Positions 1-40,393 of a DNA stretch of 40,393 nucleotides are shown piece after piece. The stretch lies in the IMG/VR virus record IMGVR_UViG_3300023110_001987, positions 1-40,393 of that record; one strand, 5' to 3'. The notes under the pieces are model-generated. The model saw only the letters and a list, made by a program, of their open reading frames with translations. It ran no database searches and was not told the origin of the DNA. Every line of letters begins with the position of its first letter. The first letter of the stretch is position 1. Source of the DNA: a virus. A program made the translations under genes and the position numbers.

Positions 1-2
1 TT

Positions 3-2651
3 ACTGGTCACAATATTGGTGACGTGGGTAATAGAGATTATAAAGTTTCAATTGATTATGCAAACGGTGAAATGAGACCTACATTCCATGAAGACGCTGT
101 AAAACTTATTGAAAGAGATGATGATGGTACAGAAATTATTGCAACAGATAGAGCAAATGCAAACTATACTAAAACAGGTGATCTAATAACTTTACCTTAT
201 ATAGAACAAACTTTGATAGATCAACCTTATGCTAGTAAAGCTATCAATGTTAATCCATTTGGTATATTCACATGGATAGGTGCAATCGAATTAACACCTC
301 CAGGTGATGAATGGAAAGAAACAGAAAGAGCGCCAGAATTAGTTATTAATAATCCTAATGGTAGTTGGGATAACTTAACAAAACAAACTGGTAATAGTGG
401 ACAATTATCTGAGTTTCCTATGTCAACAGTTTGGAATTCATGGCAAGATACATGGACAGGAAGACCTGTTGAAACAGAAAGAAGACGTGTTGGTGATACG
501 TATAAGAAAAAAGGTGGTCATGGATGGAGAGTCATGGCAAGAGAAGAAGTAACTACTGTTCAACAAGTATCACAAACAAGAACAGGAATTAGAGCAGTTG
601 CTGTACCAGAAACAGTAAGAACATCAATCGGTGATAGAGTTGTTTCAGTTGCCTTTGTTCCTTTTATAAGAAGTAGAACAATTACATTTAATGCAACAAG
701 ATTAAAACCAAATACAAGAGTCTACCCATTCTTTGATAACATAGATATTACTTCATATGTAACACCTGATGGTGGCTCATTGGGAGGTAATTTAGTTGCG
801 GATGCAAACGGTTCCGTAACAGGTACATTTGCAATACCTGATCCAAAAGTGGATGCAAATCCTAGATGGAGAACGGGTCAAAGATTATTCAGATTAACAA
901 GTTCATCAACAAACAGTCAAACTAATGCTAACGTAGAAACAGCTGCAAATGCTGAATACATTGCAAGAGGATTAATAGAAACTGTGAGAGAAACTATTTT
1001 ATCAAGTAGAGAAGCTCGTGTTGAGATGAGAAGTGTAACAGAAAATCAATCTATTGCAAGAACATCTACTAGAACCGCAGAAAGACAAATTGCATACCAC
1101 GATCCATTAGCACAAACATTCTTAATTGATGATGAAGGTGGTGTGTTCTTAACTTCAATAGATTTATTTTTTCAAACAAAAGACAGTAATGTTCCAGTTA
1201 CAGTACAAATACGAAATGTAGTAAATGGTTATCCTGGACAAAAGATATTACCATTTTCTGAAGTTACTTTAAATCCTGGTTCAGTAAATACAAGTACAGA
1301 TGGTACTACTGCAACTAAATTTACATTTTCTAGTCCAGTTTATATACAAAATAATGTAGAGTATTGTTTTGTTGTAATGGCTAATTCACAAGATTATAAT
1401 GCTTACGTAGCAAGAATAGGTGAAACATCATTAGACTCAAATAGAACAATATCTGGTCAACCATACGCTGGTGTTATGTTTAAATCTCAAAACGGTATGA
1501 CTTGGTCTGCCGAACAAAATGAAGATATGAAGTTTAAACTAAGAAGAGCAGAGTTTGAACAAATTACAGGTACAGTTACGTTAACAAACGATACTTTATC
1601 AACAAGAACACTTAAAAATAATCCTTTAAGAACAACAAATGGCTCGTCAGTTATTAGAGTATTTCATCCAAATCACGGTATGCACGGAACTAATAACAAT
1701 GTTATTATTTCAGGTGTTCCAAGTGGTAACTATAATGGCATAGCACACTCCGACATTAATGGAGTATATACAAGTATATCAAATATAACTTTAGATAGTT
1801 ACGACATTACAACTGCTGGTACAGCAAGTGCAACAGGAGATATTGGTGGTACAGCTGTTACTGCAACTCAAAATAGATTGTTTGATGTACTTAACTTAGG
1901 TGGTATTCAAACAGTAAATGTACCAGGTACAACTATAGATTATTACGTTAGAACATCTACGGGTAAATCAATACATGGATCAGAAACACAATTTACATTA
2001 ACAACAAATACAAATAAAGTTGCTGTTATTAATAACGATAACATTGCCTTTACAGCACCTCAAATGGTTGCAAGTGAAGTAAATGAATCAGGTGACACAC
2101 CTACTGGAACAGCTGCAAACGGTGTCGGTAAATCATTCTATACAATATTAGAAATGTCAACAACAAATACTAATCTTTCTCCAGTATTAGATACTCAAAG
2201 AATGAGTGCCTTCACAATTTCAAACAGATTAAATAGTGCTACATCAAGTAACACACCAGATTTTGTTGATGATATTACAAACACAGGAACATCATCAGCT
2301 GCTGTATATTGCACTAAACCAGTTATTTTAGAAAATAACTCTAAGGCATTAGATATAAGATTAACTGCAAATATCAGATCAACATCTGAAGTAGAAATGT
2401 ATTATAGAGTTTCAGGACCAGATGAAGAAAGACAACTTGATGATATAAGTTGGACACCATTTAACACAGACGGCAGTCCCGACACATCTATTACTCCTGC
2501 TGAAGATGATACTACATTTAAAGAATACAAATATTCGGCAAGTGACATACATGACTTTACATCATATCAACTAAAAATTGTTATGAAAGGAACTAATTCA
2601 TCATATCCACCAGTATTAAGAGATATGAGAGGAATTGCATTGGCTGTCTAA
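3..2651 (+). CDS. Large T4-like virion structural protein, 5' end outside the window
   Basis: The reading frame is open from the first full codon of the window. The GTG at 24 is an internal valine, not the start, because coding sequence (Thr-Gly-His-Asn-Ile-Gly-Asp) precedes it, so this is the C-terminal 882 residues of a longer protein. It resembles the large structural proteins found downstream of the baseplate genes in marine T4-like phages. Features seen are a conserved core with RTITFNATRLKPNTRVYPFF and DPLAQTFLIDDEGGVF, then beta-rich, Thr/Ser/Asn-rich sequence typical of tail-associated proteins. It has no enzymatic motif. The gene after it starts 1 nt beyond its stop. A role as a baseplate or tail-fibre attachment protein is inferred; the structural assignment is more certain than the exact position in the virion. 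Confidence 0.7.
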   Translation, partial: TGHNIGDVGNRDYKVSIDYANGEMRPTFHEDAVKLIERDDDGTEIIATDRANANYTKTGDLITLPYIEQTLIDQPYASKAINVNPFGIFTWIGAIELTPPGDEWKETERAPELVINNPNGSWDNLTKQTGNSGQLSEFPMSTVWNSWQDTWTGRPVETERRRVGDTYKKKGGHGWRVMAREEVTTVQQVSQTRTGIRAVAVPETVRTSIGDRVVSVAFVPFIRSRTITFNATRLKPNTRVYPFFDNIDITSYVTPDGGSLGGNLVADANGSVTGTFAIPDPKVDANPRWRTGQRLFRLTSSSTNSQTNANVETAANAEYIARGLIETVRETILSSREARVEMRSVTENQSIARTSTRTAERQIAYHDPLAQTFLIDDEGGVFLTSIDLFFQTKDSNVPVTVQIRNVVNGYPGQKILPFSEVTLNPGSVNTSTDGTTATKFTFSSPVYIQNNVEYCFVVMANSQDYNAYVARIGETSLDSNRTISGQPYAGVMFKSQNGMTWSAEQNEDMKFKLRRAEFEQITGTVTLTNDTLSTRTLKNNPLRTTNGSSVIRVFHPNHGMHGTNNNVIISGVPSGNYNGIAHSDINGVYTSISNITLDSYDITTAGTASATGDIGGTAVTATQNRLFDVLNLGGIQTVNVPGTTIDYYVRTSTGKSIHGSETQFTLTTNTNKVAVINNDNIAFTAPQMVASEVNESGDTPTGTAANGVGKSFYTILEMSTTNTNLSPVLDTQRMSAFTISNRLNSATSSNTPDFVDDITNTGTSSAAVYCTKPVILENNSKALDIRLTANIRSTSEVEMYYRVSGPDEERQLDDISWTPFNTDGSPDTSITPAEDDTTFKEYKYSASDIHDFTSYQLKIVMKGTNSSYPPVLRDMRGIALAV

Positions 2652-2652
2652 T

Positions 2653-2874
2653 ATGAGTAAATTACAAGTTGAAGGTTTTGCAAGTTTAGTAAGAGATACA
2701 AACTCTAACGCAATTGTAAATGTAAATAAGTCTGAATATCAACTTTATATGAATAGACGTAAAGCAAGAGAAAAACAAAGTGATGTATTAAGAGATACAG
2801 TAAAAGAAATAAATACTTTAAAGAGTGAATTATTTGAAATTAAAAAATTATTAAAAGAGGTAATTAAAAAATAA
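2653..2874 (+). CDS. Small coiled-coil protein of the tail region
   Basis: I chose the ATG at 2653 (MSKLQVEGF, 73 residues), 1 nt after the preceding stop; a longer frame from 2635 would overlap that gene for no reason. The N-terminal half (LVRDTNSNAIVNVNKSEY) reads like a small conserved protein seen in the same place in marine T4-like phages. The second half is a charged, heptad-like helix rich in Lys, Glu, Leu and Ile, probably a coiled coil. It ends in TAATG, sharing one base with the next start, so translation is probably coupled. The function is unknown. A structural accessory or assembly factor is plausible from position only. Confidence 0.65.
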   Translation: MSKLQVEGFASLVRDTNSNAIVNVNKSEYQLYMNRRKAREKQSDVLRDTVKEINTLKSELFEIKKLLKEVIKK

Positions 2875-3731
2875 TGGCCGCAAGAACAATAGCAACAACA
2901 GATACACTTGAAACGTTTAGAACGGAGTTTAATGCTCTATCTGAAAACGATTTTGGTGATTTAGCAACACTTGACTCTGGTATTACAGCAACAAGCGTTG
3001 TAGGTGCTGTTAATGAATTATATACATCAATTGCAGGAAGTTTAGCATTTGATATTACTGACGGTTCTAATACACAGACTGTTACAAATACTCAAACAAT
3101 TACTTTTGCAAGTACAGCTAATCAAATTAATGCTATAGTTTCTGCTACAGATACAGTCACATTTTCTTTACCGAATGATGTAACAATTGCAGGAAATTTT
3201 AATGCAAGTGGCACAGGCGCACATTCATTAGGAACTATTCAAGTTTCTGGTAATACAATTAACTCAACAAATTCGTCATTGATAACTATTAATGATAGTT
3301 TAACTGTAAATAATGACTTAGATGTAAATGGTACTATGACTATTTCATCACTAACAGTAGATAATATAAGTAGTTCGGGATCAACTGTAGATTTTGGTTC
3401 ATCAAATATAGAAACTACAGGTTATATTTACACATCTAATCCTTCAGGTTTTGTTTTAGAGGGCTCAACTTCTGACGGATTTGAAACACTTATAGTTGCA
3501 CAAGATCCAACAGCAGACCGAACAATAACTTTACCAAATGAAACTGGTACAGTTATAACTACAGCCAGTTCTGGTGTTGTTACAGGAACAATGATTGCTG
3601 CAGATACGGTTGGGGAAGCAAACATGGCCAATGACGCAATTGGGCAAGATCAACTAAAAAATCTTGTAACTTTACAAATACTAAACTCATCAGGTACAGT
3701 TGTAAAAACAATATATGGAGCAGGTGCATAA
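2874..3731 (+). CDS. Tail-fibre-like structural protein
   Basis: This is a 285-residue protein of low complexity, rich in Thr, Ser, Asn and Gly, built of short beta-strand repeats such as SGNTINSTNSSLITINDSL and LTVNNDLDVNGTMTISSLTV. That pattern is typical of trimeric phage fibre shafts. The N-terminus (TDTLETFRTEFN, then VGAVNELYTSI) and the C-terminus (ANDAIGQDQLKNLV, then SSGTVVKTIYGAGA) match the organisation of cyanophage and pelagiphage fibre-like proteins. No chaperone or adhesin domain is visible. It starts on the last base of the previous gene and ends just before a late-promoter-like CATAAATA. It is probably a fibre or virion appendage; the receptor is unknown. Confidence 0.6.
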   Translation: MAARTIATTDTLETFRTEFNALSENDFGDLATLDSGITATSVVGAVNELYTSIAGSLAFDITDGSNTQTVTNTQTITFASTANQINAIVSATDTVTFSLPNDVTIAGNFNASGTGAHSLGTIQVSGNTINSTNSSLITINDSLTVNNDLDVNGTMTISSLTVDNISSSGSTVDFGSSNIETTGYIYTSNPSGFVLEGSTSDGFETLIVAQDPTADRTITLPNETGTVITTASSGVVTGTMIAADTVGEANMANDAIGQDQLKNLVTLQILNSSGTVVKTIYGAGA

Positions 3732-3734
3732 ATA
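3727..3734 (+). promoter_or_regulatory. T4-type late promoter (CATAAATA)
   Basis: CATAAATA differs by one base from the T4 late consensus TATAAATA and overlaps the stop codon of the fibre gene. It lies 16 nt before the ATG at 3751, leaving room for the GGAG ribosome-binding site at 3742-3745. Confidence 0.55.
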
Positions 3735-3750
3735 AATTAGTGGAGATATT

Positions 3751-4686
3751 ATGGCAGTCAGAAATCCGTTATATGAAGTAAGTGGAAATTTAAGAGAGAT
3801 GTCAACTGCAATGGTTGACTCGATAGTAGATCAAGTTGTTTATCAATACTCATTAAATCCTAGTGTTGCATTATCAGTAGTTAGTTCAGGTGGAAATTTA
3901 GGAACAATTACAGATACAAGAAAACAAGCTGGAGCTTATTCATCAAGTGCAACAAATTATCCAAGTGAAGCCACAACAGCGGAACCAGGCACAGTGACAG
4001 TAAATTACTCAAAAATAAACTCATCAACAGCATCTGTATCGCCAACAACTGATACAGGTAAAACTTGGCCAGTCTATTATAATGCAAGTGGACAGTTACA
4101 AGCAATGAATTTACAAGATGTAAAAGATACTTTTTTACATCCAGCAATAGATTTATTAACAGCTGCAACAACAACAACAGATCAGGCAGGAACTTATCAT
4201 ATATCATCAAGTTCAAGTGTTACAGGATCAACTTTAGTTTCAGCCACTCCAGTATTTACAGATACTAGAGCAGATACATCACTTTATACTGCAGGAAGTA
4301 TTCCAGAAACACTTGATCAACCAACAACAATTACAAATTATTATTTGCATAGAGTTAACGGTTCAGCACCATCTTTTACGTTGCCATATTATGTTAATGC
4401 ATCAAATAACATTCAACAGTTTACATCTGCTACATTTAATTCCTTATTGCAAGAATGGATTAGATATACAGCAGCTTCATCATCTGATGGTTATTCTATT
4501 AGTTATAATTTAGGTACATCTGGTTCTGGTAATACAAGAGGTTCGGGAATGGGTGATACTATTTTAAATGGTTCTGGTAATTACCAAACAAGATTTGTAA
4601 ATGCTGACGATTATAGAGCACAAGAGTTTCCAAATGGTACAGCTGTAACTGCAAATACATATTATTTAAGAATAAATAAATCTTAG
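3751..4686 (+). CDS. Virion structural protein of the tail region
   Basis: This 311-residue protein starts MAVRNPLYEVSGNLREM and is preceded by a GGAG ribosome-binding site and a late-promoter-like CATAAATA. Its N-terminal 40 residues are helical and acidic; the rest is Ser/Thr-rich and beta-like with several aromatic patches (NYYLHRVNG, LPYYVNASN). The ending (DYRAQEFPNG, then YYLRINKS) has the look of a conserved structural protein of marine T4-like phages. No catalytic motif or transmembrane segment is seen. Context among fibre and baseplate-associated genes supports a virion role. I cannot name a T4 equivalent. Confidence 0.55.
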   Translation: MAVRNPLYEVSGNLREMSTAMVDSIVDQVVYQYSLNPSVALSVVSSGGNLGTITDTRKQAGAYSSSATNYPSEATTAEPGTVTVNYSKINSSTASVSPTTDTGKTWPVYYNASGQLQAMNLQDVKDTFLHPAIDLLTAATTTTDQAGTYHISSSSSVTGSTLVSATPVFTDTRADTSLYTAGSIPETLDQPTTITNYYLHRVNGSAPSFTLPYYVNASNNIQQFTSATFNSLLQEWIRYTAASSSDGYSISYNLGTSGSGNTRGSGMGDTILNGSGNYQTRFVNADDYRAQEFPNGTAVTANTYYLRINKS

Positions 4687-4693
4687 ATAAATA
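4686..4693 (+). promoter_or_regulatory. T4-type late promoter (GATAAATA)
   Basis: GATAAATA lies directly at the end of the preceding gene and 57 nt before the ATG at 4751. It would give a leader of about 50 nt containing the GAGGAG ribosome-binding site at 4738-4743. Confidence 0.5.
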
Positions 4694-4750
4694 AGATTAT
4701 ATTATGAATATATTATTAACTGGTATATAATTATATAGAGGAGAACAAAA

Positions 4751-5242
4751 ATGTTAAGTGAAGAATATTTAAAAGATAATTTAATTACCGCATATTTTGT
4801 AGATGCAAATAGACAAAATATAGAAATGGTTGTAAGGTCTGAAGATAAGAAAAGTGTATTTACAGAAATTACACCCTTTGATGAAAATAGTGAACAATAT
4901 AAAGTTCTTACAAAATTTATTTCTTTAGACGAGTTACATGAATTAACTTATAAAAAAAAGGTAGATGAAAGAAAAGAGTATGAAGAAAACATGCTTAGAA
5001 TTGCTAAAGATGAAGGATTGATTTTAGAAAATAATAAAATTGATACAAAGTTTTTTAATCTACTTGTAAAAACTATTTTTGAAGAAAGGTCTGAAGACAA
5101 AGAAGAATTGTTTACCTTAAAGATTGCGTTATTTGAATTAGATAAAATTAAAAACTCTAAAAGTACTGAATTAAAAACAAAGTTAAGAAAAGCTCAAACT
5201 ATCTACGATACATTATCTGTAGCGTTTGAACTAACAAAATAG
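4751..5242 (+). CDS. Conserved phage protein of unknown function
   Basis: The 163-residue, highly charged protein (many Lys and Glu) is predicted by eye to be mostly helical in its C-terminal two thirds. A strong GAGGAG ribosome-binding site lies 7 nt upstream of the ATG, and a separate late promoter candidate precedes it. I see no enzymatic motif. It is probably cytosolic or a small virion or assembly protein. Its 3' end overlaps the 3' end of the minus-strand glycosyltransferase gene by 40 nt, so it closes the left plus-strand transcription block. Confidence 0.6.
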   Translation: MLSEEYLKDNLITAYFVDANRQNIEMVVRSEDKKSVFTEITPFDENSEQYKVLTKFISLDELHELTYKKKVDERKEYEENMLRIAKDEGLILENNKIDTKFFNLLVKTIFEERSEDKEELFTLKIALFELDKIKNSKSTELKTKLRKAQTIYDTLSVAFELTK

Positions 5243-5787
5243 TTTTTCCACCAACCAGACCAACCTTCATCCATAAGATGTTTGTTTTGGTTTAAAAGAC
5301 AGATACTATAGTTTTTATCTTGTTGTTCATTTTCTTGTATTGAGTAACAAACTTTATCATAGGTATTATATTTTATTTCTTTGTAATAAAATTCATCACT
5401 ACCTCTCCAATATTTTGTTAAGTAATAGTCTTCAGCACTTTTAAATTTGTCCCATATAAATGACACGTCACCAGTCCACGATACAATAGATGAGTTTAGA
5501 GGTGTGTGATATTCATCTCTCCACCAAGCATTTAATAAAGTAAAATCTTTTCTTATTAGGTTGGGAATTTTATTGTATATTACAATATCTAAATCAAAGT
5601 ATAGATTTTCACCATCTCTAAATCTATCATACATTTGAAACTTGTTATACCAATTACCATATAGATCATCTTCAATAACTTCAAAACTATCATACTTTAG
5701 GCCAGAATGTTCATCTATCATATGTTTTAGATTTCTAACGTGCCAGTTAGTATATTTTTTACCAGTTCTTACACAAATTATTCTCAT
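5203..5787 (-). CDS. DxD glycosyltransferase-like protein (last gene of the minus-strand block)
   Basis: I start this 194-residue protein at the ATG complementary to 5785-5787 because it overlaps the upstream stop in an ATGA arrangement; a longer frame to 5808 would extend into the neighbour. The N-terminal alpha/beta part ends in YFDLDIVIY, where Asp65-x-Asp67 fits the metal and nucleotide-sugar binding motif of GT-A glycosyltransferases. LLNAWWRDEY and LNSSIVSW follow, a pattern typical of small GT8-like enzymes. It is related in plan to the gene just upstream. The likely reaction is sugar transfer from a nucleotide donor; donor and acceptor are unknown. The last 40 nt overlap the convergent gene. 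Confidence 0.65.
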   Translation of the reverse strand: MRIICVRTGKKYTNWHVRNLKHMIDEHSGLKYDSFEVIEDDLYGNWYNKFQMYDRFRDGENLYFDLDIVIYNKIPNLIRKDFTLLNAWWRDEYHTPLNSSIVSWTGDVSFIWDKFKSAEDYYLTKYWRGSDEFYYKEIKYNTYDKVCYSIQENEQQDKNYSICLLNQNKHLMDEGWSGWWKNYFVSSNATDNVS

Positions 5788-6527
5788 TTCCAATACCTCT
5801 TTATCCATTCTTCTTTAGAACTGTGTATGTTACTATTTGGATTAGCAAAGTGAACTATTTTTAATTTAGGATTTGGTTCATCTAAAATCATATAGTCTGT
5901 ATTAAACAATTCTGAATATTTTACATTGTATTGTAAATTAGTTTTTTCATCATTGGTATATTTACCCACCCACTCTCTAGGCATTAAGGTTATTTCTCCA
6001 CGATTATGCCTTATCATATCTTCAACATAATTTTGTTCCCCATAATATTTGTGGTGAACAACACCGTTGTTATAATATTTAAGTTGATAATATTCTATAT
6101 TTTTTATAAATTCATCCCAAACATATCTAAATGTTCCAGACTTAAACTTATACCAACCACCATTAAGTGTGAGTTTTGTGTCATTCCACCATTTATTATA
6201 TGACACTAGTTCATTATCAGCAACAGGCCAACTAATCATATCATCAATATTATCAACTATAACTTGATCTATATCCATAATGATTATTTCATCTTCTGGT
6301 TTTTGATAAGCAAATAGTGGTGAAAAAAACGCAAGTTTGTGCCAATGTAATTTAATATCTGAATGTTTTGGTAGAGGTATTATTGTGTCTGCTTTTACAT
6401 TTGGATTATCACTATAACATATAAACTCAAATGGTATGGTGCTGTTTCTTTTTAAACTATTGTATAGTTTTTTAACATAGTCTGGTGTGTATTTGCCTTC
6501 AAAATATACTGTACAAATTTTTATCAT
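5784..6527 (-). CDS. DxD glycosyltransferase
   Basis: The 247-residue protein has a GT-A-like layout. It starts with KICTVYFEGKYTPDYVKKL, a strand-helix typical of the nucleotide-binding half, followed by FEFICYSDN. The motif EIIIMDIDQVIVD gives Asp85-x-Asp87 after a hydrophobic strand. A late segment (PKLKIVHFANP) resembles the C-terminal His-containing strand of GT8-type enzymes. It starts on the last base of the cysteine-protein gene (TAATG) and ends in ATGA with the next glycosyltransferase, so the genes are coupled. The sugar and the acceptor are unknown. Confidence 0.7.
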   Translation of the reverse strand: MIKICTVYFEGKYTPDYVKKLYNSLKRNSTIPFEFICYSDNPNVKADTIIPLPKHSDIKLHWHKLAFFSPLFAYQKPEDEIIIMDIDQVIVDNIDDMISWPVADNELVSYNKWWNDTKLTLNGGWYKFKSGTFRYVWDEFIKNIEYYQLKYYNNGVVHHKYYGEQNYVEDMIRHNRGEITLMPREWVGKYTNDEKTNLQYNVKYSELFNTDYMILDEPNPKLKIVHFANPNSNIHSSKEEWIKRYWK

Positions 6528-6895
6528 TATTTTTTAAAATCTTTTACTTTATCTTTTGAATGAATAGTAACTTTTTTAATCACATTCATTTTATTTTCTA
6601 CCGAACAATATTTTTTACAAACTTTAGATGCTTTAGATGGATTATCTATCAGTGTTGATAAAAAACTTATCCATTCGTCCGATAAAACAATTTCTTCAAT
6701 AGAATCATTGTTATCTATATGTAATTTTTCTTTAAACAATTTGTTTATTTCATCATCACTTTTAGGATTTGGTATATCACACCAACAACATGGCAATATA
6801 AATCCTTTTGCTGAGTGTCCTAGGTATTGATGGTCTATGTAGTTATTATCATTTTTTGAAGCTGGTTTTATCATACATTTGGGTTTTATTTTCAT
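6527..6895 (-). CDS. Stand-alone SPASM-like iron-sulfur domain protein
   Basis: This is a short protein of 122 residues. Cysteines at 7, 36, 37, 39, 93 and 97 occur in the order expected for the auxiliary-cluster (SPASM or twitch) domain that normally forms the C-terminus of radical SAM enzymes: KC, then GFILPCCWCD, then CKKYC. It has no radical SAM CxxxCxxC motif. The gene overlaps the upstream radical SAM gene by ATGA but has its own GGAG ribosome-binding site (complement of 6906-6909), so it is expressed as a separate chain. I infer that it completes the upstream enzyme in trans. A recent split of one gene by an indel is the alternative. Confidence 0.6.
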   Translation of the reverse strand: MKIKPKCMIKPASKNDNNYIDHQYLGHSAKGFILPCCWCDIPNPKSDDEINKLFKEKLHIDNNDSIEEIVLSDEWISFLSTLIDNPSKASKVCKKYCSVENKMNVIKKVTIHSKDKVKDFKK

Positions 6896-7545
6896 TTCAG
6901 TTTACTCCTATCTAACCAATCTCTTTTAATATAGTAGTTTTTATTTTTAGGTTTAAGAGGGTCATTTTCATAAAACCTTGATGAGTAATAAAACATTAAA
7001 GTAATATTATTATTTTTTGCAATATTTTTTATTTCTTCTATATTATTTTCGTTATATGAAAATACTATACACTGCCATACAACATTTTTAATGTATTTTT
7101 TAGACATAAGCATTACTTCAAAAAGATATTTACCATTTTGATTTATGCGGTGTAAATGACTATCTTTTGGCAGACCGTCTATACCAAATGTCCATTGTGC
7201 ATTAGGATTTGCTTCAAATGCCCTTTTATACCAATCTATTGACTTATGTGATGCTGCTGTTTTAACATCAATCTTAATATTATTTTTGTAAGCTATTTTT
7301 AAAAAATCAATAAAATATGGATTGAATATGGGATCAGATATTTGGCCACAAAAAGTAATTGTATTATAAAAGTTAATAATCTTTGTAAACTGAGAAATAG
7401 TCATATCTTGTCCAGGCACTTTTAGTTTTCTTTCAGAAAATATTTGTCTATTACATTTAGGACATTGTAAAGTGCAACGATGAGTTATATCAAGGTTTAT
7501 ACTTCTTCTTTTAAAAAATCTTGTTTTGCTAATTTCCAAATTCAT
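6892..7545 (-). CDS. Radical SAM protein lacking a C-terminal SPASM domain
   Basis: The 217-residue protein carries the radical SAM cluster motif THRCTLQCPKC (Cys24, Cys28, Cys31), which binds a 4Fe-4S cluster and S-adenosylmethionine. A TFCGQISDP stretch takes the place of the usual GGEP motif. The start at 7545 is supported by GGAGAG (complement of 7555-7560) 9 nt upstream; a longer frame to 7593 would overlap the previous gene more. The barrel is short compared with full radical SAM-SPASM enzymes, and the missing cysteine domain is encoded by the next gene. The substrate is unknown; related SPASM enzymes act on peptides, proteins or sugars. Confidence 0.75.
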   Translation of the reverse strand: MNLEISKTRFFKRRSINLDITHRCTLQCPKCNRQIFSERKLKVPGQDMTISQFTKIINFYNTITFCGQISDPIFNPYFIDFLKIAYKNNIKIDVKTAASHKSIDWYKRAFEANPNAQWTFGIDGLPKDSHLHRINQNGKYLFEVMLMSKKYIKNVVWQCIVFSYNENNIEEIKNIAKNNNITLMFYYSSRFYENDPLKPKNKNYYIKRDWLDRSKLK

Positions 7546-8668
7546 TCCACATTTCTCTCCAGTTAAATTTTCTATGTTTTGACAAGTTATCACAATACTG
7601 TTTCATTTTAGTATTATTAACATCTATAGGATCTAAAATCAACTCTGCCTTTATATAATCAAAGTAATCTTTGTGTTCATATTTTTTTAATATATAATTT
7701 TTTTGTTTTTCATTTAAATTTCTTATTGAAAGAAATTGAGGTCCTCTAACTATATTAACAAACGTTGTGTGAACATTAAATTTTTTCATATAGTAGTCAT
7801 ATATTTCATTTAAATCAAATATATTTAATAATGAAACTGTGCAATTCAACTGATGTATTAAGCTGTGTGCTTCTTTTATGTTTGACTCAAATTTTAATCT
7901 ATCTATTGGATATCTTATCCAATCTAACTTTTTACCATAGTGATCGCATGAAACACCCAATTTTATATTTTCAAATTTTTCTACATAATCAAATATAGAT
8001 TTATCTTTATATCTTAATTCAGTTAAATTTGTGTCATAAGATAATTTTATATGTTTTGCGTGTTCATTAGGTATTAAATCTAAAAATTGCCAATGTTTGG
8101 GAAGTTGTAATGGTTCACCACCAGTAATATTCATATAAGAAACTAAATGTATGTTGTCTAGTATATCTTTTGTTATATCATTCCATTGTTTGTGTTTTAC
8201 AGACTTAAACGGATCTCCCCATATACCTTTTTCACCATAGATTTGTTTTAATTCATTTCTTCTTGTAGATGAGTTGTATGGATGGCACATATAACATCCT
8301 AAGTTACAATACGATCCATGTATTCTTAATTTTAGGCCTACGTTTTTTACTTCCATATCTATACCATATTTGTTAAGATATTTGCCATTCCTATATGACT
8401 CACCCGTTTCTTCTAATTTGTAACAAGTTTTACATGCATCAATTTTGTTACCAATAATTATTTTATTTCTTATTTCTTCCATTTCGGGTGAGTTAAAAAA
8501 ATCAAAAGGAGTTGTATTTTCAGTTGTATATTTTTTCAATTCGTTTGTAGGTTTAGCGTGACAACATAATTTATATCTACCAGCATTATCTGCATATATT
8601 TCTTTAAAAGGCATAGCACAATATGACTTATTTTTTTTGTAAAATTCTTTAATAAAAGACTTTTTCAT
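7529..8668 (-). CDS. Radical SAM enzyme with N-terminal cysteine (twitch-like) region
   Basis: The start is placed at 8668 (MKKSFIKEF, 379 residues), 1 nt after the preceding stop. The N-terminal region has Cys17, Cys35-Cys36, Cys79 and Cys82 in a pattern like an auxiliary-cluster domain (SYCAMPFKEIY, KLCCHA, CKTC). The radical SAM motif SYCNLGCYMC follows (Cys121, Cys125, Cys128), with a clear ITGGEP at 181-186 for SAM binding. This order, with extra cysteines before the SAM barrel, matches the twitch-domain radical SAM family common in marine phages and bacteria. The substrate is unknown. It is coupled with genes on both sides. Confidence 0.8.
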   Translation of the reverse strand: MKKSFIKEFYKKNKSYCAMPFKEIYADNAGRYKLCCHAKPTNELKKYTTENTTPFDFFNSPEMEEIRNKIIIGNKIDACKTCYKLEETGESYRNGKYLNKYGIDMEVKNVGLKLRIHGSYCNLGCYMCHPYNSSTRRNELKQIYGEKGIWGDPFKSVKHKQWNDITKDILDNIHLVSYMNITGGEPLQLPKHWQFLDLIPNEHAKHIKLSYDTNLTELRYKDKSIFDYVEKFENIKLGVSCDHYGKKLDWIRYPIDRLKFESNIKEAHSLIHQLNCTVSLLNIFDLNEIYDYYMKKFNVHTTFVNIVRGPQFLSIRNLNEKQKNYILKKYEHKDYFDYIKAELILDPIDVNNTKMKQYCDNLSKHRKFNWREMWNEFGN

Positions 8669-8669
8669 T

Positions 8670-9743
8670 TTAAGATCCGCAAAATTTTGAACATTGGGAC
8701 ACAGGATTATTACTTTTCCAACTATCAGGCAACTTCTTTCTAAACCAGTCATTCTTTATAATATCTAATAAATTATTGTGAAAAACATTATGACTTTTTT
8801 TATACTGATTGTAATGCTTGATTAAAGGATGTGTTACCAAAGTATTTTCAATTTTTGTTATTGAATTGAAAAAATGAGTGTTTGCAAAATAACAACATGG
8901 TAATACTTGACCATCTGGATTAACTAAAATTTTATTATCTCTTAACCACTTACATGAAATATTATTTGAATTTGTAGATTTTGTTTCTTGTCTTCGTGTG
9001 TACCATACATTTATTTTTGAATTTTCTTTTTTTATTCCAAGATTTTTATTTAACTTAATTGAAGTGTTTTCAGGTATTTTAGGTATTGATCGCTCAAGTT
9101 TTTTACTAAAACCATTACTATCAATAAATGAGTAAGTATTATTAATAAATGTTCTATCTGTGTAAATGTGTTGATGATATTTAGAACCATGTTTGTAACA
9201 CAATTCTTCTATTTCTTTTAAATGTTGCTCATTATGTTTAAAGATAATTGTTTGTGTGGCAACTTTAGCCTGTGTATTAGATAAAACTTGCATATTATTA
9301 AGTATTTTATTTAAAAAAGTTTTTTGCCTATAAAGTTCGTGCATTTGTTGAGATATGCCTTCAACTGCAAAATTAACATTTAATTTTTTACCACCAATCA
9401 CTCCAAGTTCCCACCAAAAATCTTCATTTCTTAAAGAGCCATTAGTGTGAATACTTAGTATAACATTTTTGTTTGTTTCCCTCACATATTTTATAATATC
9501 TAAAAAATCTTTATTAATAATAGGATCACCCCACGTACCACAAATTGTTAATTTTCTAGCAACTTTGATAACATTTTCAGGATATGCTTTTTTAAATTGT
9601 TCTAAAGACCAATCTATTGTTGGTAACCACTCAGCTGTTTTACACTTATTTTTAGGGTTTGTTCTATGACACATAGGACAACCAGCGTTACAGTTAGTCG
9701 TTATATCAACAAATATATCTAAATTATACGGATCAAGTTGCAT
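8670..9743 (-). CDS. Radical SAM/SPASM enzyme
   Basis: This is a full-length (357-residue) radical SAM protein. Cys18, Cys22 and Cys25 form TNCNAGCPMC near the N-terminus, and TICGTWGDP stands at the GGEP position. A C-terminal SPASM-like domain has Cys264, Cys283-Cys284 (DGQVLPCCYF), Cys351 and Cys355. I chose the ATG at 9743; the longer frame would use TTG. The gene begins 11 nt before the end of the upstream glycosyltransferase. The family installs modifications on peptides or catalyses other radical reactions; here the substrate is unknown. It serves as the intact comparison for the split pair at 6527-7545. Confidence 0.85.
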   Translation of the reverse strand: MQLDPYNLDIFVDITTNCNAGCPMCHRTNPKNKCKTAEWLPTIDWSLEQFKKAYPENVIKVARKLTICGTWGDPIINKDFLDIIKYVRETNKNVILSIHTNGSLRNEDFWWELGVIGGKKLNVNFAVEGISQQMHELYRQKTFLNKILNNMQVLSNTQAKVATQTIIFKHNEQHLKEIEELCYKHGSKYHQHIYTDRTFINNTYSFIDSNGFSKKLERSIPKIPENTSIKLNKNLGIKKENSKINVWYTRRQETKSTNSNNISCKWLRDNKILVNPDGQVLPCCYFANTHFFNSITKIENTLVTHPLIKHYNQYKKSHNVFHNNLLDIIKNDWFRKKLPDSWKSNNPVSQCSKFCGS

Positions 9744-10572
9744 TAAAATAACTTTCAAATTTTTTGTTTATAAAATGTAACATATTAGCATCAGATATAT
9801 CATCATTTTTTAATAACATATCGTGCCAGGTTTTAGGTAGATCAAACCAATCTATATTATTTTTTTCCAAAAGATATGTAAAAAATGTTTCGTTATTAGG
9901 TTCATACATAGAACTAATAGTATTTCCAAAATATTCTTCAGATTTTGCTTTGTTTAAAAGATTAATTAAATTATCTAAATTCTTCATAAGTTGCACTTGT
10001 TTTAATATTTTACTACTTGCACATATTATACCTGTGTTAATAACATCATAGGTTACATTGTAATTTTCATTTGTAAAAAACATAGATTGTTTTGCTAAAG
10101 CTTTTATGTACATACTATACTTATCAAAATGAACGTTGATTATATCATCGTGGTTTTCTTTTTCAAGTCTTTTAGTTAAAGCGTCTTCAGACCACGTATT
10201 TTGAACTGTTGAATTTACCGAGCGAACATTTATTTTATTCATATTAAATTGTTCAAAAAAAGATTGATTAGTATTTGGTATAACATCAAAATCTAAATAT
10301 AAAATATTGTCATATTTGTCAAAAAGATTTTCATATAAAAAGTGTTTGTAAAAGTTTAATGTATCAAACTCATACAAATCATATCTACCTTTAAACTTAT
10401 CATAAACCTCATCTTGGCCAAACATAACAAAGTCAGCATTGCACTTTTTAGCATAATCTTTTTTGATATTTACTAATTCAGTATAATAGGTTTTTAGTTT
10501 ATTTTTAGTGTTTGTATGTTTTGAATTATTAGGCTCAATGTCAATATAAAAACTATAAATCACATTTTTCAT
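9733..10572 (-). CDS. DxD glycosyltransferase, paralogue of the upstream gene
   Basis: The start at 10572 (MKNVIYSFYIDI, 279 residues) has GGAG (complement of 10578-10581) 5 nt upstream. A GT-A-type plan is visible: an N-terminal strand, a helical region with NFYKHFLYENLFDKYD, then NILYLDFDVIPN with Asp94-x-Asp96. A later TYDVINTGIICAS corresponds to the NTGII substrate-binding stretch seen in GT8-like enzymes. The upstream neighbour shares MK-VIYS-YIDI, LYLDFDV, DVINTGII and NNET-F, so the two arose by tandem duplication and then diverged. Donor and acceptor are unknown. Confidence 0.75.
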   Translation of the reverse strand: MKNVIYSFYIDIEPNNSKHTNTKNKLKTYYTELVNIKKDYAKKCNADFVMFGQDEVYDKFKGRYDLYEFDTLNFYKHFLYENLFDKYDNILYLDFDVIPNTNQSFFEQFNMNKINVRSVNSTVQNTWSEDALTKRLEKENHDDIINVHFDKYSMYIKALAKQSMFFTNENYNVTYDVINTGIICASSKILKQVQLMKNLDNLINLLNKAKSEEYFGNTISSMYEPNNETFFTYLLEKNNIDWFDLPKTWHDMLLKNDDISDANMLHFINKKFESYFNAT

Positions 10573-11431
10573 AAAATCTCCATACATATTCAAAACGTTT
10601 ATTAATAACGTGTAGTAGTTTAGTATCTTTAGGTATATAATATTCTAAATCATAAAAATTATGCCACTTATTATCTAACCATTGCACGTTTACGTTGTTT
10701 GTTTTTAATTTATAACTAAACAAGGTTTCGTTGTCGTAACCAAATATATCAACAATATTTTTTGGAAATAAGTCGTAACTTTTATCATCTCTTAATTTAC
10801 TCATTAAATCTAAAACTTCTCTAAAATTTTTAAAATAATTTAATTGATTTAAGTGCTCTTTGTTAATTCCAATTATGCCTGTATTGATAACATCATTTAC
10901 AGGACTGTGACCTGTTTCTATTAACATAGCCTGAGTGTTAAAGTATTTTGCCGTTGGACTTCTTACACTATGATTTTTTATTTCGTGTACTTTTTTGTTT
11001 TTTTTGTTTACTGAATTATTATTATTTAAAACACATATTCCTTTTGTTAAATCCCAAACATCAAAAAAGGACTCTTTTGTAACTGGCACAACATCAAAGT
11101 CTAGGTATAATATCTCGTCATACTCTTTAGCCAATTCATACAGTAAATGAATTTTATAAAAATTTACTATGTTATAGGTTGTTATTTCTGGATATTTCTC
11201 TTTAAAAAATTTGTAATACTTTTTATACTGATCATCCCACTCATACATTTTAAAATCTACATTGATATTTTTAGAGTATTGTTTTTTTACCTCTAAAAGT
11301 TTGTGATAATGTTTTTTAAATAATTCTTTTGTTCGATTTGTTTTAGAGATGTTATCCCACATAAATGGTGGTTGATAATCTAACTCATCATCTGGTATAT
11401 CAATATATAAACTGTAAATCACTCTTTTCAT
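10553..11431 (-). CDS. DxD glycosyltransferase, first gene of the minus-strand block
   Basis: The 292-residue enzyme has the GT-A hallmark EILYLDFDVVP (Asp111-x-Asp113), a PVNDVINTGIIGI segment and a C-terminal LLHVINKRFEY containing His. It is paralogous to the gene immediately downstream, and the two overlap by 20 nt. It begins only 18 nt from the divergent methyltransferase gene. On the minus strand a CTAAATA box (complement of 11442-11448) lies 10 nt before its ATG and could start the whole eight-gene transcript. Sugar donor and acceptor are not deducible. Confidence 0.75.
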   Translation of the reverse strand: MKRVIYSLYIDIPDDELDYQPPFMWDNISKTNRTKELFKKHYHKLLEVKKQYSKNINVDFKMYEWDDQYKKYYKFFKEKYPEITTYNIVNFYKIHLLYELAKEYDEILYLDFDVVPVTKESFFDVWDLTKGICVLNNNNSVNKKNKKVHEIKNHSVRSPTAKYFNTQAMLIETGHSPVNDVINTGIIGINKEHLNQLNYFKNFREVLDLMSKLRDDKSYDLFPKNIVDIFGYDNETLFSYKLKTNNVNVQWLDNKWHNFYDLEYYIPKDTKLLHVINKRFEYVWRFYEKCDL

Positions 11432-11449
11432 CTTGTATATATATTTAGT
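11432..11449. promoter_or_regulatory. Divergent promoter region between the minus-strand block and the methyltransferase gene
   Basis: Only 18 nt separate the two divergent start codons. On the minus strand the sequence reads CTAAATA followed by 10 nt to the ATG at 11431. On the plus strand a TATATATA-like run precedes the ATG at 11450. Both resemble degenerate T4-type late promoters, but both starts may also depend on longer transcripts. Confidence 0.4.
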
Positions 11450-12022
11450 ATGATAAATTATAGTGATGTTTTAAATACTATTGATAGGTTTACTAAAGAT
11501 GAATTGACAAAAAGTATAATCAATAGTGTTAATGAAAATCAAATTAAAAGTAAGACTTGGTTAATAGACAAATTAAAGCCACATTTAGAGATGTTTGATA
11601 ACCCTAAAATCTGTGTGGCAGCAGGTTGGTATGGCCTATCAGCACAGTTATTGTCAACGTATACTACAGAAAGGGTAATATCTTTTGATATTGATCCAAT
11701 GTGTAAAGATATTGGTAAAAAAATGTTTTCAAATGTTAAGTTTGAAACTGCCGATATATCAGAATATGATATTTCTGAATTTGATATTGTTGTTTGTACA
11801 TCTTGTGAACATATATCCGATAAAGTATTAAATAATTTTATTAAAAAAAAGAAAACAGCTTCTTTAATGGTATTACAAAGTAATAACTATTTTGATATTA
11901 AAGAACATATAAATTGTAAAAAATCTATTGAAGAATTTAAAGAGTCTATAAACTTAAATATTTTAGATGAGTATGTAATGCCATTAAATAAATTTGATAG
12001 ATATATGATAATAGGATCATAA
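11450..12022 (+). CDS. Class I SAM-dependent methyltransferase
   Basis: The 190-residue protein has a Rossmann-type methyltransferase fold by motif. Motif I is PKICVAAGWYGLSA (glycine-containing loop for SAM), motif II is RVISFDIDPMC (acidic residue for the ribose), then KFETADISEYD and FDIVVCTSCEHIS. An N-terminal helical extension of about 50 residues precedes the fold. It ends in TAATG with the next gene, so the two are coupled. I do not recognise the substrate. Position beside redox and oxygenase genes suggests small-molecule, lipid or protein modification, not DNA methylation, because no target-recognition domain is present. Confidence 0.75.
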   Translation: MINYSDVLNTIDRFTKDELTKSIINSVNENQIKSKTWLIDKLKPHLEMFDNPKICVAAGWYGLSAQLLSTYTTERVISFDIDPMCKDIGKKMFSNVKFETADISEYDISEFDIVVCTSCEHISDKVLNNFIKKKKTASLMVLQSNNYFDIKEHINCKKSIEEFKESINLNILDEYVMPLNKFDRYMIIGS

Positions 12023-12450
12023 TGAAGTTTTACATAACAGGAATTAGAAGAGGCCTTGGTAAAGCATTAAGTGAAAAATATAACACAGTTGACGACTTAA
12101 AAGACTGTGATGTTTTTATTAATTGTAAACATGATGGTTTTTCACAGGTTAACTTATTATATGAAGCATCAAAGTTAAATAAAAAGATTATTAATATAGG
12201 TTCTAATTCATCAGATGGAATAAAAAAATATAGTCATCTTTATGCCATTGAAAAGACAGCATTAGAAAAGGCAAATGAACAACTATTTTATCAAAACATA
12301 GATACTACAATTGTAAAATTTGGTTACTTTGACTCTCCTAGAGTGGCTCATATAGAAGATAAAAAAATGTCAATTGATTATTGCGTTTCTATTATTGAGT
12401 GGATATTAAATCAACCACATAGAATAAAGGATATTACGATATGTCCATAG
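12022..12450 (+). CDS. Miniature short-chain dehydrogenase/reductase-like protein
   Basis: This 142-residue protein keeps the signs of an SDR enzyme. The dinucleotide-binding turn ITGIRRGLGKAL (TGxxxGxG) is at the very N-terminus, IINIGSNSSD contains the position of the catalytic serine, and LYAIEKTALE supplies the Tyr-x-x-x-Lys pair. SDR enzymes are usually about 250 residues, so several strands and the substrate lid are missing. It overlaps both neighbours (1 and 10 nt). It could be a reduced NAD(P)H-dependent reductase or a non-catalytic binder. The substrate is unknown. Confidence 0.65.
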   Translation: MKFYITGIRRGLGKALSEKYNTVDDLKDCDVFINCKHDGFSQVNLLYEASKLNKKIINIGSNSSDGIKKYSHLYAIEKTALEKANEQLFYQNIDTTIVKFGYFDSPRVAHIEDKKMSIDYCVSIIEWILNQPHRIKDITICP

Positions 12451-12890
12451 ATTTAGAAAAAATTAAACAAGAGTTAAAACTTTTACCTAAGTTTGATGAG
12501 CAGATTTGTCTTCAAGGTACTGAAGATAATTTAGATCCATTTTGGGGTGTGGGTAAATGGAATGAAAAATATGAAATGGGATATAAGGAAACAGACTTCA
12601 ATAAATTTATTTTTGATTTACCATACACAAATAGTATTATAGATGAACTAAAAATGTACAGAACCAGAGTAATGAATTTAAAATCAAAAACATGTTACAC
12701 TTATCACAAGGACTTATCAAAAAGGATACATATACCTATTGAAACCAATGAGAGTTGTTTTATGATTATAGACAGGCAGATAAAAAATTATCCAGCAGAT
12801 GGTAACTATTATGTTGTAGATACTACACAATATCATACAGCTTTAAATGCCTCAAAAAAAGATAGAATACACATAGTTGGAGTTATATAA
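12441..12890 (+). CDS. 2OG-Fe(II) oxygenase, aspartyl/asparaginyl hydroxylase-like
   Basis: The 149-residue protein has the C-terminal jelly-roll pattern of the aspartyl/asparaginyl beta-hydroxylase family. YHKDLSKRIHIPI gives His89-x-Asp91 for iron, YHTALNAS gives the distal His132, and Arg142 in KKDRIHIVG is placed to bind 2-oxoglutarate. The intervening DGNYYVVDTTQYH is typical. The family hydroxylates Asp, Asn or other acceptors; the target here is unknown. It is one of three such oxygenases within 3.2 kb. The ATG overlaps the previous gene by 10 nt. Confidence 0.75.
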   Translation: MSIDLEKIKQELKLLPKFDEQICLQGTEDNLDPFWGVGKWNEKYEMGYKETDFNKFIFDLPYTNSIIDELKMYRTRVMNLKSKTCYTYHKDLSKRIHIPIETNESCFMIIDRQIKNYPADGNYYVVDTTQYHTALNASKKDRIHIVGVI

Positions 12891-12893
12891 ATA
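12886..12893 (+). promoter_or_regulatory. T4-type late promoter TATAAATA, 5 nt before the ATG
   Basis: This is a perfect TATAAATA followed by GTAAT and the ATG at 12899. With T4 spacing (box at -13 to -6) transcription would start at the A of the start codon, giving a leaderless message. The same arrangement recurs at 16222, 20674 and, on the minus strand, 36525. Confidence 0.65.
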
Positions 12894-12898
12894 GTAAT

Positions 12899-13186
12899 AT
12901 GTCTTATACAATAAAAATGATATATTCAAAACCAAATGATGGCGTCGTTTTTAACTTTCAACAAAGCGATATGACTGCTTTAATTGATAGTTATTTTGAT
13001 CAAGGTAAAATTTTACAAAAACCCGTCAAAACTGTTTCTGGTTTAACAGAAACTTATACAACTGTTTTTAAAGATGAAACTAGTTATTTCGAGTTTAAAA
13101 ATGAAACAGCTACTAGTTCACATGTAGAAAATAGACTTAATTTTTGTAATGACAACTTAGTTTCGTGGAGTATGGAAACTCCTTAA
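12899..13186 (+). CDS. Small conserved protein of unknown function
   Basis: The 95-residue protein MSYTIKMIYSKP has alternating hydrophobic residues suggesting a small alpha/beta or beta fold (GVVFNF, TYTTVFKD, SYFEFKNET, VSWSMETP). It has its own perfect late promoter with only 5 nt to the ATG and no Shine-Dalgarno sequence. That separates it from the oxygenase genes around it and suggests a late, abundantly made product, possibly a virion component. I do not recognise a family. Confidence 0.55.
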   Translation: MSYTIKMIYSKPNDGVVFNFQQSDMTALIDSYFDQGKILQKPVKTVSGLTETYTTVFKDETSYFEFKNETATSSHVENRLNFCNDNLVSWSMETP

Positions 13187-13200
13187 AAACTTTTTTCGTT

Positions 13201-13755
13201 ATGGTGCATATTTTATATTTTTACCTTTTTTATTGGGTAATGGTACTTTTTGGAATTACCATAGGATACCATAGGTGCCTATCTCATAGGCAAGTAAAAT
13301 TATCTTCTTTTTTAGAAACTATTGTTATTTACTTGGGAGTTATTTCAAGTGCATGCTCACCATTAAGTTGGAGTGGCTTACATCGGATGCATCATGCTTA
13401 CTCAGATACTAACAAAGATCCACATAGTCCAAATTATAAAAAATGGCATGAAGTTTTATTCTCATTGTATCGTGTTAAACAAATACCTAGAAAATTTGTA
13501 TTAGACTTATACAAAAATCCAAGAGTTATTTTTATGCACAAATATAAATGGATTATACTTATTGCTACTTATGTGAGTTTAGGTTTGATTAGTACACAAC
13601 TTTTATTATATACTATATTACTATTACCTATGTCATTTATATCATATGGTATTTTAAATTTATTTGGTCACAATGAAAGGGGCCCGACAAACGTTTTATG
13701 GATAAATATTTTTGCACCTTTTGAAGGAAATCACTATGACCACCACAATTCTTAA
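13201..13755 (+). CDS. Membrane fatty-acid desaturase (acyl-CoA/lipid type), C-terminally short
   Basis: All histidine boxes of the membrane di-iron desaturases are present. HRCLSH is at 24-29, HRMHH at 61-65, NLFGH corresponds to the extra Asn-xxx-His ligand, and HYDHH is at 178-182 (184-residue numbering). At least two hydrophobic segments flank the boxes (ILYFYLFYWVMVLFG, then WIILIATYVSLGLIS and LLLYTILLLP). The family introduces a double bond into membrane acyl chains using oxygen. The protein stops two residues after the last box, so the usual C-terminal tail is absent. I chose the ATG at 13201; an in-frame GTG at 13165 would add 12 residues and overlap the previous gene. Neither has a good ribosome-binding site. 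Confidence 0.85.
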   Translation: MVHILYFYLFYWVMVLFGITIGYHRCLSHRQVKLSSFLETIVIYLGVISSACSPLSWSGLHRMHHAYSDTNKDPHSPNYKKWHEVLFSLYRVKQIPRKFVLDLYKNPRVIFMHKYKWIILIATYVSLGLISTQLLLYTILLLPMSFISYGILNLFGHNERGPTNVLWINIFAPFEGNHYDHHNS

Positions 13756-14329
13756 AAAAAGAACAGAATTACCAAATTTTAAAAAAATAAGTCATATAAA
13801 AGTTGATGTTGATAGGTTATTAAAATGTTTTGAAAATTTTAGTCACCTGCAAGATAATATTAGTGAAACTTGCGGTAGTCCATATTTAAGTGATAAGTAT
13901 AAACAAACACCAATAACTCAACTAAAAGAAGATTTAAAGTATTATCGAAATAATAAAGAAGATGAGAGATGTTATGGTAAAATATTATCAGAATATAAAG
14001 ATACTTATGTTGAGGAAGTAATCAATATGTTTAAGTCGCCAGTGACTCGTTGTAGACTTGTTGTTAAAGAACCTGGTGCTACAATTTTACCACATATTGA
14101 TTATGATACCACTTATAGTATTCGTGTTTATATTTCATTAAAAACAAATCCTTGGGCAATGACTGCTGTAAAAAGTAAGAAAGATAAATTTCCTGAAGTT
14201 AAACATTTACCAGCTGATGGTAGTGCTTGGTTTGTAAATCCAGGGTCTTTACATAGTGCATGGAATTTTGGTGAAACTGATGATGTTAGAATGATCTTAT
14301 CTATTAATGGTCAGAAAGATTTACAATGA
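13736..14329 (+). CDS. 2OG-Fe(II) oxygenase, aspartyl/asparaginyl hydroxylase-like
   Basis: The start is set at 13736 (MTTTILKKR, 197 residues), overlapping the desaturase end by 20 nt. The catalytic core is complete: LPHIDYD gives His120-x-Asp122, NPGSLHSAWN gives His173, and Arg185 in DDVRMILSING binds 2-oxoglutarate. The HLPADGSAWFVNPG stretch is characteristic of this family. The protein is paralogous in plan to the genes at 12441 and 15158 but longer at the N-terminus. The next gene starts in its stop (ATGA). The acceptor is unknown; protein side chains, lipids or small molecules are all possible. Confidence 0.8.
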   Translation: MTTTILKKRTELPNFKKISHIKVDVDRLLKCFENFSHLQDNISETCGSPYLSDKYKQTPITQLKEDLKYYRNNKEDERCYGKILSEYKDTYVEEVINMFKSPVTRCRLVVKEPGATILPHIDYDTTYSIRVYISLKTNPWAMTAVKSKKDKFPEVKHLPADGSAWFVNPGSLHSAWNFGETDDVRMILSINGQKDLQ

Positions 14330-15150
14330 AAGTAACACATTATGATATTGACTTGAAAACTGCCAGCAAAGAGAATATTTTGAAAATGGGTAGAGCAATT
14401 GCAACAGATAATGTAATAATTGTAAGAAACCAAAATTTAAATAATGAGGAAATAGTTAGAGTAGCAAGAACAATTGGAAGAACTGTTCAGCCAAAACAGT
14501 TTATGAATGATGATAGATATCCTGATCTTTGTCGTGTTACTAACGAAAGAGATAGTAATGGTGAAAAAATTGGTATTTTTGCAGACGGTGAACTTGGTTG
14601 GCATAGCAATGGTAATGCAAGAGACTCTGGTTTTGAGTCATGTGTTGCACTCTATTGTATAAAACCTGGCATTGATAGTGTTACAAGTTTTTGTGATGTA
14701 AGACAAGCATATAGAGATTTGCCTGAAACAGATAAAGAGTTATTACTTCAAATTGATGGTTCGTTTAAGTTTGTAAATAATACATTTTATCATCTAAAAG
14801 AAGGTGATAAAGAGTTGAAAATGTATACGGAACATCCAGCGTTTAAAAATGCAGTTACAAAACCACTTATCTACACTCATCCATATGACAAAGAAAAGGG
14901 ATTACATCTTACATACCATTATATTCAAAAACTTTGGCATCGTCAAACAATGAAAGATTATACATTTTTAATAGAGGAATTAAAACTTCATGTTTTTCAG
15001 AATAAGTATATTTACCATCATTCAGATTGGCGTTCAGGAGATTTTATATTTATGGACCAATGGCATAGTTTACATAAGAGAAATGAAGTAAAAGGTAAAC
15101 GATTTTTATGGAGACTTGCTTTTGACTATCACCATTGTTATATTAATTAA
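14326..15150 (+). CDS. TauD/TfdA-like oxygenase with altered iron-binding motif
   Basis: The 274-residue length and layout fit the TauD/TfdA family: an N-terminal VIIVRNQNLNNEEIV, a central iron-motif region, Thr120 (DSVTSF), then WRSGDFIFMDQWHSLHKR with the distal His250 and Arg263 in KRFLWR for 2-oxoglutarate. The first motif reads LGWHSNG, so the aspartate expected two residues after His93 is Asn95. In TauD that Asp is an iron ligand. The enzyme may still bind iron with a weaker ligand, act differently, or be inactive. It overlaps the upstream oxygenase gene by ATGA. The substrate is unknown; nothing points specifically to taurine. Confidence 0.75.
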   Translation: MKVTHYDIDLKTASKENILKMGRAIATDNVIIVRNQNLNNEEIVRVARTIGRTVQPKQFMNDDRYPDLCRVTNERDSNGEKIGIFADGELGWHSNGNARDSGFESCVALYCIKPGIDSVTSFCDVRQAYRDLPETDKELLLQIDGSFKFVNNTFYHLKEGDKELKMYTEHPAFKNAVTKPLIYTHPYDKEKGLHLTYHYIQKLWHRQTMKDYTFLIEELKLHVFQNKYIYHHSDWRSGDFIFMDQWHSLHKRNEVKGKRFLWRLAFDYHHCYIN

Positions 15151-15169
15151 AGTAAGTTTACATAATTAA
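15143..15169. terminator. Possible weak bidirectional hairpin between convergent genes
   Basis: TTAATTA at 15143-15149 can pair with TAATTAA at 15163-15169, with a short inner GTA/TAC stem. It spans both stop codons of the convergent oxygenase genes. The stem is all A-T and therefore weak, and there is no clear U-tract, so a terminator role is uncertain. Confidence 0.25.
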
Positions 15170-15661
15170 CTGTTTTGAATTCCATATCTTTACTGCGTCA
15201 CTATAAAATAATCTACCTAACTGAAACTTTATTACTTTTCTTTGTGGGCCAGCGTTTACACTATGTCGTTTTGAAACATTTAATATAGCTGTTTTATAAA
15301 CAACATCTCCATAGTTTTTATATGTCACAGGTGCAGGATCGTTACTTAAAACAATATTAATACATGATCTATGACCCATATCTTTATGTGGTGGAATTTC
15401 TACTCCTTTAGATAACTGAAATAATTTACCTATTGGTTCTAATTTAAATGTGTTCATAATTAAGTCTTTGATTTTTTTTATTTCTGGAAAATTAGAATAA
15501 TCTTTTATTGTTAAAGTCAACCAGTCAGGTTGATACGAAAACCATGTGTCAGCTTTGATCGGTCTACTTGGTGTGTATGGAACTAACTCTACTGAATTAA
15601 ATTCATTAAGTAGTTTTTGTCTATCACAATCAATATTAATTTCTGTAATGTAATTATTCAT
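15158..15661 (-). CDS. 2OG-Fe(II) oxygenase, aspartyl/asparaginyl hydroxylase-like
   Basis: The 167-residue protein contains the double-stranded beta-helix motifs of the family. IPPHKDMGHRS gives His92-x-Asp94, VSKRHSVNAG gives the distal His133, and Arg141 in PQRKVIKFQLG binds 2-oxoglutarate. It is the third oxygenase of this type in the region but lies on the opposite strand, downstream of a GNAT-like gene that it overlaps by 8 nt. Its 3' end faces the TauD-like gene with 7 nt between stops. The target is unknown. Confidence 0.75.
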   Translation of the reverse strand: MNNYITEINIDCDRQKLLNEFNSVELVPYTPSRPIKADTWFSYQPDWLTLTIKDYSNFPEIKKIKDLIMNTFKLEPIGKLFQLSKGVEIPPHKDMGHRSCINIVLSNDPAPVTYKNYGDVVYKTAILNVSKRHSVNAGPQRKVIKFQLGRLFYSDAVKIWNSKQLIM

Positions 15662-16205
15662 ATTTTGGTAAATTAATATTTTTATATTTTTCTAAAATTG
15701 CAACATTTTGCCAACAATATTTATGAAGTTTATTAGGTTTAGCATGGCATGTCCAATATAATTCATTGATAAACTTATATTTGTATTTACTATTTTTATT
15801 TTGTAAGTTGATTGATCTTTGTAGAGCATTAGGATGTGCAAACATACTATAAAATGGAAAACCATTTTTTTTAACGACAATTTCGGTTTGCATAGGAATT
15901 AAATAACTGCTACTTATATCCTTATAAGGTGTATTCAATGAGTTACTTAAGCTGTTTTGTCTAAAAGATGGAAAATAAAAAGTTCTATCAGCAACTCTAT
16001 AGTAATTTTTTGGCCAAGTCTTTGATTGCCAAATACCAGAAATTGCTATTAATTCATCATTTAAATATACTGAAAAAAAATTACTGTATCCATAAATTCT
16101 TTTTTCAAAATTTAAAAAGTTTCTAGGATGATACTTAGAAGCATTATTTGTAATTTTAATCATCTCATCATAATTATTAATTATATCAACAATTTTTAAA
16201 TTCAT
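15654..16205 (-). CDS. GNAT-like acyltransferase family protein (tentative)
   Basis: The 183-residue protein starts MNLKIVDIINNYDEM. FFSVYLNDELIAISGIW resembles the central beta4 hairpin of GNAT N-acyltransferases, followed by YRVADRTFYFPSFRQ, SYLIPMQTEIV, FPFYSMFAHPNALQRS and KYKFINELYW, a layout seen in a family common in marine T4-like phages. The canonical acetyl-CoA loop (Q/RxxGxG/A) is not obvious, so catalysis is uncertain. It has a CTAAATA late promoter variant 6 nt before its ATG and is coupled to the oxygenase gene downstream. Confidence 0.5.
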   Translation of the reverse strand: MNLKIVDIINNYDEMIKITNNASKYHPRNFLNFEKRIYGYSNFFSVYLNDELIAISGIWQSKTWPKNYYRVADRTFYFPSFRQNSLSNSLNTPYKDISSSYLIPMQTEIVVKKNGFPFYSMFAHPNALQRSINLQNKNSKYKYKFINELYWTCHAKPNKLHKYCWQNVAILEKYKNINLPKYE

Positions 16206-16211
16206 ATGAGA

Positions 16212-16219
16212 TATTTAGT
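16212..16219 (-). promoter_or_regulatory. Late promoter variant ACTAAATA for the GNAT-like gene
   Basis: Read on the minus strand, ACTAAATA is followed by 6 nt and the ATG at 16205. It stands back to back with a perfect TATAAATA on the plus strand, forming a compact divergent pair. Confidence 0.55.
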
Positions 16220-16221
16220 CG

Positions 16222-16229
16222 TATAAATA
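16222..16229 (+). promoter_or_regulatory. T4-type late promoter TATAAATA, 5 nt before the ATG
   Basis: A perfect TATAAATA is followed by GTACT and the ATG at 16235. The 5-nt spacing predicts a transcript starting at the start codon if T4 geometry holds. No Shine-Dalgarno sequence lies between. Confidence 0.7.
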
Positions 16230-16234
16230 GTACT

Positions 16235-16567
16235 ATGGCAGCGATAGCAAACTTAATAGTAGAACAAGGTGCAACTTTTAGCTCATCAATAACAGTTAAA
16301 GACTCGGATGGTAACGCATTAGACTTAACTGGATATACTGCGTCTGCAAAGATGGCACTTGGCTACAGTTCAACAAGAACAAGAACCACTATTACAACTA
16401 CAATCAATGAACCAACAACAGGTGTTGTTGCATTATCTTTAACTGCTGATCAAACAGCAGCTTTAGATGCACCAGCACGATATGTTTATGACGTTGATAT
16501 AACTGCGTCAGATAGTACGGTTACTAGAGTTATTGAAGGAATAATGACTATAAGGCCAAATGTTTAA
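16235..16567 (+). CDS. Small tail/baseplate appendage protein with an Ig-like domain
   Basis: The 110-residue protein starts MAAIANLIVEQGATFSSSITV, continues with DSDGNALDLTGYTASAKMA and ends RVIEGIMTIRPNV. This pattern (an EQG-ATF strand, DLTGY, VYDVDI, then a G-x-x-x-IRP end) is the small beta-sandwich found in many phage receptor-binding or upper-baseplate proteins, similar to the N-terminal domain of BppU-like proteins. No catalytic residue is evident. It opens the right-hand fibre block and has its own perfect late promoter. A structural role as adaptor or small appendage is inferred. Confidence 0.6.
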   Translation: MAAIANLIVEQGATFSSSITVKDSDGNALDLTGYTASAKMALGYSSTRTRTTITTTINEPTTGVVALSLTADQTAALDAPARYVYDVDITASDSTVTRVIEGIMTIRPNV

Positions 16568-16592
16568 TAATAATTAATAATAAGGAGAAAAA

Positions 16593-16826
16593 ATGAGTAG
16601 TGAATTGAATACACAAACTAAAGAACAAACGTTCATAATTGACGGAAAAGAATATAAAAGAAGTGATTTATCAACAAAATGTTTAAATTCTATTTTAATA
16701 AGACAAGACTTAGAGTCTAACAGACTAAGACTTTCATTAGAATTAGAAAAAGTAAATGTTTTACAAAAACATTATGACAATGTTATAGCAGAAGAAATTA
16801 AACTTGAAAAAAATGAGGAAAAATAA
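16593..16826 (+). CDS. Small coiled-coil protein, DUF6447-like
   Basis: The 77-residue protein has a short beta motif FIIDGKEYKRSDLS, then a long charged helix (SILIRQDLESNRLRLSLELEKVNVLQKHYDNVI). This arrangement, an IDGKEY hairpin and one amphipathic helix, resembles the DUF6447 family of small phage proteins. A strong AAGGAG ribosome-binding site (16582-16587) lies 5 nt upstream. It lies among fibre genes, so a fibre-assembly or chaperone role is possible, but this is a guess from context. Confidence 0.55.
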   Translation: MSSELNTQTKEQTFIIDGKEYKRSDLSTKCLNSILIRQDLESNRLRLSLELEKVNVLQKHYDNVIAEEIKLEKNEEK

Positions 16827-16857
16827 CTAATTTAGTCATTGTATATTGCCCAACTAT

Positions 16858-16865
16858 TATAAATA
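16858..16865 (+). promoter_or_regulatory. T4-type late promoter TATAAATA
   Basis: A perfect TATAAATA lies in the 68-nt gap before the gene at 16895. The spacing of 29 nt leaves a normal leader with an AAAGG ribosome-binding site at 16885-16889. Confidence 0.65.
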
Positions 16866-16894
16866 TTAGAAAATTATAATTTTTAAAGGCAATA

Positions 16895-17125
16895 ATGGCT
16901 AATATAACCGCTAAAATTAACACAACTACCTCAGCAGGTCCTAAACAGGTATCTGTTACGGTACCATCAGCTTCAACTAGATTAAATAGTTTGGCTGATG
17001 TAAATGTATCAACATTAAATGATGGTGCATTATTACAATATGATAACAGTTCTAAAAAATGGACAAGTCGAAATGATATACTAACTGAAAGTGGAAACTT
17101 AATTCTAAACGGTGGCACATTTTAA
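16895..17125 (+). CDS. Short fibre-associated protein
   Basis: The 76-residue protein MANITAKINTTTSAGPKQVSV is Thr/Ser/Asn-rich. The segment LNSLADVNVSTLNDGALLQYDNSSKKWTSRND is a well-known fibre-type motif (L-DV-V-...-G-LQYD--S--W). It ends with SGNLILNGGTF and has no separate globular domain. It is followed after 12 nt by the long fibre gene and probably forms part of, or an adaptor for, the same fibre. It has its own late promoter and ribosome-binding site. Confidence 0.55.
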   Translation: MANITAKINTTTSAGPKQVSVTVPSASTRLNSLADVNVSTLNDGALLQYDNSSKKWTSRNDILTESGNLILNGGTF

Positions 17126-17137
17126 AGGGAGAGATAA

Positions 17138-19723
17138 ATGGCAACAATAATAAAAATTAAAAGAACCACAGGCGCTACAGCACCAAGTGGACTAAACCAA
17201 GGGGAATTGGCCTATGTATATGATACTGGCGCAACAAGTACAGGTGCAGGTGGTAATGGTCATAGACTTTATATAGGTGATCCAACCTCAACATCAAATA
17301 CACCAAAACTAATTGGTGGTCAATATTTTGTAGATTTACTAAATCACACACCAGGAACGTTAACTGCGTCTTCTGGTTTAATAGTAGACTCTAATAAAGC
17401 AATTGATGAATTGCTTATTGGTAATAATGCTACCACAGGTGGTACAATAAAATTAAACGAAGGTACCAGTAATGGTTCTAATTATGTAGCTCTTAAATCT
17501 CCCAACTCATTAGCTTCAGACGTTACTTATACTCTTCCAAGTACATACTCAAACGGTCAATTTTTAACAGTTGACGGTTCAGGTAATTTAAGTTTTGCTG
17601 CTGTACCATCTGGTTCATTTACTTTATCTGATGGATCAAACACAGACACATTTACTACTGGTGAAACTTTAACGTTTACAGGTGATACAGGTTTAACTGC
17701 AACAGTTTCTAACAACGAAGTTACATTTGATTTAGATGATACTGCTGTAACTCCAGGTAGTTATGGTTCTTCAACTGCAATACCAACATTTACTGTTGAC
17801 CAACAAGGTCGTTTAACAGCGGCTGGTACGGCTACAATATCAACAACTTTAGATATTGCTGCTGATAGTGGTACAGACGATGGTGTTGCATTAGGAACAG
17901 ATACATTAACATTTACTGGTGGTACAAACATTGATACTTCAGTTTCGGGTGATACAATCACAATTAGTACACACGCTGACGTACTAACAGCATCATCAAC
18001 TCATACTTTAACAAACAAAACATTTGATGCTAACGGCACTGGTAACAGTATTACAAACCTTGAAGTTGCCGATTTCGCTTCAGGTGTTGTTGATACAGAT
18101 TTAGCTGCTGTATCTGCAAGTGATGATACTCTTGCTTCTGCGAAATCAATTAAAACTTATGTTGACTCACAAGTTACAGCACAAGATTTAGATTTAACAA
18201 CTGATAGTGGTACAATCGCTATAGATTTAGACACTGAAACATTAACTGTTTCAGGTGGTACTGGAATAGATACTTCAGCAACAGGCAATGCTGTAACAGT
18301 TGCTATTGACAGTTCAGTTGTAACAGATTCATCAACACATACTTTAACAAATAAAACTTTTGATGCAAACGGTACAGGTAACTCTCTATCAAATGTAGAA
18401 GTTGCTGATTTTGCTGGTTCAGCTATTGTAATAGAGTCTGAAGGAATTGGTTCAAACGATAACGATACAACTATTCCTACTTCTGCTGCTGTTAAAGATT
18501 ATGTTGATAATACAGTTACAGCACAAGACTTAGACTTCCAAGGTGATTCAGGTGGTGCATTATCTATTGATTTAGACAGTGAAACACTTACAATCGCTGG
18601 AGGAACTGGTATTGATACATCTGGTTCTGGTAACACATTAACTGTAGGAATTGATAATACAGTTGTTGCAACATTATCAGATACACAAACTTTAACAAAT
18701 AAAGTATTAACAAGTCCAGACATTAATGGTGGTTCATTTGATGGTGGAACAATTGGTACAGGCTCTGCTGTTACTGAAGCTCAAATTGATAATTTAAATA
18801 TCAATGGTAATACAATCGCTTCTACAGATACAAATGGCAACATTACTATTAATCCTGACGGTACTGGTACAGTAGATGTATCAAGTGCAAGAATAACAAA
18901 TCTTGCTGAACCGACAGCAGACTCAGACGCTGCTACTAAATCATATGTTGATGCTGTTGCAGAAGGATTACATGTCCATGAACAAGTACATGCTTACATT
19001 GATACTCCTCTTGCTACAATCACAGGAAATACTGTAACTTATAGTAACGGTAGTTCTGGAGTTGGTGCAACATTAACATTATCAACTGCTTTAGATATTG
19101 CAGGTGGCGATTTAGATGGTGATACAGATATTACTACAGGTGATAGAATTATCATTGCTGGTGAATCAACTGCTGCTCACAATGGTATCTATGTACTGAC
19201 TTCAACAACAGTATTAACTAGAGCAACAGACTTTGATACACCTACAGAAATGGCTGGTGGTGACTTTGTATGGGTAACACATGGTTCTACATATGCTGAC
19301 ACTGGTTGGGTATTAGGTGAGGCTGTTGGAACAGTTGGTACAAATGATGTAACTTTTGTACAGTTCTCTGGTCTTGGCCAAATCACTGCTGGTGATGGTA
19401 TGACTAAATCTGGTAATACTCTAAATGTTGTAGGAACAACAAATAGAATTACTGCAAATGCTAACAGTATTGATATTGCTGCTACATATGTTGGTCAAAC
19501 ATCAATTACAACATTAGGTACTATCGCAACTGGTACTTGGAATGCGACTGAGATTGGTGAAGTATATGGAGGTACTGGTCAAACATCATACACTACTGGT
19601 GATATTTTATATGCAAGTGGTTCAAATACTCTTGCTAAGTTATCACTTGGTGTTGATGGTAAAATCCTTCAGTCAAATGGTACAAATGTTGAGTATGGAG
19701 ATTTAGACGGCGGAACTTATTAA
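17138..19723 (+). CDS. Long tail-fibre protein with repeated shaft
   Basis: The 861-residue protein opens with MATIIKIKRTTGATAPSGL and GELAYVYDTGA, the N-terminal fibre domain also seen in shorter form at 19747 and 21305. The shaft consists of beta repeats, two of them closely similar: HTLTNKTFDANGTGNS then EVADF (about residues 288-310 and 402-424), and two copies of VTAQDLD...DTETLTV-GGTGIDTS. Toward the C-terminus KSYVDAVAEGLHVHEQVHAYI, DGDTDITTGDRIIIAGES and HNGIYVLTSTT form a distinct domain common in phage fibres, followed by YGGTGQTSYTTGDILYAS. No chaperone domain is seen. It is probably the main fibre or a large appendage. GGGAGAG lies just upstream of the ATG. Confidence 0.75.
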   Translation: MATIIKIKRTTGATAPSGLNQGELAYVYDTGATSTGAGGNGHRLYIGDPTSTSNTPKLIGGQYFVDLLNHTPGTLTASSGLIVDSNKAIDELLIGNNATTGGTIKLNEGTSNGSNYVALKSPNSLASDVTYTLPSTYSNGQFLTVDGSGNLSFAAVPSGSFTLSDGSNTDTFTTGETLTFTGDTGLTATVSNNEVTFDLDDTAVTPGSYGSSTAIPTFTVDQQGRLTAAGTATISTTLDIAADSGTDDGVALGTDTLTFTGGTNIDTSVSGDTITISTHADVLTASSTHTLTNKTFDANGTGNSITNLEVADFASGVVDTDLAAVSASDDTLASAKSIKTYVDSQVTAQDLDLTTDSGTIAIDLDTETLTVSGGTGIDTSATGNAVTVAIDSSVVTDSSTHTLTNKTFDANGTGNSLSNVEVADFAGSAIVIESEGIGSNDNDTTIPTSAAVKDYVDNTVTAQDLDFQGDSGGALSIDLDSETLTIAGGTGIDTSGSGNTLTVGIDNTVVATLSDTQTLTNKVLTSPDINGGSFDGGTIGTGSAVTEAQIDNLNINGNTIASTDTNGNITINPDGTGTVDVSSARITNLAEPTADSDAATKSYVDAVAEGLHVHEQVHAYIDTPLATITGNTVTYSNGSSGVGATLTLSTALDIAGGDLDGDTDITTGDRIIIAGESTAAHNGIYVLTSTTVLTRATDFDTPTEMAGGDFVWVTHGSTYADTGWVLGEAVGTVGTNDVTFVQFSGLGQITAGDGMTKSGNTLNVVGTTNRITANANSIDIAATYVGQTSITTLGTIATGTWNATEIGEVYGGTGQTSYTTGDILYASGSNTLAKLSLGVDGKILQSNGTNVEYGDLDGGTY

Positions 19724-19746
19724 TAGTTGTTATTAGAAAAAAAAAT

Positions 19747-20193
19747 ATGGCGACTGTTATAAAATTAAAACGAGGTACAACCACACCAACTACAAGTGAT
19801 ATTGTAAGTGGTGAGGTTGCAGTTGATACCTCGGCACAAAAATTTTATATTAATGATAGTGGCACCATAAAAGAAATTGGTGGTGGTGGTGGTAGTAGTG
19901 GTAATTCTTTTACAACTATATCTGTATCTGGTCAATCTGATATTTTAGCAGATTCAAGTACAGACACATTAACAGTTGTTGGTGGTGGATTAAATGTTGT
20001 TACAACTGATGCATCAACTGACACATTAACTGTTGGCACATCAAGTGGTATAACATTTGTAAAAAGAAATGGAACATCTACCTATATAGATCCTAGTACA
20101 ACAGGATCCACATTAGGTACAGCTGTTACAAGTCTTTATATACCATTTACAACAAGAGGAGGAACATCAAAAACAACTTTGGTGTTAGCATAA
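19747..20193 (+). CDS. Short tail-fibre protein
   Basis: The 148-residue protein MATVIKLKRGTTTPTTSDI has the same N-terminal domain as the fibre genes at 17138 and 21305 (I-KLKRGT, GEVAVDTSAQKFYIND), followed by a glycine linker (GGGGGSSG). Two short repeats come next (ADSSTDTLTVVGGGLNVVT and DASTDTLTVG), then a C-terminal strand-rich tip. It is much shorter than its neighbours and may form a short fibre or a cap. It is separated from the next gene by 1 nt. Confidence 0.6.
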   Translation: MATVIKLKRGTTTPTTSDIVSGEVAVDTSAQKFYINDSGTIKEIGGGGGSSGNSFTTISVSGQSDILADSSTDTLTVVGGGLNVVTTDASTDTLTVGTSSGITFVKRNGTSTYIDPSTTGSTLGTAVTSLYIPFTTRGGTSKTTLVLA

Positions 20194-20194
20194 T

Positions 20195-20668
20195 ATGGCA
20201 GATCAAGTACCTATAAAAGGCATATTTAATGGAAGTGGAGATCCTACAGGTCTTGCTGAATTTACAACTTCAGATACAATTGGTTATGCTGATGGTGGTA
20301 CAGGTCTTAGTACACTTGGTACTTCTGGACAAGTATTAAAAGTAAACTCTGGTGCTACAGCGTTAGAGTGGGGTGAAGTAGAGGCCATTTTAAACATTGA
20401 TGGTATGACCGATGGTTCTAGTATCACAATTGCTGATACAGATAAGTTTGCTATTTCAGATGGCGGTGTTGAAAAATACATAGAAGCAAGTCAAATTACC
20501 TCTTATGTACAATCGGGTATTTCAGCACTAGATGCAACTCAAATAGCAGATGGATCAGTTTCAAATACAGAATTTCAGTATTTAAATGGAGTAACAAGTA
20601 ATTTACAAACACAATTAGACAACAAAGCGTCAACGGGATTTGCTATTGCAATGGCGATTGCGCTTTAG
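20195..20668 (+). CDS. Tail-fibre-like protein
   Basis: The 157-residue protein MADQVPIKGIFNGSG contains fibre motifs: IGYADGGTGLSTLGTSGQVLKVNSG with ALEWGEV (the GQVLK...EWG module also present in the fibre at 21305), DGSSITIADTDKFAISDGGVEKYI, and LNGVTSNLQTQLDNKA at the end, a helix-type shaft motif frequent in phage fibres. A short hydrophobic C-terminus (GFAIAMAIAL) is unusual. It probably makes part of a virion appendage with its neighbours. Confidence 0.6.
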   Translation: MADQVPIKGIFNGSGDPTGLAEFTTSDTIGYADGGTGLSTLGTSGQVLKVNSGATALEWGEVEAILNIDGMTDGSSITIADTDKFAISDGGVEKYIEASQITSYVQSGISALDATQIADGSVSNTEFQYLNGVTSNLQTQLDNKASTGFAIAMAIAL

Positions 20669-20673
20669 AAATG

Positions 20674-20681
20674 AATAAATA
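20674..20681 (+). promoter_or_regulatory. Late promoter AATAAATA, 5 nt before the ATG
   Basis: AATAAATA is followed by GTAAT and the ATG at 20687. The 13 bases from TAAATA through the ATG plus the preceding A match the promoter at 12886 exactly, so this is a recurring module. Confidence 0.55.
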
Positions 20682-20686
20682 GTAAT

Positions 20687-21019
20687 ATGGCACAAAATTT
20701 TAGAAGATATACAGCACGAAACGTTGGAACCTCAGCGAGTACACTTTTTACAGCAGATACATACGATACTATAATTGGTATAGGTTTATCAAATACAACT
20801 AATGGACAGATTATTGTTGATGTTTACTTAACGGATGCTGATACTTCAAATGATGTTTACTTAATAAAAAACGCACCAATACAGAAAGGTGGTACTTTAC
20901 AGTTAATTGATGGAGGAGCTAAATATGTAGTAAAAAGTGGAGATGCTTTAAAAGTTATTTCCGATACTGCATCCTCAGTTGATGTAATTGTAAGTACTGT
21001 AGATGATATTTCATCATAA
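20687..21019 (+). CDS. Small conserved virion protein
   Basis: The 110-residue protein MAQNFRRYTARNVGTSASTLFTA is entirely beta-like. TIIGIGLSNTTNGQIIVDVYLTD, DVYLIKNAPIQKGGTLQLIDG and KYVVKSGDALKVISDTASSVDVIVS match a small conserved jelly-roll-like protein repeatedly found in marine T4-like and pelagiphage tail regions. Its start is driven by a late promoter 5 nt upstream with no Shine-Dalgarno sequence. It is probably a small virion decoration or fibre-associated subunit. Confidence 0.6.
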   Translation: MAQNFRRYTARNVGTSASTLFTADTYDTIIGIGLSNTTNGQIIVDVYLTDADTSNDVYLIKNAPIQKGGTLQLIDGGAKYVVKSGDALKVISDTASSVDVIVSTVDDISS

Positions 21020-21025
21020 TAATTT

Positions 21026-21244
21026 ATGGCATACATAGGTAATAAATTTTCTGGACAAGATACATTATCAAATTTTGAAAATCTATCTACAAGTGTTTCA
21101 AGTAACTACTACTTAGATTTAGGTGGAGGAGAAACTGCGGTGTCTTCAACTCCTAGCGATGCTTTTGGAGTGTCTTTATCAACAGTAACATCTGATGCTA
21201 ATGATTATCAATATTATAGATTAAATTTTGGGAGTATATCATAA
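21026..21244 (+). CDS. Short fibre-region protein
   Basis: The 72-residue protein MAYIGNKFSGQDTLSNFENLS contains NYYLDLGGGETAVSSTPSDAFGVSLSTV and ends DYQYYRLNFGSIS. It is low in charge and beta-like. It begins 6 nt after the preceding stop, within the same message. I do not recognise a family beyond the general style of small marine-phage tail proteins. Confidence 0.45.
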   Translation: MAYIGNKFSGQDTLSNFENLSTSVSSNYYLDLGGGETAVSSTPSDAFGVSLSTVTSDANDYQYYRLNFGSIS

Positions 21245-21251
21245 AAACAAT

Positions 21252-21259
21252 TATAAATA
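21252..21259 (+). promoter_or_regulatory. T4-type late promoter TATAAATA
   Basis: A perfect TATAAATA lies 45 nt before the ATG at 21305. The leader carries GAGAGG at 21291-21296 as ribosome-binding site. It would drive the S74 fibre gene and probably the propeller genes. Confidence 0.65.
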
Positions 21260-21304
21260 ATGATAGAGTTATTTGTTAAAAAAAAGTTTAGAGAGGTTAG
21301 ATAA

Positions 21305-23005
21305 ATGCCAACAATATTACAATTAAGAAGAGGTTCCACCGCTGAAAATGATGCCTATACAGGTTTGGTTGGTGAGATAACTGTAGATACAACTCTTAGC
21401 ACCGTAAGATTACATGATGGAAGTACTGCAGGTGGTTCGTTAGTTGGTAATCTACAAAAAAATATTCAATTAGGTATAACAGGAGACAATGAAATTGATA
21501 CGTCTTCAGGAAATCTTACAATAGATTCAGCAGGTGGTACAGTTACCATTGATGATAATTTAAATATTTCAGGAACAACAACTGTTTCTGGCCATATATT
21601 GCCAGATACAGATGTAACTTACGATCTAGGTAGTTCATCATTTAAATTTAGAGATATCTATTTAAGTGGTACTTCAATCAATTTAGGAAATGCTACGATT
21701 ACTGCTTCAGGTAGTTCAATTGTTCTTCCAGCGGGATCAACAATTTCAGGTGGTACAGGAAATTTAGCTACAGAAAACTATGTTGATACGGCAGTTGCAA
21801 ATGTAATTGACTCAGCACCAGGTGCTTTAGATACTTTAAACGAACTAGCAGCAGCTTTAGGTGATGATGCTAATTATGCTTCAACAACTACAACTGCATT
21901 ATCTAACAGATTAAGAATTGATACAAATGCTCAAGGATTAACATCTACTCAAAAATCAAATGCGATTACAAATTTAGGATTATCTACTGTTGCAACAAGT
22001 GGTTCTTATACAGATTTATCTAATACAAGTAGTGTTGTAACTTTATCTGGATCTCAAACATTAACAAATAAAACTTTAGATGACGCTACTTTAACAGGTA
22101 CTTTAACTGCTGGCGGCGGTGTTGGTACTGCGGGACAAGTTTTAAAATCTACAGGTACAGGTGTTGAGTGGGGAACAGCAGCAAGTGGCGGTGGATCTGC
22201 CGATCTTTCTGCTGTTTCTGAAGATATACTACCTGCGTTTGATGAAGTTTACGATATTGGTTCTTCAACATACAAATGGTACGATGGTTTCTTTACAAAC
22301 AGTATTAATTTAGATACAATTGCTCTTACAAATTCATCTGGTACACTTGCCATTAATTCAGATTTATCAGTTACAGGTGATGCTACTTTAGGCTCACTTT
22401 TAGTAGATAGTTTATTATTATCAGAAAACACAATCACGGCCGACGCTTCAACGGCTATTCAATATCTTGGAGATAAAGGTGTTGTTGAAATCAATAGTAG
22501 TAACTTAGATGTAAGAGAAGGTGATTGGATTGGTGTTCCAGTTGTTGAAACAGTTTCTTCAGTTCCACCACTCACAACAGGTTCTGAAGGTATTATACGT
22601 TACAACAAAGACGAAGGCCGATTTGAAGGATACAATGCAGAAGGTTGGGCTTCACTTGGTGGTTTAGAAACAAACGCAGACGGTGATAGTATCATTACAG
22701 GAAATTTAGTCGTATCAGGCGACATCACATCTACTTCAGATGAAACACTAAAAGATAATATTAAATCAATCGAAGGTGCGTTAGATATCGTAACAAAACT
22801 TTCTGGTAAAATGTTTACAATGAAATCCGATGAAACTCAAAAAGAAAAAGTTGGTTTTATTGCACAAGAAATTGAACAACATTTACCTCAAGTTGTGTCA
22901 ACAGATCCTAACGGCATCAAATCAGTATCTTATGGTAATGTGGCTGCGTTATTAGTTGAGGCTATCAAAGAGTTAAATCAAAAAATTGAAGACTTAAAAA
23001 AATAG
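21305..23005 (+). CDS. Tail fibre with C-terminal S74 intramolecular chaperone
   Basis: The 566-residue protein begins MPTILQLRRGSTAENDAYTG and GEITVDT-LSTVRLHDGS, the classic N-terminal fibre domain. The shaft contains TYDLGSSSFKFRDIYL, LTNKTLDDATLTGTL and GQVLKSTGTGVEWG. The C-terminal domain (about 478-566) has the peptidase S74/endosialidase chaperone signature: SDETLKDNI with Ser478 and Lys483 as the expected autocleavage pair, then VGFIAQEIEQHLP and a final helix (ALLVEAIKELNQKIEDLKK). The domain trimerises the fibre and then releases itself by cutting before the serine. This fibre is therefore probably a trimeric receptor-binding protein. Propeller genes follow 12 nt later. Confidence 0.85.
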   Translation: MPTILQLRRGSTAENDAYTGLVGEITVDTTLSTVRLHDGSTAGGSLVGNLQKNIQLGITGDNEIDTSSGNLTIDSAGGTVTIDDNLNISGTTTVSGHILPDTDVTYDLGSSSFKFRDIYLSGTSINLGNATITASGSSIVLPAGSTISGGTGNLATENYVDTAVANVIDSAPGALDTLNELAAALGDDANYASTTTTALSNRLRIDTNAQGLTSTQKSNAITNLGLSTVATSGSYTDLSNTSSVVTLSGSQTLTNKTLDDATLTGTLTAGGGVGTAGQVLKSTGTGVEWGTAASGGGSADLSAVSEDILPAFDEVYDIGSSTYKWYDGFFTNSINLDTIALTNSSGTLAINSDLSVTGDATLGSLLVDSLLLSENTITADASTAIQYLGDKGVVEINSSNLDVREGDWIGVPVVETVSSVPPLTTGSEGIIRYNKDEGRFEGYNAEGWASLGGLETNADGDSIITGNLVVSGDITSTSDETLKDNIKSIEGALDIVTKLSGKMFTMKSDETQKEKVGFIAQEIEQHLPQVVSTDPNGIKSVSYGNVAALLVEAIKELNQKIEDLKK

Positions 23006-23017
23006 GAGGTCAGGCAG

Positions 23018-24238
23018 ATGGCCTTTAAAAATAGTACAGGAAAATTAACAACCACTAAGTACGGTGAACCTTATCTATGGGGTTCTGGAGACGTTACTAC
23101 AATCCCTTCAAATGAAGTAAAGATTACTGCTTCGGATGCTGCTTCTTTTGATTACTTTGGTAAATCAGTTGCTGTGGGTAACGGTAGAATAGTGGTAGGG
23201 GCTTACCAAGATGACGACAATGGTAATAGATCAGGCTCGGCCTACATCTTTGACCTAGATGGTACCCAATTGGCCAAGATCACGGCTTCAGATGGGGCTG
23301 CTGATGATGAATTTGGTAAATCAGTTGCTGTAGGTAGCGGTAGAATAGTGGTAGGGGCTTTTAGAGATGACGACAATGGTTCTTCTTCAGGCTCAGCCTA
23401 CATCTTTGACCTAGATGGAACCCAAATAGCCAAGATCACCGCTTCCGATGGGGCTGCTGATGATCAATTTGGTTATTCAGTTGCTATAGGCAACGGTAGA
23501 ATAGTGGTAGGGACTCCATTTGATGACGATAATGGTTCTTCTTCAGGCTCAGCCTACATCTACAATCTATCTGGTACCCAATTAGCCAAGATTACAGCTT
23601 CAGATGGTGCTTCTAATGATAGATTTGGACATTCAGTTGCTGTAGGTAACGGTAGAATAGTGGTTGGGGCTTACTCTGATGACGACAATGGTTCCAATTC
23701 AGGTTCAGCCTACATCTTTGACCTTAATGGTACCCAATTAGCCAAGATTACAGCTTCAGATGCTGCTGAGGCTGATTTGTTTGGCTATTCAGTTGCTATA
23801 GGCTCAGGCAGAATAGTGGTAGGGGCTTATTATGATGACGACAATGGTAGTCAATCAGGCTCAGCCTACATCTTTGACCTTGATGGAACCCAAATAGCTA
23901 AGATTACTGCTTCGGATGGAGCTTCTGGTGATTACTTTGGCATATCAGTTGCTGTAGGCTCTGGTAGAATAGTGGTAGGGGCTTATGGAGATGACGACAA
24001 TGGTAATTCTTCAGGTTCAGCCTACATCTTTGACCTTGATGGAACCCAATTAGCCAAGATTACAGCTTCAGATGGTGCTGTTGATGATTCATTTGGACAT
24101 TCAGTTGCTGTAGGTAACGGTAGAATAGTGGTAGGGGCTGATGGAAATGACGACAATGGTACTGATTCAGGCTCAGCTTACATCTACGAAACACCAAGAG
24201 TTTATACACCATACGATTTAATATACAACGAGGTTTAA
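23018..24238 (+). CDS. FG-GAP beta-propeller protein 1 (seven repeats)
   Basis: The 406-residue protein has a 35-residue N-terminal segment (MAFKNSTGKL) and exactly seven repeats, each 52 residues (156 nt). Each reads approximately ITASDGA--D-FG-SVAVG-GRIVVGA--DDDNG--SGSAYIFDLDGTQLAK. The FG, VVGA and DDDNG elements are those of FG-GAP/integrin-type propellers, where the acidic loop binds calcium. Seven repeats predict a closed seven-bladed propeller. There is no signal peptide or membrane segment. AGGAGG at 23004-23009 is a strong ribosome-binding site. Position after the S74 fibre suggests a virion tip or adhesin domain. The codon use is more G+C-rich than the flanking genes. Confidence 0.8.
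   Translation: MAFKNSTGKLTTTKYGEPYLWGSGDVTTIPSNEVKITASDAASFDYFGKSVAVGNGRIVVGAYQDDDNGNRSGSAYIFDLDGTQLAKITASDGAADDEFGKSVAVGSGRIVVGAFRDDDNGSSSGSAYIFDLDGTQIAKITASDGAADDQFGYSVAIGNGRIVVGTPFDDDNGSSSGSAYIYNLSGTQLAKITASDGASNDRFGHSVAVGNGRIVVGAYSDDDNGSNSGSAYIFDLNGTQLAKITASDAAEADLFGYSVAIGSGRIVVGAYYDDDNGSQSGSAYIFDLDGTQIAKITASDGASGDYFGISVAVGSGRIVVGAYGDDDNGNSSGSAYIFDLDGTQLAKITASDGAVDDSFGHSVAVGNGRIVVGADGNDDNGTDSGSAYIYETPRVYTPYDLIYNEV
23123..24190 (+). repeat. 156-bp tandem repeats, seven units (propeller gene 1)
   Basis: Seven consecutive in-frame units, six of 156 bp and a shorter last one, each encode one propeller blade. The DNA around the VVGA codons (GGTAGAATAGTGGTAGGGGC) is nearly invariant, including synonymous positions, while the codons after FG and after VVGA differ from unit to unit. 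Confidence 0.85.
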
Positions 24239-24241
24239 CAC

Positions 24242-25492
24242 ATGGCATTTTATTCAGGATCAAAAACAAATCAAAATTTAGTCTTTGGAGATAAAGGTGA
24301 GATAGGCAATAGTTCATTTGCTTATAGTGAGGCCGCTACAGTTGCAAGTACGGAAAACAAAATCACTGCTTCCGATGGTACTAGTAGTGATCATTTTGGC
24401 TGGTCAGTTGCTGTAGGTGACGGTAGAATAGTGGTGGGGGCTGAAGACGGGAACAGCGATCAAGGCGCTGCCTATATCTATAACCTAGATGGAACCAATG
24501 AAACCAATATCACGGTTTCCGATGGGGCTACTGGTGATAAATTTGGCTATTCTGTTGCTGTAGGGTGTGGTAAAATAGTGGTGGGGGCTTACCGGGATGA
24601 CGACAATGGTTCTTCTTCAGGCTCAGCCTACATCTTTGACCTAGATGGAACCAATGAAACCAAGATCACGGCTTCCGATGGTGCTGCTAGTGATGATTTT
24701 GGCTTTTCAGTTGCTGCAGGTTCAGGTAGAATAGTGGTAGGGGCTGATGGAAAGAACAGCAATCAAGGCGCTGCCTATATCTTTGACCTTGATGGAACCC
24801 AATTAGCTAAAATAACAGCTTCAGATGGTGTTGCTGGTGATAGATTTGGCTATTCTGTTGCTGTAGGCTCTGGAAGAATAGTGGTAGGGGCTCAATGGGA
24901 TACCGATAATGGTTCTCAATCAGGTTCAGCCTACATCTTTGACTTAGATGGAAACCAATTGGCCAAGATCACTGCTTCCGATGGTGCTACTGGTGATTGG
25001 TTTGGCAATTCAGTTGCTGTAGGTGGTGGTAGAATAGTGGTAGGGGCTCCCCTAGATGACGACAATGGTAATAGATCAGGCTCAGCCTACATCTTTGACC
25101 TAGATGGAACCCAATTGGCCAAGATCACAAATTCAGATGGTGCTAGAGAAGATGATCAATTTGGTAAATCAGTTGCTGTAGGATGCGGTAGAATAGTGGT
25201 GGGTGCTAATGGAGATGGCGACAATGGTTCTTTTTCAGGCTCAGCCTACATCTTTAACCTAGATGGAACCAATGAAACCAAAATCACAGCTTCAGATGGT
25301 GCTGCTAGTGATTCCTTTGGCTATTCTGTTGCTATAGGTTCAGGCAGAATAGTGTTAGGGGCTTATGGGGATGACGACAATGGTTCTGAATCAGGCTCAG
25401 CTTATATCTACAACACCAACGAATACTATGACGATTATGTAGAAAAAATTGCCGATAATAGAATCGGCCAATACACAAGATTAACAGGATAA
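24242..25492 (+). CDS. FG-GAP beta-propeller protein 2 (seven repeats)
   Basis: The 416-residue paralogue of the preceding gene starts 3 nt after its stop with CGAGG 8 nt upstream. A different 40-residue N-terminus (MAFYSGSKTNQNLVFGD) is followed by seven blades. Blades 1 and 3 have a shorter loop (GNSDQGAAYIYNL, KNSNQGAAYIFDL) in place of DDDNG--SGSAYIF. Several units end DGTNET in place of DGTQLA, and this linker is shared with blades in the third gene, indicating exchange of blades between paralogues. The C-terminal tail is DDYVEKIADNRIGQYTRLTG. Same predicted fold and likely virion role. Confidence 0.8.
   Translation: MAFYSGSKTNQNLVFGDKGEIGNSSFAYSEAATVASTENKITASDGTSSDHFGWSVAVGDGRIVVGAEDGNSDQGAAYIYNLDGTNETNITVSDGATGDKFGYSVAVGCGKIVVGAYRDDDNGSSSGSAYIFDLDGTNETKITASDGAASDDFGFSVAAGSGRIVVGADGKNSNQGAAYIFDLDGTQLAKITASDGVAGDRFGYSVAVGSGRIVVGAQWDTDNGSQSGSAYIFDLDGNQLAKITASDGATGDWFGNSVAVGGGRIVVGAPLDDDNGNRSGSAYIFDLDGTQLAKITNSDGAREDDQFGKSVAVGCGRIVVGANGDGDNGSFSGSAYIFNLDGTNETKITASDGAASDSFGYSVAIGSGRIVLGAYGDDDNGSESGSAYIYNTNEYYDDYVEKIADNRIGQYTRLTG
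24362..25420 (+). repeat. Tandem blade repeats, seven units (propeller gene 2)
   Basis: Seven in-frame units of about 147-159 bp share the core of the first array. Length varies because two units lack the acidic loop and one has an extra residue (REDDQFG). Confidence 0.8.
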
Positions 25493-25496
25493 AACT

Positions 25497-26654
25497 ATGG
25501 CATTTAAAACAACATATTCACAATACGACAATAAAATAGGCCTATTTTCAACGGAAGGCGATTTAGATTTAACGACAATCCCTTCAAATGAAACTGTAAT
25601 ACAATCCTCAGACGCTGCATATAATGATGGATTTGGCACTTCTATTGCTGTGGGTGACGATAGAATAGTGGTTGGGTCTGAGGGAGATGACGACAATGGT
25701 TCTGAATCAGGCTCAGCCTACATCTTTGACCTTAATGGTACCCAATTAGCCAAGATCACGGCTTCCGATGGTGCTGCGGATGATCGCTTTGGCAATTCAG
25801 TTGCTGTAGGGTGTGGTAGAATAGTGGTAGGGGCTCACCAAGATGACGACAATGGTACTAATTCAGGCTCAGCCTACATCTATAACCTAGATGGAACCAA
25901 TGAAACCAAGATCACGGCTTCCGATGGGGCTGCTAATGATATATTTGGCTATTCTGTTGCTGTAGGTTGTGGTAGAATAGTGGTAGGGGCTTCTAAAGAT
26001 GACGACAATGGTAATAGATCAGGCTCGGCCTACATCTTTGACCTAGATGGTACCCAATTGGCCAAGATCACAGCTTCAGATGGGGCTGCTGATGATGAAT
26101 TTGGCCATTCTGTTGCTGTAGGTAACGGTAGAATAGTGGTAGGGGTTGGGGGAAATAGAAGCTCATACATCTTTGACCTTGATGGTAACCAACTAGCAAA
26201 AATTACACCTTCAGATGGTACTCTTAATGATCGCTTTGGCCGATCAGTTGCTGTAGGCTCAGGCAGAATAGTGGTAGGGGCTGCTCCTATTGGTTCTAGT
26301 TCAGGCTCAGCCTACATCTTTGACCTTGATGGCAGCCAACTAGCAAAAATTACACCTTCAGATGGTGCAACAAACTACTTTGGCGAGTCAGTTGCTGTAG
26401 GTAACGGTAGAATAGTGGTAGGACATTATGCAGGCACTAATCAATCTGCATATGTTTTTGATCTAGACGGTAACGAATTAGAAAAGATAATACCCACATC
26501 AACAAATGGTAGTAGTTTTAGTAAAAAAGTTTTTATAGGCGGCGGTAAAATATTAATATCACGTGATGGAGATTCTGGTAGTGGTAACGGCGCTGGATAT
26601 GTCTACATCTACGAAACGCCAAATATAAAAGACATCTTTTCAATTGTTGACTAA
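25497..26654 (+). CDS. FG-GAP beta-propeller protein 3 (seven repeats, last blades degenerate)
   Basis: This 385-residue third paralogue starts 4 nt after the second. Its N-terminus (MAFKTTYSQYDNKIGLF) shares TTIPSNE with the first gene. Seven units can be counted: the first three are standard, the fourth to sixth have shortened loops (VGVGGNRSSYIF, GAAPIGSSSGSAYIF, GHYAGTNQSAYVF), and the seventh is strongly diverged (SFSKKVFIGGGKILISRDG). Keeping the count at seven despite decay supports a closed seven-bladed propeller. It ends at a late-promoter-like ACTAAATA in front of the glycan cassette. Confidence 0.8.
   Translation: MAFKTTYSQYDNKIGLFSTEGDLDLTTIPSNETVIQSSDAAYNDGFGTSIAVGDDRIVVGSEGDDDNGSESGSAYIFDLNGTQLAKITASDGAADDRFGNSVAVGCGRIVVGAHQDDDNGTNSGSAYIYNLDGTNETKITASDGAANDIFGYSVAVGCGRIVVGASKDDDNGNRSGSAYIFDLDGTQLAKITASDGAADDEFGHSVAVGNGRIVVGVGGNRSSYIFDLDGNQLAKITPSDGTLNDRFGRSVAVGSGRIVVGAAPIGSSSGSAYIFDLDGSQLAKITPSDGATNYFGESVAVGNGRIVVGHYAGTNQSAYVFDLDGNELEKIIPTSTNGSSFSKKVFIGGGKILISRDGDSGSGNGAGYVYIYETPNIKDIFSIVD
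25599..26625 (+). repeat. Tandem blade repeats, seven units (propeller gene 3)
   Basis: Seven in-frame units run from near-identical copies of the other arrays (units 1-3) to progressively diverged ones (units 4-7). The gradient suggests that homogenisation acts mainly on the 5' part. Confidence 0.75.
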
Positions 26655-26657
26655 ATA
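26650..26657 (+). promoter_or_regulatory. Late promoter variant ACTAAATA
   Basis: ACTAAATA overlaps the end of propeller gene 3 and lies 9 nt before the ATG at 26667. The same 8-mer occurs on the minus strand at 16212-16219. It would start the glycan cassette. Confidence 0.5.
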
Positions 26658-26666
26658 GTATGAGAT

Positions 26667-28199
26667 ATGATACCCAATATATTATGGCAAACTTGGAAAA
26701 CTAAAACTTTACCAAATTTACTTAAAAAACAATCAGAGTCTTGGAACTACAGTAATTCTCAACTTAAAAAAGAGTTTATGGATGATCAGCAATGTTCTGA
26801 TTTTATTTTAAAACATTTTGGCAAAGAAACTCATTTAAAATATTTACAATTACCTCAACCCATTAATCGTGCTGATTTTTGGAGATTGGCTGTTGTTTAT
26901 ATTCACGGTGGTTATTATTCAGATTTAGACATTACTTGTAAAATGAATTTAAATTATTTTACCAATCCTAAAGCTAAGGCTGTATTCATAAGAGAAATTA
27001 ATAACATAGGTAATTATTTTTTTGGTGCCGTACCTAAGCATCCTGCTATCAAAATGGCAATTGATCGTATGTTATCAGAAACAGATAATATTAATAAAAA
27101 AGAATCACAATCGTGGGGAATGCACGGCCTACATCAATCTGTACGAGATTATTATAAAGTTATAGGTACAAATTATATTTCTAATAACGAGGTTGATTTT
27201 ATATTAGATAGTAAAGTTAGGCAAAATAAATATCTTATACATACTATGGTTAGTTTAGATGATCAAAAAGATTATGAATCATGGAGAAAAAGAGAGAAGT
27301 TAATGATTAAAGAAAGACAACAATCAAAAGACATTTTATTTTTTACAACATTTAATAAAAATGGTTATGACCTTTATGGTAAATCTTGGGTAGATAGTTT
27401 TATTAAAGTTGCAAACTATTACAATAAATTTAAAGCTAAAATCTATTACGAAGGTTTTAAACCTAAACAAACACATTCAAATATACAGTGGGTAGATTTT
27501 AAACAAGAAATACCTCAACACGAGTCTTGGAAAAAAGAATACTTAGAAAAAAATAAACACGTTGATTACATAAAGACTATGTGTGTTCGTTTTAGTCATA
27601 AGGCCTTTGTTATACAAGATGTATTAGATAAACATAACAATGAATATTTGATATGGTTAGATGGTGATTGTGTTTTTAAAGATTCAAATTACACAGAATT
27701 TCCTAAAAACATACTTAAAGATAAATTTTTAGCTTGTCAATTAGAACACGCACAAGATTTAAATCACGTAGAAAGTGGAATACTTATTTTTACAGGTCAA
27801 CATCCTGACACTAAAGTGTTTAATCAACATTTTAAAGAAAATTATAAGGTGAACAATGTTATAAAAATGGGAGAACCTTACGATGGTTTTATTGTATCTA
27901 AATCGTTAGTTTCATCTAAATTAAGTTATGTTAATTTAAATGAAAGTTATGGAAAAGGTGGTATACAATCTGATCCCAATTTAACTTTTTTACACCCTCA
28001 AATTAAAGACAAGTTTGTTCATAACATAGGTTGGACAGGTAAAAATCAATATGATGGTTTTGAAATAATTAAGGGTAGAGATGATATTTTAACTAAACTT
28101 GAAAGCGTACTTTTTGGCAATAAAAAAGAAAAACAAAAAAAAAAGAAAAGACTTTTTAACAAATTAGAAAAGTTAAGAAGATTAAAATCAAACAGATAA
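26667..28199 (+). CDS. Two-domain glycosyltransferase (GT32-like plus second GT-A domain)
   Basis: The 510-residue protein has two catalytic regions. Residues 1 to about 200 match the Gly_transf_sug/OCH1 type (GT32): IPNILWQTWKTKTLP, INRADFWRLAVVYIHGGYYSDLD with Asp86-x-Asp88. Residues from about 220 to 460 form a second GT-A-like domain: ILFFTTFNKNGYDLYGKSW, KTMCVRFSHKAF, then YLIWLDGDCVF with Asp332-x-Asp334. The C-terminus is very basic (KKEKQKKKKRLF and RRLKSNR), perhaps for membrane-surface or nucleic-acid contact. Such fusions usually add two successive sugars. It is the first gene of the cassette, with its own late promoter variant. Confidence 0.8.
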   Translation: MIPNILWQTWKTKTLPNLLKKQSESWNYSNSQLKKEFMDDQQCSDFILKHFGKETHLKYLQLPQPINRADFWRLAVVYIHGGYYSDLDITCKMNLNYFTNPKAKAVFIREINNIGNYFFGAVPKHPAIKMAIDRMLSETDNINKKESQSWGMHGLHQSVRDYYKVIGTNYISNNEVDFILDSKVRQNKYLIHTMVSLDDQKDYESWRKREKLMIKERQQSKDILFFTTFNKNGYDLYGKSWVDSFIKVANYYNKFKAKIYYEGFKPKQTHSNIQWVDFKQEIPQHESWKKEYLEKNKHVDYIKTMCVRFSHKAFVIQDVLDKHNNEYLIWLDGDCVFKDSNYTEFPKNILKDKFLACQLEHAQDLNHVESGILIFTGQHPDTKVFNQHFKENYKVNNVIKMGEPYDGFIVSKSLVSSKLSYVNLNESYGKGGIQSDPNLTFLHPQIKDKFVHNIGWTGKNQYDGFEIIKGRDDILTKLESVLFGNKKEKQKKKKRLFNKLEKLRRLKSNR

Positions 28200-28227
28200 A
28201 ATCAATATATGCTAAAAACTATTTAAA

Positions 28228-29043
28228 ATGAAAAATATATGTAACAAAATTTCTTTTGTAATAGCTACTAATGGTAAACGATATGATTTAACAAAAAAAA
28301 CGATCAAATCTATCCAAAATGCAACAAATTTTAAATGTGATATTCATATAGGGGGAAATGTTTCAAAATTTTTAATTAATAAAGACAAGAATATTTTTTT
28401 ACATAACTTTGTAGAAGAATCAAATAACGGATTTATTGGCAAATTAAGAAATAGAATAATTGAAAAATGTAATACTGAAATAGTAGTTTATTGTGATGAT
28501 GATGTTTTGATACCAAAAAATTGGTTAAATAACTTTTTAGAATACAATAATAATAATGATTGGAATTTTTTAACTAATAAAATTTTTTTACCAAATGGCG
28601 GAAGGTATTGGGACAGATCAATTATAGATGACAATATTCATACAATGGTTGATTATGATCACGATAAGTATGATAAGAGATTATATTTTTGTTCTACATT
28701 TTTTGTTACTAAGCGAAATTTTTTTAATAAATTTAAATTTGATGAAACCTTAAAATATTATGGAGGCGTAAAAGATAAAAACTTAGATTTAAAAAATTGG
28801 AAACTAGCTGAAGACCACGAGTTAAGTTATAGAATATATCAACAAGGATATTGTATAGATTTTGATTCCAATAATTATGTTTTTCATATTAATAATGAAT
28901 TTACACAAGTTATTAGAAAAATAAATTTATCAAAAAACGTATGTATTAAAAATATTTTTTTAAATGATGAAGAAACAGACTCTATTTTTGTTAAAGATAG
29001 AAGTATAATTAACATATTAAGAAATGAGTTTAAAAATTTATGA
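28228..29043 (+). CDS. Family 2-type glycosyltransferase (GT-A)
   Basis: The 271-residue enzyme opens with KISFVIATNGKRYDLTKKTIKSI, the standard nucleotide-sugar binding start of GT2 enzymes. It has EIVVYCDDDVLIPKNWL with the DDD metal site at 90-92 and LAEDHELSYRIYQQGYCI with the catalytic ED at 194-195. There is no transmembrane segment. It overlaps the following FkbM gene by ATGA. The donor and acceptor cannot be read from sequence, but a role in building a surface glycan or decorating a virion protein fits the context. Confidence 0.8.
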   Translation: MKNICNKISFVIATNGKRYDLTKKTIKSIQNATNFKCDIHIGGNVSKFLINKDKNIFLHNFVEESNNGFIGKLRNRIIEKCNTEIVVYCDDDVLIPKNWLNNFLEYNNNNDWNFLTNKIFLPNGGRYWDRSIIDDNIHTMVDYDHDKYDKRLYFCSTFFVTKRNFFNKFKFDETLKYYGGVKDKNLDLKNWKLAEDHELSYRIYQQGYCIDFDSNNYVFHINNEFTQVIRKINLSKNVCIKNIFLNDEETDSIFVKDRSIINILRNEFKNL

Positions 29044-29726
29044 AATATAAATTTATAGATATTGGATGTTCATTTTTTATGGTATCAACTGATGAATTAG
29101 GAATAAATGTTAATGGCATTTTTGTAGAACCTATTAAAGAATATTTAGATGTGTTGCCGTCCTCCGATACAATTGTAAAAGAAAATGTGGCTATAGGATC
29201 TAAAATAGATACTGTAAAATTTAATGTATTTATTCCAAAAAATACAAAAATCAGATATTATAATACAAAAGAATTAACAAGAATGATGAACAAGTATATA
29301 AAAGAAGATCCTATCCACTATATTCACAAGCATCCTATATTAGGTGCCATTCTTGGTGCAGGTGGTAGTGCTATTTACACACGAAATGATAAAACTATTG
29401 TTGACAATGAATTTATTGAACAAAAAAATATTGAAGTTGATATGATTACCTTGGATGAATTATTTAAGAGAAATAGTGTTACTGAGATTGATTATTTTAA
29501 AGTTGACGTTGAAGGTTTAGAAGAAACTATTATGTTGCAACTAATACAGTTAATGCGTAAAAATAAAGTAAAAATAAATAAACAGATTCGTTTTGAGTGT
29601 AATCAACTATCTGATCAAAAAAAATTAAAAAATATTGCTTATGATATTTGTAGTGAGTTTGATTTTAAATATGAATACGTCCATAATGTTAAATGGGATG
29701 AAGATATAATCTTAACAAAATTATAA
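29040..29726 (+). CDS. FkbM-family methyltransferase
   Basis: The 228-residue protein starts MKYKFIDIGCSFFM (SAM-binding motif I in a shortened form) and has the FkbM signature VDMITLDELF, then EIDYFKVDVEGLEE (154-161). FkbM enzymes O-methylate sugars or polyketides. It is a paralogue of the gene at 33110, sharing MKYKF-DIG, FVEPIK or LVEPIK, and VD-EGLE or ID-EGHE. It is coupled to both neighbours (ATGA upstream, TAATG downstream). Likely role: O-methylation of a sugar added by the adjacent glycosyltransferases. Confidence 0.8.
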   Translation: MKYKFIDIGCSFFMVSTDELGINVNGIFVEPIKEYLDVLPSSDTIVKENVAIGSKIDTVKFNVFIPKNTKIRYYNTKELTRMMNKYIKEDPIHYIHKHPILGAILGAGGSAIYTRNDKTIVDNEFIEQKNIEVDMITLDELFKRNSVTEIDYFKVDVEGLEETIMLQLIQLMRKNKVKINKQIRFECNQLSDQKKLKNIAYDICSEFDFKYEYVHNVKWDEDIILTKL

Positions 29727-30373
29727 TGATATCTAAAATCATAATTCAAACTTGCATTACATCAATTCCAAAATATGTACAAGATATGATTAAAGAAAGA
29801 ATGTCTGATGAATGGAAATATTATATTTTTAATGATACTCAACAACGATCATATCTTTTAGAAAATCCCTCATTAAATTATACAAATATTGTAAAAAAAT
29901 ATGATCAGTTAACTGGTGCTCATAAATCAGATTTATTTAGATATTATTATCTTTATAATAATGGTGGAATTTTTTTAGATGATGATGCTATGATTTACAA
30001 TATATCATTAGACGAATTGATAGAGGGGTGTGATTGTTTTTTTGTAAAATCTAATTATAATAAATTTCCAGAAATAATAAATGCATTTGTGGGTGTCAAT
30101 TCAAATAATATTATTATAAAAGAAGCTCTTGATGATTTATACAAAATAAATGTTAATAAATTAGCGCCAATTAAAGTTAATAAACAAAAATATCTTCGTG
30201 TCGTTCAAGCTCTATATAAGTTTACTGAAAAACATAAGAATAAATATAATATTAAATTTTTTAACGAAAAAAAAAATCACAATTTAGATAATCCTTATGT
30301 GGATTATAATGATAAAATAATTTGGAAACATTATTACCACGATAAAATTATTCCAAAAATAAAAAAAGTATAA
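29726..30373 (+). CDS. GT32-like glycosyltransferase
   Basis: The 215-residue protein has a compact Gly_transf_sug domain: IIIQTCITSIPKYVQDMI, then LTGAHKSDLFRYYYLYNNGGIFLDDD with the acidic triplet at 85-87. A basic C-terminus (KHYYHDKIIPKIKKV) follows. It is shorter than typical GT32 enzymes but keeps the core SD-FRY and GG---D-D motifs. It starts on the last base of the FkbM gene. It transfers a sugar from a nucleotide donor; specificity is unknown. Confidence 0.75.
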   Translation: MISKIIIQTCITSIPKYVQDMIKERMSDEWKYYIFNDTQQRSYLLENPSLNYTNIVKKYDQLTGAHKSDLFRYYYLYNNGGIFLDDDAMIYNISLDELIEGCDCFFVKSNYNKFPEIINAFVGVNSNNIIIKEALDDLYKINVNKLAPIKVNKQKYLRVVQALYKFTEKHKNKYNIKFFNEKKNHNLDNPYVDYNDKIIWKHYYHDKIIPKIKKV

Positions 30374-30379
30374 TAAATA
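30372..30379 (+). promoter_or_regulatory. Late promoter variant AATAAATA
   Basis: AATAAATA overlaps the stop of the GT32-like gene and lies 8 nt before the ATG at 30388. A second ATA-AGT-type element (AAAATAGT) directly abuts the ATG. Confidence 0.4.
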
Positions 30380-30387
30380 AAAATAGT

Positions 30388-31026
30388 ATGCATATAACTA
30401 CTGAAAATGAAAAGAAATATTTTTCACAAAGTGGTGAAGATGGAATAATTGAATATATCTTTGACAATATTGGCACCACAAACAAAGTAGCTGTAGAAAT
30501 AGGAGTTACAGCTGGGGATGATTTTGAAGATAATACATCAAACTTATGCATTAATAAAAAATGGAAATGTTATTGGTTTGATATGATTAAAATTCAAAAT
30601 AAACCTAAAAATTGTACTTTTGCTAAAATTAAGTTAAATAAAGACAATATTATAGATGTGTTTAAAAAACTTAAAATACCAAAAGAATTTGATTTATTAT
30701 CAATAGATATCGACAGTAACGATTATCATATAAGAGAAAAACTATCAGTATATAATCCTAGAGTTGTAATTATGGAGTACAATGGTTGTTTTGATCATAA
30801 GACAGAGTATGTTATGCCCTATAATGAAAATTATATTTGGAAAGGATATGAAATGAGAGATTTTGGTGCAAGTTTATTATCTTATACTTTACAAGCTGAG
30901 AGAATGGGATATGATTTAGTTTATTGTACAGAAAATGGAGTAAATGCATTTTTTATTCGTAAAGACTTAAATGTGTTTGAAAAAAAAACAACAAAAGAAG
31001 TTTATAAAAAACTGATTTGGGCATAG
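30388..31026 (+). CDS. FkbM-like SAM-dependent methyltransferase
   Basis: The 212-residue protein contains YFSQSGEDGIIEYIF, then VAVEIGVTAGDDFEDNTSNL (SAM motif I region), WKCYWFDM, KEFDLLSIDIDSNDYHI and VVIMEYN. This SQSGEDG and LLSIDIDxNDY pattern belongs to a methyltransferase family related to FkbM that occurs in polysaccharide gene clusters. It is a different subtype from the two FkbM genes nearby. Likely role: methylation of the glycan or its precursor. Promoter-like AATAAATA precedes it. Confidence 0.7.
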   Translation: MHITTENEKKYFSQSGEDGIIEYIFDNIGTTNKVAVEIGVTAGDDFEDNTSNLCINKKWKCYWFDMIKIQNKPKNCTFAKIKLNKDNIIDVFKKLKIPKEFDLLSIDIDSNDYHIREKLSVYNPRVVIMEYNGCFDHKTEYVMPYNENYIWKGYEMRDFGASLLSYTLQAERMGYDLVYCTENGVNAFFIRKDLNVFEKKTTKEVYKKLIWA

Positions 31027-31034
31027 TATATATA
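31027..31034 (+). promoter_or_regulatory. Possible late promoter variant TATATATA
   Basis: TATATATAGTATATAG in the 21-nt gap differs from TATAAATA at one position and keeps the AG that follows the box at the other sites. It lies 13 nt before the ATG at 31048. Confidence 0.35.
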
Positions 31035-31047
31035 TAGTATATAGAAT

Positions 31048-31953
31048 ATGAAAAAAGTATTAGTAACAGGTGGTGCAGGATTTATAGGATCAAACTTAGT
31101 AGATAAGTTAATTCATAATAATCATCAAGTCACTGTAATAGATAATGAGAGTTCAGAATCAGCAGAACAATTTTATTATAATGATGATGCTGAAAATTTA
31201 AATTTAGACGTAACGAATTTTGAACAAATCAAACCATATTTTAAAGATGTAGATGTAGTATTTCATCTAGCTGCTGAAGCTAGAATACAACCATCTATTA
31301 TTAATCCATTAAAATCAATATATGCAAATGTTATGGGCACTTGTTCTGTTTTACAGGCCGCAAGAGAAATGGGTGTTAAACGAGTTGTTTATTCTTCAAC
31401 CTCTTCAGGATATGGATTAAATTCAATACCAAATATAGAAGATCAACCAGATGATTTATTAAATCCATATGCTGTAGGAAAAGTTACTGGTGAAAAACTT
31501 TGTAAGATGTATAGTGATTTATTTGGATTAGAAACAATTGTGTTTAGATATTTTAATATTTACGGTAATAGACAACCTATGAAAGGGCAATATAGTACCG
31601 TTGTGGGTATATTTGAAAGACAAATGAGAAATAATGAACCTCTTACGATCGTAGGTGATGGAGAACAAACTAGAGATTTTACAAACGTAGAAGACGCTGT
31701 TCAAGCAAACATATTGGCTGCAACGAAAGAAATTGACAAAAAATATTTTGGCACAGTATTTAATATTGGTAGAGGACAAAATTATTCTATTAACGAATTA
31801 GCAAAAATGTATAATCATACTACTACATACATACCGCCTAGAAAAGGTGAAGCAAGAGCAACACTTGCAAATATAGATAAGGCAAAAACTATATTAGGTT
31901 ATAATCCGCAAGTTAATATTGAGGATTGGTTAGAAGAAAGACTAAAAAAATGA
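31048..31953 (+). CDS. NAD-dependent sugar-nucleotide epimerase/dehydratase
   Basis: The 301-residue extended SDR enzyme has GGAGFIG at 8-14 for NAD(H), VTVIDNES, DVVFHLAAEARIQPS, the catalytic Ser region VVYSSTSSGYG at 113-123 and Tyr141-x-x-x-Lys145 (NPYAVGKVTGE). FRYFNIYGNRQ and GDGEQTRDFTNVEDAV are typical of UDP-glucose and UDP-GlcNAc 4-epimerases (GalE/WbpP type). It supplies an activated sugar for the adjacent glycosyltransferases. A dehydratase activity cannot be excluded. It overlaps the SqdB gene by ATGA, suggesting that the two act on related UDP-sugars. Confidence 0.85.
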   Translation: MKKVLVTGGAGFIGSNLVDKLIHNNHQVTVIDNESSESAEQFYYNDDAENLNLDVTNFEQIKPYFKDVDVVFHLAAEARIQPSIINPLKSIYANVMGTCSVLQAAREMGVKRVVYSSTSSGYGLNSIPNIEDQPDDLLNPYAVGKVTGEKLCKMYSDLFGLETIVFRYFNIYGNRQPMKGQYSTVVGIFERQMRNNEPLTIVGDGEQTRDFTNVEDAVQANILAATKEIDKKYFGTVFNIGRGQNYSINELAKMYNHTTTYIPPRKGEARATLANIDKAKTILGYNPQVNIEDWLEERLKK

Positions 31954-33110
31954 AGAATATATTAATCGCTGGCGGTGATGGTTTTTGTGGATGGCCTACT
32001 GTTTTAGAAACACTATCCAGAGGACATAAAGTAGTAATAGGAGAAAATTTAACCAGAAGAAGAATTGATGCAGAATTAAGGTCAACTTCTATAACTCCTA
32101 TTGAAACTATAGAAAATAGAATAAAAATAGCTAAAGAAGTTTTTAATAATTCTGAACTATATTTCGAATACTTAGATTTTTCAAAAGACTATGATGATAT
32201 TGTTAGAATTATAAAAGACTATGACATAGATACTATTGTACATTTTGCTGAAATTAAATCAGCACCATACTCAATGATGTCAGCTGCAAGAGGAAGACAT
32301 ACGGTAGACAACAATATCAATGGAACTACTAATATCCTAACTGCTATTGTACATACTAATCCTAATATTCATTTAGTACATCTAGGTACTATGGGAGTAT
32401 ATGGTTATAAAGATGACTATGGGAAAATACCAGAAGGATATTTAGATATTCAAGTCAAGTCAACAGGTGCAGATACACAAATCCTTTGGCCAACTGATCC
32501 AGGGTCTATCTACCACGTGACTAAATCTTTAGATCAAATATTATTTCAATTCTATAATAAAAATTGGGGAATAAAAGTAACTGATCTTCATCAAGGAATA
32601 GTTTGGGGCACACAAACTAGAAATACAACAAAACACGATTCTCTTGTAAATAGATTTGATTACGATGCTATTTGGGGTACAGTGCTTAATAGATTTATTG
32701 TAGAAGCCGCTATTAATTATCCTTTAACTGTTCATGGAACAGGCGGACAAACTAGAGCATTTATTCATATCCAAGACAGTGCAGATTGCATTAGACGAAG
32801 TGTTGAGAATCCACCAGAAAGTAATCGAGTAAGAATATTTAATCAAGTAGCAGAAACAAAAACAGTTATTGATCTAGCAAAAATGATATCTGAAAAAACT
32901 GGCGTAGATATAAACTATCAACAAAATCCACGTAAAGAAAGAGCTGAAAATAGTCTTGAGGTTGAAAATCATGGTTTAAAAAGTTTGGGTTTTCATCCTA
33001 CGTTATTAGAGGATTCATTGGTTAATGACGTATTATTTATTGCAGAACAATTCAAAAATAATATTAATGCGAATGTTATTGATGCTACTCCGTATAAATG
33101 GGTTAAGTAA
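31950..33110 (+). CDS. sqdB: UDP-sulfoquinovose synthase
   Basis: The start is set at 31950 (386 residues), in an ATGA overlap with the epimerase. The sequence follows plant SQD1 and bacterial SqdB closely: ILIAGGDGFCGWPTVLETL, NLTRRRIDAEL, SITPIETIENRI, VHFAEIKSAPYSMM, LGTMGVYG, SIYHVTKS, TDLHQGIVWGTQT, DYDAIWGTVLNRF, LTVHGTGGQTRAFI. The catalytic Thr147, Tyr188 and Lys192 correspond to Thr145, Tyr182 and Lys186 of SQD1. The enzyme makes UDP-sulfoquinovose from UDP-glucose and sulfite. No SqdX/SQD2-type lipid transferase is recognisable nearby, so the sugar may be used by the surrounding glycosyltransferases. Confidence 0.92.
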   Translation: MKNILIAGGDGFCGWPTVLETLSRGHKVVIGENLTRRRIDAELRSTSITPIETIENRIKIAKEVFNNSELYFEYLDFSKDYDDIVRIIKDYDIDTIVHFAEIKSAPYSMMSAARGRHTVDNNINGTTNILTAIVHTNPNIHLVHLGTMGVYGYKDDYGKIPEGYLDIQVKSTGADTQILWPTDPGSIYHVTKSLDQILFQFYNKNWGIKVTDLHQGIVWGTQTRNTTKHDSLVNRFDYDAIWGTVLNRFIVEAAINYPLTVHGTGGQTRAFIHIQDSADCIRRSVENPPESNRVRIFNQVAETKTVIDLAKMISEKTGVDINYQQNPRKERAENSLEVENHGLKSLGFHPTLLEDSLVNDVLFIAEQFKNNINANVIDATPYKWVK

Positions 33111-33784
33111 TGAAATATAAATTTGTAGATATTGGCACTTGTTTTTATGCTACTAGTATTGACGATTTTGGATTACACGTTGACGGTATATTAGTAGAGC
33201 CAATTAAAAAATTCTTAGACACTATTCCTAATTCACCTACTATTAAAAAGGAATGCTCGGCTATATCTGATAACAACGGACTTGGATTAATATATACATA
33301 TTTTAGTCCTGAGCAATTAGCACAGACTAAGTTAGAATACTTCACAGAAGAACAACGTAGACAAATGATAAAAGACAAAACATTTGCTTCTTTTCTAGCC
33401 GATATGTTACCTTCGGCAGGAATCTCATCTTTAAAAACAAGAGATAAATGGATCAATCCAGAATTTCAAATAAATCCGCCGCCTTGCTATGAATATCCTA
33501 TTAATTATATTACGTTAACTTCATTGATTGAAAAGTATAATATCAGTGAAATAGAATATTTGAGAATCGACTGCGAAGGACACGAACCAAAGATTTTAAA
33601 ACAAGTTTATGAACAATTAAAATCAAATAATTTAGCAGTTAGAGAAATTCAATTCGAAAGAGATAAAAAAGATACTTTTAGTATTAACAGTGATTTAAAT
33701 CTAATCACATCAGACATTATATCCTTAGGATATAGCAAATCAATAAGTAAAAAAGATAGTGATGTTATCTTAACAATGATTTAA
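33110..33784 (+). CDS. FkbM-family methyltransferase
   Basis: The 224-residue protein is a diverged paralogue of the gene at 29040. It starts MKYKFVDIGTCFYATSIDDFG, has ILVEPIKKFLDTIPNSPTI, and carries the FkbM core NYITLTSLIEKY and IEYLRIDCEGHEPKIL (150-163). It overlaps the sqdB stop by one base (TAATG), linking it to sugar-nucleotide synthesis. Likely reaction: SAM-dependent O-methylation of a sugar hydroxyl. The acceptor is unknown. Confidence 0.8.
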   Translation: MKYKFVDIGTCFYATSIDDFGLHVDGILVEPIKKFLDTIPNSPTIKKECSAISDNNGLGLIYTYFSPEQLAQTKLEYFTEEQRRQMIKDKTFASFLADMLPSAGISSLKTRDKWINPEFQINPPPCYEYPINYITLTSLIEKYNISEIEYLRIDCEGHEPKILKQVYEQLKSNNLAVREIQFERDKKDTFSINSDLNLITSDIISLGYSKSISKKDSDVILTMI

Positions 33785-33789
33785 AAATA

Positions 33790-34503
33790 ATGATCAACAG
33801 AAAAATATATTGTTTTTGGTTTGGTCCAAAAATGTCGTTTGATAGAAGAAAATGCTTTAAATCTATTGTTAAAAATTCTGGCGTTGATGTTGAATTAATA
33901 ACTGAGGAAAATATAAGCAATTATATTGTTAAGTCTGATTTACTTTACAAAGGATTTAAATTATTAAGTTCAACTCATAAATCAGCATATCTAAGACCAT
34001 ATTTTATGAAACATCACGGTGGATGTTACATGGACATAAAATATTTAAGAGAAGATTTTAATCAATATTTTGATCTATTAGAAAATTCAAACAAAGATTT
34101 TATAGGATATCAAGAGCATTCAAGCCAGTATGGTGTTTGGACAAAAGACTGGTCACTAAAAGAAAAAGAAAGACTTGCAGGTGCTTGTAGATATATTTTT
34201 AAACCTAACACAAAATTTGCAAACTTATGGTATGATAAAATTATTGGATATTTAAACAGCATCTATCCACAATTAATTGATAATCCAGGAACATATCACC
34301 AAAGAGCCATACCTGGTGGATTTGGTGGTGGTGGAGGAGAAAAGAAAGTTATAGACTATGATAAGTATGGCCATTATCCTATATCGTGGTCTAGAATTTT
34401 TGGAAGATATTTACAAGAAACAATGTATGAAAATCCTAAATTATATATGTTTGGCCTTCCATATACGTTTAGAATTGATCCAGATTGGGTTCCTTATAGA
34501 TGA
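33790..34503 (+). CDS. GT32/capsule-synthesis-like glycosyltransferase with an atypical acidic motif
   Basis: The 237-residue protein contains KIYCFWFGPKMSFDRRKCF, STHKSAYLRPYFMKHHGGCYMDIKYL and a glycine-rich GGFGGGGGEKK. The context HKSAYLRPYFM-HHGG-YMD matches GT32 and capsular polysaccharide synthesis transferases, but the second Asp of the usual DxD is Lys84 (Asp82-Ile-Lys84). That resembles the capsule family, where the second acid is not conserved. It is coupled to the next gene by ATGA. Sugar specificity is unknown. Confidence 0.7.
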   Translation: MINRKIYCFWFGPKMSFDRRKCFKSIVKNSGVDVELITEENISNYIVKSDLLYKGFKLLSSTHKSAYLRPYFMKHHGGCYMDIKYLREDFNQYFDLLENSNKDFIGYQEHSSQYGVWTKDWSLKEKERLAGACRYIFKPNTKFANLWYDKIIGYLNSIYPQLIDNPGTYHQRAIPGGFGGGGGEKKVIDYDKYGHYPISWSRIFGRYLQETMYENPKLYMFGLPYTFRIDPDWVPYR

Positions 34504-35189
34504 GTAATAGAACTACTAAAACATTATATACCTGTGCTTGGGGTGGTTATTGGGAAAAGTATGGTAAAGATTGGATTAAACAGGTTGAATTACTTAATAC
34601 AAAACCTGATCAAATATTCGTAGTTTCAGATAAATCCCTTTCAGACTGTCCTTATGAAGTAATATTAGCAGATCCAAATTTTAAACCTTATCCAATAACT
34701 GCGTTTAGACAGGCTGCTGTAGATCATTGTAATTGTGATTGGTATTGTTTCTCTGACATAGATGATATTATGTTTCCTAACTATTTAGATAATATTAATG
34801 ATAACTACGATATTCACGCTATAAGTTTTAAAAGAACCGATGGACGCGATTGGATACTATGTGATATAGATAAAAGAAATTGGAATGAGATGTTTACATA
34901 CGAAGGTTCATATCGAGGGCCTTTTTCAGGCACTTCGTTTATAAAGTCGAAAATTATTAAAAAAGTAGGAATTCCATTATATGGTTGGCAAGACAATACC
35001 TTGTTTATAAAATTAAGGGAAATAAATTGTTCGGTTTTTTTTGATTCAACACCTAGATTTCTTTATAACATAGATATTAAAAATAGTTTATCAAAAATAC
35101 ATACAAGAAAAAATAAAAAAAGGGAGCACGACGCAATATTGAAACAAGTAAAGGAAAAATATAATGAAGCTTTACATTTTAAATCTTAA
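34500..35189 (+). CDS. GT-A glycosyltransferase
   Basis: The 229-residue enzyme reads TKTLYTCAWGGYWEKYGKDW, then QIFVVSDKSL, AFRQAAVDHCNCDWYCFSDIDDIMFPN with acidic cluster Asp86-Ile-Asp88-Asp89, and SYRGPFSGTSFIKSKI. This arrangement, an AxRNxxxxxxxxDW-type helix before a DxDD site, is typical of GT2-like enzymes. The C-terminal 30 residues are basic and helical. It begins in the previous stop (ATGA) and overlaps the next start by 26 nt. Donor and acceptor are unknown. Confidence 0.75.
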   Translation: MSNRTTKTLYTCAWGGYWEKYGKDWIKQVELLNTKPDQIFVVSDKSLSDCPYEVILADPNFKPYPITAFRQAAVDHCNCDWYCFSDIDDIMFPNYLDNINDNYDIHAISFKRTDGRDWILCDIDKRNWNEMFTYEGSYRGPFSGTSFIKSKIIKKVGIPLYGWQDNTLFIKLREINCSVFFDSTPRFLYNIDIKNSLSKIHTRKNKKREHDAILKQVKEKYNEALHFKS

Positions 35190-35910
35190 AAAAGACATAG
35201 AAAGAAAAAAACACGTCATTTCATTATTAAACAAATATAACATAATCAATTACAAATTTTGTGAAGCTGTTTATGGTAAAGAATTGCAAAATGTAGATAG
35301 GTTTTATGATTATAATTGTACTAATAGTAATCTTTACAATGATAAAAAATTAAATTTAGGCGCTCTTGGCTGTGCATTATCTCATATTAATATGTACAAA
35401 GACATATTAAAAGAAAAGAAACGAGTTCTCATATTAGAAGATGATATTACTTTTGATGAAACGTTACTACAACAATTAAAAGATATACCAGAAAAAATAA
35501 ATAATAATTCACGTAATGTTATATTTTATAATGCTACTGGAGTACAAAAAACTAAAATGAAAGGTAATTATGATAATTATGAAATTTTTGAGTATATTCA
35601 ACCTCATAAAAGTTATTGTACCTCTGTATTAGTTTTTGATGGTGTAGAATATAATGGATTAAAAAGAATTGCTAAAGAATATGTCAAAAATGAAGATATT
35701 TACGGTACTTTTGCTTATTCTCCAAGTAAAGCATTTTGCAAAAAGGCAATAGAAATTCAAACACCTGTAAAATACAGAGCAGATTATATTTGGAATCTTG
35801 TATCTAATACAGATATATATTTTAATATTCATCAACCAATAAAAATTCATGAGGAATTAGGATTATTATCAAATATTGATAACTATTGGTTAAAAGAAAG
35901 ATTAAGATAA
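35164..35910 (+). CDS. GT25-family LPS-type glycosyltransferase
   Basis: The 248-residue protein has the hallmarks of Glyco_transf_25: LYILNLKKDIERKKHV at the N-terminus, LGALGCALSHINMYKDIL at 65-82, and RVLILEDDITFD with EDD at 92-94. Later KAFCKKAIE and KYRADYIWNL fit the family. GT25 enzymes often add galactose to lipopolysaccharide core or to protein-linked glycans, which points to surface glycan as acceptor. AAAGGAA precedes the ATG. The end overlaps the convergent sulfotransferase gene by 9 nt. Confidence 0.85.
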   Translation: MKLYILNLKKDIERKKHVISLLNKYNIINYKFCEAVYGKELQNVDRFYDYNCTNSNLYNDKKLNLGALGCALSHINMYKDILKEKKRVLILEDDITFDETLLQQLKDIPEKINNNSRNVIFYNATGVQKTKMKGNYDNYEIFEYIQPHKSYCTSVLVFDGVEYNGLKRIAKEYVKNEDIYGTFAYSPSKAFCKKAIEIQTPVKYRADYIWNLVSNTDIYFNIHQPIKIHEELGLLSNIDNYWLKERLR

Positions 35911-36519
35911 GTTATATTTAATACGTTTAAGAAAGTCTTTAGGTAAACACTCTTTAATGATTTGTTTTTCTTTAGCATTTAGATATTGTGTTTTATAATT
36001 TTTATATAGTTCTTTTCTCTTATTATCCCAATCATCAGACATAGACACTTTTTGGGGTATGTGTATCGTTTTAGGATATATATTAAATATTCTTTTGATA
36101 TTTCTTCTTACATCTCTTTCTGCTAATAATCTTTCATAGGGTATTAAGTTAACTTGTGGTACATCTAACCAAGTGTTATACCAATCATAGTATAATTTAC
36201 ACAGATTTTTTAAGTTGATTGAAAATGGGCCACAGTGATCTTTTTGATTATGTAGATTATAATTAGGAAAGAAAGTCTTAATATCCACACAATTACGAAA
36301 ACAAATACTTTCGACCCAACTATAAGGATGTTTAATAATCGTTAATATTTTATCTGAATATTTGTCTGTAAAAGGATTTTTAAGATTATATAAATCATGT
36401 TTATGATAATAGGGATGATGAGTATCCTCTTTAAATTCTATACTAGGTAGATTTTGTTGAAACAACTTAAAGACGTAATTGGTGCCTGTTCTTTGTAGAC
36501 CATTTATAAATATATTCAT
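35902..36519 (-). CDS. Sulfotransferase (PAPS-dependent type)
   Basis: The 205-residue protein starts MNIFINGLQRTGTNYVFKLF. Here GLQRTGTNY at 7-15 is the 5'-phosphosulfate binding loop, and ILTIIKHPYSWVES at 58-71 is the 3'-phosphate binding strand (the family usually has Arg-xx-Pro, here Lys63-His-Pro). LIPYERLL follows, as expected. Sulfotransferases move sulfate from PAPS to hydroxyl or amino groups of sugars or proteins. It is the only minus-strand gene in the glycan cassette and has its own late promoter. A role in sulfating the glycan or a virion protein is inferred. Confidence 0.75.
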   Translation of the reverse strand: MNIFINGLQRTGTNYVFKLFQQNLPSIEFKEDTHHPYYHKHDLYNLKNPFTDKYSDKILTIIKHPYSWVESICFRNCVDIKTFFPNYNLHNQKDHCGPFSINLKNLCKLYYDWYNTWLDVPQVNLIPYERLLAERDVRRNIKRIFNIYPKTIHIPQKVSMSDDWDNKRKELYKNYKTQYLNAKEKQIIKECLPKDFLKRIKYNLS

Positions 36520-36524
36520 AATGA

Positions 36525-36532
36525 TATTTATG
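36525..36532 (-). promoter_or_regulatory. Late promoter CATAAATA on the minus strand, 5 nt before the ATG
   Basis: On the minus strand CATAAATA is followed by TCATT and the ATG at 36519. The 5-nt spacing equals that of the plus-strand sites at 12886, 16222 and 20674. Confidence 0.55.
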
Positions 36533-36542
36533 GTAAACTAAT

Positions 36543-37295
36543 ATGAAAAAATGTATAAATTTTATAGCATACAATCGTCCAAATTATTTTTCAGAAGTAT
36601 TAAACTCATGGAAAAATGTAGATAAAATAAATGAGTATGATTTATATTTCTTCTTAGATTATTCTGATAAAACACAGGAAATTAAAAATCTTATAAGAAA
36701 ATTTATTAAAGAGAAAGTTAATCCTTCAAAACAAAAAGTACAAATTAAAATTAGTAATCCAAAACAAGGTGTGAATGCTGCTATGTATAATGCATTAAGT
36801 TATTCTTTTGACAACTTAAAATATGATTTTGTTGTTATGGCTGAAGATGATATTGTAGTTGCAAAAGATAGTTTAAAATTATTAGAGTATATGCATAATA
36901 AAACAAAAAATATTTCATCAGTTATTTTTTATAATTTATTTAGTAGGTCTTTTTCAAATGATGATGTACAACTTAGTACAAAGTTATTCAAAAATAATCT
37001 TTTTGTTCCTTGGGGATGGGGAACTACAAAAATCAATTGGAATAATTTTATAAAATCATTTTGGGATCATACATATCAAAACGGGTGGGATCATAACTTA
37101 TCTATTAAAATGAAAAAAGATAAAAAAATGTTCTCAATAACTCCTTGTATTAGTCGTAGCAAAAATATCGGTATTTTTGGTGTTAATTATAAGTCTAATC
37201 ATTATTGCGATCATCGGCATCAGGATATAAAAATAAATGAAAATTATAATTATGGTTGTGATGATTTGATTATTGCCTTTGATTATATTAACTGA
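36543..37295 (+). CDS. GT-A glycosyltransferase (GT2/GT13-like)
   Basis: The 250-residue protein contains KCINFIAYNRPNYFSEVLNSW, then QGVNAAMYNALSYSF, FVVMAEDDIVVAKDSL with EDD at 101-103, and FVPWGWGTTKINWNNFIKSFWD. The combination of EDD after a strand and the PWGWGT tryptophan motif resembles enzymes related to N-acetylglucosaminyltransferase I. The N-terminus (RP----EVL-SW) is that of a GT2-type fold. It starts 23 nt from the divergent sulfotransferase start. It is the last gene of the cassette before the neck genes. Confidence 0.75.
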   Translation: MKKCINFIAYNRPNYFSEVLNSWKNVDKINEYDLYFFLDYSDKTQEIKNLIRKFIKEKVNPSKQKVQIKISNPKQGVNAAMYNALSYSFDNLKYDFVVMAEDDIVVAKDSLKLLEYMHNKTKNISSVIFYNLFSRSFSNDDVQLSTKLFKNNLFVPWGWGTTKINWNNFIKSFWDHTYQNGWDHNLSIKMKKDKKMFSITPCISRSKNIGIFGVNYKSNHYCDHRHQDIKINENYNYGCDDLIIAFDYIN

Positions 37296-37346
37296 TTTAA
37301 TTAATAACTTATCTTTTAAAAAAACTAAAACATATATTTTTATTCT

Positions 37347-37354
37347 TATAAATA
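37347..37354 (+). promoter_or_regulatory. T4-type late promoter TATAAATA for the neck genes
   Basis: A perfect TATAAATA lies in the 84-nt gap, 25 nt before the ATG at 37380. AAAGGA near 37370 serves as ribosome-binding site. It probably drives gp13 through gp17. Confidence 0.75.
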
Positions 37355-37379
37355 TACCATAGAATTATAAAGGAATACT

Positions 37380-38195
37380 ATGGCAAATCCATCAACAAGA
37401 GAAGAATTAAAACAGTATGCCCTAAGAACACTAGGGAAACCTGTAATTGAAATCAATGTAGATGATGATCAATTAGAAGATAGATTAGATGAAGCATTAC
37501 AATATTTTGCACAATATCACTATGATGGTGTTGAAAGAACATATCTAAAATATCAAGTTACTCAAGCAGACGTAGATAGAATTAAATCTCCTGATGGAGA
37601 TACATCTTCAAGTATAACTAAAAATTCTGTAACTACTACATGGACTGAACAAAATAATTTCATAGTGGTACCAGAAGCTGTATTAGCAGTTACAAGAATA
37701 TTTCCTCTATCAAATAGAGGCAATCAAAATATGTTTGATATACGATATCAAATGAGATTAAACGATCTGTATGATTTTTCATCAACATCAATTATTCATT
37801 ATGAAATGGTGATGAAACATTTAGATTTTTTAGATCACATATTAGTAGGTGAGAAACCTATAAGATTTAATCAATACAATAATAGATTGTATGTGGATAT
37901 GGATTGGAAAACTGATATATCTGTTGGAGAGTATCTTGTAATTGAATGTTTTAGAAAACTAGACCCTACAGTTATGACAGATGTTTATAATGACATATAC
38001 TTAAAAAGATATGTCACAGCCTTATTTAAAAGACAATGGGGTGCAAACCTATCAAAATTTAATGGTGTGACTATGATTGGTGGAGTATCACTAAATGGTC
38101 AACAATTATTTTCAGAAGCACAAGAAGATATAAGAAAATTAGAAGAAGAAATAAGAGGCACATACGAAACGCCTGTAACATACATGATAGGATAA
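37380..38195 (+). CDS. 13: T4 gp13-like neck protein
   Basis: The 271-residue protein starts MANPSTREELKQYALRTLGKPVIEINVDDDQLEDRLDEAL and contains VERTYLKYQVTQ, VVPEAVLAVTRIF and GEYLVIECFRKLDP. This is the conserved gp13 of marine T4-like phages (T4 gp13 is 309 residues). It joins the portal to the tail as part of the neck ring on which the head is completed. It is followed by gp14, gp15, gp16 and gp17 in the canonical order, which makes the assignment strong. It marks the right border of the accessory region. Confidence 0.88.
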   Translation: MANPSTREELKQYALRTLGKPVIEINVDDDQLEDRLDEALQYFAQYHYDGVERTYLKYQVTQADVDRIKSPDGDTSSSITKNSVTTTWTEQNNFIVVPEAVLAVTRIFPLSNRGNQNMFDIRYQMRLNDLYDFSSTSIIHYEMVMKHLDFLDHILVGEKPIRFNQYNNRLYVDMDWKTDISVGEYLVIECFRKLDPTVMTDVYNDIYLKRYVTALFKRQWGANLSKFNGVTMIGGVSLNGQQLFSEAQEDIRKLEEEIRGTYETPVTYMIG

Positions 38196-38199
38196 TGCC

Positions 38200-39003
38200 A
38201 TGCCAGTTAATCATTACTTTCAAGGTGGCAATGGGATCGGAAGTGATTCAGAAAAAAGATTACACGAAGATTTAATTATAGAAGGCCTAAAGATATATGG
38301 CCAAGATGTATTTTACTTACCACGAACATTAGTTAATCAGGATTTAATTTTAGGTGAAGATGTACTTTCTAAGTTTGATGACTCATATTTAGTTGAAATG
38401 TATATTGAAACTACTGAAGGATTCCAAGGTGAACAAGAATTAATTTCTAAATTTGGTTTAGAAATAAGAGATGACACAACATTTGTTATTGCAAAACGAA
38501 GATGGCAAAATCAAGTAGATAATACAGCAACATTAATTAAAGACGGTAGACCTAACGAAGGTGATTTAATATACGTACCTTTATTTAATTCTTTTTTTGA
38601 AATACAATTTGTTGAAGATCAGGAACCATTCTTTCAATTAGGTAATTTACCAGTTTATAAATTACGTGCTACTAAATTTGAGTACAGTTCGGAAAAAATT
38701 CAAGGTACTATACCTCAACTTAATGAAGCTGAAACTAATCTATCTATTGATCTATTACAAAATCAGTTACAATTAGAGGATGGTAGTGCAATGTTATTAG
38801 AATCAACAGATACAACATTAGGTAATATTGATCATCTAATATTAGAAAACGATACATTTAATTTGGCTGCTCAGACAAGAGATTATGCCGATAATGATAC
38901 ATATGAATCAGATGCTGGTTTTGGTACTGTTTCAACAGATGATGATATACTAGACTTTACAGAAAGAAATCCTTTTGGTGAAGTAGATGAGGAAAGTTTA
39001 TAA
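38200..39003 (+). CDS. 14: T4 gp14-like neck protein
   Basis: The 267-residue protein (T4 gp14 is 256) has MPVNHYFQGGNGIGSDSEKRLHEDLIIEGLKIYGQDVFYLPR at the N-terminus, then LGEDVLSKFDDSYLVEMYIET and GDLIYVPLFNSFFEI, typical of gp14. It forms the second neck ring below gp13 and receives the tail. It starts 4 nt after gp13 and ends in TAATG with gp15, so the neck genes are coupled. The C-terminal acidic stretch (DNDTYESDAGFGTVSTDDD) is long and low-complexity. Confidence 0.88.
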   Translation: MPVNHYFQGGNGIGSDSEKRLHEDLIIEGLKIYGQDVFYLPRTLVNQDLILGEDVLSKFDDSYLVEMYIETTEGFQGEQELISKFGLEIRDDTTFVIAKRRWQNQVDNTATLIKDGRPNEGDLIYVPLFNSFFEIQFVEDQEPFFQLGNLPVYKLRATKFEYSSEKIQGTIPQLNEAETNLSIDLLQNQLQLEDGSAMLLESTDTTLGNIDHLILENDTFNLAAQTRDYADNDTYESDAGFGTVSTDDDILDFTERNPFGEVDEESL

Positions 39004-39803
39004 TGTTTGGAAGAAGATTTTACCACGAGTCATTAAGAAAAGTTGTTGTTGCATTTGGTACAATATTTAACAATATAATTATTCATAGAACAAACAGTGA
39101 TGGTGATGTTGTACAAAAAATAAAAGTACCTTTATCATACTCTCCAAAAGAAAAGTTTTTAGTAAGATTAGAGCAACAACCAGACTTAACGCAAAAAGAA
39201 TTTTCAATAACTTTACCTCGTATGGGTTTTGAAATATCAGGAATATCTTATGATGCAGGTCGTAAACTACAAAGAGTTGGTAAATTTAAAAATGTTAATA
39301 CTTCAGATGCAAGTAAAATGTATTACCAATATAACCCTGTTCCATACAATATAAGTTTTAATTTATATTCATTTACAGCAACTGCTGAAGGTGGACTACA
39401 AATTATAGAACAAATTTTACCTTATTTTCAGCCAGATTATACAGTTACAATTAATGCAATACCTGAAATGGGAATTAAAAGAGATGTACCTATAACTTTA
39501 AATAGTGTAAACTATGAAGATAGTTACGATGGTTCGTTTACAACTAGACGAGCAGTTAATTATACTTTAGGGTTTACTGCTAAAACATACTTATATGGTC
39601 CAATATATTCTGGCAAAGTTATTAAAGAAACACAATCTGATTTATATTCTGATACAGATACAACTAGTAAAAGAGAAGAAAGAATAGTTGTCGTTCCTAA
39701 TCCAACAAGTGCTGATGCAAATGATGATTTTGGGTTTACTACAACTATAAGTACCTTTACTGACTCTAAAAACTATAATCCAACAAGTGATGATGATGAA
39801 TAA
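39003..39803 (+). CDS. 15: T4 gp15-like tail terminator (proximal sheath stabiliser)
   Basis: The 266-residue protein (T4 gp15 is 272) starts MFGRRFYHESLRKVVVAFGTIFNNI, with KVPLSYSPKEKFLVRLEQQPD, ITLPRMGFEISGISYDAGRKLQRV, PVPYNISFNLYSFT and VNYTLGFTAKTYLYGP. gp15 caps the finished tail tube and sheath and binds the head neck. It overlaps the gp14 stop by one base. The assignment is supported by both sequence and order. Confidence 0.9.
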   Translation: MFGRRFYHESLRKVVVAFGTIFNNIIIHRTNSDGDVVQKIKVPLSYSPKEKFLVRLEQQPDLTQKEFSITLPRMGFEISGISYDAGRKLQRVGKFKNVNTSDASKMYYQYNPVPYNISFNLYSFTATAEGGLQIIEQILPYFQPDYTVTINAIPEMGIKRDVPITLNSVNYEDSYDGSFTTRRAVNYTLGFTAKTYLYGPIYSGKVIKETQSDLYSDTDTTSKREERIVVVPNPTSADANDDFGFTTTISTFTDSKNYNPTSDDDE

Positions 39804-39805
39804 TT

Positions 39806-40282
39806 ATGAGTATAGACGACAAAATAAATGAAGCTCTTGGTATCTCTACTGAACAAAAGCCTGTTACTAAAGCTGTAGTTAAAAAAGAATACACTCCTCC
39901 TGTTCCTAGAATGGAAGATAAAGAAAAAGAGGATGTAGATAATGATTACAAATACAGTAGAGAAAATTATTACAATCTTATAGAACGAGGCCAAGACGCA
40001 ATTCAAGGTATACTTGATATTGCAAACGAAAGTCAACATCCTCGTGCTTATGAAGTTGCAGGTAATCTTATTAAACAAGTTGCTGATACAGTTGATAAAC
40101 TACAAGACTTACAAGGCAAACTTAAAACATTAAAAGACGTTCCTAACAAAACAAATAATACAAACATTAAACAGGCCTTGTTTGTAGGTTCATCAGCAGA
40201 ATTACATAAAATGCTAAAGAACAAAAACACACAAGTTCAAAGTGAAGAAGATAAAGATTTTAAAAAGGTAAATGATGAGTGA
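39806..40282 (+). CDS. 16: Terminase small subunit, T4 gp16-like
   Basis: The 158-residue protein (T4 gp16 is 164) starts MSIDDKINEALGISTEQKP. A variable Lys/Pro/Glu-rich segment follows, then the conserved helical core SRENYYNLIERGQDAIQGILDIANESQHPRAYEVAGNLIKQVADTVDKLQDLQGKLK, typical of gp16 of T4-like phages. It forms the ring that recognises DNA and regulates the packaging motor gp17. It lies 2 nt after gp15, and its end overlaps the gp17 start. Confidence 0.9.
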   Translation: MSIDDKINEALGISTEQKPVTKAVVKKEYTPPVPRMEDKEKEDVDNDYKYSRENYYNLIERGQDAIQGILDIANESQHPRAYEVAGNLIKQVADTVDKLQDLQGKLKTLKDVPNKTNNTNIKQALFVGSSAELHKMLKNKNTQVQSEEDKDFKKVNDE

Positions 40283-40393
40283 AGCGTACTTAGGTAATCC
40301 TAATCTTTACAAAGCAAATCTCAAACAAGAATACACCGAAGAACAAATAAGAGAGATTGCTAAATGTATGGAAGACCCTATACATTTTGTAAA
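40275..40393 (+). CDS. 17: Terminase large subunit, T4 gp17-like (3' end outside the window)
   Basis: The frame from the ATG at 40275 is open to the window edge and begins MSEAYLGNPNLYKANLKQEY, continuing with EEQIREIAKCMEDPIHFVK. This is the usual N-terminus of gp17 in marine T4-like phages (LGN-NL-K, then EFAKC--DP-YF). The ATPase and nuclease motifs lie beyond the window. AAAAGG at 40263-40268 is a ribosome-binding site; an adjacent ATG at 40272 is an alternative start. The start overlaps the gp16 end by 8 nt. Confidence 0.85.
   Translation, partial: MSEAYLGNPNLYKANLKQEYTEEQIREIAKCMEDPIHFV

Follow-up and report, generated by a model that had tools for sequence, protein, structure and literature searches.

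The stretch of DNA analyzed here, hereafter the window, is 40,393 bases long and spans the entire viral record IMGVR_UViG_3300023110_001987. It is hence a fragment of a viral genome: the nearest isolates, which are pelagimyophages, have genomes of ~140 kb, of which the window would make up about one third. At positions 37380-40282 on the plus strand lie genes of T4 type for neck proteins, the sheath stabilizer and the small terminase subunit (phrog_211, phrog_460, phrog_227 and phrog_445; 66-73% to Pelagibacter phage Mosig). The structural proteins of the window are closest to those of Mosig (73% for the neck protein, and 66%), and the next-best matches of the neck protein are to Methylophilales phage Melnitz and Pelagibacter phage HTVC008M. 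By this order of sequence matches, the host is likely to be SAR11, a bacterium abundant in the ocean, or of OM43 type. The T4-type genes form the downstream border of a glycan cassette. Upstream of it, on the same strand, are tail-fiber-type genes (Mtd_N/S74 at 21305) and FG-GAP repeat proteins. Three of the latter, integrin-alpha-like propellers by family, stand in tandem at 23018-26654 between the tail-fiber genes and the cassette, and are possible candidates for glycan acceptors or receptor-binding proteins. T4 late-promoter-like TATAAATA motifs are present at 21252, 36505 and 37347 on the plus strand, 25-45 nt before the ORF starts at 21305, 36543 and 37380. All six matches to this motif in the window were on the plus strand, their total count being below chance, and a promoter scan of the cassette gave no more matches than shuffled sequence. 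Farther away, positions 12441-15150 encode a fatty acid desaturase (PF00487), a TauD dioxygenase (PF02668) and two Asp/Arg-hydroxylase-type proteins, families with annotated counterparts in the variable island of Mosig. On the minus strand, at 6892-9758, three consecutive radical-SAM genes lie beside transferase-like genes; MoaA-type genes are found in the Mosig island.

Within the cassette, an ORF with an ATG at 31950 and a stop at 33108-33110, on the plus strand like all of the cassette genes given below, encodes a complete 386 aa NAD-dependent sugar enzyme of the SqdB/SQD1 family. Its start is overlapped (ATGA) by the stop of a gene for a 301 aa SDR nucleotide-sugar epimerase/dehydratase (31048-31953; PF01370, E = 4.1e-58; phrog_540, nucleotide-sugar epimerase; 48-58% to cyanophage epimerases), and its stop overlaps (TAATG) the start of a gene for an FkbM-type methyltransferase (33110-33784; PF05050, E = 5.4e-6). 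An earlier note on this DNA had proposed that sqdB is coupled to an epimerase and an FkbM methyltransferase, and the two overlaps bear this out. A second FkbM-type gene is located at 29040-29726 (PF05050, E = 6.7e-10; TIGR01444 above cut-off). The epimerase-sqdB pair thus lies between two FkbM paralogues with 35% mutual identity, an arrangement suggestive of a duplication inside the cassette. The FkbM protein adjoining sqdB had no match among isolate phages.

The earlier note had also placed the gene among glycosyltransferases, and the neighbors are indeed of this kind. Upstream, we found two glycosyltransferases with a DXD sugar-binding region (26667-28199, PF04488, E = 2.3e-9; 29726-30373, PF04488, E = 2.5e-9) and one of the GT2 type (28228-29043; PF00535, E = 1.3e-6), as well as a gene whose product appeared methyltransferase-like by eye from its sequence and had no Pfam or PHROGs match (30388-31026). 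Downstream lie a capsule-synthesis-type glycosyltransferase (Caps_synth, 33790-34503; PF05704, E = 8.3e-9), a phage glycosyltransferase (34500-35189; phrog_9549, E = 6.6e-7), a GT25-type enzyme (35164-35910; PF01755, E = 2.6e-26) and a GNT-I-like enzyme (36543-37295; PF03071, E = 2.3e-6). The glycosyltransferase-like ORFs gave no GT8 or GT4 match, and no GT4 gene was found in the window at all. This agrees with the earlier statement that no SqdX is seen. Since the window is a 40 kb fragment, only about a third of a genome, the absence of SqdX from it is weak evidence; larger records of related viruses, described below, make it stronger, short of proof. No sulfite-producing gene was found in the window.

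The assignment of the 31950-33110 product to the SQD1/SqdB/Agl3 family was confirmed in several ways. In phmmer searches of PDB sequences, it matched Arabidopsis SQD1 (1qrr) over residues 1-377 with an E-value of 2.7e-85, the next family being GalE at 2.4e-13. An AlphaFold model (pLDDT 89, pTM 0.91) superposed on SQD1 with a TM-score of 0.93 and an rmsd of 1.5, other PDB folds reaching about 0.7. The protein is therefore recognizable as SqdB along its full length, as the earlier note had maintained, and the catalytic Thr147, Tyr188 and Lys192 named there were confirmed. The signature motifs GTMG and SIYHVTK ([ST]MG...YxxxK) and the nucleotide loop GGDGFCGW (pattern GGDG(F/Y)CGW) are all present; [ST]MG...Yx3K is the signature listed in a review for UDP-sulfoquinovose synthases (PMC8987622). 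The full-length match to the UDP-sulfoquinovose synthase model NF041015 (E = 3e-102, 342 bits) falls below the 575-bit cut-off of that model. However, only 1 of 14 control genomes reached this cut-off, so that its value is probably specific to a single lineage, and we set the score aside as evidence against SqdB identity. The family was not encountered in an annotated phage collection of 50,697 records, where only generic epimerases at 24% were found, and no comparable structure was present among the predicted viral proteins of BFVD (best TM-score 0.69, generic dehydratases).

We gathered related loci from viral contigs (71) and bacterial genomes (80). In the resulting tree, the window SqdB grouped with 30 further viral sequences, together with one Amylibacter and one uncultured rhodobacterial sequence, in a single clade (99% SH-aLRT). 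This clade is nested in a group (97%) with Rhodobacterales sequences from sqdB-GT8 loci; a viral SqdB clade close to the alphaproteobacterial SqdB of sqdB-sqdD operons is new here. The terminal branch of the window protein is long (0.83), which makes its exact position less certain. The label 'virus' changes about 5-7 times on the tree, making it probable that viruses acquired sqdB-type genes several times. Among 289 sampled alphaproteobacterial genomes, 27 carry an SqdB-type gene. The Amylibacter kogurei sqdB within the viral clade (L072, 5995-12979) adjoins two sulfotransferases of the Stf0 type along with a large GT4/GT2 protein and an epimerase-like gene; this may be a sulfo-glycan locus of the bacterium itself, or the gene may derive from a virus. 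A different subtype, that of SQD1 and Agl3 (MGEYG), was observed once among the viral matches, beside a class-III aminotransferase gene on a 53 kb viral contig (L059, 5776-8345).

We then compared the active site with that of Agl3. His98, Met148, Tyr151, Ser186, Tyr188, Thr191 and Lys192 are all kept in the window protein. Two differences that the earlier note had missed lie beside the active site: Lys103 replaces the arginine found at position 101 of Agl3 (R103K), and the adjacent residue is also changed (Q102I). The arginine is kept in all 138 other full-length sequences, lysine occurring only in the window and in a second contig (L001) with an identical SqdB sequence. Scanning the viral contigs with HFAEIK-x-APYSM for further Lys103 relatives retrieved only this identical contig. 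Since it carries the same Ile-Lys pair, an assembly error of a single contig is unlikely; judged from these sequences, the change is confined to one strain. In all, the window protein deviates at 7 of the 105 columns that are at least 98.5% conserved within the GTMGVYG set, Q102I and R103K among them, which is the most of any member; the next highest count is 4, and most members have none. Alanine is the sole published substitution of the corresponding arginine, and the Agl3 R101A mutant is inactive (PMC4388408).

A further difference missed by the note, Val150 in place of Glu147 of Agl3, turned out to be of another kind. Among 140 full-length sequences, this position is valine in 136 and tyrosine in 2, glutamate being present only in SQD1 and in the MGEYG-subtype viral contig. 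Nearly all viral and bacterial relatives thus have GTMGVYG where SQD1 and Agl3 have GTMGEYG. All cellular SqdB relatives that we fetched have the valine, members of sqdB-GT8 operons included, and consequently Glu147 does not define the family. For this reason we rejected the idea that Val150 marks a paralogue with a product other than sulfoquinovose; moreover, such proteins are the sole full-length SqdB in 12 genomes, and the Rhodobacterales copies lie beside a GT8 sqdD-type gene.

The effect of Lys103 may be to leave activity intact, to slow catalysis or to alter the product. An enzyme with Lys103 and Ile102 could be inefficient for sulfoquinovose and release UDP-glucose-5,6-ene, or accept a different nucleophile or sugar nucleotide, thereby supplying some other sugar of a glycan. 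This would fit the inactivity of Agl3 R101A, the confinement of the lysine form to the window strain and the unusual number of altered conserved columns, as well as the fact that SQD1 and Agl3 yield the 5,6-ene without sulfite (PMC4388408, PMC8987622). Nevertheless, lysine preserves the charge and every other catalytic position tested is retained, and we regard such a changed chemistry as unlikely. The excess of conserved-site changes and the terminal branch of 0.83 could also be read as marks of a decaying or passenger gene, with no selected function in the window strain. We find this very improbable: the 386-codon frame is intact and overlapped on both sides, the model has a confident SQD1 fold, the signature is kept and a second contig has the identical sequence.

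The neighborhood of sqdB was then compared between viral and cellular relatives. In the 29 other viral loci of the clade, transferase-type clusters were near sqdB in all but one, FkbM genes in 14, and core genes of T4 type (phoH and an exonuclease, for example) in 21. The same glycan-type setting is thus directly seen across the viral clade. Directly 3' of sqdB, 17 of these loci have a member of cluster c1, the commonest neighbor, and 9 have FkbM. Cluster c1 is without a Pfam match, and sequence features would make it transferase-like. An SqdD-type query gave no match in any of the 20 viral records searched; as a positive control, it was run on 12 bacterial genomes and matched in 7. Genes of the SqdX class (GT4) were present in 7 of the 20 viral records but, within the nine T4-like records of the clade, in only one. 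The cellular loci have another arrangement. In the Rhodobacterales relatives, the GTMGVYG protein is the sole full-length SqdB of the genome and its gene adjoins a GT8 sqdD-type gene and an SDR gene (the sqdBDC layout); in eleven other cellular loci, the flanking region contains an SqdX-class GT4 gene, in several cases directly beside sqdB. Deletion of sqdB in Rhodobacter sphaeroides abolishes SQDG (PMC11346425). By operon layout and relatives, the GTMGVYG subtype is tied to this sqdB and, on such comparisons, belongs to the same enzyme class. On one viral contig (L071, 5342-6261), a PAPS reductase gene (PF01507), following a methyltransferase gene, has a stop that overlaps the sqdB start (ATGA). 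The PAPS reductase family can supply sulfite, although its members also have other uses; this gene is a plausible source of sulfite for the sqdB product. As a general companion of sqdB, PAPS reductase was rejected, since it was found in this one of the 20 viral records.

These neighborhoods bear on whether the phage gene might serve sulfolipid synthesis. Phage-made UDP-sulfoquinovose could be turned into SQDG in infected cells, for example sparing membrane phosphate, by a lipid transferase of the host or one of the phage lying outside the window, which is only a genome fragment. The SqdB of close bacteria does adjoin lipid-transferase-type genes (GT8 or GT4), and a lipid glycosyltransferase of SAR11 has several UDP-sugars as substrates (PMC8231724), so that a host enzyme of this kind might also use UDP-sulfoquinovose. 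However, GT4 is absent from the window and from 8 of the 9 T4-like relatives, SqdD is absent from the 20 viral records, and the neighbors throughout the clade are glycan-type transferases and FkbM genes. We therefore consider a sulfolipid role quite unlikely. The glycan-type neighbors, both in the window and across the clade, make a glycan role the better supported of the two, as far as genomic context can tell.

We favor, with somewhat better than even confidence, the explanation that this is a phage copy of a bacterial SqdB, taken from an alphaproteobacterial lineage and serving the glycan cassette. The captured enzyme would bind NAD and UDP-glucose and oxidize C4; the C6 hydroxyl would then be eliminated to give the 5,6-ene, to which sulfite would be added to yield UDP-sulfoquinovose, a chemistry established for SQD1 and Agl3 and presumed for the window enzyme. 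One or more of the phage glycosyltransferases would transfer the sulfonated sugar to a glycan of the virion, perhaps on the tail fibers, which are encoded upstream in the same orientation, or to a surface glycan of the infected cell; the FkbM enzymes could possibly O-methylate it. Sulfite use by the window copy, the acceptor and the biological purpose are what we infer here. The earlier note had read the locus as making a sulfonated sugar for a virion or surface glycan and not sulfolipid. The family and the glycan context on which that reading was built hold, and extend to about 30 viral relatives. Its catalytic argument is less secure. The Thr, Tyr, Lys triad is common to many sugar SDRs and, with lysine in place of arginine, production of sulfoquinovose by the window copy is not assured. 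Counting against the favored explanation are Lys103, the changes at 7 of 105 conserved columns, the lack of a sulfite-producing gene in the window and the lack of a Pfam match for c1. Members of the viral family are likely to synthesize UDP-sulfoquinovose, whereas for the window copy such synthesis is only probable. More tentatively, a widespread marine T4-like phage group may decorate its virions or the host surface with sulfoquinovose glycans, possibly methylated, by means of a captured SqdB, Lys103 perhaps adding a second chemistry.

If the favored explanation is true, ocean viruses related to SAR11 phages make a sulfonated sugar that may be displayed on their particles or on cell surfaces, and phages would thereby have a coat sugar of strongly anionic character. 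Relatives of sqdB are carried by dozens of other marine viruses, suggesting that some phages build sulfonated glycans. Viral glycans would then be linked to the marine cycling of sulfoquinovose, a subject at present treated chiefly with respect to lipids, and an sqdB in a viral metagenome could not automatically be read as a sulfolipid gene. In the open-access literature, we found sulfoquinovose described from lipids and archaeal N-glycans and none from viral glycans; in a roseophage paper (PMC11806900) the word occurs only in the reference list.

Several known systems resemble parts of this locus. Pelagibacter phage Mosig EXVC030M, the closest isolate by neck protein (73%), carries a variable island in the corresponding position, between its neck and fiber genes, but bilin/heme and 2OG-oxygenase genes stand beside its neck gene. 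A putative UDP-sulfoquinovose synthase borne by a virus and treated under glycosylation was described earlier from the Cariaco Basin (PMC7785012); that virus is Mu-like and from euxinic water, and we saw no analysis of clade, motif or neighborhood there. SQD1 of Arabidopsis, the sole close relative of solved structure by sequence as well as fold, shares the fold (TM-score 0.93) and the signature, whereas its identity is only about 38% and it is a chloroplast sulfolipid enzyme of the MGEYG subtype. The SqdB of R. sphaeroides-type sqdB-sqdD-sqdC operons is closer in subtype (GTMGVYG), in identity (51-54% to Rhodobacterales members) and in tree neighborhood; its neighbors, however, are GT8 (SqdD-type) and SDR genes for sulfolipid, while the phage gene lies amid glycan transferases and FkbM genes and encodes Lys103. 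Finally, Agl3 of Sulfolobus acidocaldarius has Glu147 and Arg101 where the phage protein has valine and lysine, yet it is a member of the same family that makes sulfoquinovose for a protein glycan and not for a lipid (PMC4388408).
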